Assembly (NCBI RefSeq): GCF_011752065.1
Contig: NZ_JAAIJY010000013.1
Coordinates: 1-64,000 of the forward strand
Length of the DNA: 64,000 nt
From: Actinomyces sp. ZJ308
GTDB lineage: Bacteria; Actinomycetota; Actinomycetes; Actinomycetales; Actinomycetaceae
Reading direction: 5' to 3'
How positions within the stretch are numbered: position 1 is the first letter of the stretch; each line of letters opens with the position of its first letter. This document shows positions 1 to 64,000 of the stretch, in pieces. The notes beneath the pieces are model-generated. The model saw only the letters and a program-made list of their open reading frames with translations. It ran no database searches and was not told the origin of the DNA. The translations under genes and the position numbers were made by a program.

Positions 1-176
1 GGGGACATTCGACGCCGTCGGGGACAGAAATCCTGCACCCGTAGGTGTGAGATGTCCCCGTCCGTGTGGTGGACGCACCCGTAGGCGTCGAATGTCCCCG
101 TCGGTGCTGGGCGGGAGGCTGTTGAGGCGGAGTTCGGCGATCTGCCGCACGCATGTCCCCGCCCGTGTGGTGGCGG
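1..176. repeat. Family A intergenic palindromic repeat, copy 1
   Basis: Positions 1-10 (ggggacattc) and 49-59 (gatgtcccc end) form the ends of an inverted repeat, with a second partial copy around 68-106 ending again in aatgtcccc and a third short piece near 148-158. The same words recur in other gaps at 51.6, 52.4, 59.4 and 60.6 kb. The repeat is cut by the left window edge, so its full extent is unknown. Confidence 0.75.
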
Positions 177-220
177 GAATCTATATGGCGGGCCGACAGG
201 CGGCTGGGCATGATGGCCCC

Positions 221-1606
221 ATGCGCGACCTGAATGACCTCACCCGTCCCACCGTCCCCTCCAGCGCCATCCAGGAGCGCATGGCCGCCGAGACCGAGGA
301 GCGCCGCGGCGTCGTCGGCCCACCGGCGGCCCTGCCCGACGACGCCGGAGCCCCCGCCGGCCTGCGCACCGCCCTGGCCGAGGCCGTCGCCGAGCTGGCC
401 CCGCAGATCGTCGAGCTCTCCCACGACATCCACGACCACCCCGAGACCGGCTTCGAGGAGCACCATGCCGTGGCCACGGTCGCCGCGCTCCTGCGCCGCC
501 ACGGCATCGAGCCCGAGGTCGGCGTCTACGGCATGGACACCGCCCTGCGCGCCGAGATCTCCGCAACCCCCGCGCAGATCGACGGCGCCGGAGAGCCGGC
601 CGGCACCATCGCGATCCTCGCCGAATACGACGCCCTGCCCGGCATCGGCCACGGCTGCGGCCACAACGTCATGTGCGCCAACTCCGTGGGCGCCTTCCTC
701 GCCCTGTCCGCCCTGGCCCACACCCGCCCCGGCGCCCTGCCCGGTCGCGTCGTCCTGCAGACCACGCCCGCCGAGGAGAACTCGACGGCCAAGGAGATCC
801 TGTCCGTGCGCGGCATGCTCGACGGCGTCGACGCCGCCATCCAGACCCACTCCTACGCCCACGACGTCACCCACCAGACCTGGCTCGGCGTGCGCCGTCT
901 GGACGTCGTCTTCCACGGCGTGCCCGCCCATGCCGCCTCCCAGCCATTCATGGGCCGCAACGCGCTGGACGCGGCCACGCTGGCGCTGACCGGCATCGGC
1001 CTGCTGCGCCAGCAGATGCTCCCCATGGACCGCCTTCACGCCATCATCACCGACGGCGGCCAGGTCCCCAACATCATCCCCGAGCGCACCGAGCTGTCCA
1101 TCATGGTGCGCTCCAAGTACCTCGAGACCCTCAAGGAGATCGCCGAGCGGGTCGAGGAGGTCGTCCACGGCGCCGCCCTCATGACCGGCACCGGCGTCGA
1201 GATCCTCACCTCGGAGTACTGCAACGAGGTCCCCGTGCGCGACAACGGCCCCCTGCTCACCTCCTGGGTGCGCTCCCAGCGCGAGCGCGGCCGCGACCCC
1301 CTGGCCGCCGGGGTCCTGCCCGAGACGATCGCCGCCGGCACCGACTTCGGCAATGTCTCCCAGCGCGTGCCCGGCATCCATCCGCTCATCAAGGTCACCG
1401 ACCGGCCCGACGTCGCCCTTCACACCCGCGCCATGACCGAGGCCGCCGGGGCCGCCACCGGGGACGCGGCCGCGCTCGACGGCGCCTACGGGCTGGCCGC
1501 CGTCGCCCTGGACTGGCTGCACGACGCCGGTCTGCGCCGGGCCGTGCGCGCCGACTTCGAGGCCACGGGCGGGGTGATCGACGTCGCCGGCTTCTGGGAG
1601 GAGTGA
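221..1606 (+). CDS. M20-family metal-dependent amidohydrolase/peptidase (AbgB-like)
   Basis: Predicted cytoplasmic amidohydrolase of the M20 family, which hydrolyses N-acyl amino acids or aminobenzoyl-glutamate-like amides using bound metal. The sequence shows the M20 pattern: the early LSHDIHDHPETGFEE segment, the metal-binding stretch AEYDALPGIGHGCGHN, the TPAEEN acid pair, and a dimerisation domain (VVFHGVPAHAASQP) in the second half; the metal-ligand motif GTDFGNVSQ follows. The ATG at 221 was chosen because upstream codons lie in repeat A and look non-coding, but the first 50 residues are low complexity and an ATG at 278 is also possible. The 3' end overlaps the converging lipid-kinase frame by 121 bases. 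Substrate is not determinable. Confidence 0.88.
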   Translation: MRDLNDLTRPTVPSSAIQERMAAETEERRGVVGPPAALPDDAGAPAGLRTALAEAVAELAPQIVELSHDIHDHPETGFEEHHAVATVAALLRRHGIEPEVGVYGMDTALRAEISATPAQIDGAGEPAGTIAILAEYDALPGIGHGCGHNVMCANSVGAFLALSALAHTRPGALPGRVVLQTTPAEENSTAKEILSVRGMLDGVDAAIQTHSYAHDVTHQTWLGVRRLDVVFHGVPAHAASQPFMGRNALDAATLALTGIGLLRQQMLPMDRLHAIITDGGQVPNIIPERTELSIMVRSKYLETLKEIAERVEEVVHGAALMTGTGVEILTSEYCNEVPVRDNGPLLTSWVRSQRERGRDPLAAGVLPETIAAGTDFGNVSQRVPGIHPLIKVTDRPDVALHTRAMTEAAGAATGDAAALDGAYGLAAVALDWLHDAGLRRAVRADFEATGGVIDVAGFWEE

Positions 1607-3012
1607 GGCGGGCGCCGGTCGGAGCGCGACGGCCTACCGGGCGTCGCGGACGCACCTGAGAGCCCGCGGGCTGACCCACGAAGGCGAGTCGCCGGGTCCC
1701 ATGGTGCGTCCGCGGCGAACTGCGCGCCTTGACGCACGTCCGAAGCCCCCGCCGACCGGGCCCGCCCTAAGACCGCCGGACGGCGGATGACCAGCGCCCC
1801 GGGGTCGATGCGCACCCGCATGCCCCGCGTGGGCGCCAGCAGGTCCCCGTCGACCTCGACCAGGGCCGGCACGGAGAGCTGGACGGCCACCTCCCCGCCG
1901 CGGCGCAGCACCACCCGCCCCAGGGAGCGACTCGACTCGGAGTAGCGCGCCGCGTAGGGCGGCAGCACCTGGCGCGCCAGTGAGCTCCAGCCGGCCAGGC
2001 CGGCGACCGTGTCGATGGCGGCGACGTCGAGCAGGCCGTCATCGGTGCGGGCCTCGGGCAGCAGAGTGATCCCGGCCGGCAGGCGACCGCCGTTGGCCAC
2101 CAGCAGGTTGCGGGCGGTCAGGCGCTCCACGCGCCGTCGGCCGGTGTCGTCGAGCAGGCTGAGGACCAGGTCCATGCGCGGCGAGCCCAGGTTCTCCATG
2201 GCCGCCAGGGCGTAGGCGCCCCATCCGACCCGCGCCTTGAGGGCCGGGCGCGTGGAGGCGACCAGCCCGGCGTCGAAGCCGATCCCGGCCACCACCATGC
2301 AGGCGTGCTCGTCGCCGAGCGTGGGGCGGGCCCACTGACGGGGCCTGCGGGTCGCCCTCTGGATGGTGCGCACCGCCCTGGCCGCCTCGGCCGACAGGTG
2401 CGGGGAGCCGGTCGCCTCGGCCGTACCGGCCGGTTCGCCCGGGTCGGCCGAGGGTGCTGCTGAGCGATTTGGGGTGGGTCGGGCCGACTCGGTGGCGTCC
2501 TCCGGGGGGCCTGCGGGCCCGGTGGATCCGGTGGCCCCAGGCCGCGCCGGTCCGACGTCGGGCTCGGTCCAGGTCTCGGTCCTCACCCAGGCCAGGTCCG
2601 CGGGTAGGTCGACGCCGCTGGCCGCCACCCGGGCCGCCGCCCTCGGATCACCGACCGGCACCCCGAGGTTGCGGGCCGCCAGGTTCGCCGTGCCCAGGGG
2701 GATGATGCCCATCTGCGCCTCCGTGCCGGCCACGCCGGCCGCCACCGAGCGCACGGTCCCGTCACCGCCGGCGGCCACCACCAGCCGGGCCCCGGCCGCC
2801 AGGGCCAGGCGGGCCTGCATCGTGCCCGGCTCGGAGGTGCTCGTCTCCAGCCAGACGGGGCCGGCGTAGCCCGCCTCGCGCAGCTCGCGCTCCAGCAGGC
2901 CCCGCACCGCGGCGGTCGCGCGCGGCTTGGAGGGGTTGACGACGACACAGGCCAGCGGCTGCCCGGAGCGCGTCCTCGTCGCCCGGGTCCCGCCGTCGGT
3001 CAAGCCGGTCAT
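1486..3012 (-). CDS. Diacylglycerol kinase family lipid kinase (YegS/LCB5-like)
   Basis: Predicted ATP-dependent lipid kinase. Seen: VVVNPSKPRA near the N terminus, the nucleotide-binding AAGGDGTVRSVAAGV signature, then MGIIPLGTANLAARNLG, all typical of the DAGK catalytic domain, followed by the C-terminal beta-rich half (IGFDAGLVAST, DGLLDVAAI, VEVDGDLL). A Pro/Ala/Gly-rich insert of roughly 60 residues sits mid-protein, between about residues 150 and 210. The domain is complete at about residue 410; the last 90 or so residues are Arg/Ser/Pro-rich, run across repeat D and then antisense to the M20 gene, so this tail looks like read-through rather than conserved protein. Likely acts at the membrane on a lipid such as diacylglycerol or undecaprenol; substrate is inferred only. 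Confidence 0.85.
   Translation of the reverse strand: MTGLTDGGTRATRTRSGQPLACVVVNPSKPRATAAVRGLLERELREAGYAGPVWLETSTSEPGTMQARLALAAGARLVVAAGGDGTVRSVAAGVAGTEAQMGIIPLGTANLAARNLGVPVGDPRAAARVAASGVDLPADLAWVRTETWTEPDVGPARPGATGSTGPAGPPEDATESARPTPNRSAAPSADPGEPAGTAEATGSPHLSAEAARAVRTIQRATRRPRQWARPTLGDEHACMVVAGIGFDAGLVASTRPALKARVGWGAYALAAMENLGSPRMDLVLSLLDDTGRRRVERLTARNLLVANGGRLPAGITLLPEARTDDGLLDVAAIDTVAGLAGWSSLARQVLPPYAARYSESSRSLGRVVLRRGGEVAVQLSVPALVEVDGDLLAPTRGMRVRIDPGALVIRRPAVLGRARSAGASDVRQGAQFAADAPWDPATRLRGSARGLSGASATPGRPSRSDRRPPHSSQKPATSITPPVASKSARTARRRPASCSQSRATAASP
1645..1714. repeat. Family D inverted repeat, copy 1
   Basis: CGCGGACGCACC at 1645-1656 is the exact reverse complement of 1703-1714. The arms are 46 bases apart. 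The same arms, extended to 14 bp, recur at 37999-38068, also downstream of a gene. It lies between converging genes and could act as a two-way terminator, although the kinase reading frame passes through it. Confidence 0.7.
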
Positions 3013-3114
3013 AGGGGCAGGTTAGCCGCCCGTGCGGCCTCGGTCACGGCCCTGGAGGACCGCAGGGGGCACGGGAGGGGGATCGGCCCGGTGCGGACTC
3101 GTCCCCGGTCCGGC

Positions 3115-4059
3115 TCAGGCCGCAGCCAGGGTCTTGATGGGGGCCACGGGCAGGTCGGCCTCGCTGACCAGGCGCGAGATGAGGCCGGCCAGCTGGGCGA
3201 AGTCGGCGCCACGGGAGGAGGAGACCCGGTGAACCAGGCCCATGTGGCGCACCGGCGCCTCGCCGGCGAAACGGGCGACGCCGTACTCCGAGGAGGGGAT
3301 CAGCAGCTGGAGCGCCCCCTCGGGGACGATCGTCACGCCGGAGCCGTGGGCGACCATGCGGGTCACCGTCGACAGCGTGGTGGCCACCGCGACCGGGGGC
3401 TGGGTGCCGTAGCGCTGGCACAGGGACAGGGTCTGGTCGCGCAGGCAGTTGCCCTCGTCGAGCAGGAGGAGGGGCTGGTTGTCGAGCTCGGTGGGGCTCA
3501 CATCCGTGCGGCCCGCCCAGGGGTGGCCCGCGGCGGTGAGGATGACGAGCTCCTCGTCGAACATTGGGATCGCGGTGGTGCGCTGAAGGTCGTCCTCCAG
3601 CGAGATGATCGCCGCGTCGAGACGCCCCTGGGCGAGCTGGTCGAGGTTGTCCCCGGTGACCATCTCGCGCAGGTCCAGCTCCATCTGGGGCAGGGCCTCG
3701 CGAAGGCCGTCGATGAGGACGGGGGCCAGGTAGGGCGCAATGGTGGGGATGATGCCCAGGCGCATCGTGCCGCTCAGGGCGGCGCCCTGGCTGGAGGCGG
3801 CCTCGTTGAAGGCCTCGGCGGCCAGGACGGCGTCGCGGGCGAAGGGAAGGAGCGCCTCGCCCAGGGAGGTCACCAGGACGCGGCGGGTGGTGCGCTCCAC
3901 CAGCTCGCCGCCGACCCGCTTCTCCAGGGCGGTGATCGCCTGGGACAGGCTGGGCTGGCTGACACCGAGCGCGGTGGCGGCCTCGCCGAAGTGCTGGTGG
4001 TCGCACAGGGCCACGAAGGCCCGTAACTGGGAGAAGGACGGAGATGATGAGATCGGCAT
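3115..4059 (-). CDS. oxyR: LysR-type hydrogen peroxide sensor OxyR
   Basis: LysR-family transcription regulator, 314 residues, close to the usual OxyR length. The N-terminal winged helix is plain (FSQLRAFVALCDHQHFGEAA, then SQPSLSQAITALE). In the effector domain, Cys205 and Cys214 lie in GNCLRDQTLSLC, with the same nine-residue spacing as the disulfide-forming pair of Escherichia coli OxyR (Cys199/Cys208), which is the main reason for calling OxyR rather than another LysR protein. The ATG at 4059 is chosen over an upstream GTG because the protein then starts just before the HTH. It is divergent from serS across a 570-bp gap; no peroxidase gene lies beside it in this window. Confidence 0.9.
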   Translation of the reverse strand: MPISSSPSFSQLRAFVALCDHQHFGEAATALGVSQPSLSQAITALEKRVGGELVERTTRRVLVTSLGEALLPFARDAVLAAEAFNEAASSQGAALSGTMRLGIIPTIAPYLAPVLIDGLREALPQMELDLREMVTGDNLDQLAQGRLDAAIISLEDDLQRTTAIPMFDEELVILTAAGHPWAGRTDVSPTELDNQPLLLLDEGNCLRDQTLSLCQRYGTQPPVAVATTLSTVTRMVAHGSGVTIVPEGALQLLIPSSEYGVARFAGEAPVRHMGLVHRVSSSRGADFAQLAGLISRLVSEADLPVAPIKTLAAA

Positions 4060-4225
4060 GAGTTGTGGTCCTGTGGTCGGGGCCCGCACCACTGCGATCG
4101 GCGAGCCTGATGATGACGAAGTGACAGAAAATCGGAGACAGACGACTGGCCGGGAGGGGTGGGGAGGGTGGTGTGGGATCCGGTGCGGGCGGGCCGCCTA
4201 CATGGCGACCCGGGAGCGCCGTCGG

Positions 4226-4358
4226 GAACTATAGGGTACACCGATTGAAATGGATTGTATTCACAGGTGGATTACGTTGGTAGAGGGATGTGGATCACGT
4301 TCGCCATCGAGGGCTGGTGTGCGCGTGGAGAAGCGTGTATAGATGACACGCCTGTCAT
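4226..4358. promoter_or_regulatory. AT-richer divergent control region between oxyR and serS
   Basis: Within the 569-base gap 4060-4628 this is the only AT-richer part. On the minus strand TATAGT (4228-4233 reversed) could be the oxyR -10 box. On the plus strand TATAGA (4338-4343) is followed by a perfect inverted repeat, ATGACA at 4343-4348 and TGTCAT at 4353-4358, which could be an operator. A repeated word GATTG occurs near 4242-4257. The rest of the gap shows no gene. Confidence 0.3.
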
Positions 4359-4628
4359 TCACCCCCGATCTCCCGGTTGATTCCTGGCCTTCACGGCCCC
4401 GGGGTGGCCTCGACGACGGGGCGGATTCGGGCGGGTTCCGACGTCGGTCCGGGGCTGGTCGGCCCCGAGTGTCGGGTCCGCCACTGGCCTGTGACCTTCT
4501 CCGACTTCTGCCGGCCCTCTCGGCTCTCCCCGCACTTTCTGCGTCGTCACCCGTCTCGCCGGGCCCGCTTGCGTCCGGGAGGCGGCCCGAGTGCGGTCTC
4601 GGGCGCGGTCCTGACTACACTCAGGGTC

Positions 4629-5909
4629 ATGATCGACCTGCGTGCGCTTCGTGAGAACCCCGAGCCCTTCCGCGCCAGCCAGCGAGCCCGCGGTGCCGAC
4701 GTCGATCTCGTTGACCGCGTCATCGCCGCCGACGAGACCCGCCGTCAGGCGCTGGCCGCCTTCGAGAACCTGCGCGCCGAGCAGAAGGCCGTCTCCCGGT
4801 CGGTGGGGAAGGCCTCGCCCGAGGAGCGCCCGTCGATCCTCGCCAGCGCCAAGGAGCTGGCCGAGCAGGTCAAGGCGGCAGAGGCCGCCTCCTCGGCCGC
4901 CGCCGCTGAGCTCGATGCCCTGGCCCGCCAGTTCGCCAACCTCATCGAGGGGGCGCCCTCGGGCGGCGAGGAGGACTACGTCGTCCTGCGCCACGAGGGC
5001 GGCGAGCCCCGCGACTTCGCCGCCGAGGGCTTCGAGCCCGCCGACCACCTCGCGATCGGCGAGGGCCTGGACATCATCGACACCCGCCGCGGCGCCAAGG
5101 TCTCCGGAGCCCGCTTCTACTACCTCAAGGGCTGGGGCATGCGCCTGGAGCTGGCCCTCATGACAGCGGCCCTGGACGCCGCCGTCGCCCACGGCTTCAC
5201 CCCGATGACCACCCCCACCCTCGTCACCCCGCAGGTCATGGGCGGCACCGGGTTCCTCGGCGCCCACAGCGACGAGATCTACTACCTGCCCGCCGACGAC
5301 CTCTACCTCACCGGCACCTCCGAGGTGGCCCTGGCCGGCTACCACGCCGACGAGATCCTCGACCTGTCCGCCGGCCCCAGGCGCTACATGGGCTGGTCCA
5401 CCTGCTACCGGCGCGAGGCCGGCGCCGCCGGCAAGGACACCCGCGGCATCATCCGCGTCCACCAGTTCAACAAGGCCGAGATGTTCTCCTACTGCCGCCC
5501 CGAGGACGCCGAGGCCGAGCACGCCCGGCTGCTGGCCATGGAGGAGGAGATGCTGGCCCTGGTCGAGCTGCCCTACCGGGTCATCGACACCGCCGCCGGG
5601 GACCTGGGGTCCTCGGCCGCCCGCAAGTTCGACTGCGAGGCCTGGCTGCCCACCCAGCAGCGCTGGATGGAGGTCACCTCCACCTCCAACTGCACCACCT
5701 ACCAGGCCCGCCGCCTGGCCGTGCGCGAGCGCCGCGAGGGCGGCACGAGCCCCGTGGCCACCCTCAACGGGACCCTGGCCACCACCCGCTGGATGGTCGC
5801 CATCCTGGAGAACCACCAGCAGGCCGACGGCTCGGTGCGCGTGCCCACGGGCCTGCGCCCCTACCTGGGGGGCCTGGAGGTCATCGAGCCCGTCGGCGCC
5901 AGCGCCTGA
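4629..5909 (+). CDS. serS: Seryl-tRNA synthetase
   Basis: Class II aminoacyl-tRNA synthetase that charges tRNA-Ser with serine, 426 residues, a normal length. Seen: [12 protein letters not shown] start typical of SerRS, a coiled-coil arm at roughly residues 25-110 rich in Ala/Glu/Lys, class II motif 2 in [17 protein letters not shown] followed by HQFNKAEMF, the [13 protein letters not shown] substrate loop, and motif 3 near the C terminus ([13 protein letters not shown]). The ATG at 4629 is fixed by this conserved start; upstream in-frame codons are not protein-like. The HAD gene starts 11 bases downstream, so the two are probably co-transcribed. Two tRNA-Ser genes lie 5-7 kb further on. Confidence 0.97.
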
Positions 5910-5920
5910 GGACGGCCCGC

Positions 5921-7123
5921 ATGAGCCCCACGCCAGCCGCCTCCTCGCCGGGCGCCGACCGTGACGCCGCCTGTGACACGAACCGTGACGTCGACGCCGT
6001 CGGAGGCCCCGGCAGCCCCACGCCCACCGGCGCCCCCACCGGCAACGGCCCGGCCGTCAACCCCGACACCGGGATCACCCCGGCCGGCCAGCCCCTGACC
6101 CACCTGGGAGGATCCGCCGAGTACATCGGGCACCTCGAGGACGGCGCCGGGCGCACCGACGGCGCGGGTCACGACGGGGGAGGCGGCGCCGCGGCCGGAG
6201 GGCATGCCCTGCGCCGTCGGGCCCTGGACCACGAGGAGTACCACGCCCTCGTCCAGGACCGGATGCGGGACCTCGACGCCCTGGAGGCGGCCGGCGGGAC
6301 CCGGCTCGCGCCCGGTGCGGGGCTCGTCGTCGCCCTCGACGTCGACGGCACCATCCTCGACATGGACGGGCGCGTCTCGGAACGGGTCATGGCCTCCATC
6401 GCCCGCCTGCGGGCCCACGAGGTCCCCGTGGTCATCTCCACCGGGCGCGGGATCGCCGCCGCCATGCCGGTGGTGCGCCACCTGGGGCTGAGCTCGGGCT
6501 GGATGGTGTGCGCGAACGGCGCCCTGACCCTGCGGCTCGACCCGGACGCCCCCGGCGGCTACGAGGTGGTGGACTCGCGCACCTTCGACCCGCGCACCGC
6601 CATCGAGACCCTGCACGCCGCCGTGCCCGACGGGATCATCGCCGTGGAGGACCCCGGCGTCGGGTTCAAGGTCTCCCGGCTCTTCCCCGACGGCGAGCTC
6701 ATCGAGGACCAGCAGGTCGTCACCATGGCCGAGCTCGTCTCCCAGCCGGTCACCCGCGTGGTCCTGCGGGCCCCGGGCATGTCGGTGGAGCGCTTCTCCG
6801 AGATCGTGGCCGACTGCGGGCTGCACTCGGTGGAGTACGCCATCGGCTGGACGGCCTGGCTCGACGTCGCCCCCGAGGGCGTTACCAAGGCCTCGGCCCT
6901 CGAGGCGCTCGCCGCTCGCCTGGGTGCCGACTCCGCCCACACCCTGGCGGTGGGGGACGGCTCCAACGACGTCGAGATGATCGAGTGGGCCGGGGCCGGC
7001 GTCGTCATGGGCAGCGCGCCCCAGTGGGTGCGCGACCGCGGCGATATCCTGACCGAGCCCGTGTGGCGGGACGGCTGCGCCGCCGTCCTGGACGCTCTCA
7101 TAGAACGAGTAAGGCACCCCTGA
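5921..7123 (+). CDS. HAD-superfamily hydrolase, Cof/YidA type
   Basis: Predicted Mg-dependent phosphatase acting on sugar phosphates or similar small molecules. HAD motif I is VALDVDGTILDMDG (nucleophile Asp), motif II is VVISTGRG, motif III includes GVTKASAL, and motif IV is VGDGSNDVEMIEWAGAGV, the usual Cof-type C2 cap arrangement. The first 125 or so residues are Gly/Pro/Thr/Ala-rich and not part of the fold; an internal start near 6262 would give a protein of normal length, so the N terminus is uncertain. Its TGA overlaps the ATG of the next gene (TGATG at 7121-7125), which suggests coupled translation with the solute-binding protein. Confidence 0.85.
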   Translation: MSPTPAASSPGADRDAACDTNRDVDAVGGPGSPTPTGAPTGNGPAVNPDTGITPAGQPLTHLGGSAEYIGHLEDGAGRTDGAGHDGGGGAAAGGHALRRRALDHEEYHALVQDRMRDLDALEAAGGTRLAPGAGLVVALDVDGTILDMDGRVSERVMASIARLRAHEVPVVISTGRGIAAAMPVVRHLGLSSGWMVCANGALTLRLDPDAPGGYEVVDSRTFDPRTAIETLHAAVPDGIIAVEDPGVGFKVSRLFPDGELIEDQQVVTMAELVSQPVTRVVLRAPGMSVERFSEIVADCGLHSVEYAIGWTAWLDVAPEGVTKASALEALAARLGADSAHTLAVGDGSNDVEMIEWAGAGVVMGSAPQWVRDRGDILTEPVWRDGCAAVLDALIERVRHP

Positions 7124-8778
7124 TGCGACAGTCCCCTCTCCCTGTCTCCCACCACAGCTTCATCCGCGAGAACCCCGCCGAGGACGCCGGTCGCGCCGCC
7201 GGTTCCGGACCGGTCGGCGGGGCCGCCCCGGGCCGACGACGCCGCACCGGCCGGCTGCGGCGGACCGGCCGGCTCCTGGCGGCGGCCAGTGCCCTGACCC
7301 TGGCGGCGGCAGGCACCGCCGCCTGCTCGGCCGGCGGGGCCGGCTCGGCGGCGGCCACCGGCTGCGCCGCCTACCAGGACTACCAGGGCCACGAGGGCAC
7401 CACCGTCACCGTCTCCAGCAGCCTGACCGGCACCGAGGCCGAGCGCTTCGAGGCCTCCGTGGCCGAGTTCGAGAAGTGCACGGGCATCGACGTCGAGCAC
7501 ACCGGCACCACCGAGCTGCGCTCCCAGCTGCTCAACGGCTCGGGCGCCGACCTGTCCACCAGCAAGGGGGCCTCGCCGTCGAGCCAGGACGACCCCGAGA
7601 ACCTGCCCGACCTGGCGATCGTGCCCCAGCCCGGCATGGTGGCCGAGCTCGTCGACACCGGCGTGGTCCACCCGCTGCCGAACACGGTCAACAGCAACGT
7701 GGAGGCCGGCTGGGACCGGCACTGGATCCAGGTGGGCATCCACGCCTCCGTGCCCTACGCCGCCCCGCTCATGGCCTCGGTGAAGTCGCTCGTGTGGTAC
7801 TCGCCGGACGCCTTCGCCAAGGCCGGCTACAAGGTGCCCGCCACCTGGGCCGAGTTGGAGACCCTCACCCGCAAGGTGCGCGCCGACCACCCCGACGGCT
7901 CGGTGACCCCCTGGTGCGTGGGCGCCTCCGACGGGGAGTCCACCGGCTGGGTGATGACCGACTGGCTCGAGGACGCCATGCTCTCCACGCAGGGGCCCGG
8001 CGCCTACGAGACCTGGGCCTCGCACCGGGTGCCCGTCGACTCCTCGGGCGCCGTGGAGGCCCTCGACGCCGTCGACTCCCTGGTCCTGGCCGACGGGAAC
8101 GTGGCCGGCGGGCGCGGATCGGTCATCTCGCGGACCCCCGAGCAGGCCGGGGCCGACCTGGTCAAGGGCAGCTGCCTCATGCTGCACGCCTCCTCCTCCT
8201 TCGAGTCCCGCTTCCCGGAGGGCACCGCCATCACCGACGCCGACGGCGCCAACCCGGTGACGGTGACGGCGCCCAGTCCCAGCGGGGACGCCGCGGGGGA
8301 CGCCGCGAGCTCGGCCGGCGCCGGTGAGGCCGCGGGGGAGACGGCCGGGGCGACGGCGTCGTTGACGTCGAACGGCACCAAGGTCTCGGCCTTCGTCACC
8401 CCGGCTGCGGACCGCGGATCGGATGCCGTGCTCGTGGGCACCGACTACCTCGTGGCCTTCACCCGCTCGGAGGCGGCCAACGCGGTCATGGCGTACCTGA
8501 CCTCCCAGGACTGGGCCCGCACGCGGATGGCGATGGGCGGGGTGGCGACCGCCTACCAGGGCGTCGATCCGGACCTGGCGCCCAGCGACGTCGGCAGGCG
8601 CGCCACCAGGCTGCTCCAGTCGCGCCAGACGACCATCGAGATGGACGCCTCGGACTCGATGCCGGTGGCCGTGGGCAGCAGCGCCATGTGGCTCGGGCTG
8701 AGCCGCTGGTCGACCGGTGCGATGACCTCCCAGGAGGCGCTATCGCAGGCCGAGTCCGCCTGGCCGAAGCAGAAGTAG
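7123..8778 (+). CDS. Extracellular solute-binding lipoprotein of a sugar-type ABC transporter
   Basis: Predicted secreted lipoprotein, 551 residues. An Arg-rich N terminus is followed by a hydrophobic stretch (LLAAASALTLAAAGTAACSAGG) with a likely lipid-attachment Cys near residue 68. The mature part resembles family 1 extracellular solute-binding proteins: VTVSSSLTGTEAERFEASVAEFEKCTGIDVE, LPDLAIVPQPG, WYSPDAFAKAGYKVPATWAEL, and the C-terminal MAYLTSQDWARTRMA. A Gly/Ala/Ser-rich insert lies near residues 385-420. No permease or ATPase genes are adjacent, so it is an orphan component or serves a transporter encoded elsewhere. Ligand cannot be read from sequence; a carbohydrate is the family norm. 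Confidence 0.8.
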   Translation: MRQSPLPVSHHSFIRENPAEDAGRAAGSGPVGGAAPGRRRRTGRLRRTGRLLAAASALTLAAAGTAACSAGGAGSAAATGCAAYQDYQGHEGTTVTVSSSLTGTEAERFEASVAEFEKCTGIDVEHTGTTELRSQLLNGSGADLSTSKGASPSSQDDPENLPDLAIVPQPGMVAELVDTGVVHPLPNTVNSNVEAGWDRHWIQVGIHASVPYAAPLMASVKSLVWYSPDAFAKAGYKVPATWAELETLTRKVRADHPDGSVTPWCVGASDGESTGWVMTDWLEDAMLSTQGPGAYETWASHRVPVDSSGAVEALDAVDSLVLADGNVAGGRGSVISRTPEQAGADLVKGSCLMLHASSSFESRFPEGTAITDADGANPVTVTAPSPSGDAAGDAASSAGAGEAAGETAGATASLTSNGTKVSAFVTPAADRGSDAVLVGTDYLVAFTRSEAANAVMAYLTSQDWARTRMAMGGVATAYQGVDPDLAPSDVGRRATRLLQSRQTTIEMDASDSMPVAVGSSAMWLGLSRWSTGAMTSQEALSQAESAWPKQK

Positions 8779-8917
8779 CCGGGTAGTCGGGTCCGGGCGC
8801 CGTCGGGCCGGGGAGTGCTGGGCGGGCGCGGGAGAGAGCCGCCGCGAGCGGCCCGGAGCATTGATCCGTGTGAGGCGGGTCGATAGCCTTGGACCCCCAG
8901 CGGATCAAGGAGGACTC

Positions 8918-10267
8918 ATGGGACTGGGATGGTTTGGCGCACCCGAGCACAAGCGGTGGCTCGCCTACGAGACTCACGCACTGCTGCACTACGCGCGCGC
9001 CGCGCAGGTGCCCACCGGATTCGGGTGGATCGGCCAGGACGGCGAGGTGGACCCCTCTCATCCCGTCGAGCTGTGGATCACCGGCCGCATGACCTTCGCC
9101 TTCGCGCTGGGGGCGCTCATGGGCATCCCCGGCTGCCGCCGCTACGCCGACCACGGCGTACGCGCCCTGGGCGGCCCGCTGCGCGACCCGGTCAATGGCG
9201 GCTGGTACTCGGCGATCCGCCCCGAGCCCGACGCCGAGGGGCGCGGCGTCCCGATCGACCCCGAGGCCCGCAAGGAGTGCTACCAGCACGCCTTCGTGCT
9301 GCTGGCCGCGGCCACGGCAACCGCCGCCGACCGGCCCGGCGCCCACGAGCTGCTGCGCGACGCCATGGCGATCCAGGACCGCTACTGGTGGGACGACGCC
9401 CAGCAGATGCCGATCGAGTCCTACGCCTTCGACTTCACCGACCCCGAGGACTACCGCGGCATCAACGCCGCCATGCACACGGTCGAGGCCTACCTGGCCA
9501 CCGCCGACGTCACCGGCGAGGTGCGCTGGCTGGAGCGGGCGCTGAAGATCGTCGACTTCGCCGTCAACGTCCAGGCCCGCCGGCACGGCTGGCGCCTGCC
9601 CGAGCACTACTCCACCTCCTGGGAGCCGCGGCTGGACTACAACCGCGACGAGCCCGCTCACCCGTTCAGGCCCTACGGCGTCACGCCGGGCCACGGCCTG
9701 GAGTGGGCGCGCCTGACCGTGCAGCTGCGCGGCGCGCTCATCAACCGCTCCATGAGCGCGCCGGACTGGATGCTGGATGCCGCCGAGCACATCTTCGAGC
9801 AGGCCCGCACCGACGGCTGGCGCATCGACGGCGGCCCCGGCTTCGTCTACACCACCGACTTCGACGGCAAGCCGGTGGTCCACGAGCGCATGCACTGGGT
9901 GGTCTGCGAGGGCATCTCGGCCTCGGCCGCCATCCGTCAGGCGCTGCTCGACGACGGACGCGGGGAGATCGACGTCGAGCACTACGAGCACTGCTACCGG
10001 GCCTGGATCGACTACGCCGAGGAGTTCCTCATCGAGGCGCCCGGAGTGTGGACCCACGAGCTCGACCGCGACAACCGGCCCTCGACCCGCACCTGGGCCG
10101 GGCACCCGGACATCTACCACGCCCTGCAGGCCATGCTCATGGCGCGCCTGCCGGTGTGGCCGGCGATCGGGCAGGCGCTGGCCGAGGGGCGGCTCGATGA
10201 GCCGAACTCGCTGCTGCCGGCGCGCGCCAGCAAGTCGCACCGGCGGGGGTTCTTCAGCAGGTCCTAG
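8918..10267 (+). CDS. AGE-family epimerase/isomerase (N-acylglucosamine 2-epimerase-like, possibly aldose-ketose isomerase)
   Basis: Predicted cytosolic sugar epimerase or isomerase with an alpha/alpha-six barrel. A strong ribosome site (aaggagg at 8907-8913) sets the ATG at 8918, giving 449 residues. Motifs typical of the AGE/YihS family are visible: HPVELWITGRMTFAFALGA, NAAMHTVEAYLATAD, a His-bearing TPGHGLEWARL, and HWVVCEGISASAA near the end. YihS-type members interconvert mannose, fructose and glucose, while AGE members act on N-acyl hexosamines; residue-level assignment is not attempted. It ends with a basic tail and is followed by a family B hairpin that may terminate transcription. 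Confidence 0.83.
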   Translation: MGLGWFGAPEHKRWLAYETHALLHYARAAQVPTGFGWIGQDGEVDPSHPVELWITGRMTFAFALGALMGIPGCRRYADHGVRALGGPLRDPVNGGWYSAIRPEPDAEGRGVPIDPEARKECYQHAFVLLAAATATAADRPGAHELLRDAMAIQDRYWWDDAQQMPIESYAFDFTDPEDYRGINAAMHTVEAYLATADVTGEVRWLERALKIVDFAVNVQARRHGWRLPEHYSTSWEPRLDYNRDEPAHPFRPYGVTPGHGLEWARLTVQLRGALINRSMSAPDWMLDAAEHIFEQARTDGWRIDGGPGFVYTTDFDGKPVVHERMHWVVCEGISASAAIRQALLDDGRGEIDVEHYEHCYRAWIDYAEEFLIEAPGVWTHELDRDNRPSTRTWAGHPDIYHALQAMLMARLPVWPAIGQALAEGRLDEPNSLLPARASKSHRRGFFSRS

Positions 10268-10305
10268 GAGCAGCTGCCGCGAAAGCAGGGTGAGGCGTCC
10301 GCGTG

Positions 10306-10391
10306 TTCGTAGGGTAGGTCGCGCGGTCGTACCCTCCACCCCTCGAACGCGCGACCTACCCCTCGACCGTGCGACACAAGGTACGACCGTG
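10306..10391. repeat. Family B intergenic palindromic repeat, copy 1
   Basis: GGGTAGGTCGCGCG at 10312-10325 pairs perfectly with 10348-10361 (14 bp stem, 22-base loop). The words gtacgacc/ggtcgtac flank it again at 10325-10333 and 10380-10388. Other copies are at 43.6 and 55.3 kb. Placed just after the epimerase gene, it may also end its transcript. Confidence 0.8.
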
Positions 10392-10475
10392 ACGTCGACC
10401 GCCGGTGGGCCTGCGGTGACCGCGGGCCCACCGGGATGGTAAGGTCTGTGCCTGTCGCGCCCTGAGGCGCGGCCT

Positions 10476-10564
10476 GGAGAGGTGACAGAGCGGCCGAATG
10501 TGGCGGTCTTGAAAACCGCTGTGCGCCTAGCGCACCGGGGGTTCGAATCCCTCCCTCTCCGCCA
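10476..10564 (+). tRNA. tRNA-Ser (anticodon TGA)
   Basis: Acceptor arm GGAGAGG pairs with CCTCTCC before an encoded GCCA end. The anticodon stem GCGGT/ACCGC encloses the loop CTTGAAA, giving anticodon TGA, which reads UCN serine codons. A long variable arm (class II) and the TTCGAAT T-loop are present. A 15-bp hairpin follows at once and would terminate it. Confidence 0.97.
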
Positions 10565-10575
10565 TTTCATGCTTA

Positions 10576-10615
10576 CTCGAACCCTCGGCAGTAGGTGCGC
10601 TGCCGAGGGTTCGAG
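10576..10615. terminator. Bidirectional hairpin after tRNA-Ser and the first small secreted protein
   Basis: CTCGAACCCTCGGCA at 10576-10590 is the exact reverse complement of 10601-10615, with a 10-base loop. It lies between the converging tRNA-Ser and the 10687-11058 gene. A close relative of this hairpin follows the paralogous gene (11201-11236). No T-run is present. Confidence 0.75.
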
Positions 10616-10686
10616 CATTGCGGGAGTGGAGAGATGGGAACGGTTATGGCGCAATCGTCCGGAGAACGCTTCAGGATGTGCTTGGG

Positions 10687-11058
10687 TCAGCTGTAAAAGT
10701 GGACTGGATTGTACTTTCCTCCATTCAGAGGGTTGTGTGCCTGATAGAAGTAGCGAGTGTCCTCGAAGGCTCGTGCTAGGCTGACGCATTTTGTTGCCCC
10801 TGGGCCGACTGAAATATGATAGCTCGGCCCTCGTCGCCCGTTCGATGGTGCTACGGTGACTCCCGCATAATCCGTGGCAGTACTTGTGACGCAGAATCGG
10901 TCGTTGGTGTCGTCGTAACTGACCTTGGTGTATCCTCCTGTGCCGTAGTCGGTTGGTCCGAAGGAGTTGGCGGACGCTGGTGCGGCTACGGCAGCTGCTC
11001 CTAGAAGTGCTGAGCTGATTGCTACGGTCTTGATGAGGTTTCGCTTCGTGAATCGCAT
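10687..11058 (-). CDS. Small secreted protein of unknown family (paralogue 1)
   Basis: A 123-residue protein with a clear Sec signal peptide: MRFTKRNLIK, a hydrophobic run, and an AxA site in PASANS near residue 31. The mature part begins NSFGPTDYGTGG, is rich in Gly, Ser, Thr and aromatic residues, and has two Cys, which could form one disulfide. I do not recognise the family. It is about 45 percent identical by eye to the next gene upstream (11297-11656), sharing the signal peptide, the NSFGPTDYGTGG start, both Cys contexts (FCVT and TKC-SL-RA-E) and the end VHFYS/VNFYS. An aagga ribosome site precedes the ATG. GC is lower than in neighbouring genes. Confidence 0.75.
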   Translation of the reverse strand: MRFTKRNLIKTVAISSALLGAAAVAAPASANSFGPTDYGTGGYTKVSYDDTNDRFCVTSTATDYAGVTVAPSNGRRGPSYHISVGPGATKCVSLARAFEDTRYFYQAHNPLNGGKYNPVHFYS

Positions 11059-11143
11059 GGGGATCCTTCTGTGTGGCGTTGAGGTCGAGGATGACGCCGC
11101 GTTCTTTCTTGCGCCACCATGAAACCGCAGAACTCGCCCTGAA

Positions 11144-11167
11144 GGTAGGGGGATCAATCCCCTGTGG
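11144..11167 (-). promoter_or_regulatory. Shared upstream motif of the small secreted protein pair, copy 1
   Basis: A 24-base segment, GGTAGGGGGATCAATCCCC then TGTGG, recurs with one change at 11747-11770. It contains the palindrome GGGGAT-CA-ATCCCC. Here it lies 86 bases before the ATG at 11058 and in the other copy about 91 bases before its ATG, so a shared operator or activator site is likely. Confidence 0.6.
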
Positions 11168-11200
11168 TTCGCGTACGAGGGGCGGGTGTGGGGGTGCGCT

Positions 11201-11236
11201 CGAGCCCTCGGCGGCCGATGTGCTGCCGAGGGCTCG
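11201..11236 (-). terminator. Hairpin after the second small secreted protein gene
   Basis: CGAGCCCTCGGC at 11201-11212 pairs exactly with 11225-11236. The sequence resembles the hairpin at 10576-10615 that follows the paralogue, which suggests that gene and terminator were duplicated together. Confidence 0.65.
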
Positions 11237-11296
11237 AACCTTGTAGGGGGAGGGATGTGCTGTGATCTTCGGGGGGTGCTTCGGGTTGCTCTCGGA

Positions 11297-11656
11297 TCAG
11301 CTGTAGAAGTTGACCGGGCTGGCGCCACCTATTTTGAAATAGTAGTAGCTATTCTCGTATGCGCGTTCCAGGCTGATGCATTTTGTTTGACCTCTAAGGA
11401 CGTAGAAATTAAACTCTGGACCGCGAGCTCTTGTTGCGGGGTAAATGCGGACGTTTGTTGGGAAGAATGGGTGACCGGCTCCGGTGACGCAAAACTGATC
11501 AGCTCCATCGTTGTAGCTCACCATTGCCTGTCCGCCGGTGCCGTAGTCTGTCGGTCCGAATGAGTTCGCTGACGCGGGTGCTGCAACCGCTAGTGCTCCA
11601 ACAAAAGCCGAGCCGATGGCTGCGGTCTTGATGAGGTTTCGTTTTGTGAGTCGCAT
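11297..11656 (-). CDS. Small secreted protein of unknown family (paralogue 2)
   Basis: A 119-residue paralogue of the 10687-11058 product. Signal peptide MRLTKRNLIKTAAIGSAF ending at PASANS; mature protein starts NSFGPTDYGTGG, holds two Cys (QFCVTGAG and TKCISLER) and ends ASPVNFYS. A strong aaggagg-like site precedes the ATG. Base composition is near 50 percent GC, well below the window average, which hints at acquisition by transfer. Function unknown; secretion, small size and two Cys would suit a toxin, inhibitor or surface factor, but nothing in the sequence decides this. Confidence 0.75.
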   Translation of the reverse strand: MRLTKRNLIKTAAIGSAFVGALAVAAPASANSFGPTDYGTGGQAMVSYNDGADQFCVTGAGHPFFPTNVRIYPATRARGPEFNFYVLRGQTKCISLERAYENSYYYFKIGGASPVNFYS

Positions 11657-11746
11657 GGTGACGTCCTCCTTTGGGTGGGGATTGAAGTTGAGGCGACTTC
11701 ATGTTTGTCGTCTCAATGACTATGAGACCTCGAAAATAGTGAGAAT

Positions 11747-11770
11747 GGTAGGGGGATCAATCCCTTGTGG
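11747..11770 (-). promoter_or_regulatory. Shared upstream motif of the small secreted protein pair, copy 2
   Basis: Matches 11144-11167 at 23 of 24 bases (CCCT versus CCCC before TGTGG), again about 90 bases upstream of an ATG and holding most of the same palindrome. The remaining part of the 370-base gap to the next tRNA shows no gene. Confidence 0.6.
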
Positions 11771-12026
11771 CCTACCTACAACAAACTCTGGTGTGCAGCG
11801 CGGGTGTGGCGCACCGGGGTTGTGTGCTGGCTACATGTGGCTGGGTAACCTGCCGCGCCGGCTGCCTGGAGGGCGGCGCTGGGGCGGACTCGGCTTCGTC
11901 GTCGTTGACCGACGGAGCTCGCCCGAGCCTCCTGCTCCGGTTGACCTGGCTCTGCGGTTTGCCCACGGGGGCGTCCTCCCGGTAGGCTGCCCGTGCGTCC
12001 CACGGCACGGGCTGTGGGAAGGCGAT

Positions 12027-12113
12027 GGAGATGTCGCATAGTGGCCTAGTGCGCCTCCCTGCTAAGGAGGTTGGGGTGGAAGCCCCTCGGGAGTTCGAAT
12101 CTCCCCATCTCCG
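12027..12113 (+). tRNA. tRNA-Ser (anticodon GCT)
   Basis: Acceptor GGAGATG pairs with CATCTCC. The anticodon stem CCTCC/GGAGG encloses CTGCTAA, giving anticodon GCT (AGU/AGC serine codons). A long variable arm and TTCGAAT T-loop are present. The CCA end is not encoded, unlike the other two tRNAs here. Confidence 0.96.
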
Positions 12114-12125
12114 CAAGAACGGAAG

Positions 12126-12152
12126 CCCCGGCACGCAACGGCGTGGCCGGGG
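12126..12152 (+). terminator. Hairpin terminator after tRNA-Ser(GCT)
   Basis: CCCCGGCACGC pairs with GCGT-G-GCCGGGG around a 4-base loop with one bulged base, starting 13 bases after the tRNA. Confidence 0.65.
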
Positions 12153-12379
12153 TCTCGTCGTCGGAGTCGCCTGCTGGAGGCACTGGAAGCCTCAGAGCGG
12201 CTCGCGTCCCCGTGACGCCCACGAATCGGCTGGGGCGGCCGCGCCCCGCTGAACCCCACTGACCGAACCCTGGAGTCAGCCCCGCTCGGGGCGTTCGCCT
12301 CTGGCCGATCGGGGCGCCTGTGTGTCCTCCCGCGCTGATCCGGGATAGCGTGATGCTGTACCCGACTGAGAGGGAACTC

Positions 12380-13687
12380 ATGTCTGACCACGACGCAACC
12401 CAGCCTCCGGCCTCCGGATCGCCTCGCCCCGGCGAGGGGGACGAGTTCAACGCCCGGACCGTCCTCATCAACCAGGACATGCTCGACGCCGCACGCGCCG
12501 AGTCGCAGCAGGCCGCCGGGCAGGTGCCCGGTGCAGTACCCGGCGCTCAGGCCCAGGCCGGATCGTGGCGCCCCGTGCAGCCCGACCTTCCCGCCGGGCC
12601 TCCCCCCGAGGAACAGACGCGCGCCTACCCCGTAGGCGCCGGAGCGGCAGCAGCGCAGCCGGCAGCCGCGCCGGCCGACCCCTACCGCCAGCCCAACCCC
12701 TACGCCCAGCAGGGCGGGACTGATCCGTTCGGGCCGCCGAGCCCGCAGCCCCAGCCCGGCCAGCCGGCTCAGTTCGGCCAGCCGGACCCGGCCGCAGGCG
12801 CCGGGGTCGGTGGAACCGGGGCCTCGCCGTTCCAGTCCGGCCAGCACGTCGCCCAGCCGGGAACCCAGCCGGCGCCGTACAACCAGCCGGCCCAGCCCGT
12901 TTGGGGCGCCCCGCAGGCCGACGGCGCCGCCGCAGCCGCGTCGTCGCCCTTCGCCCAGTCGGCACCCGGCATCCCCTCGGCGCCAGGCACCGCCTCTGAC
13001 CCCGGTGCTGGTACGGCCCCGGGCGCCGCCGCGAGCCAGGAGACCCTGTACTGGCAGGACCAGCAGCCCCCCGTTCAGCCCGCTGCCCCCCAGGACCAGC
13101 AGGCCTTCGCCCAGCAGCCGGCCCCGCACTCCCACCCCTTCAGCGGGGGTCACCACGACGGAGACGTCGGCATGTCCTCGGTCTTCCCCACGGCGACGGC
13201 CCGTGCTGAGGCCGAGCAGGCCGCGGAGGCCTTCGTTCCCGCAGCGGCGCAGCCGGTCGCCCAGTCCGCGCCGTCGTCGGCCCCCTCCGTCCAGTCGCAG
13301 GGCTCAGCCCCCCAGTGGGGCTCGGCCCCCTCCTCCGACGCCGCGGCCGGGCAGGCCCCGGCCTTCTCCGACCTGGTTCCCCCCGCATCGGGGGCGTCGT
13401 TCGGGCAGGCAGCAGGCGGCGCGCTGGCGGAGGCTCGTGCCGAGGCCGCCGGCAGCGTCGACTCCGTCGGCAGCTGGCTGCTGACGATGCTCCTGATGAC
13501 CATTCCCGGCGTCAACCTCGTCTACCTGCTGGTGCTCGCCTTCGGCAGTGGTCGCTCCGTCTCGAAGAGGAACTGGGCCAGGGCCACCCTCATCTGGGCG
13601 GTCATCGCCGCTGTGCTGAGCGTCCTGCTCATCGTCGTGCTCGGTGTGCTCGGTTGGACATTCAACGCTTCTTCTCAGAGCGGGTGA
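12380..13687 (+). CDS. Pro/Gln/Ala-rich membrane protein of unknown function
   Basis: A 435-residue protein. Residues 1 to about 365 are low complexity, dominated by Pro, Gln, Ala, Gly and Ser, and likely disordered; short motifs such as FNARTVLINQDMLDAARAE near the N terminus are the only ordered-looking part. Two membrane segments follow at the C terminus (SWLLTMLLMTIPGVNLVYLLVLAF and the ATLIWAVIAAVLSVLLIVVLGVLGW region) separated by a basic loop. No signal peptide, so the long tail is probably cytoplasmic. Start fixed by a gagaggga ribosome site. A hairpin terminator follows. Family not recognised. Confidence 0.75.
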   Translation: MSDHDATQPPASGSPRPGEGDEFNARTVLINQDMLDAARAESQQAAGQVPGAVPGAQAQAGSWRPVQPDLPAGPPPEEQTRAYPVGAGAAAAQPAAAPADPYRQPNPYAQQGGTDPFGPPSPQPQPGQPAQFGQPDPAAGAGVGGTGASPFQSGQHVAQPGTQPAPYNQPAQPVWGAPQADGAAAAASSPFAQSAPGIPSAPGTASDPGAGTAPGAAASQETLYWQDQQPPVQPAAPQDQQAFAQQPAPHSHPFSGGHHDGDVGMSSVFPTATARAEAEQAAEAFVPAAAQPVAQSAPSSAPSVQSQGSAPQWGSAPSSDAAAGQAPAFSDLVPPASGASFGQAAGGALAEARAEAAGSVDSVGSWLLTMLLMTIPGVNLVYLLVLAFGSGRSVSKRNWARATLIWAVIAAVLSVLLIVVLGVLGWTFNASSQSG

Positions 13688-13733
13688 GCGGTCGGCCGCT
13701 CACAGCGTGAGCGCGGCCGCCACAGCGGCTTCA

Positions 13734-13774
13734 CAGGGCCGAAACCCCCGCCGACGACGGGGGTTCCGGCCCTG
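13734..13774 (+). terminator. Hairpin terminator
   Basis: Arms of 17 bases at 13734-13750 and 13758-13774 pair with a single mismatch around a 7-base loop. It follows the Pro/Gln-rich membrane protein gene and precedes tRNA-Arg. Confidence 0.75.
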
Positions 13775-13848
13775 TGCCCATCCTCACGGGGCGTGGATTT
13801 GTCCCCTGGATGGACGCTGAGTAGTGTTCTACCCGTCGGCAACGACAA

Positions 13849-13924
13849 GCGCCTGTAGCTCAACGGATAGAGCATCTGACTACGGATCAGAAGGTTGGGG
13901 GTTCGAATCCCTTCGGGCGCACCA
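13849..13924 (+). tRNA. tRNA-Arg (anticodon ACG)
   Basis: Acceptor GCGCCTG pairs with CGGGCGC and is followed by an encoded ACCA. The anticodon stem TCTGA/TCAGA encloses CTACGGA, giving ACG (inosine-modified reader of CGN arginine codons). D-loop (AGCTCAACGGATAGAGC) and T-loop (TTCGAAT) are normal. Confidence 0.97.
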
Positions 13925-14062
13925 ACACCCCGTCATCGGCTGAAGAGTCGGAGCCGGGGTGTTTTCCAATTCTGCAGGTCCTTCGCGAGAGCTGCCCAGT
14001 AGCCCAGCGGAGAAATGATCGCCCGGTCACGGCGGGGGCCGCTCACGTGACACAATGCCGGT

Positions 14063-14884
14063 GTGCGAGACATCACGAAGGACACCCGGCTGTGCATCTC
14101 CCTGTCGGCGCGGCCCACCAACATCGGCACCCGATTCCACAACCACCTCTACGAGCTCCTCGACCTGGACTTCGTCTACAAGGCCTTCACCACCACGGAC
14201 ATCACCGCGGCTATCGCCGGTGTGCGCGGCCTGGGCATCCGCGGCTGCTCGGTGTCCATGCCCTGGAAGGAGGACGTCATCGCCCTGGTCGATGAGATGA
14301 CGCCCTCGGCCTCAGCCATCGCCTCGGTCAACACGATCGTCAACACCGACGGGCACCTGACCGCCTACAACACGGACTTCATCGCCATCCGCTCCCTGCT
14401 CGACACCCACGAGGTGCCCCGCTCCTCCTGCGCGGTCCTCGGCGCCGGCGGCATGGCCAAGGCCTGCGTGGCCGCACTGACCGACGCCGGTTTCGGTCCC
14501 GGCACCGTCGTCGCCCGCAACGCCACCACCGGCCCCGCCCTGGCCGAGCAGTACGGCTGGACCTGGACGGCCTCGCCGGAGGACCTGGCGGGCGACGGCG
14601 TCGGGCTCCTGCTCAACGCCACCCCCGTGGGCATGGCCGGTGGCCCCGCTGAGGACGACCTGCCCGTGAGCGAGGAGCTCGTCGCGGCCACCGATACCGT
14701 GTTCGACGTCGTCGCCTTCCCCGCCGAGACACCCCTCGTGCGCACCGCGCGAGCCGCCGGCAAGAAGGTCATCACCGGGGCCGAGGTCATCTCCCTGCAG
14801 GCAGCCGAGCAGTTCGCCCTCTACACCGGCGTGCGCCCCACGCCCGAGCAGGTCGCCGAGGCCTCCCGCGTCTCACGGGCCTGA
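14063..14884 (+). CDS. Shikimate dehydrogenase-like enzyme (HI0607/SdhL subclass)
   Basis: Predicted NAD(P)-dependent shikimate/quinate-type dehydrogenase, 273 residues from a GTG start. The N terminus reads DTRLCISLSARPTNIGTRFHN rather than the HSxSPxxHN of classical AroE; together with VYKAFTTTDI, GIRGCSVSMPWKE and NTIVNTDGHLTAYNTDF this matches the subclass typified by Haemophilus influenzae HI0607. The catalytic Lys (in SMPWKE) and Asp (in YNTDF) are kept, and the Rossmann fingerprint is CAVLGAGGMAKACVAAL. HI0607-like enzymes reduce dehydroshikimate slowly, so a role outside the main shikimate route is possible. It stands alone after tRNA-Arg. Confidence 0.88.
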   Translation: MRDITKDTRLCISLSARPTNIGTRFHNHLYELLDLDFVYKAFTTTDITAAIAGVRGLGIRGCSVSMPWKEDVIALVDEMTPSASAIASVNTIVNTDGHLTAYNTDFIAIRSLLDTHEVPRSSCAVLGAGGMAKACVAALTDAGFGPGTVVARNATTGPALAEQYGWTWTASPEDLAGDGVGLLLNATPVGMAGGPAEDDLPVSEELVAATDTVFDVVAFPAETPLVRTARAAGKKVITGAEVISLQAAEQFALYTGVRPTPEQVAEASRVSRA

Positions 14885-14940
14885 GCGGCACGCGCCGGCC
14901 CGCCGAGAGAGCTTCCCCGGTGGGCCGGAGCCCGCCCGCT

Positions 14941-15007
14941 CAGGGGCTCGGCGAAGGTGAACACCCGCACCGAAGCCAGGAAGCGGGCCATATCCACCGA
15001 CTCAGCC
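14941..15007 (-). pseudogene. Gene fragment matching the cystathionine gamma-synthase gene
   Basis: About 67 bases resemble 17072-17138 inside the gamma-synthase gene 2.1 kb away. Translated on the minus strand the fragment reads ESVDMARFLASVRVFTFAEPL against ESVDVARFLESVRVFTFAESL. Similarity stops sharply at both ends. It looks like a remnant of a second copy of that gene or a small segmental duplication. It ends within the stop-codon region of the peptidase gene. Confidence 0.75.
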
Positions 15008-16777
15008 CGCCTCACCTCCGGCCTGGGGCTCCGGGTCCGCCACGCAGACCTCACCGTCCGAGGGAAGCGTGCCGCTGACGAGGTAGTCGCTGATTCTCGC
15101 CGTGGTGCAGCTGTTCGCGCCCGTGGCGCCGTGCCCGTACATGTCCACGCTCAGCAGGTGGCTGTTGCGGATCCTCGACACCAGTGCCTGGGACCACGGG
15201 TAGGGGGTGGCCGGGTCGTGCAGAATGCCGACGACGAGCACCGGGTTCGTCGCCGCGACGTCGACGTCGACGGCCTCGGTCTTTCCGGTGCGCCCCCAGC
15301 CGTGGCAGAAGGCGTCCGTCTGGGCCAGCGCACTGTGGAAGACCGGGTAATCGCGACGGTAGGAGCTCAGCGCCGCGTCCCAGCTCGCCTCGTTTCCGGA
15401 GTCGGGGAAGTCCAGGCACCGGTTGGCCGCGAAGACCTTGAGGCCTTGGAGGCGTTCGACGACCTCCTTCTCGGTCGTGGGAGACGCGTTTCTGGCTGAG
15501 ACGGAGACGGCGTTGTTCGCCAGAGCGGTGCCGTCGTGCGTGCTCAGAGCCTGGGCCAGTCCCTCGTTCAGCATCGGCCACTTGTCGGGTGAGGCCACGG
15601 CGAGTGCGTGGATCGCCTCAACGGTCTTGAGTCGGTCCAGGGGCCTTCCGGATCCGGAGACCGTCAGCGGGTCGGCGTCCAGGCCATCGAGGAAGGTCGC
15701 GAGCTGGGCGACCGCCTCATCCGTCGTACCACTCAGGGGGAAGCCCTCCTGGCCCCGCTGGGAGTCGATATAGGTGCGCAGCGCCTGCTCCGCGACTGCG
15801 GCATCACCTTCCATCGGCTCCTGGCGAGCCATGGTGGGGTCCATGGCGCTGTCCAGGACGACGCGCCCGATGTTGTCCGGGAAGAGCTCGGTGTAGACCG
15901 CGCCCAGGTAGGTCCCGTAGGAGTAGCCGAGGTAGCTGAGGTCCTTGTCTCCCACCAGCGCCCGCATGACGTCCATGTCGCGGGCCACCGAACGGGTGTC
16001 CGCATGGTCGAGGATCTCGGGGACCTCCGTGTGCGCCTCGCAGGCCGCGGCCTCGCGCGATCCCTGGGCGACGATGTCAGCGGCGCTGCCCGGTGTGGAC
16101 AAGGAGGACGGCGCCTCAGCCTGCCCGGCCAGAACCGCCTGAACGTCCTCGGGGGTCCAGCAGGTGATGGGGGTGGACTGGCCGACGCCGCGGGGATCGA
16201 AGCCGATGACGTCGTAGTTCGCCAGGACCTCAGACATCTCCCCGGTCTTGTAGAGCTCGGCCTGGGACTCGATGAGGGAGATGCCGCTTCCTCCGGGGCC
16301 GCCGGGGTTGAGGAAGACCGAGCCCCGCGGGGAGGAGCTCGTCGAGGGCAGCTTCTTGAGGGCCACGGTGATGGTCCGCCCCTGCGGGTTGTCATAGTCC
16401 AGGGGCACGGTCACGGTGGCGCACTGGAAGGCGGTGCCGGTGGCCTCGTCGGTGCAGTCGGTCCAGGTGAGGTCCTGGTTGTAGAAGGACTCCAGGCCCT
16501 TGGGGACGCCGGCCCCCGTGGACCCGGTGGATCCCGTGGATCCCCCGGAACCGTTTGAGCTGTTACCGCCGGTGGTCTGAGACGTGCCGGCGGCGCTGTT
16601 CGAGGCCGCGCCGCTGTCCAGGACGACGCCGGCCTGACGGGAGTCGTGCGCGGGTGGGCTCGCGGCGGCTGCGATACTCGCACCGAGCATGCTGCCGGCG
16701 GTGAGAGTGCCGAGCAGGGTGAGGACGGCGAGGGTTGAGGTGGCGTGCGATGGCGAGGTGGTTCGTAGGCGTCTCAT
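15002..16777 (-). CDS. Secreted alpha/beta hydrolase, TAP-like tripeptidyl aminopeptidase (S33)
   Basis: Predicted exported serine peptidase of 591 residues. Signal sequence MRRLRTTSPSHATSTLAVLTLLG with a small-residue region ending in AAAASPP; then a Ser/Gly/Thr-rich linker (GNSSNGSGGSTGSTGSTG) and the catalytic domain. Oxyanion region FLNPGGPGGSG, nucleophile elbow GYSYGTYLG, acid in HDPATPY and catalytic His in YGHGATG match SlpD/SlpE-type tripeptidyl aminopeptidases with a C-terminal TAP domain. Probably releases tripeptides from extracellular proteins for nutrition. The ATG at 16777 is chosen because the signal peptide begins there. Confidence 0.88.
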   Translation of the reverse strand: MRRLRTTSPSHATSTLAVLTLLGTLTAGSMLGASIAAAASPPAHDSRQAGVVLDSGAASNSAAGTSQTTGGNSSNGSGGSTGSTGSTGAGVPKGLESFYNQDLTWTDCTDEATGTAFQCATVTVPLDYDNPQGRTITVALKKLPSTSSSPRGSVFLNPGGPGGSGISLIESQAELYKTGEMSEVLANYDVIGFDPRGVGQSTPITCWTPEDVQAVLAGQAEAPSSLSTPGSAADIVAQGSREAAACEAHTEVPEILDHADTRSVARDMDVMRALVGDKDLSYLGYSYGTYLGAVYTELFPDNIGRVVLDSAMDPTMARQEPMEGDAAVAEQALRTYIDSQRGQEGFPLSGTTDEAVAQLATFLDGLDADPLTVSGSGRPLDRLKTVEAIHALAVASPDKWPMLNEGLAQALSTHDGTALANNAVSVSARNASPTTEKEVVERLQGLKVFAANRCLDFPDSGNEASWDAALSSYRRDYPVFHSALAQTDAFCHGWGRTGKTEAVDVDVAATNPVLVVGILHDPATPYPWSQALVSRIRNSHLLSVDMYGHGATGANSCTTARISDYLVSGTLPSDGEVCVADPEPQAGGEAG

Positions 16778-16889
16778 GGCAGTAAGCCTTGTGCGCCCAA
16801 CGGATATGAACCATCCGGCAGCCTGGTCGGCTGATGTCGGGGTAACCCGACCCGAGGGCCTTCCCACCGGGGGCCGGTGCGGCCCGGGC

Positions 16890-18110
16890 TCAGGCGCCGG
16901 CGGCCTCGAAGGCCCGGGTCAGGTCCGCGATGAGGTCGTCGACGTGCTCGATGCCCACGCTCAGGCGCATGAGCCGGTCGGTCAGCCCGTAGGAGGCGCG
17001 CACCTCCACGGGCACGTCCGCGTGCGTCTGCACCGACGGGCACGTCACCAGCGACTCCACCCCGCCCAGGGACTCGGCGAAGGTGAACACCCGCACCGAT
17101 TCCAGGAAACGGGCCACGTCCACCGACTCGGCCAGGTCGAAGCTCACCATGCCCGAGCGCCCCGGGTAGAGCACCCGCGTCACGTACGGGCTGGAGTCCA
17201 GGAACTCGGCGATCGCGGCGGCGTTGGCCTCATGGCGCTCCATGCGCAGCGCCAGGGTCTTGAGACCGCGCAGCAGCAGGAAGCAGTCGAAGGGGCCCAG
17301 CGTCGCCCCGGTCGTGTTGAGGCGGTAGTTCAGCTGCTCGGCCAGGACGTCGTCGGCCACCACCGCCACACCCGCCATGACATCGTTGTGGCCGCCCAGG
17401 TACTTCGTGCCGGAGTGGACGACGACGTCGGCCCCCAGCTCCAGGGGCCGCTGCACCACTGGGGTGTAGAAGGTGTTGTCCACCACCAGTCGGGCCCCGG
17501 CGGCGCGGGCCAGCTCAGCCGCCTGAGGGATCGAGATCTCCTCCATCATCGGGTTCGTCGGCGTCTCGATGACCACCAGGTCCGCCGGGCTGGACAGGGC
17601 CTCGCGCAGGCCCGCGATCCCCAGGACGAAGTCGACGTCGGCCGCGCCCTCCTCGGCGAGGACCTCCAGGAAGCGGAAGGTGCCGCCGTACAGGTCGCGC
17701 AGCGCCACGATCCGGCTGCCGTGCGGCGCCAGTGTGCGGGTCACCAGCTCCAGGGCCGCCATCCCCGAGGACAGGGCGAAGGCCGCCGTCCCGCCCTCCA
17801 GGCGGGCCAGGGCGTCCTGGAGGACGTCGCGGGTGGGACTGGCCGTGCGCGTGTAGTCGTAGCCCGTCGACTCGCCCAGGCCCGGGTGGCCGTATGCCGT
17901 TGACAGATGGATCGGCGTCGTGATCGCGCCCGTGGCCGGGTCTGTCCCCGTGCCCGAGCGCACCAGCAGCGTCTCGAGGTGGACCTGCGGGGCCGGGGCC
18001 GACGACGTCGGGTGGTGGTGGACGGGGAAGGTGCGGGCGGCCGGCGGCTCGGGACAGGCGGGACGGTCGGAGGGGCGGGGCTCGGACTGGCTGGCGGACG
18101 GGCTGGTCAT
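16890..18110 (-). CDS. metB: Cystathionine gamma-synthase (trans-sulfuration PLP enzyme)
   Basis: PLP-dependent enzyme of Cys/Met metabolism that condenses an activated homoserine with cysteine to cystathionine, or acts as the gamma-lyase; the two are hard to separate by sequence. Seen: TTPIHLSTAY, YDYTRTASPTRDVLQDALARLEGG, SSGMAA, ETPTNPMMEE, VDNTFYTPVVQRPLELGAD and the PLP-Lys motif HSGTKYLGGHNDVMAG. The C terminus SYGLTDRLMRLSVGIEHVDDLIADL is typical. Roughly 40 extra N-terminal residues are low complexity. A gaggagac ribosome site precedes the ATG at 18110. The PatB-type lyase gene ends 125 bases upstream on the same strand, so the pair could run consecutive steps to homocysteine. Confidence 0.9.
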   Translation of the reverse strand: MTSPSASQSEPRPSDRPACPEPPAARTFPVHHHPTSSAPAPQVHLETLLVRSGTGTDPATGAITTPIHLSTAYGHPGLGESTGYDYTRTASPTRDVLQDALARLEGGTAAFALSSGMAALELVTRTLAPHGSRIVALRDLYGGTFRFLEVLAEEGAADVDFVLGIAGLREALSSPADLVVIETPTNPMMEEISIPQAAELARAAGARLVVDNTFYTPVVQRPLELGADVVVHSGTKYLGGHNDVMAGVAVVADDVLAEQLNYRLNTTGATLGPFDCFLLLRGLKTLALRMERHEANAAAIAEFLDSSPYVTRVLYPGRSGMVSFDLAESVDVARFLESVRVFTFAESLGGVESLVTCPSVQTHADVPVEVRASYGLTDRLMRLSVGIEHVDDLIADLTRAFEAAGA

Positions 18111-18235
18111 GGGCGGTGTCTCCTCGGAGGCGGGGGAGTGGCAGGAAGGAATGATGTCTGACGGCCGATGGCGGCGCGGGCACTGACCGCTGGCTGGACC
18201 CGGCGGGCCGGGTGGTCCGGCCGGCCGGCGGGGCC

Positions 18236-19699
18236 TCAGGCGGACAGGGCGACGCGGCCGCGGCGAGCGGCCTCGGCGGCGCGGGCGGTCACGGCGGTGA
18301 CGGCGGCCTCGAGGCGGTCCAGGGCGGCGTCGAGCGTGGCGCGGGGGCAGGCGACGTTGATACGGGTGAAGCCCTCGCCGCCGGCGCCGAAGATCCGGCC
18401 GTCGTCGAGCCAGAGCCCGGCCTCGTGCAGCATGACGTCGTCGAGCTCGGCGGGTTCGAGCCCGGCGGCCTCAAGGAAGCCCGAGCAGTCCAGCCACAGC
18501 AGGTAGGTGCCCTCGCAAGGAGTCGCCTCGATCCCCTCGATCCGCTCCAGGCGCGCCTCGACGTGGGCCCGGGCGGCGGCGATGTGCTCGCGCAGCGCGT
18601 CCAGCCAGGCCTCGCCGCCCTCGTAGGCGGCCCGGCAGGCCGTCAGGCCCAGGACGTTGGGCTGGGAGTAGCCGGTGGCGGCGAGCTCGCGGCGGAAGGC
18701 CCCGCGCAGGCGCTCGTCGGCGATGAGGATGTTGGCGACCTGCAGGCCCGCCAGGTTGAAGGACTTCGACGGCGAGGTGCAGGTGATCGTGCGGGCCGCG
18801 GTCTGCTCGCTCAGGGAGGCGAAGGGTGTCGTCGCGAAGCCCGGCAGGGCCAGGTCGGCGTGGATCTCGTCGGCCACGACGACGACGCCGTGGCGGGCCG
18901 CCACCTCGTCCAGGGCGGCGAGCTCGTCGCGGCTCCACACCCGGCCGACCGGGTTGTGCGGGTTGCACAGGAGCAGCAGGCGCGAGCCGGTCGCCTCGAT
19001 CGTGGCCTCCAGGGCGGCCAGGTCGCGGCGGTAGACGCCGTCGGCGTCACGGACCAGCGGAACCGCGGCCACGGTGCGACCATTGTCCTCGACGACCTCG
19101 CGGAAGGGGTAGTAGACGGGCTCCTCGATGAGGACCGCCTCGCCCGGCGCGGTCAGGGCGCGCACGGCCAGGGCCAGGGCCGGGACGACGCCGGGGGTCA
19201 CGGTGTTCCAGGCCGCCTCCACCCGCCAGCCGTAACGGCGGGAGAACCAGCCGGTCAGGGCCGCGTTGTAGGCGTCGTCGGGCTCGGAGTAGCCGAAGAT
19301 GCCGTGGCGGGTGCGCCACAGCAGGGCGCTGGTGACGGCCGGGGCCGTGGCGTGGTCCATGTCCGCCACCCATAAGGGCAGAACATCCTCGGGGCGGCCG
19401 CGCTCGGCGGCGAAGTCCCACTTGAGGCTGGCCGTGCCGCGGCGGTCGGGGACGGTGTCGAAGGCGGAGGCGTCCACGGCGGGCGCGGTGGAGAAGGCGG
19501 AGCGCCCCGCCGAGGCGAATGCTGCCGCGGGGGAGGAGACGGCCGGTGCGGCGGGGGAGCCGCCACCGACGACGGTCGTCCGGGGCGATGCCGGTGTCAG
19601 CGTGGGGCGGGCGGGACAGGCGTCGTCGTCGAGATCGGTTGATCGACTGGGGGTGCCGGACGTACCGGCGCTGCCGACGGGGGTGAGGTGGGCGTGCAT
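18236..19699 (-). CDS. MalY/PatB-family aminotransferase, likely cystathionine beta-lyase
   Basis: Fold-type I PLP enzyme, 487 residues. The catalytic part from about residue 85 shows KWDFAAERGRPEDVLPLWVADMDH, the MalY/PatB hallmark, then FGYSEPDDAYNAALTGWFSRRYGW, CNPHNPVGRVWSRDEL, VVADEIHADL and the PLP-Lys motif SPSKSFNLAGLQ. Family members cleave cystathionine to homocysteine, pyruvate and ammonia or act as C-S lyases. Beside the gamma-synthase this supports a methionine route role. The ATG at 19699 (gaggac site) is preferred, although the frame stays open to 19942; the N-terminal 80 residues are low complexity either way. Confidence 0.88.
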   Translation of the reverse strand: MHAHLTPVGSAGTSGTPSRSTDLDDDACPARPTLTPASPRTTVVGGGSPAAPAVSSPAAAFASAGRSAFSTAPAVDASAFDTVPDRRGTASLKWDFAAERGRPEDVLPLWVADMDHATAPAVTSALLWRTRHGIFGYSEPDDAYNAALTGWFSRRYGWRVEAAWNTVTPGVVPALALAVRALTAPGEAVLIEEPVYYPFREVVEDNGRTVAAVPLVRDADGVYRRDLAALEATIEATGSRLLLLCNPHNPVGRVWSRDELAALDEVAARHGVVVVADEIHADLALPGFATTPFASLSEQTAARTITCTSPSKSFNLAGLQVANILIADERLRGAFRRELAATGYSQPNVLGLTACRAAYEGGEAWLDALREHIAAARAHVEARLERIEGIEATPCEGTYLLWLDCSGFLEAAGLEPAELDDVMLHEAGLWLDDGRIFGAGGEGFTRINVACPRATLDAALDRLEAAVTAVTARAAEAARRGRVALSA

Positions 19700-20250
19700 G
19701 GCTGGGGTCCTCTCGGGTCCCCGGGCGCGGCGGGGTGCGTGGACGTGGTACGTCGGCACGGCGCTCCGGGGGCGGCCGGCGTGCTGTGCCGGCCGAGATG
19801 GCTGGGTGCTTCTGGGATGAACACGGGGCCGGGGCCTCCGCGGAGTGCGACGAGCCGGTGTGATGCGGCTCGGACTCTCACCGTTACATGTCAGACAGCG
19901 ACGGCTGGCGCTGTCAGCGCATGCACATTCGACCCTCGCCAAGGGTGCGCACCATCATCGTGCGGGCCTGGGGCAGAGGAGTCGTCATGGCAGCGAGCAT
20001 AGCGGGAGCGCTGCCGCCGGCGCCACCTCGCTGATGAGCGTCGTGATCTCGTCCGGGTTGGGGGCGGTCTCGATCGGGAGCCCTCCCTGTTTTCTCTATA
20101 TCTACTGGTTAATAACGATAGTGTGGGCGGTGGTCGTGCCGTCTTGGCAGGTTCACGGCCACCGCCGCAGCCATCACCCAGTGGAGGCGGTCCCGGGGGA
20201 GGGGCTCCCCTCCTTCGCCACCACCGACGCAGCAAGGAGCTGTACATCCC
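19700..20250. other. 551-base divergent gap with a hairpin and an AT-rich promoter-like stretch
   Basis: GACAGCG (19894-19900) and CGCTGTC (19909-19915) form a perfect 7-bp inverted repeat on the PatB side. At 20087-20118 an AT-rich run (ttttctctatatctactgg then ttaataacgatag) is the likely promoter of the esterase gene. I looked for a SAM-type riboswitch before the PatB gene and could not match one. No further gene seen. Confidence 0.35.
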
Positions 20251-21255
20251 ATGACTCAGAAACCTGACCACCCGATGACCCTGGACCCGCCCCGTCCTCC
20301 GGCCCGCCGGGCGATCAATCGACGCAGCATGCTCAAGGGGATGGGCGGGGCCGCCGCCCTCGCCGCCGTGGGCGGGGGTGTCTCCGTGGCCGGTGCCGCC
20401 CCAGCCCAGGCCGCTGGCCTGAGCGTCGTCGAGCACCAGGACGGCGGCCGCATGCAGTACTACCGGTTCTCCACGCCGTCCATCGGCTGGAACCCGGCCG
20501 TCAACGTGCTGCTGCCCGATGGCTACAACGCCGCACGCCGCTACCCGGTGCTCTACCTGCTCCATGGAGGGGGTAGTGACAATGACTTCAGGATCTTCGA
20601 CAAGCTGGGCATCCGGGACGTGACCGTGGGCCGCGAGCTCATTGTCGTCATGCCCGATGGAGGACTCGCCGGCTGGTACTGCAACCCGGTGAGCTCCAAT
20701 GTGGGGCCGCGCAACTGGGAGACCTTCCACATCGATGAGCTGATCCCCTGGGTGGACTCCACCTTCAGCACCATCGCGGAGTTCTCCGGGCGTGCCGTCT
20801 CCGGCTTCTCCATGGGCGGCTTCGGGGCCCTGAAGTACACCGCCAAGTACTACGGACACTTCGCCTCCGTCTCCAGCCACTCGGGACCCGCGGACCTGCG
20901 TGGGGCGGAAGGCTCCGCGGTCACTCACTGGGCGAACGTGAGCTCCGCCGCGGTCGAGCTCGGGGGCGGCATGGTCTATGGAGCCCCGTGGGACGAGGCC
21001 CGCGTGAGTGCCGACAACCCCATGGAGCACATCGAGAGCTACCGGGGCAAGCGCATCTTCCTCGTCTGCGGAACGGAAACCCTCGACCCGAATGAGCTCG
21101 TTGTCCTGCCGACCCAGAGGACCTTCGGCGGGGCGCTGGAGGCGGCCGGCATTCCTCACGAGCGCTTCGAGGACCCGGGCGCCCATATCGTGCGCCGTGA
21201 TCGGCTCCAGCAGGACATTGACGGCATCGTCGCTCACCTGACCAAGGCGGGCTGA
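20251..21255 (+). CDS. Tat-exported esterase (esterase D / antigen 85-like alpha/beta hydrolase)
   Basis: Predicted secreted esterase or acyltransferase, 334 residues. A twin-arginine signal (INRRSMLKGMGGAAALAA, ending near AQAAG) sends it out folded. The hydrolase domain shows VNVLLPDGYNAARRYPVLYLLHGGG, the nucleophile elbow GFSMGGFGALKY, a likely acid in the LDPNELV region, and His in DPGAHIVRRDRL. This is the esterase D/Fbp fold; mycolyl transfer is not implied because substrate-site residues cannot be judged here. Ribosome site aaggag at 20234-20239. A 17-bp hairpin follows and separates it from the converging copA gene. Confidence 0.88.
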   Translation: MTQKPDHPMTLDPPRPPARRAINRRSMLKGMGGAAALAAVGGGVSVAGAAPAQAAGLSVVEHQDGGRMQYYRFSTPSIGWNPAVNVLLPDGYNAARRYPVLYLLHGGGSDNDFRIFDKLGIRDVTVGRELIVVMPDGGLAGWYCNPVSSNVGPRNWETFHIDELIPWVDSTFSTIAEFSGRAVSGFSMGGFGALKYTAKYYGHFASVSSHSGPADLRGAEGSAVTHWANVSSAAVELGGGMVYGAPWDEARVSADNPMEHIESYRGKRIFLVCGTETLDPNELVVLPTQRTFGGALEAAGIPHERFEDPGAHIVRRDRLQQDIDGIVAHLTKAG

Positions 21256-21322
21256 GCGCCTTCCCGTGGTTCTGCGGGCCCTCCGAGGATCACGGCACGC
21301 AGTCACCGGTGCCGGTTCAAGG

Positions 21323-21367
21323 GCTCGGCGTCGAGAACCGCGGCATCAGTGGTTCTCGACGCCGAGC
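21323..21367. terminator. Strong bidirectional hairpin between esterase and copA
   Basis: GCTCGGCGTCGAGAACC at 21323-21339 is the exact reverse complement of 21351-21367 (17 bp, 11-base loop). It lies between converging genes. Confidence 0.8.
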
Positions 21368-21401
21368 ACCGGGCGATGACAGGGGCGGGCTACGGCGTCG
21401 G

Positions 21402-21506
21402 CGACTGCGTTTCGTGTCGAGGACGTACCTTTCTCGCAAAGTACTGGGGCCTGCCCTCAGTAGCCTGCGAGAAAACGCAGTCCTCGCCACAGAAGTACGT
21501 CCTCGA
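21402..21506. repeat. Family E intergenic palindromic repeat, copy 1
   Basis: TCGAGGACGTAC at 21417-21428 pairs exactly with 21495-21506. The words ACTGCGTTTCGTGTCG and CGCAGTCCTCG recur in the copy at 54470-54573. An inner inverted pair, TTTCTCGCA and TGCGAGAAA, adds a second stem. Confidence 0.7.
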
Positions 21507-21578
21507 CGCTCGACGGCGAAGGGCCCGGCCAGAGACCGATAGGTTCTTGGCTGCTCCGCCCTACCGGCCCGGCCCAGA

Positions 21579-24443
21579 TCAGCCGGCTCGGCGCAGGCGC
21601 AGGGAGTTGGTGACGACGATGACGCTGGATGCGGCCATGGCGGCCCCGGCGATCATCGGATTGAGCAGCCCGGCGGCCGCCAGCGGGATCGCGGCCACGT
21701 TGTAGGCGAAGGCCCAGAACAGGTTCTGCCGGATGATCCGCAGCGTCGCCCGCGACACCCGCACCGCCGCCACCGCGGCGTCCAGGTCGGTGCGCACCAG
21801 GGTGATGTCGGCGGCCTCGATGGCCACGTCCGCACCCGAGCCCATGGCCAGGCCCAGCCCCCGCGTCCCGGCCTGGGCCAGGGCGGCGGCGTCATTGACC
21901 CCGTCACCCACCATGCCGACCACCGCGCCCTCGGCCTGCAGCGCGGCGACGACGTCGCGCTTGTCGGCGGGCAGCACCTCGGCACGCACGTCGGCGGCGT
22001 CGATCCCCACCTGAGCCGCCACGTGCTCGGCGGCCCGGGCATTGTCCCCGGTCAGCAGCACCGGGCGGATCCCCAGCTCGCGCAGTGCGGCCACCGCCGC
22101 CCGTGAGGAGGGACGCACCGTGTCGCGCACGACGAGGACCGCCACAGCCCGCAGCGATGCGCCGCTCGCGCCCGCGCCGGAACCATCGGGGGAGGCGGGA
22201 CGGTCAGCGCCCTCGCCGGCGGCACCGGTGGCATCGGCGGCGTCGGCCACTGCGCCATCGGCCGCCCCGACCGCTACGACGACGGCGGTGGCCCCGGAGT
22301 CCTGAGCCTTCTCCACGGCGGCACTGAGAGCTTCAGGAACCTCGACCCCCATCTCGTGGGCCAGCCAGTCCGGCCGGCCCACGGCGACTCGACGCCCTTC
22401 GACGGTTCCCGACACGCCCCGGCCCTCGTGGTTGGAGAAGCCGGCAGGCGCCGGCAGGGCGCCCAGGCGCTCGCGGGCGGACGCCGTGATCGCCGCGGCC
22501 ACCGGGTGCTCCGAGGCCGACTCGACGGCGCCCGCCAGGCGCAGCGCCTCGTCCCCGAGCGGGGACAGGCCCGCGGCGTTCTGCGCCCCGGCACCGGCCG
22601 TATCCCGGGCCTGCGACGACGTCGGGTCCGCGGCGCCGGCAGCCGCGTCATCCGGCAGCGCGCCCGCCGTCCCCGAGACCGCAGAGCCCTCGTCCGGGGA
22701 CGGGCCGTGAGCCCCGGGGACCTCGCGGCAGGCCTCGACATCCAGGCTCATGCGCCCCTGGGTCACCGTGCCGGTCTTGTCCATGACCATCGTGTCCAGC
22801 GCCCGCGTCGACTCCAGCACCTCCGGGCCCTTGATGACCACGCCCAGCTGGGCGGCCCGGCCCGAGCCGACGAGCAGCGCCGTCGGCGTGGCCAGCCCCA
22901 GCGCGCAGGGGCAGGCGATGACGAGCACCGCCACCGCCGCGGTGAAGGCCGCCTGCGGGCTGTTCCCGGTGAGCAGCCAGCCCGCCAGCGTCGCGGCCGA
23001 CAGCACCAGGACGATCGGCACGAACACCCCCGAGACCCGGTCCGCCAGGCGCTGGATGGGGGCCTTGCCCGCCTGCGCGGCCGTCACCATCTGCCCGATA
23101 CGGGCCAGCGTCGTCCCCTCGCCCACGGCCGTGGCCCGCACGAGCAGCACGCCGGAGGTGTTGACGGTCGCTCCGGTGACGGCCTGACCGGCCTCGACCT
23201 CGGTGGGCACGGACTCGCCGGTGAGCAGTGAGGCGTCCACGGCCGAACGGCCCTCGATGACGACGCCGTCGGTGGCCACCTTCTCGCCCGGCCGCACGAG
23301 GAACAGGTCGCCGGCCGCCAGGTCGTCGATGCCGATGCGCTCCTCGGTACGGACCGCGTCGGCCCGCGGCGAGCCGTCCTCGTCCAGGACGTCGACGACG
23401 TCGCGGCTGCCCGACGGCGAGGTGAGGACCACCCGGGTCACCTCCTTGGCGCCCAGCTCGAGCAGGGCCCGCAGGGCGTCGCCGGAGCGGTACTTGGCGC
23501 GCGCCTCCGCGTAGCGGCCCGCCAGGAGGAAGGTGGTCACCCACGCGGCCGACTCGAAGTACATGTGGGCGGCGTGCCCCTGCGAGCGGGGCAGCAGCTC
23601 CATGCTCATCCGCATGCCGATGTGCCCGGCGCCGCCCAGGGTGAGCGCCCACAGGCTCCAGCCGGTCGCCGCGATGACCCCCAGGGAGACGAGCGTGTCC
23701 ATGGTGAAGGCGCCGTGGCGCAGCGCCTGGAAGGCCGCCCTGTGGAAGGGCCACGCCCCCCAGGTCGCCACCGGCAGCGCCATGATCGCCACCGTCCACT
23801 GCCAGCCGGGCAGCTGGAGCGCCGGCACCATGGAGATCGCCATGATCGGCACCGACAGGATGAGGCTGTAGACGAGCCGCCGGCGCAGGTCCGCGGCCCG
23901 CTCCACGTGCGAGGCGCCCAGGCTCGACGTCGTCGTCGCCCGAGCCGCGCGGTCGACTGCGCCCGCCGCACCGGCCGCGCCCGCCGACACCGCCGCTGCG
24001 GCGGTGTCGGATCCCTCCCCGGAACCGGCGGGGACCGGCACCTTTCCCGCGGCGGGTTCCGCCGGCTCCGTGGACTGAGCGGTGCCCGCGGTGCCCCGAC
24101 CGGAAGCCCGGTCACGGGCGCCGTCGGCTGCGCTCCTCGCGCTCCCAGCGTCTTCCGTGCTGCCGGCCTGGTCCACCTCGCCGGTGCCCCCGGAATCGGA
24201 GCCCAGCAGGGCGCCGGAGTACCCGGCGCGGGCGACAGCGGCGAGGAGGTCGTCGACGCTCACCGTGCCCGGGGCGGTGACGCGGGCCGACTCGGTGGCG
24301 AGGTTGACCGAGGCGGTCACGCCGTCGAGCCTGCCCAACTTCTTCTCCACCCGGGCCACGCAGCTGGCGCAGGTCATGCCCCCGATGGAGAGGTTGACGG
24401 TCCGCAGCTGCGCGTCCTGCTTCTGGCTGGTCGATGCGCTCAT
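21579..24443 (-). CDS. copA: Copper-exporting P1B-type ATPase
   Basis: Integral-membrane Cu(I) efflux ATPase, 954 residues. An N-terminal metal-binding domain carries GMTCASC at residues 22-28. The transmembrane copper site is IACPCALGLATP near residue 510, the phosphorylated Asp is D555 in DKTGT, the HP pair sits in ASEHPVAAAI, and GDGVNDAAALAQAG lies near residue 846. Two Ala/Gly/Ser-rich stretches inflate the length: one linker at about residues 85-165 after the metal-binding domain, and inserts in the nucleotide-binding domain near 575-625 and 735-765. An aaggag site precedes the ATG. It is the last gene of a csoR-copZ-copA run and should be induced by copper through CsoR. Confidence 0.95.
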   Translation of the reverse strand: MSASTSQKQDAQLRTVNLSIGGMTCASCVARVEKKLGRLDGVTASVNLATESARVTAPGTVSVDDLLAAVARAGYSGALLGSDSGGTGEVDQAGSTEDAGSARSAADGARDRASGRGTAGTAQSTEPAEPAAGKVPVPAGSGEGSDTAAAAVSAGAAGAAGAVDRAARATTTSSLGASHVERAADLRRRLVYSLILSVPIMAISMVPALQLPGWQWTVAIMALPVATWGAWPFHRAAFQALRHGAFTMDTLVSLGVIAATGWSLWALTLGGAGHIGMRMSMELLPRSQGHAAHMYFESAAWVTTFLLAGRYAEARAKYRSGDALRALLELGAKEVTRVVLTSPSGSRDVVDVLDEDGSPRADAVRTEERIGIDDLAAGDLFLVRPGEKVATDGVVIEGRSAVDASLLTGESVPTEVEAGQAVTGATVNTSGVLLVRATAVGEGTTLARIGQMVTAAQAGKAPIQRLADRVSGVFVPIVLVLSAATLAGWLLTGNSPQAAFTAAVAVLVIACPCALGLATPTALLVGSGRAAQLGVVIKGPEVLESTRALDTMVMDKTGTVTQGRMSLDVEACREVPGAHGPSPDEGSAVSGTAGALPDDAAAGAADPTSSQARDTAGAGAQNAAGLSPLGDEALRLAGAVESASEHPVAAAITASARERLGALPAPAGFSNHEGRGVSGTVEGRRVAVGRPDWLAHEMGVEVPEALSAAVEKAQDSGATAVVVAVGAADGAVADAADATGAAGEGADRPASPDGSGAGASGASLRAVAVLVVRDTVRPSSRAAVAALRELGIRPVLLTGDNARAAEHVAAQVGIDAADVRAEVLPADKRDVVAALQAEGAVVGMVGDGVNDAAALAQAGTRGLGLAMGSGADVAIEAADITLVRTDLDAAVAAVRVSRATLRIIRQNLFWAFAYNVAAIPLAAAGLLNPMIAGAAMAASSVIVVTNSLRLRRAG

Positions 24444-24518
24444 GACTGGGGCTCCTTCCCTGGTGCCGCCCTCCGACGGCGTCGTGTCGGCAACCGCGGG
24501 AGGCCGGTGTCGGCCGGC

Positions 24519-24788
24519 TCAGCCCTCTCGGACGTCGCGCTCGACGGCGTCGAGCGTGTAGTCCCCGGCCTCGTCAATGGCCTCGGCCAGGGCCGCGTCC
24601 TCGAGGCGGACGTCGGAGAGCACGGTGACGATGGACTGCCCGCCCTTGTTGAGCAGGACGGAGACGTTCTTGACGCCGTCGAGGGCCTCGAGCTCCTCGG
24701 TGACGTGGGCGACGCAGTGGCCGCAGGTGAGTCCGGAGACCTTGAGGGTGGTGGTGCGGTCGACGCCGTCGGCGGTGAACTCGGTCAT
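24519..24788 (-). CDS. copZ: Copper chaperone CopZ
   Basis: Small cytosolic heavy-metal-associated protein, 89 residues, that binds Cu(I) through Cys22 and Cys25 in SGLTCGHCVAHV and delivers it to CopA or CsoR. The HMA fold pattern (beta-alpha-beta-beta-alpha-beta) is consistent with TLKVSGLTCGHC, VTEELEAL-GVKNVSVLL and the ending EAGDYTLDAV. The ATG at 24788 has an aaggag site (cccaaggagttatag). It lies between csoR and copA on the same strand with gaps of about 75 to 90 bases. Confidence 0.93.
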   Translation of the reverse strand: MTEFTADGVDRTTTLKVSGLTCGHCVAHVTEELEALDGVKNVSVLLNKGGQSIVTVLSDVRLEDAALAEAIDEAGDYTLDAVERDVREG

Positions 24789-24876
24789 CTCTATAACTCC
24801 TTGGGAGGCGTGCGAGGAAAGCGGATGGAATGGAACGGGAAGGAGGTGGTTCGGCCGGGCGGCCGGACCGGGGCGG

Positions 24877-25158
24877 TCAGGACCGGACGAGCCGGGCGAT
24901 GGCGTCGGAGGCCTCACGGATCTTGGCCATGCCCTCCTCGTCGCCGGCCTGGGCGGCGTGCAGGACGCAGTGGCTCATGTGGTCCTCCAGCAGGCCGAGG
25001 CTGACGGCCTGAAGAGCCTTGGTGGCGGCGGAGATCTGTGTGAGGACATCGATGCAGTAGGTGTCCTCCTCGACCATGCGGGAGATGCCCCGCACCTGCC
25101 CCTCGATGCGGCGCAGGCGCTTGAGGTAGTCCTCCTTGGTCCCGGTGTATCCGGCCAT
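24877..25158 (-). CDS. csoR: Copper-sensing repressor CsoR
   Basis: All-helical DNA-binding repressor of copper export genes, 93 residues. The Cu(I) ligands are Cys35 (TYCIDVL), His60 and Cys64 (DHMSHC), the same spacing as the Mycobacterium tuberculosis CsoR trio Cys36/His61/Cys65. The start YTGTKEDYLKRLRRIEGQVRG is typical. The ATG at 25158 follows a ggaggag site. First gene of the copper operon; two operator-like palindromes lie 36-76 bases upstream, so it should repress its own operon until copper binds. Confidence 0.95.
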   Translation of the reverse strand: MAGYTGTKEDYLKRLRRIEGQVRGISRMVEEDTYCIDVLTQISAATKALQAVSLGLLEDHMSHCVLHAAQAGDEEGMAKIREASDAIARLVRS

Positions 25159-25193
25159 CTCTCCTCCGTCTCTTCCTCGTTCGACGTCGAACA

Positions 25194-25234
25194 TACCCCT
25201 AGGGGGTAGGCGGGTCAAGTACCCCCTAGGGGTA
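25194..25234 (-). promoter_or_regulatory. Two CsoR operator palindromes
   Basis: TACCCCTAGGGGGTA (25194-25208) and TACCCCCTAGGGGTA (25220-25234) match the known CsoR box, a G/C-tract palindrome around CTAG. Their centres are 26 bases apart, which puts the two dimer sites on similar faces of the helix and probably over the csoR promoter. Confidence 0.9.
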
Positions 25235-25246
25235 TGCGGCCTCTCG

Positions 25247-25385
25247 GCGCTGCTGGCTCTCGCTGGTACTGCACGTACCGCTCTGCACGAGGTCCGGGTC
25301 CTACTGGGCAAGGTGCGGGGGTACTCCACGTGGGTCGGACTCCCGTGCAGTGCGGTTACCCCCTGGCCAGTAGGGCCCCGGCCTC
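25247..25385. repeat. Family C intergenic palindromic repeat, copy 1 (diverged)
   Basis: Contains gtactgcacgtac (near 25264), gtactccacgtg (25320-25331), cgtgcagtgcgg (25344) and cctcgtggagtg (25382), the same alternating words as the 152-bp copies at 38071 and 40119. It occupies the gap between the CsoR operators and the next gene. Confidence 0.65.
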
Positions 25386-25597
25386 GTGGAGTGGCCCCGT
25401 CAGCAGGAACGTGGGCGAGAACGCGGAGCCGGGTCCCGAGGTGCAGGCCTCAGATATGGACATCACCGGGCCGCGCCCTGAAGACCGGTCCCCTCGCATC
25501 GCTCTGTGCGGCACGACCCCGTACACCCCTCGGATGGGCGCGGTCGAATAGGCGCGGAGCCGGGACACGGGGGAGGGGGCCGTGGGATGCTCGTGTC

Positions 25598-26647
25598 ATG
25601 ACCACCGTTGCGAATGCCGCCCCCGGCTCGACCGACCACGGGACGTCGGCCGGCACGAGCCGGGCGTCAGAGGACCCCGATCTTCAGCTCGCCCGGGACC
25701 CGAAGGCGGGCGCCGGTCGGCTCATGGTGCTGGCCGGCAACCGCCCCGACCTGCGCGGCGTCATCGTCGACAACCCGGGCTGCTCCCCGGAGCTGCGCGC
25801 CTGGGTCGGCCGCATGGGGGCGACCGCCTCCCGTCCGGACAGCGGCGATGGGCGCTCCCAGGCCGATACCGACTCGGCCTGGATGGGCGATGACGCCGAT
25901 GATGCCGATGACTCCCTGTCGCTGGCGCCCATGGGCTGGGAGCCCTCGGACATCGGCCTGGGCGACGACCCCTTCGGCTCCGTCCTGGGCGACCCGCTCA
26001 TGGGCTCGCCACTCTTCGACGGCGGCGGCCACGGAGAGGATCTCGACGACGCCGATTCCGCCGGCGGCGCCGACAACGACGGCGAGGCCGGCCGGGCCGG
26101 ACGAGGCCAGCGGCGGCAGCCGTCGAACCGGCGCACGGCCAGGCCGCACACTGCCGCCGCTCATACCGCCGCGGCCCGCACCGCCTCCCGGACGGCCGCG
26201 CCCCGGACCTCGCCGTCGCGCACCTCGTCACCACGGACGACCGCGCAGCCTCCGCGGCCCGCGCAGGCTGCGCCGACCACCGCGCCGGCTCCGCAGGCGT
26301 CGGCACCGCCTCCGCCCGGCCGTCCCGCGCAGCCCAGCTACCGGGGGACGGGCCCCGGAGCCACCGCCGGGCCGGCCGCACCGGGCTATGGCGCACCTCG
26401 GCGCGACCCCTACGCCGTCGATCCGCAGGACGCCCCCTGGGCGCCGAGCGGGTTCCCGCGCTACGGCGGCCCGCAGCCGACCGTGCCACCCGGACCTCCC
26501 GCCTCCTACGGGACCGGGCGATACGGTGCCCCGCCCCGGCCGGGTCGCTCGACGCCGCCCTCGGGCACCGACACGAGCTCGCTCAAGGTGGTCGGCGCGG
26601 TGATCGCCTTCATCATCTTCGCCCTTCTTCGGATACTGGCCGGCTGA
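25598..26647 (+). CDS. Variant leucine-rich-repeat N-domain protein with C-terminal membrane anchor
   Basis: A 349-residue protein. Residues 28-72 (ARDPKAGAGRLMVLAGNRPD, LRGVIVDNPGCSPELRAWV) resemble the variant leucine-rich repeat found at the N terminus of many Actinomyces proteins. The middle is Pro/Ala/Arg-rich and disordered. A single membrane helix (VVGAVIAFIIFALLRILAG) ends the chain, so it is likely a tail-anchored protein with the repeat in the cytoplasm. Function unknown. It ends 19 bases before the stop of the converging response-regulator gene. Confidence 0.75.
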   Translation: MTTVANAAPGSTDHGTSAGTSRASEDPDLQLARDPKAGAGRLMVLAGNRPDLRGVIVDNPGCSPELRAWVGRMGATASRPDSGDGRSQADTDSAWMGDDADDADDSLSLAPMGWEPSDIGLGDDPFGSVLGDPLMGSPLFDGGGHGEDLDDADSAGGADNDGEAGRAGRGQRRQPSNRRTARPHTAAAHTAAARTASRTAAPRTSPSRTSSPRTTAQPPRPAQAAPTTAPAPQASAPPPPGRPAQPSYRGTGPGATAGPAAPGYGAPRRDPYAVDPQDAPWAPSGFPRYGGPQPTVPPGPPASYGTGRYGAPPRPGRSTPPSGTDTSSLKVVGAVIAFIIFALLRILAG

Positions 26648-26666
26648 GGCGAGGAGGAGGCGGGCG

Positions 26667-27434
26667 TCAGCGGTCGAGCCCCGTCCCCCGCGCCTCCGAG
26701 GGGCTGGGGGACGAGCTCGGGGTCGGATTGCTCGGGGCGCTGGGTGCACTGGCGGCCGGGATCGTGAAGGGGCTGTTGGAGGCGTACCCGTGCTTGAACG
26801 CCCACACCACGATCTCCAGGCGCGACGTCGTCCCCGTCTTGTGGAACAGGCCGGTGATGTGCGACTTGACCGTCGCCTCGGCAATGGCCAGCAGCGAGGA
26901 GATCTTGCGGTTCGAGGCGCCCTCGCACAGGAGGTGGAGCACATCGCGCTCCCGCTCCGAGAGGTGGACGCTGCCGTCCGCACCGCGCACGGAGGCCAGG
27001 GCGTAGTCGATGAGCCGCGTCGTCGGCGTCGGGGCCACGACCTTCGCCCCGGAGTGGACCGTGCGCACCGCCGCGATGATCTCCTCGGCCGGGGCGCTCT
27101 TGAGCAGGAAGCCGCTGGCGCCGGCCCCCAGCCCCTGGAGAAGGTCCTCGTCGGTATCGACGGTCGTCAGCAGGATGACCCGGGTCGACGGCGAGACGCG
27201 AAGCACCTCCCTGGTCATTTCCACGCCGTCCATGTTCTCCATGTGGACATCGGTAATGAGGACGTCGACCTGATGAGACTGAAGAAACCGCAGAACTGCG
27301 CGGGGTGAGCGTGCTGCGGTGAGGACAACGAGGTCCTCGACGTCGAAGAAATAGGACTCCAGATGGGCCAGGGCCATCGCGTCGTCGTCGACCAGGGCGA
27401 GGCCGACACGATCGGGAGAAATCTGGGAAGACAT
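26667..27434 (-). CDS. LuxR/NarL-type response regulator, likely controls the adjacent RiPP cluster
   Basis: Two-domain response regulator, 255 residues. Receiver: acidic pocket DDD at 16-18, phospho-acceptor Asp62 in LITDVHMENMDG, and Lys112 in LLKSAP. Output: NarL-type helix-turn-helix at about 160-225 (LSERERDVLHLLCEGASNRKI, ATVKSHITGLFHK). A 30-residue Ser/Pro tail follows. An aaggag site fixes the ATG at 27434. No histidine kinase is adjacent, so it is orphan here. It is divergent from the YcaO gene across a 266-base region with an inverted repeat, a layout that suits a pathway regulator; this role is inferred. Confidence 0.88.
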   Translation of the reverse strand: MSSQISPDRVGLALVDDDAMALAHLESYFFDVEDLVVLTAARSPRAVLRFLQSHQVDVLITDVHMENMDGVEMTREVLRVSPSTRVILLTTVDTDEDLLQGLGAGASGFLLKSAPAEEIIAAVRTVHSGAKVVAPTPTTRLIDYALASVRGADGSVHLSERERDVLHLLCEGASNRKISSLLAIAEATVKSHITGLFHKTGTTSRLEIVVWAFKHGYASNSPFTIPAASAPSAPSNPTPSSSPSPSEARGTGLDR

Positions 27435-27700
27435 GTGTCTCCTTGGGCAGATCTGTGCAGGCCGCGGTAGTGGGGGTCGCGGTCTGCTGGGAACAGTGAA
27501 CAAACTACCTGAAGAAAGGCGTTCACCGTGTAAACGCCCCCGAGACGCGCCCCGACGAAAGGACGGGTAGGACTATCCAAACAGCGGACCGATCGGTAGA
27601 TGAAAGGGCGATGTGAAGGCCTCGCGGCTTCGGGCAGGCTCTTCGCCAACGGCACTTCCCCCAAGTGTGCCTCCTCTGTCGTTCCCAGGAAGGAGGGTCC
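27435..27700. promoter_or_regulatory. Divergent control region of the RiPP cluster
   Basis: The region separates the response regulator from the YcaO gene. GGCGTT (27518-27523) and AACGCC (27533-27538) form an inverted repeat with 9-base spacing in an AT-richer context, a plausible site for the LuxR-type regulator. The ribosome site aaggagg at 27690-27696 belongs to the YcaO gene. Confidence 0.45.
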
Positions 27701-29065
27701 GTGTACCGCTCTGCGCTCATTGAGGGTGTGGCGCCATCACTGGCTCGCGCCGCGTCCCTCGAGTCGCCCTTCGGCCTGGTTTCCCGTTCCACCGAGCTGC
27801 CCCAGGCGGCCGGAGAGCCGGTCTTCGCGATCTGGACCGGTCTTCTGGGTGATCCATCTGAGGCGCTGAGGTCACAGCGCAGCTGGAATCACCGTGCCGA
27901 GGCGGGCAACTTCGACGGGGCCGGCGGGGCCATCGACGCCGATCGCGCCAGACACATCGCGATCGTGGAGACGATGGAACGCTACTCCAGCTGCTCATGG
28001 ACGGAGGAGGAGCTGGTGTGGGACACCCCCGCCGGTCTCGGCGAGGCCGCGATCGGACCGGAGCACTGGCCGGCATGCTCGGCCACCGAGCTGGCGGACC
28101 CCGACTGCGGGCTCATCGCATCGGACCCCCGCGTCCCGATGCGATGGGTGCGCGGCTGGTCCCTGACCCGGGGCCGGGAGGTCTTCGTCCCGGCCGTCCT
28201 GGTCTATCTCAACTTCCCGGTACGCACCCCCTCCGAGCAGTTCGTCAACCCCATCTCCACCGGCACGGCCGCGCACTCCGACCTGCGCGAGGCGGTCCTG
28301 GGCGGACTGCTCGAGGTCATCGAGCGCGACTCCATCGCCCTGACCTGGCTGCAGCGCCTGCGCCTGCCCGCGGTCGCCGTCGACCCCGACGCCCTGGGAG
28401 AGGCGGCCGCCGAGTACCACCGGGTCGGCACCTCCACCGAGCTGGCGACCCACCTGTTCGACGCCACCACCGACTACGGCGTCCCCACCCTCTACGCCGT
28501 CCAGACCTCCCAGGTCGATCCCGAGCTGGCCCAGGTCGTGGCCGCCACCTGCGACATCGACCCGCAGCGGGCGCTGGCCAAGATCTACCGCGAGCTCGCC
28601 TCCCTGCGCATCGCCCTGCGCAGCCACGCCCGCGGCCCGCGCGCCCAGGAGATCAAGGGTCAGGACCTCACCGTGGTCGGCGGCGCCCTGGCCGACGCCG
28701 ACCTGTCCATGCGCCACATCTTCGATTTCCTCCTGGAGGGTGAGCGGCCCGTCCACGCCCTGGGCGGCATCGGCACCCTGGGGGCGTCGTCGACCGGGAC
28801 TGACGCCGGCGACCCGCTTGAGCAGGTCGTCGCCAACCTGGAGCGGGCCGGCGCCGAGGCGATCGTCGTCGACATCACCACCGACGAGGCCCGCCAGGTC
28901 GGCATGCACGTCATCAAGGCCCTCATTCCGCAGGCCATGCCCCTGTCCTTCAGCCACCACGCCCGCTACCTGGCCACCCCCCGCCTCTACGAGGCGCCCC
29001 GGGCCATGGGCCTGACCGTCCACGACGAGGCCGGGATCAACCCCGTACGCCAGCCCTTCGCCTGA
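27701..29065 (+). CDS. YcaO-domain cyclodehydratase of the RiPP cluster
   Basis: ATP-dependent cyclodehydratase (YcaO) predicted to turn Cys, and possibly Ser/Thr, of the precursor into azolines. GTG start at 27701 with an aaggagg site; 454 residues. ATP/Mg motifs are in place: HIAIVETMERYS (Glu90, Glu93), then PISTGTAAHSDLREAVLGGL followed by LEVIERDS (Glu205, Glu208), the YcaO signature. The C terminus ends INPVRQPFA, a proline-bearing tail like the PxPxP-type ends of azoline-forming YcaO proteins. It needs a ThiF/E1-like partner, which the next two genes supply. First gene of a tightly packed run that reaches 37960. Confidence 0.92.
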   Translation: MYRSALIEGVAPSLARAASLESPFGLVSRSTELPQAAGEPVFAIWTGLLGDPSEALRSQRSWNHRAEAGNFDGAGGAIDADRARHIAIVETMERYSSCSWTEEELVWDTPAGLGEAAIGPEHWPACSATELADPDCGLIASDPRVPMRWVRGWSLTRGREVFVPAVLVYLNFPVRTPSEQFVNPISTGTAAHSDLREAVLGGLLEVIERDSIALTWLQRLRLPAVAVDPDALGEAAAEYHRVGTSTELATHLFDATTDYGVPTLYAVQTSQVDPELAQVVAATCDIDPQRALAKIYRELASLRIALRSHARGPRAQEIKGQDLTVVGGALADADLSMRHIFDFLLEGERPVHALGGIGTLGASSTGTDAGDPLEQVVANLERAGAEAIVVDITTDEARQVGMHVIKALIPQAMPLSFSHHARYLATPRLYEAPRAMGLTVHDEAGINPVRQPFA

Positions 29066-29119
29066 GCCATGTCACTGTCCACCACGCCGCCGACCGTCTC
29101 CCAGGAGCCCAGAACCACC

Positions 29120-29920
29120 ATGAGCACGACGCCGCCCGCACCCGCTGCGCAGCCGGTACAGCAGCCGGCACAGCAGGCCCCCTCGGGGCCGGTGACGGCC
29201 TACCTGCCCCAGGGCGGGTTCGCGCGCGCCGTCGCCGCGCGGCTCGCCGGGCCCGACGACGTCGTCGTACCGGTCGACCAGGGGCTGGTCAGCGCCTACG
29301 TCCCCTACGCCGACCGTGCCGTGCTCATCGCGGATCCCGACCAGACCGGTCTGCGCGAGGACCTCGACACCCTGTCCTTCACCCGGGGCATGCCCTCGCT
29401 CGGGCTGGAGCTCCTCCCCACCGAGCTGCGCTGCGGACCGCTCGTGGTCCCCGGCCGCAGCGCCTGCTACCGCTGCTACGACCGGCGCCGCCGCCAGCAC
29501 GGCTACCGCCCGCTGCCCCCGGAGGTGGCCGCCGAGCACGGCCCGCTGGAGCAGGGCTACGCCCACCACCACGTGGTCCTGGGAGCCGGACTCATCTCGC
29601 TGGCCCTCCAGACCCTCGACCGCCAGGAGCCGGCCACAGCGGGAGCCACCGGGACCGGCGCGGCCGACGCCGAGAGCGCCATCAACGACGCCGGGGCCGC
29701 CCCAGTCACCGCGGCCACCACAGCCACCACGGCCGCTGCGGAGCCTCCGGAGATCGGCGGCCGGGTGTGGACCATCGACCTCGTCTCCGGGATCACCACC
29801 TGCTCACCGACCGTGGCCGTGGACCGCTGCGAGACCTGCTCGGGCCGCTATGAGGGGCGCCGTGACGGCCTGCCCGCGCTCGCGGCCCTCCTGCCCGAGC
29901 GCCGAGAGGAGGTGGCCTGA
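29120..29920 (+). CDS. Small ThiF-like/cyclodehydratase partner protein with two CxxC pairs
   Basis: A 266-residue protein, N-terminal 25 residues Pro/Gln-rich. C116xxC119 (RSACYRCYDRRRRQHGYR) and C237xxC240 (DRCETCSGRYEGR) probably hold one structural zinc, as in E1-like partners of YcaO enzymes and the TIGR03882-type cyclodehydratase components of thiopeptide clusters. A Glu/Ala/Thr-rich insert lies between them. Start ATG at 29120 preferred to 29069, which lacks a ribosome site. It stops one base before the next gene. Likely helps present the leader or couple YcaO to its substrate. Called from motif and context; no catalytic activity is claimed. Confidence 0.72.
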   Translation: MSTTPPAPAAQPVQQPAQQAPSGPVTAYLPQGGFARAVAARLAGPDDVVVPVDQGLVSAYVPYADRAVLIADPDQTGLREDLDTLSFTRGMPSLGLELLPTELRCGPLVVPGRSACYRCYDRRRRQHGYRPLPPEVAAEHGPLEQGYAHHHVVLGAGLISLALQTLDRQEPATAGATGTGAADAESAINDAGAAPVTAATTATTAAAEPPEIGGRVWTIDLVSGITTCSPTVAVDRCETCSGRYEGRRDGLPALAALLPERREEVA

Positions 29921-29921
29921 G

Positions 29922-31703
29922 ATGGCCGGGGACTCCCTCATGCGCGCCGGCGACGTCGGCCGGGCCGCCCGCCGCGACCTGCAGTTCCGCATCCCCCGCA
30001 AGCCGGTGGTCCGCCTGGGTCTGCGCGCCCGGCCCGACGAGGGCGGCTGGATCGTCGACGGCGCCCGCAAGAGTCAGGTCCTGGGCGGGGCCTTCGCCCG
30101 CGAGCACATGGGCCCCCTGCTCGAGGCCTGCGACGGCACCCGCACCCTCGACGAGATCGGCGAGATCACAGGCATCGGCTCCCAGGCCGTCTTCGAGGCC
30201 GTCTCCCTGCTGTGGACCGGCGGCATCGTCGAGGAGGGCGACACCGAGCCCGCCCCCGGCGAGCCGGCCCCCGAGCTGGCGCGCCTCCTGTCGCGCCTGG
30301 GCGACTCCACCGGGGTCAACGACTCCTGGCAGGACGCCGCCCGCCGCCTGGCCGCCGCCCGGGTCGCCGTCGTCGGGGACAACGAGCTGGCCGGCGAGAT
30401 GGTCGCGGCCCTGGAGCCCACGCTGCCCGATGTCCGGCTCGACGGCGCGCCCCGCCGGGGGGACACGCTCGTCGTCCTGGTCGAGACGATCGACTCCGCC
30501 GACCGCTCCGAGGAGGTGGCGCGCCGGTGCCGCGAGGCCGGGATCCCGCTGCTGCGGGTGCGCGCCGAGCAGGAGGCGGTCACGGTCGGCCCCTACGTCG
30601 ACGAGAGCTTCTCGCCCTGTCTGGCCTGCGCGAGCGCCGACGAGCCCGAGCTCGGCCCCCGCCCCGACGCCGCCCGCCGCGACATCGTCATCGGCCTGGC
30701 CGCCCGGGCCGTGGCCGCCCTCATCGCCCGCGCCACCGTCACCCACCTGCCCGGGGACGCCCGGCGCACGGACCTGGCCACCTTCACCTACTCCGACCAT
30801 CCGGTCGTCTCCCGCCCCGGCTGCCCCGTCTGCTCGGTCGCAGGGCAGGGCGAGAACCCGGTGCCGGTGGCGCCGTCGGCCCCCGTGGGAGCCCGCTACG
30901 AGCAGTCCGTGGCCATCCCGCCGGCGGCCTTCGTGGACTCCAAGGGCCACCAGCAGCACTACAAGCCCTCCAACCTGCGCCTCCAGCGCGAGTTCCGCGA
31001 CTGGCCGGTCTGCCCGCGCACGCCGCTGCCGCCCGCCGACCTGGGCCGCCTCGACCAGCCCTGGCCGGTCGTCCACCCGATCAGCGAGGACAGCAGCGAG
31101 CCCGACGTCGCCCATCCCACCCTGAGTGAGCTCGCCACGATCCTGGCGCTGTCGGTGGGCGTGCGCGAGCCGCTGGGCCCTGAGCCCGCCGGGCCCGCCG
31201 GCCAGGAGACAGCCGACGCCGCCCGGACCCCGCTGAGCGCCAAGCTGCGCCGCTGGACGGCCGCCGGCGGCAACATCGGCTCGGTGACCGCCTACGTCCT
31301 GGTCCCCGAGACGGGGGCGCAGGAGGGAGCCGCTGAGGGGCGGCCGGCCCCGGGCACCTACGTCTACATCGAGCGCGACCACGCCCTGGCGCTCATCGGC
31401 CCCGCCCCCGGCGAGAGGGCCGAATCGGAGGGCACGGTGCCGGGCGGCGTCGGCGCCCGGATCGTCCTGACCGGCAACGTCGACAAGGTGGCCCGCAAGT
31501 ACTTCTCCTTCGCCCTGCGGATCGCGGTCCAGGACTGCGGCTGCTCCTTCGAGGTCATCCGCCTCGTCGCCGACGCCCTGGGGGTGCCGCTGCGTGCCCG
31601 GGCCCGCTGGGACGAGCAGCGGATCGCCCGGGCGCTGGGCACCGACCCGGCCCGCGAACCGGCCTGCATCGTCGTCGACCTGGGAGGCAGCCGTGCGCAC
31701 TGA
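29922..31703 (+). CDS. Fusion of E1-like/RRE cyclodehydratase partner and SagB-type azoline dehydrogenase
   Basis: A 593-residue protein. Residues 20-105 (FRIPRKPVVRLGLRARPDEG, LLEACDGTRTLDEIGEITG) look like a peptide-recognition winged helix (RRE); 145-310 is an E1/ThiF-like core with zinc-type pairs C233xxC236 and C301xxC304. From about 340 to the end it reads like a SagB-type nitroreductase: KLRRWTAAGGNIGSVTAYVLV, YVYIERDHALALIG, then a helix-rich end (KYFSFALRIAVQDCGCSFEV, ALGVPLRARARWDEQRIARALG). So one chain appears to bind the leader for YcaO and bear a flavin domain for oxidising azolines to azoles. It overlaps the next gene by 11 bases. Confidence 0.78.
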   Translation: MAGDSLMRAGDVGRAARRDLQFRIPRKPVVRLGLRARPDEGGWIVDGARKSQVLGGAFAREHMGPLLEACDGTRTLDEIGEITGIGSQAVFEAVSLLWTGGIVEEGDTEPAPGEPAPELARLLSRLGDSTGVNDSWQDAARRLAAARVAVVGDNELAGEMVAALEPTLPDVRLDGAPRRGDTLVVLVETIDSADRSEEVARRCREAGIPLLRVRAEQEAVTVGPYVDESFSPCLACASADEPELGPRPDAARRDIVIGLAARAVAALIARATVTHLPGDARRTDLATFTYSDHPVVSRPGCPVCSVAGQGENPVPVAPSAPVGARYEQSVAIPPAAFVDSKGHQQHYKPSNLRLQREFRDWPVCPRTPLPPADLGRLDQPWPVVHPISEDSSEPDVAHPTLSELATILALSVGVREPLGPEPAGPAGQETADAARTPLSAKLRRWTAAGGNIGSVTAYVLVPETGAQEGAAEGRPAPGTYVYIERDHALALIGPAPGERAESEGTVPGGVGARIVLTGNVDKVARKYFSFALRIAVQDCGCSFEVIRLVADALGVPLRARARWDEQRIARALGTDPAREPACIVVDLGGSRAH

Positions 31704-32433
31704 CTTCGAGACGCTGCGCGAGCTCATCAGCGGCTTCTCCGACGGATCCTCCGCCCGAGCGGGTGAGCCGACCTCCGACGGCCTGGCCGCGCGCCGTCCG
31801 CGGCCGCCGCTGGCCTGCCAGGTGCCGGATGCGCTTGGACCCGGCCCCCAGGCGGCCTACCCCCATGACCTGCACCAGACCTTCGAGCGCCGCTCGTCAT
31901 CCACCAGCTACGGCACCGAGCCGCTGGAGGCCGAGTCCCTGATGGCCATGGTCCGCGACGCCCTGGCCGACGACGCGCGCACCTGGGGCCAGGACGCGGC
32001 GGCCTGCCCCCTGGAGCCCTTCGTCCTCCTTCTGCGCCCGCGCGGCGCCGACCCCGGCATCTACCGGGTGAGGCTCGACGGCGTCGACCTCGTTCGTCCC
32101 CTGCCGGATGCGGAGGTCATCGAGGGCATGACGGTGCAGAAGGAGTTCGCCCGCGCCGGCGCCATCGTCTCGGTGGCCGCCAACCTCGATCAGGCCGACG
32201 CCTGGGGCGGGGCGGCCGGCTACCGCTTCACCATGAGCCGTAGCGCGGCCCTCATCTACTCCGTCCATCTGCGCGCCGTCGCCCGCTCCCTGGTGGGGAC
32301 GGTCTTCGCCGGCTTCGCCACCTCCGCGGTGCGCCACCTGCTGGACTCCGACGGCGTGAGCCGCCACCAGATGTTCGCCGTCACCGTGGCCGGCCCTGTG
32401 GCCGGCCCGGTCGCCGGTGCGGCGGACGGTTAG
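31693..32433 (+). CDS. SagB-type FMN nitroreductase-like azoline dehydrogenase
   Basis: A 246-residue protein from a GTG inside the end of the preceding gene (ribosome site gggaggc). Nitroreductase fold motifs: HQTFERRSSSTSYGTEPLEAE (FMN-binding RRS start), GIYRVRLDGVDLVRPLP, and a C-terminal helix pair (ALIYSVHLRAVARSLVGTVF, ATSAVRHLLDSDGVSRHQMF) close to the family pattern. Predicted to oxidise thiazolines to thiazoles with FMN. Having this besides the SagB-like half of the previous protein is unusual; one may be a structural partner, since SagB-type enzymes dimerise. Ends 204 bases before the precursor gene. Confidence 0.8.
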   Translation: MRTDFETLRELISGFSDGSSARAGEPTSDGLAARRPRPPLACQVPDALGPGPQAAYPHDLHQTFERRSSSTSYGTEPLEAESLMAMVRDALADDARTWGQDAAACPLEPFVLLLRPRGADPGIYRVRLDGVDLVRPLPDAEVIEGMTVQKEFARAGAIVSVAANLDQADAWGGAAGYRFTMSRSAALIYSVHLRAVARSLVGTVFAGFATSAVRHLLDSDGVSRHQMFAVTVAGPVAGPVAGAADG

Positions 32434-32544
32434 CCCCGGTTCACCCGCGCGCCGCCGGCTCATCGGCAGCGAGAGCGGTCCGGAAACGACCCAGAACTGC
32501 ATACCGCATCAGAGAGTTCCACAGACCACCCCGTTCGCGGGGTT

Positions 32545-32572
32545 TGGGGTCCGGTCCCGGCAGACCGGACCC
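32545..32572 (+). promoter_or_regulatory. Perfect hairpin in the leader of the precursor gene
   Basis: GGGGTCCGGTC (32545-32555) is the exact reverse complement of 32562-32572, with loop CCGGCA. A second palindrome GGGCCCGATCGGGCCC follows at 32575-32590. They lie 47-92 bases before the precursor ATG and could end transcripts from upstream, attenuate read-through, or mark a processed 5' end. Confidence 0.7.
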
Positions 32573-32636
32573 CCAGGGCCCGATCGGGCCCTGCTCCTGC
32601 CCGACAACATGTGTAAGAGAAGGAGGTGAACAGCAT

Positions 32637-32840
32637 ATGACGAACAGCGCGATTGATCTCACCCTCGCCGACAGTGACTTCGGCGTCGAGGAGCTCCCCG
32701 AGGGCAACGCCCTGGGTTGCGCCTTCAGCAGCGCGAGCGCGTCCTGTCCGGCCAGCGCGGCCTCGGCCTCGTGCCCGTCCAGCGCCGCGTCGGCCTCGTG
32801 CCCGTCCTGTGCGGCCAGCGCGTCGACGACGTCCTGCTGA
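32637..32840 (+). CDS. RiPP precursor peptide with Ser/Cys/Ala repeat core
   Basis: A 67-residue peptide behind the strongest ribosome site of the cluster (aggaggtgaa, 32621-32630). The leader, residues 1 to about 27, is acidic (DLTLADSDFGVEELPEGNALG) and recalls thiopeptide leaders. The core, about Cys28 to Cys67, has 15 Ser, 13 Ala, 6 Cys, 3 Pro, 2 Thr and 1 Phe, and no charge. From residue 33 the unit ASASCPxxA runs three times (33-41, 42-50, 51-59) and a fourth, altered unit ASASTTSC ends the chain. Each repeat puts Ser directly before Cys, as in the N-terminal part of the thiostrepton core. Expected changes: thiazoles at Cys, dehydroalanine at Ser. Exact cleavage site is a guess. Confidence 0.85.
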   Translation: MTNSAIDLTLADSDFGVEELPEGNALGCAFSSASASCPASAASASCPSSAASASCPSCAASASTTSC

Positions 32841-32852
32841 CGACCCCACGGT

Positions 32853-32884
32853 GGCGGGCAGGAGACCGGGGTCTCCTGCCCGCC
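32853..32884 (+). terminator. Perfect 14-bp hairpin after the precursor gene
   Basis: GGCGGGCAGGAGAC (32853-32866) pairs exactly with 32871-32884 around the tetraloop CGGG, starting 12 bases after the precursor stop. No T-run follows, so it may be a partial terminator or a 3' stabiliser that lets the precursor be made in excess over the enzymes downstream. Confidence 0.78.
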
Positions 32885-32937
32885 ATCAACGGCGTCCGGA
32901 TCCCCGCGAACCCACTTGAGGGAGCCATGACCCCACG

Positions 32938-34152
32938 ATGAGCACGGTGATGAGTACGGCGATGAGCAGCACCAGCGCCCCGACGAGCCCGGTCCCGCGC
33001 CTGCGCCGCGGCGTGAGTCTGATCGTCGGGATGGACAACCAGCCGATGCTGTTCGACTCCGACTCGGGCAAGTACCACCGGCTCGGGGCGGCCGCGGCCT
33101 TCATCGTGGGTCAGTTCGACGGGGTGCGCTCCCTGCCGACCATCATCGAGGAGCTGCCCCAGGACATCGACGAGGCCGGCGCCAGGCGCATCACGAGCCT
33201 GGTCGACAACCTGCGCGACAAGAGCCTCCTGGCGGGCGGCGAGCCCGCCGCCACCGCGCCCACGGCGCCCGCGGCCCCGGCACGCACCAGACGCACCCAC
33301 GGGCGCCACACCGCCCAGCCCCGTCAGGCCCGCCACCTCAAGGTCGAGCAGCCGCGCCGCAGCGGAGGGTGGTGGTTGCCCCGCATCATTATCGCCCGCA
33401 AGTACCACCGGATCGTCGCCCCCGTCGTCACCCTGCTCCAGCGCCTCCCGGCCCGCGCGCTCAGCTGGCTCTTCCTGGCGCTGGCGGCCTGCGGGTACGC
33501 GGCCGGCGCCATGGCGCTGAGCTCCCTGGCCGGGGGCCCCCGCCCGGGCGCCCTCGTCGTGGTGACGGCGGTGGCGATCCAGCTGGTGAGCATCCTGCTG
33601 CACGAGTCCTGGCACGCCATCGTCGCCGGCTACCTGGGCACCCCCATCCGCGGGCTGGGGGTGGCGCTCATGTTCTGGGTGATCCCCATCGCCTACGTCG
33701 ACCGCACCGACTCCTACCGGGTGCGCTCCCGAAGCGGGCTGACCATGCTGGCCCTGGCCGGCATCTTCTCCGACGGCGTCGTGTGCGGCCTGGAGGCGGC
33801 CGTCGCCTGGGCCTCCTCGGGAACGGTGCGCCAGGTGGCCCTGACCCTGTGCGCCTTCCAGCTCACGATGCTCGTCACCAACCTCAACCCCCTCACCCAG
33901 TCCGACGGCGTCGCCGCGGCCGAGGCGGCCACCGGCTCGGTCAACCTGCGCGGGCGCTCCATGTTCGTTCTGCGCTGCGTCCTGTCCCGCCGGCCCCTGC
34001 CGCCGGGACTGGCCGTCCTGCGGCCCGCGGTGCGCTGGGGCTACTTCGTCTACGGGCTTCTGTGCAGTCTCCTCGGCCTCCTGGCCTTCGTGATGAGCAT
34101 TGTATGGATAGGCTACTGGCTGTACGTCCTCGTGAAAGGTTTCCTCCTATGA
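32938..34152 (+). CDS. Membrane M50 (S2P-like) metalloprotease with N-terminal RRE domain
   Basis: A 404-residue protein. Residues 24-98 (GVSLIVGMDNQPMLFDSDSG, YHRLGAAAAFIVGQFDGVRS) look like a PqqD-type RiPP recognition element. A Pro/Arg-rich linker leads to a multi-helix membrane part with the zinc motif HESWH at 222-226 and the third-ligand motif NLNPLTQSDG at 315-324, the S2P/M50 pair. It probably grips the leader and cuts the modified precursor at or in the membrane, perhaps coupled to export. The family also includes proteins of lantibiotic-like systems, so leader removal is inferred. Its end overlaps the LanB start (ATGA at 34149-34152). Confidence 0.85.
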   Translation: MSTVMSTAMSSTSAPTSPVPRLRRGVSLIVGMDNQPMLFDSDSGKYHRLGAAAAFIVGQFDGVRSLPTIIEELPQDIDEAGARRITSLVDNLRDKSLLAGGEPAATAPTAPAAPARTRRTHGRHTAQPRQARHLKVEQPRRSGGWWLPRIIIARKYHRIVAPVVTLLQRLPARALSWLFLALAACGYAAGAMALSSLAGGPRPGALVVVTAVAIQLVSILLHESWHAIVAGYLGTPIRGLGVALMFWVIPIAYVDRTDSYRVRSRSGLTMLALAGIFSDGVVCGLEAAVAWASSGTVRQVALTLCAFQLTMLVTNLNPLTQSDGVAAAEAATGSVNLRGRSMFVLRCVLSRRPLPPGLAVLRPAVRWGYFVYGLLCSLLGLLAFVMSIVWIGYWLYVLVKGFLL

Positions 34153-36788
34153 CGCAGCCGGTTCTGTCCCGTGCCGGTGCCTCCCCATCCCGACAGCCAC
34201 AGCCGCAGCCCACATCCGCCGTGACCCCCGGGGAGCCCGTCCCATCCGCTCCGTCCCCCGCCGCACCGCAGACGGTGACGGATCCCGCCCCGGAGCCCCC
34301 GGCCCTGGCCCAGCCCGCCGTGGCCCTTCCGACCCTCGTGCGCCTGGGAGGACTGCCCGTGCGGGCCGTTCCCGAGACCAGCGCCGCGGTGACCGGCACC
34401 CTGGAGTACCTGCGCCGGCTCGACGAGGTGCTCGACGGCGCCGCGAACCAGCTGCTCGACCCGCTCTACGAGCTCATCCCCACCCTGGCCAAGACCGAGC
34501 GCCGCCTGGTCCTGCGCGCCAAGCGCCGGGTCTTCCAGGGGCGCGCCACCGGCCTGACCGCAGAGGTGCTGAAGGCCCTGCCGGGCGAGGTCGGTGCCCT
34601 GCTGGAGCGCTGGGACGCCCTGGTGGCCCGCAAGGAGGAGACCCGCGGGCGCCTGGCCGTTCTCGTCGACGTCGACCTGGACCGCAGCCGCGAGCTGCTG
34701 GCGGCCGGCCTCGACGAGCCCGGCTACCAGGAGGCCCTGGCGATCGCCGCCCCGGCCCTCGTGTCCACCCTGGCCTCCCGCGGCCGCAGGCTGGATGACC
34801 CCCGCGTGCTGCGCACCCTCTACACCCTGGCCACCCGGGCGGCCCTCAAGACCAGCCCCTTCTCGGGGCTGACCACCGTGAACGAGGCCGGACAGCCCTC
34901 CGCCGGGCGCAGTCACCGGATGGTGGCGACCCACCTGGCCTACCGCATCCTGAGCGCCACCGCTCAGGACCTGGCCCCCGACGGCGCCCTCTACCTCGAG
35001 CCCGCCCCCGTGCGCCGGGCCGTCAGCGCCCCCGGCCGGGGCCCGGCCGGCGCCTACGGGCAGTTCCCGCCCGGCGAGGACGAGGCGGAGATGCTGACCG
35101 TCGTCGGCGAGCACGAGTACGGCAACGGGATGGTCTTCCGCCAGGAGGCCGTCCAGCCCGCCCGCTGGCTCCAGGAGACCCACGACGCCCTGACCGGCGG
35201 CGGCATGCACGCCGTGCTCAGCGTGCGCGACGCCTGCGAGCGCGTGGGCGGCGCCGACCCGCGCCTGCGCCTGGAGCGGCTGCTGGCCTCGGGCGCCGTC
35301 GTGCCGCGCGTGCCCTGGTACCGCGGGGAGAACCCCTTCCCGCTGCTGGCCGCCACGCTCTCACCGGACCAGCAGCGCCAGTGGGGCAAGGACCTGGCCT
35401 GGCTGGCCCGGCTCGACGAGGTCATCGCCGCGGCCGACGGGCCCACGCGCGCCGAGCTCCTCAACCGCACGGTGCGCCTGGCCGAGCGCGTCTTCCCCGC
35501 CGGCGAGCTCGGTGAGCGGCCCAGCGGCTTCCTCTACGAGGACCGCGAGTCCGCCCGCAGCTGGCCCGATCCGCTCGAGGACGCCCCCTTCTCCCAGGAC
35601 GTGCAGACCCTGGCCGAGCTCGCCGACCCCTGGGTGGCCCGCTCCCACATCTATGACCTCATGGTGGCCCGGTTCGTCTCACTGTTCGGAAACGGTGGGG
35701 TGTGCAAGGACCCGCTCGCCTTCTTCATGACTCTGGGCCACGCCCCCGACGGCGACGAGGAGATGCTGCGCGCCGCCGGGCTCGACTACGCCGCCGGGCC
35801 CGATACGGAGCGCGCCGCCCTGCCCGGCGGGCTGTCCGGATCTCCGCGGCACCTGGGCGCCTTCCTCCAGCCGGTGGCCCCCAGCGCCCGGACCTACGCC
35901 GCCGGCGGGGGACTCACGGTCGTCAACGCCTTCACCAACGCCAACGGTTCCCTTCAGGCCCGCTTCCACCGGCTCCTGGGTGCCGGCTTCCGGGAGCGCC
36001 TGGCCTCGCGGATCCGCACCGCCTGGGGCACCGAGCGGGTGCTGGAGATCCAGGCCAGCACCGAGTGCAACACCGGCCAGGCCGTCTCCTGCGGGCTCCT
36101 GCCGCCGCTGGGCCTGCCCGGCGAGCCGGGGGCGCCGGACACGGTCCCCCTCAGCTCCCTGCGGCTCGTCCACGATCCGGCCACGAGCACCCTGTTCCTG
36201 GCCGACGACGCCGGGCCCGTGGGCCTGGCCTACCTGGGCCTGACGCCCCAGTACCTCCTGGGCGGCTACCTGTCCTGGCTGGTGCTGCTGAGCGACCCGT
36301 GGTCCCGGCTGCCCCCGTTCGCCGACCACTGGACCAGCCGGCGTCGGGACCTGAAGGGCCCCCTGCCCGACGAGGTCCTGCACTCCGAGCGGGCCGTGGC
36401 CGGCCGTCTGGTGACCCGCCGCGAGTCCTGGACCTTCCCGGCCGCCCAGATCGCCCCGCTCATGGACCGCGACCTGACGACGACCCTGCTGCACATGGAT
36501 GACCTGCGCAAGCAGTGGGGCATACCGGTGGAGGTGTTCGTCCACCAGCACATGCCCTCCCAGGGGGCCACCTTCGACCAGCACAAGCCCCGCTACGTGG
36601 ACCTGTCCTCACCGGTCTCGCTGCTGGCGCTGCGGGGCTGGATCGATCCCGACGCCGCGCACATCAGCTTCGTCGAGGCCCTTCCGGCCCGCGGCGAGGC
36701 CCTGGGGCTCACGCAGGACGGCGAGCCGACGGTGGCCGAGTACCTGGTGGGACTCCAGTGGCCCAAGAACCTGGGAGGCATGGCATGA
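34149..36788 (+). CDS. LanB-type dehydratase, glutamylation domain protein
   Basis: An 879-residue class I lantibiotic dehydratase N-terminal domain. It should use glutamyl-tRNA to glutamylate Ser/Thr of the precursor. After a Pro-rich N-terminal 55 residues, family-like blocks follow: TRAALKTSPFSGLTTV (a hallmark TSPFS), GGGLTVVNAFTNANGSLQARFHRLLG, EIQASTECNTGQAVSC, and RRESWTFPAAQIAPL near the C terminus with HQHMPSQGATFDQHKPRYVDL. The elimination domain is not in this chain but in the next gene, the split form known from thiopeptide and goadsporin clusters. Both ends overlap neighbours by 4 bases (ATGA), so translation is probably coupled. Confidence 0.9.
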   Translation: MTQPVLSRAGASPSRQPQPQPTSAVTPGEPVPSAPSPAAPQTVTDPAPEPPALAQPAVALPTLVRLGGLPVRAVPETSAAVTGTLEYLRRLDEVLDGAANQLLDPLYELIPTLAKTERRLVLRAKRRVFQGRATGLTAEVLKALPGEVGALLERWDALVARKEETRGRLAVLVDVDLDRSRELLAAGLDEPGYQEALAIAAPALVSTLASRGRRLDDPRVLRTLYTLATRAALKTSPFSGLTTVNEAGQPSAGRSHRMVATHLAYRILSATAQDLAPDGALYLEPAPVRRAVSAPGRGPAGAYGQFPPGEDEAEMLTVVGEHEYGNGMVFRQEAVQPARWLQETHDALTGGGMHAVLSVRDACERVGGADPRLRLERLLASGAVVPRVPWYRGENPFPLLAATLSPDQQRQWGKDLAWLARLDEVIAAADGPTRAELLNRTVRLAERVFPAGELGERPSGFLYEDRESARSWPDPLEDAPFSQDVQTLAELADPWVARSHIYDLMVARFVSLFGNGGVCKDPLAFFMTLGHAPDGDEEMLRAAGLDYAAGPDTERAALPGGLSGSPRHLGAFLQPVAPSARTYAAGGGLTVVNAFTNANGSLQARFHRLLGAGFRERLASRIRTAWGTERVLEIQASTECNTGQAVSCGLLPPLGLPGEPGAPDTVPLSSLRLVHDPATSTLFLADDAGPVGLAYLGLTPQYLLGGYLSWLVLLSDPWSRLPPFADHWTSRRRDLKGPLPDEVLHSERAVAGRLVTRRESWTFPAAQIAPLMDRDLTTTLLHMDDLRKQWGIPVEVFVHQHMPSQGATFDQHKPRYVDLSSPVSLLALRGWIDPDAAHISFVEALPARGEALGLTQDGEPTVAEYLVGLQWPKNLGGMA

Positions 36789-37960
36789 GTACGCCCGACG
36801 AACCCCAGTCCAGCCGGCGCGAGCAGCGCAACCAGCCCAGCCGGCTCACCCGCTCCCGGCGCCTGCGCTGGCTCGGCGGGCGCTCCCGGGCGGGCGAGCA
36901 GGCTGAACAGTCCGGGCCGGGCGGGCAGACCGGCCCGGACAGTCGGGGAGGGGGCGCCACCCCGCAGGTGGGGGGCTCGATCCCGGGGATCCAGCCCCTG
37001 GAGATGGCGGCCGCCGACTTCGGCAGCCTGCGCGCCCAGCACAGCTCGGTGCGTCAACGCGGATCGGCGCTGGTCAACCAGGCCGAGGACGTCGGCTGGC
37101 TGTACGCGCGGATCTACTGTGCCGGCGGGGACGACACCGACGAGCTGCTGCCCGAGATCGCCCAGTGGCTGGCCCGGGCCCGCGGGCAGTGGGACATCCG
37201 CTCGGCGCACTTCCTGCGCTTCGTCGACCTGCGCGGGCATCACATCCGTCTGCGGCTCAAGGCCGTCCAGGGCGTCCTGGACGAGGCCTACGCGAGCATG
37301 CGCGAGCTCGACGCCGTCGCCCGGCGGGCCGAGGTGCGTACGGTCGAGCGGCTCGTCTCCGACCCCATGACCGGGGGGATCGGTGCCAGCCGGCCCGGGA
37401 TCGCCTTCGGCGTCTACGGCCCCGAGTACGACAAGTACGGGGGCGTGGCCGGCGTGGAGGAGGCCGAGCGCCACTTCTACGTCTCCAGCCGGTGGTGTCT
37501 GGACCACCAGATCTGGCAGATCCCGCGCTCGGTGCCACGGGCGGCCCTGGCGGCTCGGTTCCTGGCCCTGGCGGCGCGTAGCGCGCCGCTGCCCGAGGCC
37601 GAGCTGCTCTCCGCTCACCTGCGGATGTGGGGCTCGCGCCTGCCCGCGCACCTGCGCGACGGCAGCGCCCTGGGGCCGATCGTCCAGCAGCTGCTGGAGG
37701 TCATCGAGTTCCAGTTCGACGAGATCCCGTCCTGGAGCCAGGCGGCCGGGGCCGTCGGCGAGCTGGCCGACGACGCCGGGCGCGCCATCGGCGTCATGGG
37801 CGCGGGTACCGGTGGGCGCCGGGCCCTGGACCTGCTGCACATCGACGTCAACCGGCTCGGGCTCAACCCGGCCGAGGAGTGCATCGCCGGGCTGTGCGCC
37901 CGCCAGCTCCTGGCCGGAGGCGCCGTACCCCCGGCCCAGGCCTCGGCCGCCGCCGGGTAG
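36785..37960 (+). CDS. Thiopeptide-type biosynthesis domain protein (LanB elimination domain or pyridine-forming cyclase)
   Basis: A 391-residue protein of the TIGR03891/SpaB C-terminal family. The first 85 residues are low complexity. Then GWLYARIYCAGGDDTDELLP, HFLRFVDLRGHHIRLRLKA, GVYGPEYDKYGGVAGVEEAE and RHFYVSSRWCLDHQ match the family blocks. In split LanB systems one such protein removes glutamate to leave dehydroalanine; in thiopeptides a second, related protein joins two dehydroalanines into a pyridine. Only one is present here, so elimination is the safer call, which favours a linear or otherwise closed product. It ends the run; family D and C repeats follow. Confidence 0.87.
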   Translation: MSTPDEPQSSRREQRNQPSRLTRSRRLRWLGGRSRAGEQAEQSGPGGQTGPDSRGGGATPQVGGSIPGIQPLEMAAADFGSLRAQHSSVRQRGSALVNQAEDVGWLYARIYCAGGDDTDELLPEIAQWLARARGQWDIRSAHFLRFVDLRGHHIRLRLKAVQGVLDEAYASMRELDAVARRAEVRTVERLVSDPMTGGIGASRPGIAFGVYGPEYDKYGGVAGVEEAERHFYVSSRWCLDHQIWQIPRSVPRAALAARFLALAARSAPLPEAELLSAHLRMWGSRLPAHLRDGSALGPIVQQLLEVIEFQFDEIPSWSQAAGAVGELADDAGRAIGVMGAGTGGRRALDLLHIDVNRLGLNPAEECIAGLCARQLLAGGAVPPAQASAAAG

Positions 37961-37998
37961 GGCCGGGGCGAGAACCCGCCAGGCAACCTGTCTGGCGC

Positions 37999-38068
37999 CG
38001 CGGACGCACCATCGGTCTCGCAGACGGCCCCGCAGGGGGCAGTCGCCGGGCCTGATGGTGCGTCCGCG
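37999..38068. repeat. Family D inverted repeat, copy 2, at the end of the RiPP cluster
   Basis: CGCGGACGCACCAT (37999-38012) is the exact reverse complement of 38055-38068. The shared inner text (agtcgccggg) links it to the copy at 1645-1714. It may terminate the RiPP operon. Confidence 0.72.
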
Positions 38069-38070
38069 AC

Positions 38071-38222
38071 GAGCCCGGGCCTGCGCCGGGATCTGCTGGG
38101 GGTACTCCACGACGCTCGGTTGCCACTGGCCGGGGGTTAGCCGTACTGCACGACACCCAGACCGTCGTGGAGTACAGCCAAGTGTCCTCCAATACGTGCT
38201 GAGGTTCGTGCAGTACGGCCGG
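38071..38222. repeat. Family C repeat, copy 2; left member of a 152-bp direct repeat
   Basis: Matches 40119-40270 over 152 bases with about six differences. Inside, four arms alternate: GTACTCCACGACG, CCGTACTGCACGA, then CGTCGTGGAGTAC and TCGTGCAGTACGG, so arm 1 pairs with arm 3 and arm 2 with arm 4. The two copies flank the AlbA-type gene. Confidence 0.88.
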
Positions 38223-38270
38223 GGCGGACGGCTCTGGCCGCCGGGCCGAGGCTCCAGTCAGGAATGTCCG

Positions 38271-39968
38271 TCAGGCTCGGCGGTAGGTGGTGGTGATGTC
38301 GCCCTGACGGCCATCTGTCAGGACCGCTCCGGCCTCCCTGAGGCGTCTGAGTGCGTACATCACCTGGCGCGCGGACAGCCGTGTGGCTTTGACGATCTGC
38401 TGACGCGTGCGGGGCCCGTTCTCCAGACAGGCCCAGACGGCAGCCGCATTGGTGGACAGGGTGGAGATCTCGCTGGGAATGGTGTCCTCGACGTCGGGGG
38501 TCGAGCGGGCCTCGTCGGAGACCAAGGCATAGGACGTGGCACCGCGCTGTCCTCGGGCCTCGGCATAGCCCCGGCTCACCAGCTCCTGGAGGTGACGGCG
38601 GGCTTGCTGTGAGTCACCGCCGAAGCGACGGCGGTAGGAGGAGTTCGTCCACGATCTTCCATGCCGCATCTCGACGAGTGCATGGCGCTGCTCGACGCTG
38701 AGACCGTGTGTCTCAAGGTCGGACAGCCAGCTGAGGTCTTCAGGTGAGAGAAGCGCGCTGCGGGGGAGCAGGGCCGTGAAGCGTACTCCGGTGTCCTGAA
38801 AGCGGACGGACTCCATGTCCGCATCGCGCAAGGCGCGCCGGACCTCCCGGATCCCGGAGCCGAGGCCTTCGATCACCCGCCGTCCCTCATAGTCCGTGGC
38901 GAAGGTGCAGATGGTGTAGAGGTGCTCGTTCACCGCGGACTTCCCATCGCGTGTACCGAGCTGGTCCACGCTCAACCCCCACAGACCTCCTGGACTGGAG
39001 ATGATGAGACGGTCGCGCAGCAGGCGGATCTCAACCCCTTTCGAGAGGGCGGGCTCGGAGAGGTCTCGGTGGACGAGCGCGTTGGCGATGAGCTCGCGAA
39101 CCGCGATGAGTGGGAACTCGTGGACGTCTCGGCCATGCCCGTCATCTCCGAACCGGATGCGGGTCTGCGCGGTGCGTGCGACCCAGTCGACGGCGTCAGT
39201 GAGCATCTGAGGCAGAGGGCCCGCGATCGTGAGTCGATCTGTTGCTCTGACTCCGTCGTTCGTGTCGGTGACGGCGGCTGTGATGGACAGGCCGGGAAAG
39301 TGTCTCTGCGGGTAACGCCCCAGCGCATACAGTCCTGCCAGGGTCGTCTCTCCGTCGTCGGTGAGAACGTTTAGGTTGAGAAGAACCTCGGCGTCGGACT
39401 GGCCTGTGAGCGCGGTGGTGCCGGTACGTACCGACCGAAGGAAGCGCTGGACCAGGTTGTTGTCGAGGCTCTTCGCGGTGGTGCCGGGGACGGCGACTGA
39501 GTCCTCGCGAGGACGCCGGTGCCGGAGAAGCAGCTGTTGCTCCTCCTGCTGAGACATGCGGTAGTCGCCGTCGTACTGGCGCAGGTAGGCCGATCCCGTC
39601 TCCTTCCACCGGCATGGCTTGCTGTTGACCGGGACTTCCTGCACGTTGGCGGCGACGACGGTCTTCCCGTCAATGGCGATGGCACGTGGATCCACAGCGA
39701 TCTCGCTCGAAAAACCTTGCCGGGCCTGCGAAACGAGGGCCTGCATGAGGTCGTGCGGATGCTGAGCTCCGACGACGGATACCGGGTTCTCACTGACGCC
39801 GAGGAGGATGGTGCCGCCTCCGGGAAGGTTCGCGAAGGCGGAGAGCGTCGGACCGAGGGCGGTAGGGGAGTACTCGGAGAAGGTCTTCGCCTCGATCTCC
39901 AGGCAGTCGCCGCCCTCCAGCTCCAGGCGGGCGAGCGCCTCCGTGAGGTCATCCAGATCAACAATCAC
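38271..39968 (-). CDS. AlbA-domain/ATP-binding regulator with C-terminal winged helices
   Basis: A 565-residue protein of the COG2865 type. The N-terminal 130 residues (CLEIEAKTFSEYSPTALGPT, LSAFANLPGGGTILLGVSEN) form a Schlafen-AlbA_2 domain; residues 260-400 contain a GHKL-like ATPase (RELIANALVHRDLSE, IISSPGGLW); the rest has helix-turn-helix segments (RTRQQIVKATRLSARQVMYALRRLREAGAV). Such proteins are common near mobile or defence-like loci, where they act as regulators or nucleic-acid-binding proteins. GC is lower than in flanking genes, and it lies between 152-bp direct repeats, which suggests insertion. The array of short repeats before its ATG may be its own operator. Confidence 0.8.
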   Translation of the reverse strand: MIVDLDDLTEALARLELEGGDCLEIEAKTFSEYSPTALGPTLSAFANLPGGGTILLGVSENPVSVVGAQHPHDLMQALVSQARQGFSSEIAVDPRAIAIDGKTVVAANVQEVPVNSKPCRWKETGSAYLRQYDGDYRMSQQEEQQLLLRHRRPREDSVAVPGTTAKSLDNNLVQRFLRSVRTGTTALTGQSDAEVLLNLNVLTDDGETTLAGLYALGRYPQRHFPGLSITAAVTDTNDGVRATDRLTIAGPLPQMLTDAVDWVARTAQTRIRFGDDGHGRDVHEFPLIAVRELIANALVHRDLSEPALSKGVEIRLLRDRLIISSPGGLWGLSVDQLGTRDGKSAVNEHLYTICTFATDYEGRRVIEGLGSGIREVRRALRDADMESVRFQDTGVRFTALLPRSALLSPEDLSWLSDLETHGLSVEQRHALVEMRHGRSWTNSSYRRRFGGDSQQARRHLQELVSRGYAEARGQRGATSYALVSDEARSTPDVEDTIPSEISTLSTNAAAVWACLENGPRTRQQIVKATRLSARQVMYALRRLREAGAVLTDGRQGDITTTYRRA

Positions 39969-39976
39969 GCGCTCAT

Positions 39977-40080
39977 TGTATATAAAGTGTGCATGAAGGG
40001 TCTCTGAGTGTCTATGAAGTGTGCATCAAGCAGGTCAAGATGTATATGAAGGGCTCCGGCTTGTCTATGGAGTGTCGATG
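39977..40080 (-). promoter_or_regulatory. Array of short direct repeats upstream of the AlbA-type gene
   Basis: Related words TGTATATAAAG, TGTCTATGAAG, TGTATATGAAG and TGTCTATGGAG start at 39977, 40009, 40041 and 40062; the first two are followed by TGTGCAT and the fourth by TGTCGAT. Spacing is 32, 32 and 21 bases, or about 3 and 2 helix turns. The first lies only nine bases before the ATG. Likely a multi-site operator. Confidence 0.55.
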
Positions 40081-40118
40081 AGGGAGCCTGCACCGGTTGG
40101 CATTGGCGTCGTCGGGCT

Positions 40119-40270
40119 GAGCCCGGGCCTGTGCCGGGGCCTGCTGGGCGTACTCCACGACGTTCGGTTGCCACTGGCCGGGGGTTAGCCGTACTGCACG
40201 ACACCCAGACCGTCGTGGAGTACAGCCAAGTGTCCTCCAATACGTGCTGAGGTTCGTGCAGTACGGCCGG
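40119..40270. repeat. Family C repeat, copy 3; right member of a 152-bp direct repeat
   Basis: Same orientation and length as 38071-38222. It ends 12 bases before the stop codon of purB, so the whole gap 39969-40282 is made of the operator-like array and this repeat. Confidence 0.88.
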
Positions 40271-40282
40271 TGAGGGCGAGTC

Positions 40283-41737
40283 TCAGTCGTCCAGGTGGGC
40301 GACGAGCTCGGCGGCCAGGCCCGTGTAGGTGGCGGGCGTGAGCGCCAGCAGGCGCGCCTCGACGTCGTCGGGCATGCCCAGCCCGGAGATGAACTCGCGC
40401 ATGCCCTCACCCGTGACCTTCTTGCCGCGGGTGAGCTCCTTGAGCCGCTCGTAGGGGTCGGCCATGCCGGTGGCCCCGGCGACGGCGGCCGCCCGCATGG
40501 CCTGCTGGACCGGCTCGCCGAGCACCTCCCAGGTCGCCTCCAGGTCCTCCTCCAGGCGAGCGCGGTCGACGTCGAGCCCGGCCAGGCCGCGGCGGATGTT
40601 GTCGATGGCCAGCAGTGAGTGCCCCAGGGCCACGCCCGCGTTGCGCTGCGTGGTGGAGTCGGTGAGGTCCCGCTGGAGGCGGGAGGTGACGAGGGTGGCC
40701 GCCAGCGTGTCCAGCAGCGAGCAGGAGATCTCCAGGTTGGCCTCGCCGTTCTCGAAGCGGATCGGGTTGACCTTGTGCGGCATGGTCGACGAGCCGGTGG
40801 AGCCCTGCGCGCTCAGGCGCTGGTGGAAGTAGCCCAGCGAGATGTAGGTCCACACGTCGGTGGCCAGGTTGTGGGCGATCCGGTTGAAGCGGGCGACGTC
40901 GGAGTAGAGCTCGGCCTGCCAGTCGTGGGACTCGATCTGGGTGGTCAGCGGGTTCCAGGTCAGGCCCAGGTGCTCCACGAAGCCGCGGCCCACGGCCTGC
41001 CAGTCGGCGCCCGGCACCGAGACGACGTGCGCGCCGAAGGTGCCGGTGGCGCCGTTGATCTTGCCCAGGTACTCGGTGGCCTCGACGCGGCGCACCTGGC
41101 GGCGCAGCCGGTGGGCCAGGACCGCCAGCTCCTTGCCGAGCGTGGTGGGCGTGGCCGGCTGGCCGTGCGTGCGGGCCAGCATGGCGGCGTCGGCGTACTC
41201 GTGGGCCATGGCGGCCAGGTCCTCGACCAGGCCGCGGGCGGCCGGCAGCCAGACCTGTTCGACGGCGGCGCGGATGGTCAGGGCGTAGGAGAGGTTGTTG
41301 ATGTCCTCGCTGGTGCAGAAGATGTGGACGATCTCGCCGACCTCGGGCAGCACGGTGGGGCCGCCGTCGGCGCCGACGACGCCGGGGGCCTGGGCGGCCG
41401 CTGCCAGGCGCCGCTTGAGCAGGTACTCGACGGCCTTGACGTCGTGGCGGGTCTCGGCCTCGATGGCGCCGAGCTCGGCGATCGCCTCGGCCCCGAAGTC
41501 CTCGACGACGCCGCGCAGGTAGGCCTGCTCCGACTCGCTCAGGCGGGGGGCGCCGGGCAGGACGCCGCCGTCGGTGAGGTGGATGAGCCACTCGACCTCG
41601 ACCTGCAGGCGGGCCCGGTTGAGGGCGGCCTCGGAGAGGTGGTTGACCAGTGGTGCGGCGACGGCGCGGTAGCGGCCGTCCAGGGGGCCCAGGGCGATGG
41701 CGGGGGAGACGGTGGAGAGATCGACCATGCCGCTCAT
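40283..41737 (-). CDS. purB: Adenylosuccinate lyase
   Basis: Cleaves SAICAR and adenylosuccinate with release of fumarate, in purine synthesis. 484 residues. Fumarase/aspartase-superfamily signature GSSTMPHKVNPIRFENGEANL is present, with the HDVKAVEYLLK, TSEDINNLSYAL and ARTHGQPATPTTLGKELA catalytic blocks; the N terminus LSTVSPAIALGPLDGRYR is typical of the longer bacterial PurB type. A short Ala-rich insert lies at about residues 110-130. The ATG at 41737 overlaps the stop of the small membrane protein upstream by ATGA, so the two are probably translated together; an ATG at 41728 is possible. Confidence 0.96.
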   Translation of the reverse strand: MSGMVDLSTVSPAIALGPLDGRYRAVAAPLVNHLSEAALNRARLQVEVEWLIHLTDGGVLPGAPRLSESEQAYLRGVVEDFGAEAIAELGAIEAETRHDVKAVEYLLKRRLAAAAQAPGVVGADGGPTVLPEVGEIVHIFCTSEDINNLSYALTIRAAVEQVWLPAARGLVEDLAAMAHEYADAAMLARTHGQPATPTTLGKELAVLAHRLRRQVRRVEATEYLGKINGATGTFGAHVVSVPGADWQAVGRGFVEHLGLTWNPLTTQIESHDWQAELYSDVARFNRIAHNLATDVWTYISLGYFHQRLSAQGSTGSSTMPHKVNPIRFENGEANLEISCSLLDTLAATLVTSRLQRDLTDSTTQRNAGVALGHSLLAIDNIRRGLAGLDVDRARLEEDLEATWEVLGEPVQQAMRAAAVAGATGMADPYERLKELTRGKKVTGEGMREFISGLGMPDDVEARLLALTPATYTGLAAELVAHLDD

Positions 41738-42144
41738 TGTGGCAGGTTGCCGCCGATCTCTGCGAGGGGAGTCTCCGGGGTGGTGACGAAGACGGGCTGC
41801 GTGGCGGGCTTGCGCCGGCGGAGTGCGTTCACGACGACGTAGAGCAGGATGCCGGTCGACGGCAGGTTGATGGCGGCAGCGGCGTCGTGGTCGTAGAGGC
41901 CGTAGCCGAGCAGGGCGATCGCCAGGCCGAGGCCGATGACACTCAGCGCGAGCACCGAGGGGCCCGGGATGCGCTGGGACGGTTCGGCGCGCTGAACGTG
42001 CTGCGCCTGGAGGAGGATGAGGCTGACCGTCAGCAGGCTCAGGGGGGTCAGGAGGGAGGTTTCCCAGCCGAACAGGCCTCCGCCGACGGTCAGGACCAGA
42101 ACGGTGGTGGCGAGCGTGAAGACGACTGGAGGGAGGAGTCGCAT
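41734..42144 (-). CDS. Small four-helix membrane protein, paralogue 1
   Basis: A 136-residue protein with four predicted membrane segments (LATTVLVLTVGGGLFGW, LLTPLSLLTVSLILLQA, LALSVIGLGLAIALLGYGLYD, INLPSTGILLYVVVNAL) and a basic then acidic tail. Family not recognised. It is a clear paralogue of the 42454-42825 product: shared features are the W at the end of helix 1, ILLxAQ, the GLYxxDA and INLP motifs and LR-R after helix 4. Overlaps purB by four bases (ATGA). Confidence 0.75.
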   Translation of the reverse strand: MRLLPPVVFTLATTVLVLTVGGGLFGWETSLLTPLSLLTVSLILLQAQHVQRAEPSQRIPGPSVLALSVIGLGLAIALLGYGLYDHDAAAAINLPSTGILLYVVVNALRRRKPATQPVFVTTPETPLAEIGGNLPQ

Positions 42145-42453
42145 GGTAATGACCTCATAGGGGTGGACATGATGGGGAGTGGTACGACCAGGCAAAATCC
42201 TGCCGGATTCTTATGGTGCTTTCAACAAGTCGCCCGTCATCCTTGATGGGGAGCGCTGCCCGGGCTCGCCAACCCTACTCAGCCACTCGGCCTCCACCTG
42301 ACGAAACCCGGATCTACCAGGGGGAATGCAACATCACTGTGACGCCATAGGACGCGGGTGACCCGTAGATAACGAGGTTGCGGAGGCGGACGTGCGGCCC
42401 CGATCGACGTCGTCGGGGAACCGGGATCTGCTGAAGCGCGCGGGGGAGGGGAC
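42145..42453. other. 309-base gap, no gene seen
   Basis: Lies between the two paralogous membrane protein genes, both on the minus strand. AT content is a little higher near 42200-42230 (gattcttatggtgctttcaac), which could hold the promoter of the 41734-42144/purB pair. No convincing hairpin or coding signal. Confidence 0.4.
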
Positions 42454-42825
42454 CTACCGGGACCGGGGCGGGTCGCCGGCGGTGGCGCCCCTTCTGCGGT
42501 CCCTCAGGCTACTCACCAGGACGTAACCCAGCAGTGCCAGGGCGGGCAGGTTGATCAGTGCGACGGCGTCGGACAAGTAGAGGCCGCGCGCAAGGGCGAG
42601 TCCCGACAGAACGATCCCGAGGAGCCCCAGTGCCCGTATCGCCGAGGGCGGCATCGTCCGTTCTCCGGGGTCGGCGGTCTGGGCGCGCAGCAGGATGAGG
42701 CCGAGCAGCAGCATGCACAGCGACGTGTTGAGGCTGCCGGTCCGCCAGTCGAGCAGCAGCCCTCCGATCCCGAGCACCAGGACGATCAGGGCGACAACCA
42801 GGATGGCGAGCCTGATGAGTCGCAT
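42454..42825 (-). CDS. Small four-helix membrane protein, paralogue 2
   Basis: A 123-residue paralogue of the product of 41734-42144, with helices LAILVVALIVLVLGIGGLLL, LNTSLCMLLLGLILLRA, LGLLGIVLSGLALARGLYL and LINLPALALLGYVLVSSL. ATG at 42825 is supported by a gaggtg site seven bases upstream; a GTG nine bases earlier is possible. Function unknown; the small size and position before purB give no clear hint. Confidence 0.72.
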   Translation of the reverse strand: MRLIRLAILVVALIVLVLGIGGLLLDWRTGSLNTSLCMLLLGLILLRAQTADPGERTMPPSAIRALGLLGIVLSGLALARGLYLSDAVALINLPALALLGYVLVSSLRDRRRGATAGDPPRSR

Positions 42826-42908
42826 GGCGGGCACCTCACTGAGCAGTTCACGACGGCGGACGTAGCCAGATTAAACCGGTGACCTGGCCGGAGACTGAAT
42901 ACGGGTAC

Positions 42909-42974
42909 GCCCGTCCAGCTGGCCGATGCCGTGCGAGAGGCGGTGCCGTTGTGAACGAGGAGCGCGATCGGCCT
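42909..42974. repeat. 66-bp direct repeat, left copy (3' end of an MNT gene plus start of its partner)
   Basis: Identical to 43429-43494 over 66 bases. The right copy covers the last 15 codons of the antitoxin-like gene, its GTGA overlap and the first 8 codons of the downstream frame. The left copy has no gene body before it, so it looks like the end of a deleted earlier copy. Confidence 0.9.
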
Positions 42975-43003
42975 TCGTCGTGGTCGTGCAATATGCTGAC
43001 CTC

Positions 43004-43474
43004 ATGGGTCGTTTCCGCACTGATGATGCTCCGGCACTCATTCGTGCTGCGCGTCTGGACGCTGGGCTGACACAGACCCAGTTGGCTCATCGTGCCGGGC
43101 TGCGCCCGCCGAGCCTGATGCAGATGGAGGCCGGGACTCAAACGGTGTCCGGCGAAATGCTCGAGAGGGTGCTGCGGGCAGCTGACTACCGGCCGTCGGT
43201 TCCGCTTGCCATGCAGGCCGATGAGATCGCCGCCTGCGCTGAGTCTCATGGCCTGAGCAATCCTCGCGTTTTCGGCTCATCCGTCCGAGGGGAGGACGAC
43301 TTCGACTCCGACATCGATCTGCTGGTTACACCATCAGCCGACACTGATCTGTTCGATCTGGCCCTGTTCGTCGATGACGTTGAGAAGCTCACTGGGTTCC
43401 CGACCGACGTGGTCTCCGATGCCAATCTGCCCGTCCAGCTGGCCGATGCCGTGCGAGAGGCGGTGCCGTTGTGA
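43004..43474 (+). CDS. XRE helix-turn-helix fused to MNT-type nucleotidyltransferase (antitoxin-like)
   Basis: A 156-residue protein. Residues 8-60 form an XRE helix-turn-helix (LIRAARLDAGLTQTQLAHRA, LRPPSLMQMEAG). Residues 85-150 are a minimal nucleotidyltransferase with the GS motif G91-S92 and the acidic DxD pair in FDSDIDLLV. Family knowledge: such MNT proteins pair with HEPN toxins and inactivate them, often by AMP transfer. It overlaps a very short downstream frame by GTGA, where a HEPN gene would be expected. Base composition is less GC-rich than neighbours and it is bracketed by the 66-bp repeat, both signs of mobility or rearrangement. Confidence 0.82.
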   Translation: MGRFRTDDAPALIRAARLDAGLTQTQLAHRAGLRPPSLMQMEAGTQTVSGEMLERVLRAADYRPSVPLAMQADEIAACAESHGLSNPRVFGSSVRGEDDFDSDIDLLVTPSADTDLFDLALFVDDVEKLTGFPTDVVSDANLPVQLADAVREAVPL

Positions 43475-43494
43475 ACGAGGAGCGCGATCGGCCT
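43429..43494. repeat. 66-bp direct repeat, right copy
   Basis: Right-hand partner of 42909-42974, exactly 520 bases downstream, spanning the junction of the antitoxin-like gene and the truncated partner. Confidence 0.9.
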
Positions 43495-43599
43495 CGCTTC
43501 ACACCACGTGCTCGGAAGGGTGACTCGAGGCTCCATGATCGTGAGAACCTGACCGCTGAGATCTCGCTCATTCGCGACCGGATCAACGCCGGCGAGTAG
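43471..43599 (+). pseudogene. Very short frame after the MNT gene, possibly a truncated HEPN-type partner
   Basis: A GTG overlapping the stop of the MNT gene opens 42 codons, reading MNEERDRPRFTPRARKG, then LHDRENLTAEISLIRDRINAGE and stop. Position and GTGA overlap are where the HEPN toxin of an MNT/HEPN pair is expected, but a HEPN domain needs about 100 residues or more and its RxxxxH motif is missing. Either a remnant or an unrelated small peptide. Confidence 0.45.
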
Positions 43600-43631
43600 C
43601 TCTTCATTCTCATGGGAGCGGGGCCTGTCGT

Positions 43632-43702
43632 CGAGTTCGTAGGGTAGGTCGCGCGTTCGTACCCTCTACCCCCCCCGAACGCGCGGTACAAGGTACGACC
43701 GC
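43632..43702. repeat. Family B intergenic palindromic repeat, copy 2
   Basis: CGCGCGTTCG (43650-43659) pairs with CGAACGCGCG (43676-43685); the flanks TAGGGTAGGT and GGTACGACC match the copy at 10306-10391. It lies between converging genes. Confidence 0.78.
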
Positions 43703-43724
43703 GCGGACGTGGGCCCGGCTCGGG

Positions 43725-44483
43725 TCAGGCCTCGGAGGCCACGCCCATGGCACGGCCGCGAATCCAGTAGGCCTGGTGCTGGATGCTGCGCCGGCTCATC
43801 CCGGAGGCGACCAGGTGGCGCCGCACCGCCTTGGTGGCGCTGCTCTCCAGGGCGATCCAGGCCCAGTCGAGCGCCAGGTCCCCGGTGTCCGCCCACAGGG
43901 TGTGGTCGACGGCGGCCAGCAACCCGTCCTGGGACACCTCGGGGTCCAGGCGGATGAGCTTGTGGTCGCGCTCGGCCCGGGGCAGGTAGCCGTCCTCGGG
44001 CGCCAGCATGATGACGGTGGCCGGGCTGCCCGCGGGGGCCGCGTTCACGGCGTCGGCGAGCGCGGGCGCCGAGGCGAGGTCGCCCACCAGCAGCATCCGG
44101 TCGCCGTGGGACGGTGGGCGGTAGCTGGTGCCGCCCATGACCTGGACGGCCACCGTGGCCCCGGGCCTGACCCGGTTCGACCACCGCGACGCCGGCCCGG
44201 CGGGCTCGTGGTGCAGGAACAGGATGGTGGCGCTGGAGTGGGCCCGGTCGATGCGGGTGAGGGTGTAGGCGCGCTGGTACTCGCGGTCGCCCTCCGGGAT
44301 CCACATCCGCACCCAGGTGGTGGGCGGCAGCGCGGCGGCTCCGGTCCCTAGAAGGCTCGGGCACTGGACGGTCAGCTCCGTGTAGGGCGGGAGGTCGCGC
44401 ACCCCGGTGACCGTGAGCCTGTGCTCCGGCACGCGCAGCGCCTTGAGCACCGTGCCCTGGAACCCGCGTCCTCCACGTGCCAT
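43725..44483 (-). CDS. Siderophore-interacting flavoprotein (SIP family)
   Basis: Predicted FAD-dependent ferric-siderophore reductase, 252 residues, about normal for the family. The FAD-binding pattern is REYQRAYTLTRID followed by LFLHHEPAGPASRW; the NAD(P)H part shows LLVGDLASAPALADAV, and the C terminus has RRHLVASGMSRRSIQHQAYWIRGRAMG, close to the family's ending (YWRRG-type). It releases iron from siderophores in the cytoplasm. No siderophore transport or synthesis gene is adjacent in this window. Confidence 0.87.
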   Translation of the reverse strand: MARGGRGFQGTVLKALRVPEHRLTVTGVRDLPPYTELTVQCPSLLGTGAAALPPTTWVRMWIPEGDREYQRAYTLTRIDRAHSSATILFLHHEPAGPASRWSNRVRPGATVAVQVMGGTSYRPPSHGDRMLLVGDLASAPALADAVNAAPAGSPATVIMLAPEDGYLPRAERDHKLIRLDPEVSQDGLLAAVDHTLWADTGDLALDWAWIALESSATKAVRRHLVASGMSRRSIQHQAYWIRGRAMGVASEA

Positions 44484-44529
44484 CTGCCGGCTCGCCTTCC
44501 TACGGTCTCGTCTCTTCCCAAGGCGAACC

Positions 44530-44838
44530 TTAGCCGGAGCAGGGGTGGTCTTGCCTGGGACCGCCTGCCCAGAACCGCCTGCCCAGAACGGCCGGGACGC
44601 CGTCGACCAGGTCCACCCCGGTCAGGCACATGGCGTGGGTGAGCGCCGACTCGCGCGCCACCAGCCGCTCGGCCTTCGTCATCGACAGGTCCACCCCGTA
44701 CAGGCCCTCGTAGTCGTGCAGGCCGGCGTCCCAGATCCCCGCGCTCTTGTCGCGCTGCTTGGCGACGTCGCAGGCGAACCACACCAGCTCGCCGTCCTGG
44801 ATCGCGACGATTGCGGACGCCTCATTGTGCGTTCGCAA
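44530..44838 (-). pseudogene. Fragment of aminopeptidase C / bleomycin hydrolase (peptidase C1B)
   Basis: About 102 codons read LVWFACDVAKQRDKSAGIWD, HDYEGLYGVDLSMTKAERL, RESALTHAMCLTGVDLVDG. These match a late part of PepC-type cysteine aminopeptidases, including the catalytic His in THAM. The N-terminal two thirds with the catalytic Cys is absent, and after VDGVPAVLGRRFWAGG the frame departs before the family's NSWG motif. The upstream sequence is the divergent methyltransferase gene. A decayed gene rather than a functional peptidase. Confidence 0.82.
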
Positions 44839-44899
44839 CAGGGCCTGGGCGATCTGCCGCGCGGGCCGTGGGGCGAGCCGGCGCCGGTAGGCTCACGCC

Positions 44900-45571
44900 A
44901 TGACCCAGCCCCACCAGCAGCACTCCGACTCCCACTGCGCCGTCGGCGACCACGCCTCCCGCTGGGAGGAGCGCTACGCCTCGGTCGAGCGGCTCTGGTC
45001 GGGCCGCCCCAACGACTGGCTGCCCGAGCTCGCCGCCGGCTGGAGCCCCGGGACCGCCCTGGAGATCGGCTGTGGCGAGGGCGCCGACGTCCTGTGGCTG
45101 GCCGAGCACGGCTGGCGGGTGACCGGGCTGGACCTGTCCGCCACCGCCATCGGACGCCTGCGCCTCCAGGCCGAGCGCCTCGGCCTTGCTTCGCGCGTGA
45201 CCGGCCGGGTGCACGACGTCGGATCCGGGCTGCCGGAGGGCCCCTTCGACCTGGTGACGAGCTTCTACGTCCACGGCGGACCCGAGGAGGGCTCCCTCGA
45301 CCTCGTGGCCCTCCTGTCCGACGCCGCCGCCCGCGTCGCACCCGGCGGGCGCCTGCTCACGGCCGTGCACGCCGTCAACCCGCCCTGGCACACCCATCAC
45401 GCCCGGACCTACACGGCCGGCGAGCTGGTCGCGGGGCTCGCCGGGGCGACGGCCGGCTGGGAGGTCGTCGTCGCCGAGGAGCGCCGGCGGCACGCGACGG
45501 GGCCTGATGGCCAGGAGGGTAGCCGGGCCGACGCCGTCGTGTGCCTGCGCCGGCCGCCGGCCGCGTCTTGA
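44900..45571 (+). CDS. Class I SAM-dependent methyltransferase (TehB-like)
   Basis: A 223-residue cytosolic methyltransferase. The SAM-binding motif I is ALEIGCGEGADVLWLAEHGW, followed by VTGLDLSATAIGRL (motif II), DVGSGLPEGPFDLVTSFYVH (motif III) and VAPGGRLLTAVH. The opening WEERYASVERLWSGRPNDWLPEL is typical of the TehB/thiopurine-type small methyltransferases. Substrate unknown. It is divergent from the aminopeptidase fragment and is followed by 685 bases without a clear gene. Confidence 0.85.
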   Translation: MTQPHQQHSDSHCAVGDHASRWEERYASVERLWSGRPNDWLPELAAGWSPGTALEIGCGEGADVLWLAEHGWRVTGLDLSATAIGRLRLQAERLGLASRVTGRVHDVGSGLPEGPFDLVTSFYVHGGPEEGSLDLVALLSDAAARVAPGGRLLTAVHAVNPPWHTHHARTYTAGELVAGLAGATAGWEVVVAEERRRHATGPDGQEGSRADAVVCLRRPPAAS

Positions 45572-46027
45572 TGAAGAAGCGTTGGGAACGGCCCTGAAAA
45601 ACCGCCGGAATATTCTGGGTGACGGCCGGAATGTGGTGCAAGCAACGTGGAAATGGCGGGATGGCGCCCGTTTCTCAGCATGTTCATAGGAGTTTCCGGG
45701 GGGTCCGCCCAGGATCGGTGGGTTACATAGTTACTGCCGCCGGACGGAACCGGTCACGAGGGTTGGGGAGCCCGATGACTGGCAGGTCTCCGAGTTCGGA
45801 ACGGGTCTTAGGGAGCCCGGACTGGACGTTCTGGCGAAGGAGGTTCCGCCTCCCCGGCCTTATGGGAAGCCGGGTAGCAGGAGGACCTCGCGAGGCTTGG
45901 GCCCGCGGTCCGGGAAACCGGATCGCGGGCCGAGTCCTTTCCTGAGCACCCAGCAGCCCGGCTCGGACGGTTCCAGTCGCGGCACGGATCGCGGCGCAGT
46001 GGCCTGAGGCTCACGCGGATACAGGCT
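45572..46027. other. Gap without a clear gene; holds a strong GAAA-capped hairpin
   Basis: The most striking element is 45900-45931: 14-base arms (45900-45913 and 45918-45931) that pair with a single G-T wobble around the tetraloop GAAA, followed by gagtccttt. In RNA this is a very stable GNRA-capped stem, fit for a terminator or structured RNA. Frames of about 100 codons exist but lack protein-like composition or ribosome sites. I could not assign a known RNA family. Confidence 0.5.
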
Positions 46028-46105
46028 CACGCGGCTACTGCACATGGCCCGGGTGCTACTGGGGAAGGCGAGGGTGTACTCCACGAGGGTCCGGACCTCG
46101 TGCAG
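46028..46105. repeat. Family C intergenic repeat, copy 4 (diverged)
   Basis: Contains gctactgcacatgg, gtgctactggggaagg, gtgtactccacgagg and cctcgtgcagcac, the same word order as 25247-25385. Located before the WXG-like gene. Confidence 0.62.
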
Positions 46106-46256
46106 CACGCCGCCGTCGGCGCCGCTGTCACCCCAGCGGGGCACTCTCCGCGTGCCGCATGGCCCCCGGGGGCCACAGGCGGCGGGCTGCAGGGCTGATC
46201 CACAGGGCCGCGTGCGGGCGCTGCGGTCGCCGGCGAGGGCGTCCTACCGTCGAGAC

Positions 46257-46484
46257 ATGTCTTTCTCACTGTCCCTGTCCAAGATGGACTACGACACCGC
46301 AGTCACCCGGTTCCCCGCCTCGGTCCCCGCCAGCTGGGTGGGCGCGGACTCCATCGCCTGCCAGAGCGCGCTCGACAACGCCTCCGGTCTCCTGACCTCG
46401 CTGGCGACGCTCTACGAGACGGCGTTCACCGACGTCGGCGTCATCGAGGCCCGCAGCTCATCGAGCGGAACGAGCCCGTCATGA
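46257..46484 (+). CDS. Small WXG-like protein paired with a hydrolase
   Basis: A 75-residue protein starting MSFSLSLSKMDYDTAVTRFP with the motif ASWVGADSIACQSALDNASGLL (W-x-G between two helices) followed by a second helix TSLATLYETAFTD. Length and the central WxG resemble WXG100/ESX-type proteins, though it is short. No signal peptide. It overlaps the following hydrolase by four bases (ATGA), so the two are translated together and may act or be exported as a pair. No type VII secretion gene is in this window. Confidence 0.65.
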   Translation: MSFSLSLSKMDYDTAVTRFPASVPASWVGADSIACQSALDNASGLLTSLATLYETAFTDVGVIEARSSSSGTSPS

Positions 46485-48571
46485 CTCCGGTCGCCACGCA
46501 AGGCTCCGACGGCTCCTACCCGGCGTGGGCTCAGGACCCCCATGCGACGAAGCCCCCTTATTCCGAGCAGTCGCCGGCTGCGCCCACGGCCCCTGCTGCC
46601 CCGTACAAGGGTCCGGCGCCGGAGGATGCGGGCCACCCGTGGCGCATATGGGCGGACGGGGTCTCGGTGGTGGTGTCGGGCGGCAGCGTCTCGGTCGATA
46701 CGGCGGACCTGGACGCCCTGTCCTCCAGCCTCACCTCCGCCGCCGGCTCGCTCGACGACGCCCGGACGCTCATCGCCACAGTGGTCACTGAGGTGAATGC
46801 GGCGCCGCCCCCGCCGCTGCCCCCGATGTCCCCTCTTGAGCCCCGAGGCCTTCTCAACCCGCAGGGAACCTGGGATGACGTCGGCGGTCAGTGCGTTCCC
46901 GCTCCGGACCCCGCCATCCGTCCCTCCCTCTCCTCGCAGGGAGACGGATCGTCCACCGGCGCGTACCCCTTCGGTCTTGACCTGGAGAAGGACAAGGCTC
47001 TTCACTCCCTGGACGTCCTGAGCTCGGGACCCGGGTCGCTTCTCGACGTCGCGGACACCCTGCGCGGCATCGCCTCCGACGTCACCGCCTGCTCCCAGGC
47101 CCACACGCTCGCCGAGGGCGGCGCCGCCCCCGGCCCAGACCTCGTGGGTCCCGTGGACATCCGGGCCTTCGACTCCGGTCTCATCCAGCTGGCACTGGGG
47201 TCCTCCGTCGTCGGCTCGTTCCCCGTGATATCAGCCCTGCTGGCGTCGTCGGCGTTACCCACCTGGCTGCCCTACAAGCTGCTGGAGGGTCATGAGGGCG
47301 GCCAGGCCGTCGCTGAGGCACTCCACCTCCTCCTGGAGGACCCGGCCACCGAGCAGTGGGTCAAGGAGGACGCCGTGCGGATCGCTCTGCTGACGCTGTG
47401 GCTCACCAAGGCCAGGACCGGCCGGGAGTCGGCCACCATCGAGGCCTACCTCAAGCAGGTCTCCGAGCGCCTCGACCCCTGGGTGACGCAGCGCCTCCCC
47501 GCCCAGGTGGCCGCGGGCACGCAGACTGTGGACACCACGAGCCTGACCCCCATGCAGCGCGTCACCATGTACCTGGGGATGAACGCGACGTCGCTGGGCG
47601 CCGGGGTCTACGGAAGCCAGACCGGTATCACGGTCACCCCGGTGGGCGGCAGCGGCTCCACCGTGCTCCCGCCCGCCACCAAGGACCCCCTGGGGCTCGG
47701 CAGCCCGGTCCAGGCCGGCATGACCGGCAGGGGCAAGGAGTCCAAGGCTCCGCAGAGCATCTCCGAGACCATCGCCCACTGCCAGGAGGTGCAGTCCTCC
47801 AAGGGCTCGTTGGAACAGGCCGACGACGAGGACGGCGTCATCTCCATCCAGCGGGTCGAGCACGCCGACGGTCGCGTCTCCTGGGTCGTCTACGTCCCCG
47901 GCACCACCGACTGGACCGTCGGCGACGGGGAGCCTCAGGACCTGCTCACCAACCTCGAGGGCGTGGGCGGCACTCCCACGGTCATGGAGAGCGCCGTCGT
48001 CACCGCCATGCGTCAGGCCGGCATCCAGTCCGGCGAGGAGGTCGCCCTCTACGGCCACTCCCAGGGCGGGATCACCGTCTCCAACATCGCCGCGGACCCG
48101 GCGATTCAGGACCGCTACAACATCACCACGGTCCTCACCGCCGGAGCGCCCACCGCGGGCGCGGACATCCCCGACGACGTCCACGCCCTGCACGTGGAGA
48201 ACACCGGCGACGCCGTCCCCGGGCTCGACGCCGCGCCCACGCCCACCGGCCCCCACCGGCAGGTCGCCACGGTCGACACCCACCAGATGAGCACGGGCGG
48301 CTACCCCCACGCCGCCGACGTCTACGCGCAGGCCACCGAGGGCATCGAGGACCGGGCCCCCGAGCTGACCGACTGGAGCACCTCCTTCTCCCGCGCCTCA
48401 GGCGCCGGCGAGCAGGGGACGGCCACCACCGAGTACACCTTCACGGTCCAGCGCAACACCGACTCGTCCGGCGTGTACAAGGACGGCGACGGCTACCAGG
48501 GCGAGGTGCCGTCGTCGGCGCCCTCCTACGAGCTGCCGACCCCGGCCCCGCAACCCTCGGGCGAGCATTAG
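46481..48571 (+). CDS. Large alpha/beta hydrolase (lipase-like) with N-terminal helical domain
   Basis: A 696-residue protein. After a Pro-rich start, residues 55-105 (WADGVSVVVSGGSVSVDTAD, LDALSSSLTSAAGSLDDART) look like a helical WXG-related or fibre-type domain. The hydrolase part lies in residues 445-615: VSWVVYVPGTTDW, the nucleophile elbow ALYGHSQGGITVSNIA, LTAGAPTAGADIPDDVHALH and a possible His in DTHQMSTGGYPH. No signal peptide or membrane helix is evident. Paired with a WXG-like protein, it may be a type VII secretion-associated enzyme or effector; that is inference. Substrate unknown. Confidence 0.75.
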   Translation: MTPVATQGSDGSYPAWAQDPHATKPPYSEQSPAAPTAPAAPYKGPAPEDAGHPWRIWADGVSVVVSGGSVSVDTADLDALSSSLTSAAGSLDDARTLIATVVTEVNAAPPPPLPPMSPLEPRGLLNPQGTWDDVGGQCVPAPDPAIRPSLSSQGDGSSTGAYPFGLDLEKDKALHSLDVLSSGPGSLLDVADTLRGIASDVTACSQAHTLAEGGAAPGPDLVGPVDIRAFDSGLIQLALGSSVVGSFPVISALLASSALPTWLPYKLLEGHEGGQAVAEALHLLLEDPATEQWVKEDAVRIALLTLWLTKARTGRESATIEAYLKQVSERLDPWVTQRLPAQVAAGTQTVDTTSLTPMQRVTMYLGMNATSLGAGVYGSQTGITVTPVGGSGSTVLPPATKDPLGLGSPVQAGMTGRGKESKAPQSISETIAHCQEVQSSKGSLEQADDEDGVISIQRVEHADGRVSWVVYVPGTTDWTVGDGEPQDLLTNLEGVGGTPTVMESAVVTAMRQAGIQSGEEVALYGHSQGGITVSNIAADPAIQDRYNITTVLTAGAPTAGADIPDDVHALHVENTGDAVPGLDAAPTPTGPHRQVATVDTHQMSTGGYPHAADVYAQATEGIEDRAPELTDWSTSFSRASGAGEQGTATTEYTFTVQRNTDSSGVYKDGDGYQGEVPSSAPSYELPTPAPQPSGEH

Positions 48572-48590
48572 ATGGTGTTGCGAAGGCCTG

Positions 48591-48998
48591 TCAGTCCTCG
48601 CGGCGCACCAGCAGCGCGGCGATGATCGAGGAGATCACCGAGATGATGATCGATCCGACCACGGCAGTGCCGAAGGAGGAGACCTCCAGCCCCAGCGGCA
48701 CGGAGCCGCCGGCGCCCAGTGCCCCGATGTGGTCGGTCAGCCAGCCGGTCAGCGAGAGCATCGCGCCGTTGACCACCAGGGCGAACAGCCCGAAGGTGAT
48801 GATGTAGAGCGGAAAGGCCAGGAACTTCGCCACGGGCTTGACCAGCGAGTTCACCAGCGCCAGCACCAGTCCCAGAATCAGGAGGTTCAGCCACATCTGG
48901 GCGGTGCCCACCCCCTCGGGCACACTCAGCCCGGACAGGAGGCGCGTGGCCAGCCACAGGCCGGCCGCGTTTCCGATGGTTCGTGCCACGATCTCCAT
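48591..48998 (-). CDS. Four-helix membrane protein of the phage-holin-4-like (YvlD) family
   Basis: A 135-residue membrane protein. Helices include NAAGLWLATRLLSGLSV, WLNLLILGLVLALVNSLVKP (with the family's NSLVKP motif), LYIITFGLFALVVNGAMLSLTGWL and AVVGSIIISVISSIIAALL. The pattern LVNxLVKPxxxxLxxPLxxITFGLF is typical of the phage holin family 4 / YvlD proteins, which are chromosomal and not phage-linked here. Exact role unknown. Converges with the hydrolase gene 20 bases away and is divergent from the aminotransferase. Confidence 0.85.
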   Translation of the reverse strand: MEIVARTIGNAAGLWLATRLLSGLSVPEGVGTAQMWLNLLILGLVLALVNSLVKPVAKFLAFPLYIITFGLFALVVNGAMLSLTGWLTDHIGALGAGGSVPLGLEVSSFGTAVVGSIIISVISSIIAALLVRRED

Positions 48999-49044
48999 GG
49001 GTCCATTGTGTCTGAGCAACCTGTGCCGGTGCCAAGATGGGGCT

Positions 49045-50202
49045 ATGAGTTCCGCAGCGACCCCAGCCACCGGCGAACCGGACCCGCCCGCCCCCGTTCT
49101 CGCCCAGGACGAGAGGCCCTCGACGACGGTCCGTATCCGCCCCGACGTCGCCGCCCTGCCCGCCTATGTCCCCGGGGCCCGGCCCGACGCCGCCGGCCCG
49201 GTGGAGATCGCCAAGCTCTCCTCCAACGAGCTGCCCTTCGGGCCCCAGGACGCGGTCGTCGAGGCCATCACCCGCGCCGCGACCGGCGTCAACCGCTACC
49301 CGGAGATGACGGGTGAGACCCTGACGCAGGCGCTGGCGCGCCGGTGGGGTGTGGGGGCTGAGCAGGTCGTCGTCGGCAACGGCTCGGTCGCCCTCATCCA
49401 GCACCTGCTCGACGCCGTGTGCCGGCCCGGCGACGAGGTCGTCATCCCCTGGCGATCCTTCGAGGCCTACCCGATCTGCGTGGCCGTCGCAGGCGCCACG
49501 GCCGTGCGCGTCCCCCTGACCCCCGACGCGCGTCACGACGTGCCCGCCATGCTGGCGGCCATCACCCCCCGAACCCGCGTGGTCATGGCCTGCACCCCCA
49601 ACAATCCCACCGGCACGATCCTCACCGCGGGCGAGCTGGCCGCGCTCGTGGCCGGGGTGCCGCGCGACGTCGTCGTCCTTATCGACGAGGCCTACCTCGA
49701 CTTCGTCACCGACCCCGAGGCCGGTGACGCGCTCACCCTGCTGGCCGGGGCCCCCAACCTCGTGGTCTCGCGGACCTTCTCCAAGGCCCATGCCCTGGCC
49801 GGGATGCGCGTGGGCTACCTCGTGTGCGAGTCGGGCCTGGCCGCCGCCATCCGCTCCGTGGCCACGCCCTTCGGGGTGAGCCTGCCCGCGCAGGCCGCTG
49901 CCGCCGCCGCGCTGGGAGAGGCCGAGCTGGCCTGCACCGCCGAGCGCTCGGCCGCCGTCGCCGCCGAGCGTGACCGGGTGGTGGCCGCCCTGCGCGCCCA
50001 GGGCTGGGAGGTGCCCGACGCCCAGGGCAACTTCTTCTGGCTCGGCGTGGGACCGGAGACGACGGCGCTGGCCGAGCACTTCCGTGCCGCCGGCATCCTC
50101 GTGCGCCCCTTCGCCGGCGAGGGAGTACGGGTCTCGATCGGGACGACGTCGGACAACGACCGGGTACTGGCCGCCGCGGCCGCCTGGCGCGTCCCACGTT
50201 GA
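49045..50202 (+). CDS. hisC: Histidinol-phosphate/aromatic aminotransferase (HisC/Pat type)
   Basis: Fold-type I PLP aminotransferase, 385 residues. Seen: LSSNELPFGPQDAVVEAI, NRYPEMTGETLTQALARRWG, NGSVALIQHLLDAVCRPGDEV, TPNNPTGTILTAGEL, LIDEAYLDFV and the PLP-Lys motif SRTFSKAHALAGMRVGY; the tail has FAGEGVRVSIGTTSDNDRVLAA. This is the HisC family, but the gene stands away from other his genes, so it may be a second copy or the aromatic aminotransferase Pat, which shares the fold; the symbol should be read with that doubt. About 30 N-terminal residues are extra. Confidence 0.87.
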   Translation: MSSAATPATGEPDPPAPVLAQDERPSTTVRIRPDVAALPAYVPGARPDAAGPVEIAKLSSNELPFGPQDAVVEAITRAATGVNRYPEMTGETLTQALARRWGVGAEQVVVGNGSVALIQHLLDAVCRPGDEVVIPWRSFEAYPICVAVAGATAVRVPLTPDARHDVPAMLAAITPRTRVVMACTPNNPTGTILTAGELAALVAGVPRDVVVLIDEAYLDFVTDPEAGDALTLLAGAPNLVVSRTFSKAHALAGMRVGYLVCESGLAAAIRSVATPFGVSLPAQAAAAAALGEAELACTAERSAAVAAERDRVVAALRAQGWEVPDAQGNFFWLGVGPETTALAEHFRAAGILVRPFAGEGVRVSIGTTSDNDRVLAAAAAWRVPR

Positions 50203-50405
50203 GGCCAGCAGGACCGGCGGTGAGGGGAGGAGGGACGTGCCGAGCCGCCCCTGAAACCGGGCGGTCCCGCGCAACGGGCGGCCGCGGCAGCCTGGTGCGA
50301 CCGCTGAGGCGCAGCGGACGGTGGTGCCTGGGACCGGGTGGCGGCGGGGCCGGGTGAGCGCCGCCGCCACACCCAGCTGTCAGGCCGAGTCGTCTCAGCG
50401 AGTTG

Positions 50406-51563
50406 TCACACCGAGATGGTCACCAGGAAGGCGATGCACATGACGACCTCGACAATGCCCATCGTGCCCGGCCGCAGCGGGCGGTGACGCCTGCGCACCA
50501 GGCTCCACTGCCACAGCGGCATGACCAGCGAGCGCACGGCCAGCACCACCCACAGGACGGCGTGCCCCCACGGCAGCAGTCCCCGCGACGCCAGCCAGAA
50601 GGTCACCGCTGCGACCGCCGCGTGTGCCACCACCGTCCCGGCCAGCAGCACGTAGTTGAAGCGCTCGCGGATCATCGACTTGATGTAGGGGACCGTCCCG
50701 CAGAAGTAGGCGGCGGTCAGCGCCGTCACCAGCCACATCCAGGACCAGCCCGTCAGCGCGCCGTTGGGGGAGGCCCCCGGCAGGGGGGCGCTCGGCGTTC
50801 CCAGTCCCAGGAACCCGCCGTCGCCGTGCACCGCCAGGCTGTAGGTGACGGCGGCCATGAGGGAGGCGGCCGCCGTCGTCGACAGCCCCGAGATCAGCGA
50901 GCGCTCGTGCCCGCGCCACACCTGGTGCAGCGCGATGACGAACAGCGGCAGCAGCGGCACGACCCACTGGATGAGGTAGGGCGCCACGAGCAGGGTGATG
51001 AGGGCCAGGGAGGCCGTCCAGCCGGTGTAGACCAGGAGCGGCAGCATGATGAGGGCGCGCTTGCGGGCCGAGCGGGTGCGCAGCCACTGCGACCAGGACC
51101 AGTAGGTGAGGTAGCCGCCCCACCACGCCGGCAGGAACAGGAGGTTCACCCAGCTGAAGCCGCCCACGACCCAGCCGACGATCGGCGGCAGCACCAGCAT
51201 CGACCAGGCCCCGTGCTGGTTGGGGACCCAGGCCTTGCGGCCGGGCTGGCGCCGGATCTGCTCCTGGGTGGGGGGCTTGGGGCGCTCGGTCTGCCGGGGC
51301 CTGCCGGTGGCCAGCATGATGTCGTCCTGAGGACCCGGTCGGGACTGCTGGGAGGGGGCCCGGCGTGACCGGACGGTGCCGTTCGGCGCCTCGGCGACGT
51401 CGTCGGGCGAAACGGACTCAAGGACCTCGGGGGACTCGTAGGACGCGGGGGACGCGGATGACTCAGCCGACTCGGGGGACTCCGCGTGGCCGGCGGAGCC
51501 GGCGGACGCGGGGGAGTGCTCGACGTGGTGACTGGACGGCCTCGACGGGCGGGACTGGCTCAC
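50406..51563 (-). CDS. YwiC-like polytopic membrane protein
   Basis: A 385-residue protein: a Ser/Pro/Glu-rich first 100 residues, then about eight membrane helices. The block KAWVPNQHGAWSMLVLPPIVG and GWSWMWLVTALTAAYFCGTVPYIK are typical of YwiC-like proteins, whose role is not known. The GTG at 51563 is chosen; further upstream the frame runs into the family A repeat and is not protein-like. It shares no operon with neighbours. Confidence 0.82.
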   Translation of the reverse strand: MSQSRPSRPSSHHVEHSPASAGSAGHAESPESAESSASPASYESPEVLESVSPDDVAEAPNGTVRSRRAPSQQSRPGPQDDIMLATGRPRQTERPKPPTQEQIRRQPGRKAWVPNQHGAWSMLVLPPIVGWVVGGFSWVNLLFLPAWWGGYLTYWSWSQWLRTRSARKRALIMLPLLVYTGWTASLALITLLVAPYLIQWVVPLLPLFVIALHQVWRGHERSLISGLSTTAAASLMAAVTYSLAVHGDGGFLGLGTPSAPLPGASPNGALTGWSWMWLVTALTAAYFCGTVPYIKSMIRERFNYVLLAGTVVAHAAVAAVTFWLASRGLLPWGHAVLWVVLAVRSLVMPLWQWSLVRRRHRPLRPGTMGIVEVVMCIAFLVTISV

Positions 51564-51633
51564 ACCCGTCACCCTAGTCGCTCGCCCTGGCACCTGGCCG
51601 GGAAGTTCCTGCGTCGACAGGAACATTCCGCAC

Positions 51634-51804
51634 GGCCGGGGACATTTCCCCGCGGCCGGGGGCATTCGACGCCGTCGGGGACGGAAATCCCGCACCCGTA
51701 CGCGTGAGACGTCCCCGTCCGCGACTCGCATGCACCCGTACGCGTGAGACGTCCCCGTCCGCGACTCGCACGCACCCGTACGGGCGACATGTCCCCGGCC
51801 GCGA
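51634..51804. repeat. Family A repeat, copy 2, with 40-bp tandem units
   Basis: Begins ggccggggacatttcc, repeats ggcattcgacgccgtcgggg, then a unit starting gcacccgtacgcgtgagacg recurs at 51692, 51732 and (changed) 51772 with an exact 40-base period. Ends gacatgtccccggcc. It fills most of the gap between the YwiC-like and GNAT genes. Confidence 0.85.
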
Positions 51805-51832
51805 GCCAGGTTGGACCGGTGGTAGGGGCGGG

Positions 51833-52363
51833 TCAGGTCAGGGTGAGCCGCATCTGGTGCCAGGGCACCCCGCCGTGGTTGGAGGGGGACAGGCCCTCGT
51901 CGACGAAACCGAGGCGCGCGTAGAAGGCCACGAGGTCGTCGAGGCAGGTGAGCACCAGGCCCTGACGGCCGTGGGCGCGCGTCGTCTCGATGACGGTGCG
52001 CAGCAGGCGGGTGGCCAGCCCCTGCCCCTGGGCGGCGGGTGCCGTGGCGACGCCGAAGATCATCTGCCAGGCGCCGTCGGGGTCATGCATCGTGGGCGAC
52101 TCGTACATCTCGTCGCTCAGGTCGCGCTCGTTGGTGCACAGGCCGTTGACCAGCGCCAGCAGCGTGCCGGACTCGTCCTCGATGAGCCAGAAGTGGTCGG
52201 CGTAGTAGGCCATCCGCTCGGCGATCGTTGTTGGACTGGCCGCCTGCTCGGGTGGGAAGCAGATGGCCTCCAGGGCGGCCGCCATGGCCGCGTCCTGCGC
52301 CTGCTGGGCCGGGACCGTCCGGGCCGTGCGGATGTGCAGGATCGTGGAGTCGGTGGTGTCCAT
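51833..52363 (-). CDS. GNAT-family N-acetyltransferase
   Basis: A 176-residue acetyl-CoA-dependent acyltransferase. Motif A is FGVATAPAAQGQGLATRLLRTVI (Q/R-x-x-G-x-A type loop for CoA), motif B is VLTCLDDLVAFYARLGFVDEGL. The mid part AYYADHFWLIEDESGTLLALVNG supplies the beta strands before motif A, and the wording FPPEQAAS near residue 37 is common in the family. ATG at 52363. Substrate unknown. It lies between two family A repeats. Confidence 0.87.
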   Translation of the reverse strand: MDTTDSTILHIRTARTVPAQQAQDAAMAAALEAICFPPEQAASPTTIAERMAYYADHFWLIEDESGTLLALVNGLCTNERDLSDEMYESPTMHDPDGAWQMIFGVATAPAAQGQGLATRLLRTVIETTRAHGRQGLVLTCLDDLVAFYARLGFVDEGLSPSNHGGVPWHQMRLTLT

Positions 52364-52422
52364 GCCAGCATTCTGGCCAGTCGGCGGCTCGACGTCGACC
52401 GCTCGCCCGCCTCCACCCTCCA

Positions 52423-52526
52423 CAGCCGGGGACATTCCACGCCTGCGGGGGTTCCTCCACGGACGGGGACATTCTGCGCGTACGGGTACAGAATTCCTGT
52501 ACCCGTACGCGCAGAATGTCCCCGGC
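52423..52526. repeat. Family A repeat, copy 3, with a 27-bp perfect stem
   Basis: Arms at 52465-52491 and 52497-52523 are exact reverse complements over 27 bases around the 5-base loop AATTC. An additional ggggacattccacg lies at 52430. Sits between the GNAT gene and the pgm gene. Confidence 0.92.
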
Positions 52527-52563
52527 TGGAGCGCAGCGGCCCGCCCGATGGTGGCCTTGAGCC

Positions 52564-54246
<1,683 letters not shown>

Positions 54247-54469
54247 GGGGCACAGTGTGTCACGTACCACTGGTTGAATCAGCCCGTTTCGCTGTGCGAA
54301 ACAACGGGCGCTGCGGGGTCGGGAGCTGTTCATCCGCGGGGGCGAGATGCCCGACGACGACGGTGTTCCGGGAGAGTTCGCAGCGAAGGCCCGGCGGGAA
54401 GTGCCGTAGGTCCCGGGTGGGGCTGCGGTGCGAGAGGCCGGTTCCCGGATCCTGGCTCGCCGGATCGGC

Positions 54470-54573
54470 GACTGCACTTCGTGTCGGGAACGTACTTTCC
54501 CGGCAGGCCACTGAGGTCCTCCCCAAGTCGTCCGCGACAACACGCAGTCCTCGACGCGAAGGTACGTCCTCGA
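54470..54573. repeat. Family E intergenic palindromic repeat, copy 2
   Basis: Shares ACTGC-CTTCGTGTCG, CGCAGTCCTCG and GGTACGTCCTCGA with 21402-21506, and places them in the same order. It fills part of the 482-base gap between pgm and ridA, which otherwise holds no gene. Confidence 0.68.
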
Positions 54574-54728
54574 TGATCGCCACCAGGCCGGCCGGCAGAG
54601 CCTCCCGGAACCGGCCTGTTCTCGGGACATGGGTAGTCTGGCCCGGGCGTCGGCGCCGCCGCTGTACCGCCGCGCCCGCCCGAAACGACAGGACAACGCG
54701 CCCCAGCGCCCAGGAGGAACGAGGAACC

Positions 54729-55127
54729 ATGACCGTCAGCCGTATCGCCACCACCAGCGCCCCCGCCGCCGTCGGCCCCTACTCCCAGGGCGTCTCGACC
54801 GGCCAGGAGGCGGGCTCGCTCGTCTTCGTCTCCGGGCAGGTGCCGCTCGACCCGGCCACCGGCGCGCTCGTCGACGGCGACATCCAGGCCCAGGCCGAGC
54901 AGGTCCTCAAGAACGTGGGGGCCATCCTGGCCGAGGCCGGGCTCGGGTACGACGACGTCGTCAAGACCACGGTCCTGCTCGCCGACATCGCCGACTTCGC
55001 CGCCGTCAACGAGGTCTACGCCCGCTACTTCACCGGCCAGACCCTCCCCGCCCGGGCCGCCTTCGGCGTCGCCGCCCTGCCGCTGGGGGCCGGCGTCGAG
55101 ATCGAGGCCATCGCCGCCCGGTCCTGA
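54729..55127 (+). CDS. ridA: RidA family enamine/imine deaminase
   Basis: Hydrolyses reactive 2-aminoacrylate-type imines formed by PLP enzymes, as a trimer in the cytoplasm. 132 residues, normal length. Signature residues: [25 protein letters not shown], the conserved Arg in [24 protein letters not shown]. Ribosome site from aggaggaacgagga upstream of the ATG at 54729. A single-gene unit. Several PLP lyases in this window (gamma-synthase, PatB-type) could be sources of its substrates, which is only a suggestion. Confidence 0.95.
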
Positions 55128-55250
55128 GCCGGATTCCGCACTCCACCTCCCCGACGGGGCGCCGTCCCCCGCCGGCCTAGGTCGTGTTGCGAAACGGGGT
55201 CTGTGGGGATCTCTCAGAGCCGCAGCAAGGCACGTGCTCTGTCGCGGTCG

Positions 55251-55318
55251 TACCTTAGGTCGCGCGTTCGAGGGGTAAAGGGTACGAACGCGCGACCTAC
55301 CCTACGAACGCGCGGATG
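55251..55318. repeat. Family B intergenic palindromic repeat, copy 3
   Basis: TAGGTCGCGCGTTCG (55257-55271) is the exact reverse complement of 55286-55300; a further CCCTACGAACGCGCGG follows. It belongs with the copies at 10306 and 43632. Confidence 0.8.
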
Positions 55319-55407
55319 TCTCAACGTGCTTTCACAACAGGACCTGGGGCGTTGGGCCCTGCCGCCGGGCCGGAGCGCTCACTAGGCTTCCTCGCGGTTC
55401 CGCCTCC

Positions 55408-55437
55408 ACGGGGCGCCCTCTATCGGGGGCGCCCCGT
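55408..55437. terminator. Hairpin in the ridA downstream gap
   Basis: ACGGGGCGCC (55408-55417) pairs with GGCGCCCCGT (55428-55437), followed by gttgatctcc. Lies 110 bases before the next gene. The 423-base gap 55128-55550 is otherwise filled by repeat B and shows no gene. Confidence 0.55.
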
Positions 55438-55550
55438 GTTGATCTCCCCATGGTCGGCGGCCCGGCTGCGCGGAAGGATGAGGCACGCCGGACGGCCACT
55501 GAGCCGCAGACCGGTCAGGACCCGGGTTGAGACGCCATGAGAGGAGGACG

Positions 55551-56570
55551 ATGCCGCCCACGCACCCGCCCCTCATCGTCCGCCTCGGTGGGATCCGCTC
55601 GCTGCTGGCCTTCTCGACCATCATGACTGGCGGCCTGGCGGCCGTTCTCTCACCGGTGGCCGCGGCGGTCCGGGCGCCCAGGCTCCTGCCCCCCTCGTTA
55701 CTGCTGACCCTCCTGGGCGCCGGATGCATCGCCTACTACCTGTGGCGCGGCCTGACGGCGCGCCGCGTGGCCGGGCAGGCGCTGCGCCACTACTCGCAGG
55801 TCACCCACGACTACGAGGCCACCGAGCTCCAGGCCCGCCTCATCCCGGAAGGCGAGCCCCGTGGCGCCCGGGTCATGGCCCGCTACCGCTGGTTCCGCGA
55901 CGAGTACGAGAACCTGACCCGCTCCTGGCAGGACCTCGGCAGCCCTCGGGGCGCCCAGTGGTTCGATCCGGGGATGCTCGGGCGCGTCACCGAGCTCGGG
56001 CGGCGCTCGGCCGCACTGGACTCGACCGACGACGTTATCGCCGGCGATGCGGCCCTCCTGACCCTGTCCTCCAGCTGGGAGCGGCGCTGGTACGACGAGC
56101 AGCGGCCGGTCCTTCAGGACCTCGACCTGCTCCTGGGCCTGTGCCAGCAGATCGACTCCCACGCCTTCGCCCCCGGCGGCACGGTGGAGGCCCGGGAGCA
56201 GGTTCGCGCCCACCACCAGCGCCTCACCGAGATGACCGCCGAGCTCTCCGCCGGCCGCCTGCAGCCCTCGGCGGCTCTCGACGAGCTCACCTGGATCGCG
56301 GCCGACGTCCGCCGGTCGGCGAGCGGCCTGGCACTTCGCGCCGCCGCCACCGGTCCACCCCTCAACCCACTTAACGCCGGGGCGCACCGCCGGCTGGACG
56401 CCCGCGGCTCTCCGGGCGTCGTCGGGCCCGGGAGACCCGGGCGACACCGCGGCTACTGGTATCCGACCGGCGGCCACGTCGGCGTCGGCCCCACCGGGCA
56501 CGGCGGTTCCCAGCAGTTCCTGGCCGCCCGAGCACGCTTCTTCGGGGACGGCACCTTCCCGGGGCTCTGA
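55551..56570 (+). CDS. Membrane-anchored coiled protein, short paralogue (DUF5129-like)
   Basis: A 339-residue protein with two N-terminal membrane helices (LLAFSTIMTGGLAAVLSPVA and LLPPSLLLTLLGAGCIAYYLW) and a cytoplasmic helical domain: ARRVAGQALRHYSQVTHDYE, RYRWFRDEYENLTRSWQDLG and LTEMTAELSAGRLQPSAALD. This block is nearly repeated in the next gene, so the two are tandem paralogues. Here the N-terminal TPM domain is absent and the C terminus is a short Gly/Pro/Arg-rich tail. Good gaggagg site before the ATG. Function unknown. Confidence 0.75.
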   Translation: MPPTHPPLIVRLGGIRSLLAFSTIMTGGLAAVLSPVAAAVRAPRLLPPSLLLTLLGAGCIAYYLWRGLTARRVAGQALRHYSQVTHDYEATELQARLIPEGEPRGARVMARYRWFRDEYENLTRSWQDLGSPRGAQWFDPGMLGRVTELGRRSAALDSTDDVIAGDAALLTLSSSWERRWYDEQRPVLQDLDLLLGLCQQIDSHAFAPGGTVEAREQVRAHHQRLTEMTAELSAGRLQPSAALDELTWIAADVRRSASGLALRAAATGPPLNPLNAGAHRRLDARGSPGVVGPGRPGRHRGYWYPTGGHVGVGPTGHGGSQQFLAARARFFGDGTFPGL

Positions 56571-56673
56571 TCGACGTCACCCCGTCCACGGCCCGGAGGG
56601 GCTGAGGGTGCCGGGCCCTTCGCCGCCCACAACCATCACACCGCCACGTCACAAGGAAGAAAGGGATGTTCGG

Positions 56674-58293
56674 ATGCAACAGTCTCGCATTGCCGGCCTG
56701 GGGGGAATCCGGTCGGTGGTGGCCTTCACCATCAATATCGTGGTGAGCCTGGCCCTTATCGCCGTGCTGCCGATCATGGTCATCTGGCCCTTCAGCGGGA
56801 GCCACCGCCCCACGGTGGAGGTCCACGACGAGGCCGGGATACTCCAGACTGAGCCGCTGGCCAAGGAGATCCAGTCGATGCGGTTCCGCCAGGACGTCCA
56901 CGTCGCCGTGCTCACCGTCCCGGGCTGGGACGTCGACAACCTCAACGACGCCGTGCTCGCCTACGCGCGCTCCCACGAGCGTGACACCGACGTCCCGTGG
57001 ATCTCGACGTCGAACCCCAACTACTGGAGCGACGGCCTGGTGATCCTGGCCGTCGCCCCCGACGCGCGCAAGGTCGGCTGCTACTTCGGTGAGGACGTCG
57101 CGGTGCCCCTGGCTCAGCAGGCCGCCATCCAGGACGCCGCCAAGGACCAGTACCGCCGCGCCGACTGGTACGGGGGCACCGTCTCCATGGCGACCAGGAC
57201 CGCCGACGTCGTCGGCCGACCCGGAGGCGGCGACGTGGGGACCACCTACGTTCTACCGGGGATCGCGGCGCTCGCGGGCACCGTCTGGCTCTCGTACTAC
57301 CTGTGGCGCGGCTTCACGGCGCGGCGTCGGGCGCGCGAGGCGCTGCGCCACTACTCGCAGGTCACCCACGACTACGAGACCACCGAGCTCCTGGCAGGCA
57401 CGATCCCCGAGGACGAGCCTCACGGGGAGCAGGTCATGGCCCGCTACCGCTGGTTCCGCGGCGAGTACGAGAAGCTGACCCGCTCCTGGCAGGACTTCGG
57501 CAGTCCCCGAGCCACCCAGTGGTTCGGCATGTCGGTGCTGAGGCGTGCCACCAGTCTGGAGAAGCGCTCCGCGCTCCTGGACTCCCTCGACGACGTCATC
57601 GCCAACACCGCTACCTTCCTCAACCAGGACAACGGCTGGGAGCGGACCTGGTACAACGAGCAGGGCCCGGTCCTGGAGGACCTGCAGTCGCTGCGGCGCC
57701 TGTGCCATGAGATCGACAGCTCCGGCGTCGCCAACACGGGCACCATGCCGGAGCGCTCCAGGGAGGAGCGGGAGTGGGTCCGCTCCCGCAAGCAGCGCCT
57801 GGACGCCATGACCTCCGAGCTGGAGGACGGTTCGCTCCAGCCCTCGGCCGCGCTCGACGAGCTCGATGAGATCGCCAGTGAGACGAAGACGAAGGCGGCC
57901 CGGCTCGCGCGCGAGGCCATCGACGCCGATACCTCCAGGTACGCCGACGAGCGCCGTCGGCGCTACGACTCGCGCTCGTCCAGGAACGCCGCCTACGCCG
58001 GCTACTGGTACCTGGGCGGGGGACACGGCTCCTACAACCCCCACTCGACGATCCGCCTCAACCCCTCCTCACCCGCGATGTCTGCGCTCGGCTCGTCCGC
58101 CTCGGGCTCCGGTGCCGGAGGCTCCTACAGCTCCTTCACCCCGATCTCCGACCTGGTGACGGGCTACAGCTCGGCCTCCTCCTACACGCCGTCGAGCTCC
58201 AGCGGGTCGGGCTCCAGCTTCTCGGGGAGCAGCTTCTCCGGCGGCTACAGCGGCGGAGGCTTCTCCGGATCCGGCTCCTCCTCCAGCTTCTGA
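56674..58293 (+). CDS. TPM-domain membrane protein with Ser/Gly-rich tail, long paralogue (DUF5129-like)
   Basis: A 539-residue protein. An N-terminal helix (VVAFTINIVVSLALIAVLPIMV) is followed by a TPM (Psb32/MOLO-1-like) domain at about 50-180 (VHDEAGILQTEPLAKEIQSM, DVHVAVLTVPGWDVDNLNDA), a second helix, and the helical block ARRRAREALRHYSQVTHDYE, RYRWFRGEYEKLTRSWQDFG shared with the preceding gene. It ends in a long Ser/Gly/Phe tail (YSGGGFSGSGSSSSF), as in YgcG-type proteins. So the TPM part is outside and the helical block inside. An aaggaagaaaggga site lies upstream. Role unknown; TPM proteins are linked to membrane quality control. Confidence 0.8.
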   Translation: MQQSRIAGLGGIRSVVAFTINIVVSLALIAVLPIMVIWPFSGSHRPTVEVHDEAGILQTEPLAKEIQSMRFRQDVHVAVLTVPGWDVDNLNDAVLAYARSHERDTDVPWISTSNPNYWSDGLVILAVAPDARKVGCYFGEDVAVPLAQQAAIQDAAKDQYRRADWYGGTVSMATRTADVVGRPGGGDVGTTYVLPGIAALAGTVWLSYYLWRGFTARRRAREALRHYSQVTHDYETTELLAGTIPEDEPHGEQVMARYRWFRGEYEKLTRSWQDFGSPRATQWFGMSVLRRATSLEKRSALLDSLDDVIANTATFLNQDNGWERTWYNEQGPVLEDLQSLRRLCHEIDSSGVANTGTMPERSREEREWVRSRKQRLDAMTSELEDGSLQPSAALDELDEIASETKTKAARLAREAIDADTSRYADERRRRYDSRSSRNAAYAGYWYLGGGHGSYNPHSTIRLNPSSPAMSALGSSASGSGAGGSYSSFTPISDLVTGYSSASSYTPSSSSGSGSSFSGSSFSGGYSGGGFSGSGSSSSF

Positions 58294-58441
58294 GCCGGGG
58301 CTCGCTGCGGGCTGTCGGTCGGCGGCGGGGCGCCCGGGGGCGTCCGGCCACCGGCCGGACCGGCCGTGAGCCGCGTCATGGGGCGTCGACGGGCCGGCGT
58401 CGGCCTGGGAGGGGCACGGGCCGGCCGGTAGGCTGACGGCC

Positions 58442-59332
58442 ATGTCGAAGAAGAAGCGCCACGGGCGCCGTCCGGCCCCCAAGACCGCCAAGCCCCGCAA
58501 GCAGAGTATCGAGTTCGTCGCCCGCCCCTTCGCCGGCATCCCGGCCGAGGAGGACCTCGTGGCGATGGCCCAGATCATCCCGGCCGCCACGGCCGCGGTG
58601 CGCCTGACCGAGGAGTACGGCGGCGGGCAGGTCCAGCTCGTCACGCTCCTGCCCGAGTTCGTCCAGGGGCTCAAGCGCTCCGACGGCGAGGTCCTCGTGG
58701 CCATGCAGACCTCCATGCACTCCGGGGACGCCTCCCGCGACGTCGCCGCCGCGGTGCTCGCCACCCTCGAGCTGCCCGAGGGCCAGGCGCTGCGCTCCGA
58801 GGGCCTGCCCGAGCCCGGTCCGCGCCTCCAGGACATCCTCGACACCAGTGAGCCGCCGGTCGTCTCCGTGCGAGAGACCTTCGACTTCTGGATCGACCCC
58901 CAGGCCGGGGCCGGTGACGCGCAGGCCAGGCAGGTCATCGAGGACGCCATCGAGCGCGCCAAGGAGGAGATCGCCCCGACCCGGCCCGTGCCCGGCGTCG
59001 AGCACGCCTACTGGTGCCGCCTGGGCGCCAAGGAGTTTGTGCGCTGGGTGCGCGGGGAGGACGAGGACGAGTTCTTCAACGCCTTCGCCCGCATCCACGC
59101 CGCGCGCGAGTCGGACCTGGAGGAGGGCGCGCGCTTCGTGGGCGCCTTCCGGGCCAACGGGGTGGCCATCCCCGTGTGGGAGCTCGTGCCCGGAACCGAG
59201 GCCGAGGAGCTGACCGAGCCGCTGCAGGCCATGGGCAGGCGTCTCGACGCCGCACTGGCGGATGAGAGCCCCCTGAGCCCCGAGGTCCGCCGTGCCAAGG
59301 CCGGCATCATCTCCCGCCAGGTCAACCTCTAG
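58442..59332 (+). CDS. DUF5926 family protein
   Basis: A 296-residue cytosolic protein confined to actinobacteria. It starts MSKKKRHGRRPAPKTAKPRK, a basic tail that could contact nucleic acid, followed by IEFVARPFAGIPAEEDLVAM and AATAAVRLTEEYGGGQVQLV, both hallmarks of the family. The C-terminal half has an acidic helical region (RWVRGEDEDEFFNAFARIHA) and ends RRAKAGIISRQVNL. No activity is known. A strong hairpin of family A type (59354-59418) follows and probably terminates it. Confidence 0.88.
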   Translation: MSKKKRHGRRPAPKTAKPRKQSIEFVARPFAGIPAEEDLVAMAQIIPAATAAVRLTEEYGGGQVQLVTLLPEFVQGLKRSDGEVLVAMQTSMHSGDASRDVAAAVLATLELPEGQALRSEGLPEPGPRLQDILDTSEPPVVSVRETFDFWIDPQAGAGDAQARQVIEDAIERAKEEIAPTRPVPGVEHAYWCRLGAKEFVRWVRGEDEDEFFNAFARIHAARESDLEEGARFVGAFRANGVAIPVWELVPGTEAEELTEPLQAMGRRLDAALADESPLSPEVRRAKAGIISRQVNL

Positions 59333-59353
59333 CCCCTCTCCTTTTCTTTCGTT

Positions 59354-59590
59354 GAGCCGGGCATTTCTCGCGCAGCCGGACAGAAATTCTGCCCGGCTAC
59401 GCGAGAAACGCCCGGCTCGGTGGTGGCGGGGTCAGGTGGTGGCGGCGGGGACATTCGACGCCGTCGGGGACCCTTCTGCGCGGCCGGGGACATTTCACTC
59501 GTGCGGGTGCAGGATTTCTGTCCCCGTACGTGCAACATGTCCCCGTTTGATCGAGGGATGCACCCGGCTGCGCAGAATGTCCCCGGCTGT
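59354..59590. repeat. Family A repeat, copy 4 (compound)
   Basis: First part: 19-base arms at 59354-59372 and 59400-59418 with one mismatch, a variant with ggcatttctcgcg in place of ggacattc. Second part from 59449: ggggacattcgacgccgtcgg, then two more ggggacatt/gtgtcccc-type pairs up to 59584. Together they fill the gap 59333-59694, with no gene seen. Confidence 0.8.
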
Positions 59591-59694
59591 GGTGGGGTTG
59601 GGCGGGTTCTGGGGCGGTCCGTCTCCGACGGCGTCGAACCCTTCCTCTCCGCGGTGCTGCCGGGCGCGGGTTCGGGGCGTGAGGGGTGCGCGGC

Positions 59695-60570
59695 TCAGGT
59701 CTCGGCGATACGCAGGCGTTGGCGCGTCACTCGTGGCAGGCCGCGCCCGTAGAGGGTGCCCTCCTTGGCCTTGACGGCCGCGACGAGCACGAAGCTGAGC
59801 GTGATGAGCAGTGCCCAGCTGCCGAACTTACCGGCATGTACCAGGTGCCAGCCGTCGGCCTGGTTGGGATAGCGCCAGGCACTCAGGGCCGTGGCCAGGT
59901 TCTCCGCCAACCAGAGGAAGGCGCCGATGAGGATGAAGGCCACCGTCGTCGGCATCCGGTAACGGTCCCCGCCGACGGTGAAGTGAGTGGTGCTTCCCCA
60001 CAGGGCGATGAGGAAACCGGCCGCGATGCCCCAGCGCAGGTCGACGATGACGTGGTGGGTGAAGAAGTTGAGGTAGGCGGCCACGGCCAGCAGGCTCACC
60101 GGCCACCACCGGAAACCGCCCGTGTGCAGGTCGAAGCGCCGGAAGGCCTGGCAGATGTAGGAGCCGACAGAGGCGTACATGAAGCCGGAGAAGACCGGCA
60201 CCCCGCCGATGCGCACCGCCCCGGCATCCGGGTAGGCCCAGGAGCCGGTGTGAACCTTGAACGCCTCCAGTGCCAGCCCGATGAGGTGGAAGGCGCAAAT
60301 GACGCCGAGCTCGCGCCAGGTCTCCAGCCTCAGGGCGACGAAGGCGATCTGCACCACGACGACGTAGATCAGCAGGGCGTCGTAGCGGGCGATCGGCGGA
60401 TCGGCGTAGCTCCAGATCAGAGTGCTCACCGCGAGTCCCACGAAGATGGCGATGGCGAAGCCGCAGCACGCCAGCTCCAGGAGAGTGAACTGGATGAGGC
60501 GGCGGGGGAGCAGGCGCCAGCGACTCAGCGGGAGGCGGGCGGTGTCGGGCACGAGGCGAGTATGCCGCAC
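59695..60570 (-). CDS. DUF817 integral membrane protein
   Basis: A 291-residue protein with about eight membrane helices. Family blocks: EAFKVHTGSWAYPDAGAVRI, GGVPVFSGFMYASVGSYICQ, FFTHHVIVDLRWGI and HAGKFGSWALLITLSFVLVA. The conserved Glu, His, Tyr and Asp residues sit in the membrane, but function is not known for the family. GTG start at 60570. A family A repeat lies just upstream and another just downstream. Confidence 0.9.
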   Translation of the reverse strand: MRHTRLVPDTARLPLSRWRLLPRRLIQFTLLELACCGFAIAIFVGLAVSTLIWSYADPPIARYDALLIYVVVVQIAFVALRLETWRELGVICAFHLIGLALEAFKVHTGSWAYPDAGAVRIGGVPVFSGFMYASVGSYICQAFRRFDLHTGGFRWWPVSLLAVAAYLNFFTHHVIVDLRWGIAAGFLIALWGSTTHFTVGGDRYRMPTTVAFILIGAFLWLAENLATALSAWRYPNQADGWHLVHAGKFGSWALLITLSFVLVAAVKAKEGTLYGRGLPRVTRQRLRIAET

Positions 60571-60597
60571 CTCGACGTCGCACCGGCTTCCCTCGCG

Positions 60598-60666
60598 GCC
60601 AGGGACATCTCGCGCGTACGGGTGCAGGAATTCTGTCCCCGACGGCGTCGAACGTCCCCGGCCGTG
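60598..60666. repeat. Family A repeat, copy 5
   Basis: Reads gggacatctcgcgcgtacgg, then gtgcaggaattctgtccccg and acggcgtcgaacgtccccgg: the same parts as copies 1-4 in one 69-base element. Fills the gap between the DUF817 gene and the quinone reductase gene. Confidence 0.75.
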
Positions 60667-60741
60667 GCGGACGGGATTCGGCGGGGGAGTGGGCTGGGAG
60701 GGTCAGCCGGGCAGCCGGCCCTGCGCGGCCGCTCACCCGGC

Positions 60742-61353
60742 CTACTTCACCGCGAGGCGGGCGACGTGCTTGAGGTGCTTCTTGTGCTGGCGCCGGCCGG
60801 CCTTGCCCACCTTGCCGAAGTTGACCCAGGCCCGCCTGCGCATGCCCAGCTGCTTGAGGGCGGCGCCCAGGAACACCGAGCTGACGTAGTTGCCGCAGAA
60901 CCGGCGCAGGAACCACGTGGGGGAGGTCGAGGTGGTGAGCACCAGCACCTGCTGGATGTGGCCCAGGTGGCCCTTCACCCCGGAGGCCGTCGCGTGGTAG
61001 GCCCACCCCTGCTTCATGACCTTGTCGACGAAGCCCTTGACGATGGCGGGCACGTCACTCCACCAGATCGGGCAGATGACGATGATGCGCGAGGCCTCCT
61101 CGATGAGCCTCTGGTAGTGGCTCACCAGCGGGTCCAGCGTGCCGCCCTCGCGGAACAGGGCCAGCTCCTCGGCCGTGTAGCGCGGGTCGAAGCCGTCGGC
61201 GTAGAGGTCGACGACGTCGTAGGGCCGGCCCGCCTTGTCCAGGGCGGAGGTGGCGGACTCGAGCACGGCGTGATTGAAGGAGCCGTCGTAGGGGTGGGCG
61301 TAGACGATGAGGGTCCGCTCGCCCGTCTTCCTGAGAGTCTTCCTGGCTGTCAT
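60742..61353 (-). CDS. NAD(P)H-dependent flavin oxidoreductase (NQO/MdaB-like)
   Basis: A 203-residue flavodoxin-fold protein. LIVYAHPYDGSFNHAVLESA is the FMN/FAD phosphate-binding start, VVDLYADGFDPRYTAEELAL and IIVICPIWWSDVPAIVKGFVDKVM are typical of NAD(P)H:quinone reductases and their MdaB/KefF relatives. Likely reduces quinones or nitro compounds by two electrons. The ATG overlaps the stop of the TetR gene by one base (TGATG), so the two form an operon and the TetR protein likely controls this enzyme. Basic tail at the C terminus. Confidence 0.87.
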   Translation of the reverse strand: MTARKTLRKTGERTLIVYAHPYDGSFNHAVLESATSALDKAGRPYDVVDLYADGFDPRYTAEELALFREGGTLDPLVSHYQRLIEEASRIIVICPIWWSDVPAIVKGFVDKVMKQGWAYHATASGVKGHLGHIQQVLVLTTSTSPTWFLRRFCGNYVSSVFLGAALKQLGMRRRAWVNFGKVGKAGRRQHKKHLKHVARLAVK

Positions 61354-61910
61354 CAGCTGTCTCCTATCGTGACGATGGCGCGCAGGGCTGCGCGGATGAA
61401 GGTGGTGTCGGCGGTGGCGGCGCCGGCGGCGATGAGCTGGGTGTAGCCCTGTAGACAGGACCACACCAGGAGGTGAAGCGGTTCCGGGTCGGTTCCCCGC
61501 TGCGCGGCCAGGCGCTCCACCTCGCCGCGGGTCAGCGCCAGCAGCGGGTGCTCGTCCAGGCGGTCCAGTGCGGCGATGGCCGCGGGGCTGACCTGGTTGA
61601 ACTCGAAGAGCCGAGGGTGCTCGGCGGCCAGCTCCACCAGAAGGGACCCGATGCCGACGAGCGACTCGATCGGGTCGTCCCGGACGAGGGCGCCGGCGCG
61701 CTCGCCCAGCGAGGAGGACAGCTGGCGCGCCGCGGCCTCGAAGAGGCTGGTCTTGGACGGGAAGTGCTTGTAGCAGGCGGGCGTGGTCACCCCGCAGGCG
61801 CGGGCCACGCCGCCCAGCGTCACCTCGCTCCACCCGTGGACGTCGATGAGATCCAGGGTGGTGTCGATGAGCCGCTGACGGGTGTCCGTGCTGCGCCGGT
61901 CAATCCTCAC
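61353..61910 (-). CDS. TetR-family repressor of the adjacent quinone reductase
   Basis: A 185-residue regulator. Helix-turn-helix at about residues 9-55: RQRLIDTTLDLIDVHGWSEV, LGGVARACGVTTPACYKHFP. The ligand domain is helical with no recognised pocket. GTG start at 61910 follows from the HTH position. A 21-base palindrome 7 to 27 bases upstream is the probable operator, which would give autoregulation of the two-gene operon. Confidence 0.88.
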   Translation of the reverse strand: MRIDRRSTDTRQRLIDTTLDLIDVHGWSEVTLGGVARACGVTTPACYKHFPSKTSLFEAAARQLSSSLGERAGALVRDDPIESLVGIGSLLVELAAEHPRLFEFNQVSPAAIAALDRLDEHPLLALTRGEVERLAAQRGTDPEPLHLLVWSCLQGYTQLIAAGAATADTTFIRAALRAIVTIGDS

Positions 61911-61916
61911 ATCAAG

Positions 61917-61937
61917 TAGGTTAACTTAGTTTACCTA
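61917..61937 (-). promoter_or_regulatory. Probable TetR operator
   Basis: TAGGTTAAC-TTA-GTTTACCTA, arms of 9 bases with one mismatch and a 3-base centre, in an otherwise GC-rich region. Directly before the GTG of the TetR gene and overlapping the likely promoter. Confidence 0.75.
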
Positions 61938-62752
61938 ACTGTCAAGGGCGGTCGCGGATGTCGCGTCGAGGTGCCGCCGGTGCTCACGCATGGCTGCCCG
62001 ATGTCAACCACGAGTGACCACTATGTGGTCGGCGCGAGGTCCGTGAGCTCGTCCCCCGAAGGTCTTGGCCCTCGTCCTGTTAACGTTGCCAACCGCGGCT
62101 GCGCAACGACGTCGGACGGCCGCCGAGAACGCCTCCGACCGGAGCGGACGCGCGCGGATATCGGTACGGGTGAACCGCGGGGCCAGGACCTTGACACTCC
62201 TGTCTCGGCGGCCTTGAATCATCTCAAGTCCATCACAGCACGACGAACGCCTAGCACCGGGACGTCCCGGCCCGTCCGGCATGAAAGGAGCACTGATGAC
62301 GCGTACCGCCTGCGGCTCCGAACTGCGGTCGACGCCGATGCGCGTCACCCTGCCGTGCTCGCGCCGGCCGGACTGTCGGCGCCATCGATGCCGGTCGACC
62401 GCCACCCATTAACGATCTGTTGACGATCCGCTGACGCCCCGGACGTCAGTGTCGGCCGGAAGGATGCGGAGAGCCTCGGTTCTTCGAGTCCACCGCCGAG
62501 GAGTCTCGCTCAGGCTCGTCGTTGAGTCTCATCAGTCAAGGCTCTGATTCAGTACCAGTTCCCGCCAGCGCCCATCGTTCGCCCGTCGTCTCGAGGCGGC
62601 TGAGGGCCGCCACCCAACTCATCCAGTTCTGTTTGCCGTCAGATCCATGATGCCTATGGACCTTTACCCGGGTTCCTGGCACCCTGGTGGGACGGCAGCG
62701 TCGCCGCCGGGCCCGCCCGCCATGCGGCGAGTGAAGCGAAAGGCCTGTTGTC
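61938..62752. other. 815-base gap with no large gene
   Basis: Between divergent tetR and the DUF885 gene. Frames of about 150 codons on both strands have no ribosome site and no protein-like composition. Contains AT-richer parts near 62080 (cctgttaacgttgcc) and 62405-62430 (ttaacgatctgttgacgatcc, a short direct repeat of gttgacg/gctgacg type), and one small frame with a good ribosome site at 62296. Confidence 0.45.
62296..62412 (+). CDS. Possible 38-residue Cys/Arg-rich small peptide
   Basis: An ATG at 62296 follows aaaggag with seven-base spacing. The frame reads MTRTACGSELRSTPMRVTL, then PCSRRPDCRRHRC to a TAA at 62410. Four Cys and many Arg. The ribosome site is the only coding evidence; no homologue is known to me. 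Listed because the gap is otherwise empty. Confidence 0.25.
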   Translation: MTRTACGSELRSTPMRVTLPCSRRPDCRRHRCRSTATH

Positions 62753-64000
62753 ATGACCACTGACCCCGCGAACCGCCATCAATCAGGAGCCGCTGCGCCT
62801 CCGACCGACTCCCACGAGCAGGACGCTCGGAGCGGTACAGCGGACGTCACGCCTGCGCCCGTCAGCCGCCCGGTCAGTACCGGGCCGCCCGAGCGGCCGC
62901 CGGTCCACCCCCAGCACCCGAGCTCGGGAACCTGGCGCGCCGTCAGCACGGCCGGCGCTCCCTTGAGCGTGCGCGAGGTGGAGGCGGCCGCCTCCACCGC
63001 CCCGGCCGCTCACACCTCCGCCCAGGCCGCTACTCGCTCCTCCGTCCGCTCCCCCTCGGAGACCGCCGCCGCCGGCGTCGTCCTGCGAGACCTCGCCGAT
63101 GAGTACGCCCTGCTCCTGTGCGCCCATGACCCCGAGGCGGCCGCCCGTACCGGCCTGCCCGGCGGAGCCATCCTGCCCGACTACTCGCCCGCGGGCCTGG
63201 CCGAGCGACTCAGCGCCGAGCGCTCCCTGCGTCACCGCGTGGCCGCCGTCGACCGCTCCACCGGGGCCGATGAGCTCCTGCGCCGCCACCTCCTGGAGCG
63301 CCTGGAGACCTCCATCCAGTTCATCTCCGCCGGTGAGGAGGGCGGCAACCTCGGTTTCCTCTCCTCGCCCTTCCAGCGGATCGCCCACCAGCTGCACCGG
63401 CCTCCCGAGGCCCCCGACCGCGCCGGTACCGAGGAGGCCGATCTCGCCGAGGCCGAGGCCAAGTGGGAGGACGCCTGGAACCTGCACCGCACCCGTCTGG
63501 AGGCGCTGCCCGCCGCCCTGGAGGGGCTGGCCGCCTCCCTGGCCGTCTCCGCCGAGGCCGGCGCGATCGCCCCGCTCAGCCAGGTCGACGTCGTTGCCGG
63601 TCAGGCGCGCGACCTCGCTCGGCGTCGCACCCGGGGCCTGCCCGAGGACCTGCCGGCCACCCTGCACGTCCAGCTCCAGGAGGCCGACGTCGCCGCCCGC
63701 CGCGCCGCCCTGGACTTCGCCTCGCACCTGCGCACCACCTTCTCGCCGCGCGCGCCGCAGGCCGAGGGTGTCGGTCCGCAGCGCCACGCCCTGTGGATGC
63801 GCCGCATCCTGGGCACGCGGATCAATCCCGAGGAGGCCTACGCCTGGGCCACCGAGGAGCTCACCCGAGTCATCGCCGAGCAGGACGCCATCGCCGCCGA
63901 CATCCTGGGCCCCGGCGCCGACGCCTACAGCCTCAATCGGCACCTGCGCGCCGACCCGACCCAGGCCCTGCGCCCGGGGGACTACACCACCTGGGCGCAG
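62753..64000 (+). CDS. DUF885 family protein (N-terminal part, cut by the window edge)
   Basis: The frame is open for 416 codons from the ATG at 62753 to the right edge. The first 110 residues are Pro/Ser/Ala-rich. Then LADEYALLLCAHDPEAAART, LPDYSPAGLAERLSAERSLR, HLLERLETSIQFISAGEEGG and VDVVAGQARDLARRRTRGLP follow the DUF885 pattern, in which the D-x-SPAG motif and the later GQxxDL segment are typical. Members of this family have a metallopeptidase-like HExxH in their C-terminal half, which would lie outside this window. Weak ribosome site (gaaagg). Function uncertain. Confidence 0.72.
   Translation, partial: MTTDPANRHQSGAAAPPTDSHEQDARSGTADVTPAPVSRPVSTGPPERPPVHPQHPSSGTWRAVSTAGAPLSVREVEAAASTAPAAHTSAQAATRSSVRSPSETAAAGVVLRDLADEYALLLCAHDPEAAARTGLPGGAILPDYSPAGLAERLSAERSLRHRVAAVDRSTGADELLRRHLLERLETSIQFISAGEEGGNLGFLSSPFQRIAHQLHRPPEAPDRAGTEEADLAEAEAKWEDAWNLHRTRLEALPAALEGLAASLAVSAEAGAIAPLSQVDVVAGQARDLARRRTRGLPEDLPATLHVQLQEADVAARRAALDFASHLRTTFSPRAPQAEGVGPQRHALWMRRILGTRINPEEAYAWATEELTRVIAEQDAIAADILGPGADAYSLNRHLRADPTQALRPGDYTTWAQ

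Follow-up and report, generated by a model that had tools for sequence, protein, structure and literature searches.

The DNA analysed here, referred to as the window, is a stretch of 64,000 nucleotides from Actinomyces sp. ZJ308. Sequence inspection combined with profile scans showed that positions 26667–37960 are occupied by a complete RiPP operon and, on the opposite strand, the gene of a divergent LuxR-type response regulator (Table 1). The genes run in the order YcaO, E1-like protein (E1a), E1-SagB fusion, second SagB-like protein (SagB2), precursor, M50 protease, LanB-N and LanB-C, and they overlap or sit a few bases apart, with the exception of the surroundings of the precursor gene. An earlier reading, made from the letters without database searches (the sequence-only reading), had predicted a YcaO, ThiF/E1-like partners, SagB-type dehydrogenases, LanB proteins for glutamylation and for elimination (the latter described as elimination/thiopeptide-type), an RRE-M50 protease and a precursor peptide. 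All of these were found where it had placed them, and the cluster is intact; corrected starts are 29922 for the fusion, 32637 for the precursor and probably 27701 for the YcaO. The host genome has 3.28 Mb, the named relatives returned were Actinomyces naeslundii, A. oris, A. johnsonii and Actinomyces sp. oral taxon 170, and the host is an Actinomyces related to oral species.

Table 1. Features of the cluster in the window, with the matches by which each was recognised
Feature	Coordinates	Strand	Evidence
LuxR-family (NarL-type) response regulator, divergent	26667..27434	-	Response_reg 79.9 bits, GerE 56 bits
YcaO cyclodehydratase, SagD type	27665..29065	+	TIGR03604 414 bits (cut-off 219), PF02624 216 bits
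E1/ThiF-like protein (E1a), CxxC...CxxC	29069..29920	+	TIGR03882 35 bits, just below cut-off 36.9
RRE-E1-SagB fusion	29922..31703	+	TIGR03882 50.9 bits (N-terminal half); TIGR03605 43 bits (cut-off 78.4)
Second SagB/nitroreductase-like protein (SagB2)	31693..32433	+	Family profile vs PDB 3eo7, E 2.8e-6
Three adjacent hairpins upstream of precursor gene	32528..32593	+	Fold of 32515-32610: -54.3 kcal/mol, z -4.0
Strong ribosome-binding site AAGGAGGTGA	32620..32629	+	Sequence
Precursor, 67 aa	32637..32840	+	NF033482 36.1 bits, cut-off 25
17-bp hairpin just past precursor stop codon	32850..32887	+	Fold of 32838-32895: -40.8 kcal/mol, z -5.9
PqqD-like RRE + M50-type intramembrane metalloprotease (HESWH), putative leader peptidase	32938..34152	+	PF05402 (PqqD) 23.7 bits (cut-off 23.4); NF041824 80 bits
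LanB-N, tRNA-dependent glutamylation protein, goadsporin type	34149..36788	+	Family profile vs PDB 9jhq, E 9e-69, nearly full length
LanB-C, glutamate elimination protein	36785..37960	+	PF14028 93 bits, TIGR03891 58 bits

The YcaO, a discrete protein of 466 residues whose likely start follows AAGGAGG, is the sole YcaO match in the host genome. Together with an E1-like partner it lies beside a Ser/Thr/Cys-rich precursor, as in the TOMM/LAP class. The family profile of E1a matched TruD (E 1e-7) and LynD (E 3e-5), and no RRE match was seen in this protein; its motif counts were dropped because the automatic choice of starts had shortened 4 of the 24 rows and a further row (L033) was over-extended. 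Against the PDB, the profile of the fusion matched TruD/MusD in its N-terminal half and the nitroreductases 3eo7 and CyaGox/ThcOx in its C-terminal half. Its predicted structure matched TruD, MccB, McbB and SagB-type folds; LynD was a further match of the fusion, and domain assignment alone was taken from this model (mean pLDDT 69.6). In SagB enzymes a Lys-Tyr pair is catalytic, and this pair is kept in the SagB part of the fusion in 24 of 24 full-length copies, the contig-end copy L013 being excluded. Neither Pfam nor NCBIfam returned a row for SagB2 at E ≤ 0.01. On the tandem nitroreductase 3eo7 it matched the C-terminal half and the fusion matched the N-terminal half best, which suggests that the two SagB-like parts may be the separated halves of one dehydrogenase.

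A plasmid of Streptomyces sp. NBC_01462 (L100, 11980–19444) was found to carry a YcaO annotated in two pieces, a leader-binding protein, an E1-SagB-like fusion (28% identity) and a nitroreductase (25%), after which come GNAT and ABC genes. No LanB is annotated there, in a gene table that is incomplete, and the azole module thus appears to be separable.

LanB-N likewise went unmatched in Pfam and NCBIfam at E ≤ 0.01 and was recognised through its family profile. The PDB chain that it matched best, 9jhq, is named goadsporin biosynthetic protein and, judging from name and length, is probably GodF; the second and final row was 6ec7 (E 6e-27), which we take to be TbtB. For LanB-C, the profile matched MibB (E 3e-13), then MadB and NisB. 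Its motifs GHHxRxR, YxPExxKYG and HxxxNRxG are conserved in 25 of 25 copies. LanB-C stands alongside LanB-N in all 25, copies that were themselves located via LanB-N. By sequence, LanB-C gave a row for 7cww (TsrL) at 0.017 and none for TbtD or PbtD at E ≤ 5; in the fold comparison, pyridine-synthase folds fit about as well as NisB, so that elimination and cyclisation were not separated by it. The HExxH of the RRE-M50 protein is present in 25 of 25 copies. Its match to the daptide protease (NCBIfam NF041824) reflects a shared M50-type intramembrane metalloprotease, although the window protein scores far under the cut-off of 300 and is fused to a PqqD-like RRE. In the public sequence of A. oris S64C (L016, 10001–12642), LanB-N is found in two overlapping frames, owing to a frameshift or an assembly error; for this strain (G022) the longer of the two pieces was used, with its sequence unaltered.

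The precursor consists of a predicted leader up to GNALG, with the conserved element IDLTLADSDFGVEELPEGNALG, and a 40-residue core made of four nonapeptide units and TTSC. In the window, MTNSAIDLTLADSDFGVEELPEGNALG is followed by CAFSSASAS, CPASAASAS, CPSSAASAS, CPSCAASAS and TTSC, giving a core with six Cys, 15 Ser and no Ile. If the leader ends at GNALG, the calculated monoisotopic mass of this core is 3505.35 before modification; six thiazoles would lower it to about 3385.2, and four Dha on top of these to about 3313.2. The cores of the 22 window-type Actinomyces precursors have 31–43 residues and are tandem nonapeptides of the form C-P-x-[S/C]-A-A-[S/C]-A-S, and the A-S-C-P motif that underlies them is also that of the other families; 58- and 67-residue precursors differ by exactly one nonapeptide. 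Among 84 nonamers, obtained by a mechanical cut every nine residues that leaves a few irregular peptides out of register, position 1 has 80 Cys and 4 Thr, position 4 has 52 Cys and 32 Ser, position 7 has 61 Ser, 22 Cys and 1 Thr, and position 9 has 83 Ser and 1 Ala. Where positions 4 and 7 alternate between Ser and Cys, one heterocyclisable residue would thus be exchanged for another. The residue preceding C-P is Ser at 59 of 60 sites in 29 Actinomyces precursors. Outside the family, Ser precedes C-P in 15 of 15 precursor-like ORFs and ASCP occurs in 14 of them, the ORFs counted being those of L076, L077, L078 and L082; in the remaining 12 (L079–L081) SCP is also present, as judged by eye. Such conservation points to Ala-Dha-thiazole-Pro as a likely conserved module.

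By profile match, the window precursor is a member of the NF033482 precursor family, and the cut-off of this model was passed by all nine sister precursors scanned. The model bears the name 'thiocillin family RiPP'. Because precursors of this cluster family match it over its full length, with up to 76 bits, the name need not imply thiocillin chemistry, and the missing pyridine synthase argues against it.

The divergent response regulator is probably the regulator of the cluster. It adjoins the cluster in 20 of the 21 window-type loci besides the window, the 21st (L013) ending at a contig edge; in the more distant loci it was not found (L028) or lies several kb off (L029 and L030). That it is an orphan, as the sequence-only reading had it, stands as plausible, no histidine kinase domain having been recognised among the window proteins scanned, which represent a part of the window's genes. 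Of the three hairpins upstream of the precursor gene, the first pairs differently in a consensus fold of 11 loci, and the other two are found again in it, each with a single pair changed on both sides; the segment immediately 5' of them (32434–32520) has a fold z of -0.3. All 17 pairs of the downstream hairpin recur in the same consensus fold, two of them with changes on both sides. Over all 593 columns of this fold, covariation contributes little (-1.37 kcal/mol). Since these hairpins have no T-run, they were read as mRNA-processing or attenuation elements, which may set the dose of the precursor. All 22 of the window-type precursors are preceded by the ribosome-binding motif GGAGGTGAA. A scan with consensus promoters and terminators returned a single terminator-like site and nothing resembling a promoter, which is the chance expectation.

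Transport genes were seen next to some of the clusters. ABC-transporter genes adjoin those of L076, L079 and L082 and, within Actinomyces, that of L030, and in the scanned flank of L018 two binding-protein-dependent permeases are encoded on the opposite strand. Among those window proteins that were scanned, no such transporter was recognised next to the cluster.

A LanB-N homologue was detected in 24 of the 49 Actinomyces genomes, with 41–97% identity to the window protein outside its own genome. The same gene order was observed in 25 cluster copies from these 24 genomes, one copy being cut by a contig end; all 24 fetched loci follow the order of the window, L013 lacking the first part for this reason. 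As LanB-N served to locate the loci, the information lies in the constancy of the remaining seven genes. NF033482 precursors were found in 23 of the 49 genomes, all within the 24 with LanB-N, and in the 24th (G017) the precursor was seen directly (L020). Comparison of the window with four relatives gave dN/dS values of 0.08–0.38 in 34 of 34 gene comparisons (E1a and the precursor of L010 were left out), indicating that the pathway is being kept; taken with the gene order shared among relatives, these low values argue that the cluster is more than a chance assembly. Three Actinomyces loci (L028, L029 and L030) form a distant subfamily with approximately 40% LanB-N identity, in which each cluster has four or five matches to the precursor model, and one genome (G042) has both this and the window-type subfamily.

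At the family level, the LanB-N profile had matches in 28 of 213 genomes at E ≤ 1e-10; in G034, G058, G116 and G205 the match is weak and covers the first quarter alone. At E ≤ 1e-20, matches were found in 6 of 396 genomes of the order, five of them Actinomyces, and in 11 of 394 genomes of the class, the window's own included; three of the latter (G608, G748 and G879) are weak matches over the first quarter alone. The seven full matches outside the family have the seven enzyme genes in identical order (7/7), with three or four precursor-like ORFs each between SagB2 and the M50 gene, 27 in total by eye, and five of the seven genomes belong to one family with genomes of 8–9 Mb. NF033482 matches occurred in 10 of the 394 class genomes, two of which (G594 and G824) have no LanB-N match. 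The cluster had been presented as matched to no described product. It is, however, not entirely new, as its precursor scores above the cut-off of NF033482, a model named in the accessible text of a 2021 YcaO survey (PMC8442711), and the cluster recurs across actinobacteria. In that text, the survey highlights YcaO proteins beside 'thiocillin-like' precursors of this model, and they are not characterised there.

The best reading of the gene set is azole formation with Ser dehydration, as had been proposed, and the product is probably a linear RiPP with thiazoles, possibly oxazoles, and dehydroalanines, made by an RRE/YcaO/SagB/split-LanB/M50 pathway. The catalytic residues of NisB and the mechanism of azoline formation are background to the predicted scheme, which extends to the reactions, modified positions, leader cleavage, target and role of the peptide. 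The RRE of the E1-SagB fusion would bind the conserved leader element; the YcaO and the two E1-like proteins would cyclise core Cys, and perhaps some Ser; and the SagB pair would oxidise the azolines to azoles. LanB-N would glutamylate selected Ser with Glu-tRNA, and LanB-C would remove the glutamate by elimination, yielding Dha. In A-S-C-P, it is the Ser in front of the Cys that is the best candidate for a Dha followed by a thiazole. The RRE-M50 protease would then cut off the leader at the membrane, after or near GNALG, and the product may serve as an antibacterial or signalling peptide under the control of the adjacent LuxR-type regulator.

In its predicted chemistry the cluster works like that of goadsporin (Streptomyces sp. 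TP-A0584), and by layout it is outside the goadsporin group. According to the accessible text of PMC5303826, goadsporin likewise has azoles, formed by a cyclodehydratase and a flavin dehydrogenase, and its Dha residues are made by the split LanB GodF/GodG; the window also has a split LanB, and its LanB-N is closest to the goadsporin chain in the PDB and thus GodF-like. In contrast, the goadsporin cyclodehydratase is fused, as given in the available part of PMC4603692, whereas the window has a discrete YcaO with E1 domains in two other proteins. Where the peptidase-ABC transporter GodB would be expected, the window has the RRE-M50 protease, and neither this transporter nor an acetyltransferase (GNAT) corresponding to GodH was recognised among the ten cluster proteins scanned. 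The goadsporin core has 19 residues in the portion of the literature available, unlike the nonapeptide repeats of the window type, and the fusion of an E1 to SagB and the second SagB are features of the window. Thiopeptides of the thiomuracin, GE2270 and lactazole type share the set of YcaO, E1, SagB and split LanB, but have a pyridine synthase, none of which was detected with the window cluster. The observation that the layout fits neither pattern therefore holds. Two further groups were compared within the accessible text of their sources. Coryneazolisins, an in silico TOMM class (PMC4603692), resemble the window in combining YcaO with LanB-like dehydratases without a [4+2] enzyme, yet they have two D proteins and a core with Ile, whereas the host genome has one YcaO. 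Dehydrazoles (PMC10676384) also join azoles and Dha in one RiPP, but with a LanM-type (DUF4135) dehydratase and a nitrile-hydratase-like leader; no DUF4135 row was obtained among the ten scanned proteins, and this reading was rejected.

We consider it unlikely that this is a true thiopeptide cluster, in which LanB-C would perform both elimination and [4+2] cyclisation or an undetectably divergent cyclase would act. Such a reading would account for the precursor passing the NCBI 'thiocillin family' model, for the TIGR03891 match of LanB-C and for its fit to pyridine-synthase folds. However, the pyridine-synthase model NF045556 gave no row for LanB-C at E ≤ 0.01 and no match in the host genome at E ≤ 1e-5, the host has a single PF14028 match, the sequence profiles of LanB-C prefer elimination domains and LanB-N prefers the goadsporin protein; the model name, as argued above, is no proof of thiocillin chemistry, and NF033482 is a model of the precursor only. 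With one YcaO, one LanB-C and no detectable pyridine synthase in the host, a linear azole/Dha peptide is much likelier than a thiopeptide, and a pyridine macrocycle by the known route appears unlikely. The choice between thiopeptide and goadsporin chemistry, which the sequence-only reading had left open, is thus shifted to the goadsporin side. A leader released as an amide is a sign of pyridine formation. Among the Actinomyces genomes, NF045556 matched 4 of 49, none above the curated cut-off, and in three (G003, G009 and G012) the match lies on another contig or approximately 590 kb from the present cluster.

Dehydration itself may be questioned. Were the LanB proteins to act on few or no residues, or on another peptide, the product would be a polyazole like microcin B17, and the azole module of the Streptomyces plasmid, with its incomplete gene table, offers a precedent. 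This we regard as very improbable, as LanB-C accompanies LanB-N in every copy located through the latter, both LanB proteins are under purifying selection and the Ser before C-P is almost invariant. Equally, the six Cys and 15 Ser of the window core could be imagined to yield (methyl)lanthionines, with Dha trapped by free Cys thiols; yet the YcaO and SagB of the same operon would use up the Cys, 9 of the 15 counted precursors from other families have a single Cys within their last 30 residues, and no LanC row was obtained among the ten scanned proteins, so that a lanthipeptide-like product is extremely improbable.

Returning to the linear azole/Dha peptide, we tentatively propose that thiopeptides and goadsporin may be joined by a third RiPP class that combines azoles with split-LanB dehydroalanines, to which this peptide would belong and which would be spread across actinobacterial families. 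The class would be defined by the asymmetric E1/SagB pair and the RRE-guided intramembrane protease and built on Dha-thiazole-Pro (A-S-C-P), which in oral-related Actinomyces would have been multiplied into a tandem poly-nonapeptide varying by whole units. If this is right, about half of the sampled Actinomyces genomes (24/49), including several oral commensals, carry an uncharacterised azole/Dha pathway, and the database name would direct chemists to the wrong scaffold. Because the sister clusters share the A-S-C-P core, reconstitution of a single member would suffice to annotate all of them, and the natural variants with three or four repeats and the Ser/Cys swaps would provide a substrate series on the choice of YcaO and LanB between azole and Dha at Ser.

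No characterised product was found in the literature searched, which left many subscription papers and all supplements outside its coverage, and no paper there contained any of six core peptide strings. The 2015 TOMM survey, in its accessible text, covers goadsporin and coryneazolisins, and its main text refers to Actinomyces once, for an A. odontolyticus strain grouped with thermoacidophisins (PMC4603692). A 2021 study of human aerodigestive microbiomes reports, in the part available, 55 gene clusters in 20 Actinomyces genomes, among them strain F0386, the source of our locus L015, with 31 RiPP clusters enriched in gingiva; 18 of 18 tested isolates inhibited Rhodococcus corynebacterioides, and two-thirds inhibited Micrococcus luteus (PMC8549736).

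Separate LanB/YcaO clusters were also observed in Actinomycetaceae (L083, L085, L086 and L087), with precursors ending in ...FGSTCSSSSSSSCSSTCTSCCTSTSSCATA or similar. The LanB-C-like protein was scanned in three of them (L083, L085 and L087), where NF045556 scored 68–81 bits, below its cut-off of 325; by this weak match they are probably thiopeptide clusters, those of L085 and L087 in Actinomyces. Another locus, L084, combines YcaO, LanB and M50-like matches with a nearby pair of precursor-like ORFs rich in Ser and Cys (e.g., ...WCSCSTSSCCGCSSSSCGSTTSTSCSCGSTSSCA). Elsewhere in the window, 41734–42834 holds two small membrane-protein-like ORFs, alike by eye and without a Pfam match, and 21579–25158 is by content a copper-type operon with a P-type ATPase with an HMA domain, an HMA protein and a metal-sensitive repressor. 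Beside the cluster, 38271–39968 encodes a Schlafen/AlbA-2 type protein, a relative of which occurs in 7 of the 24 fetched loci.
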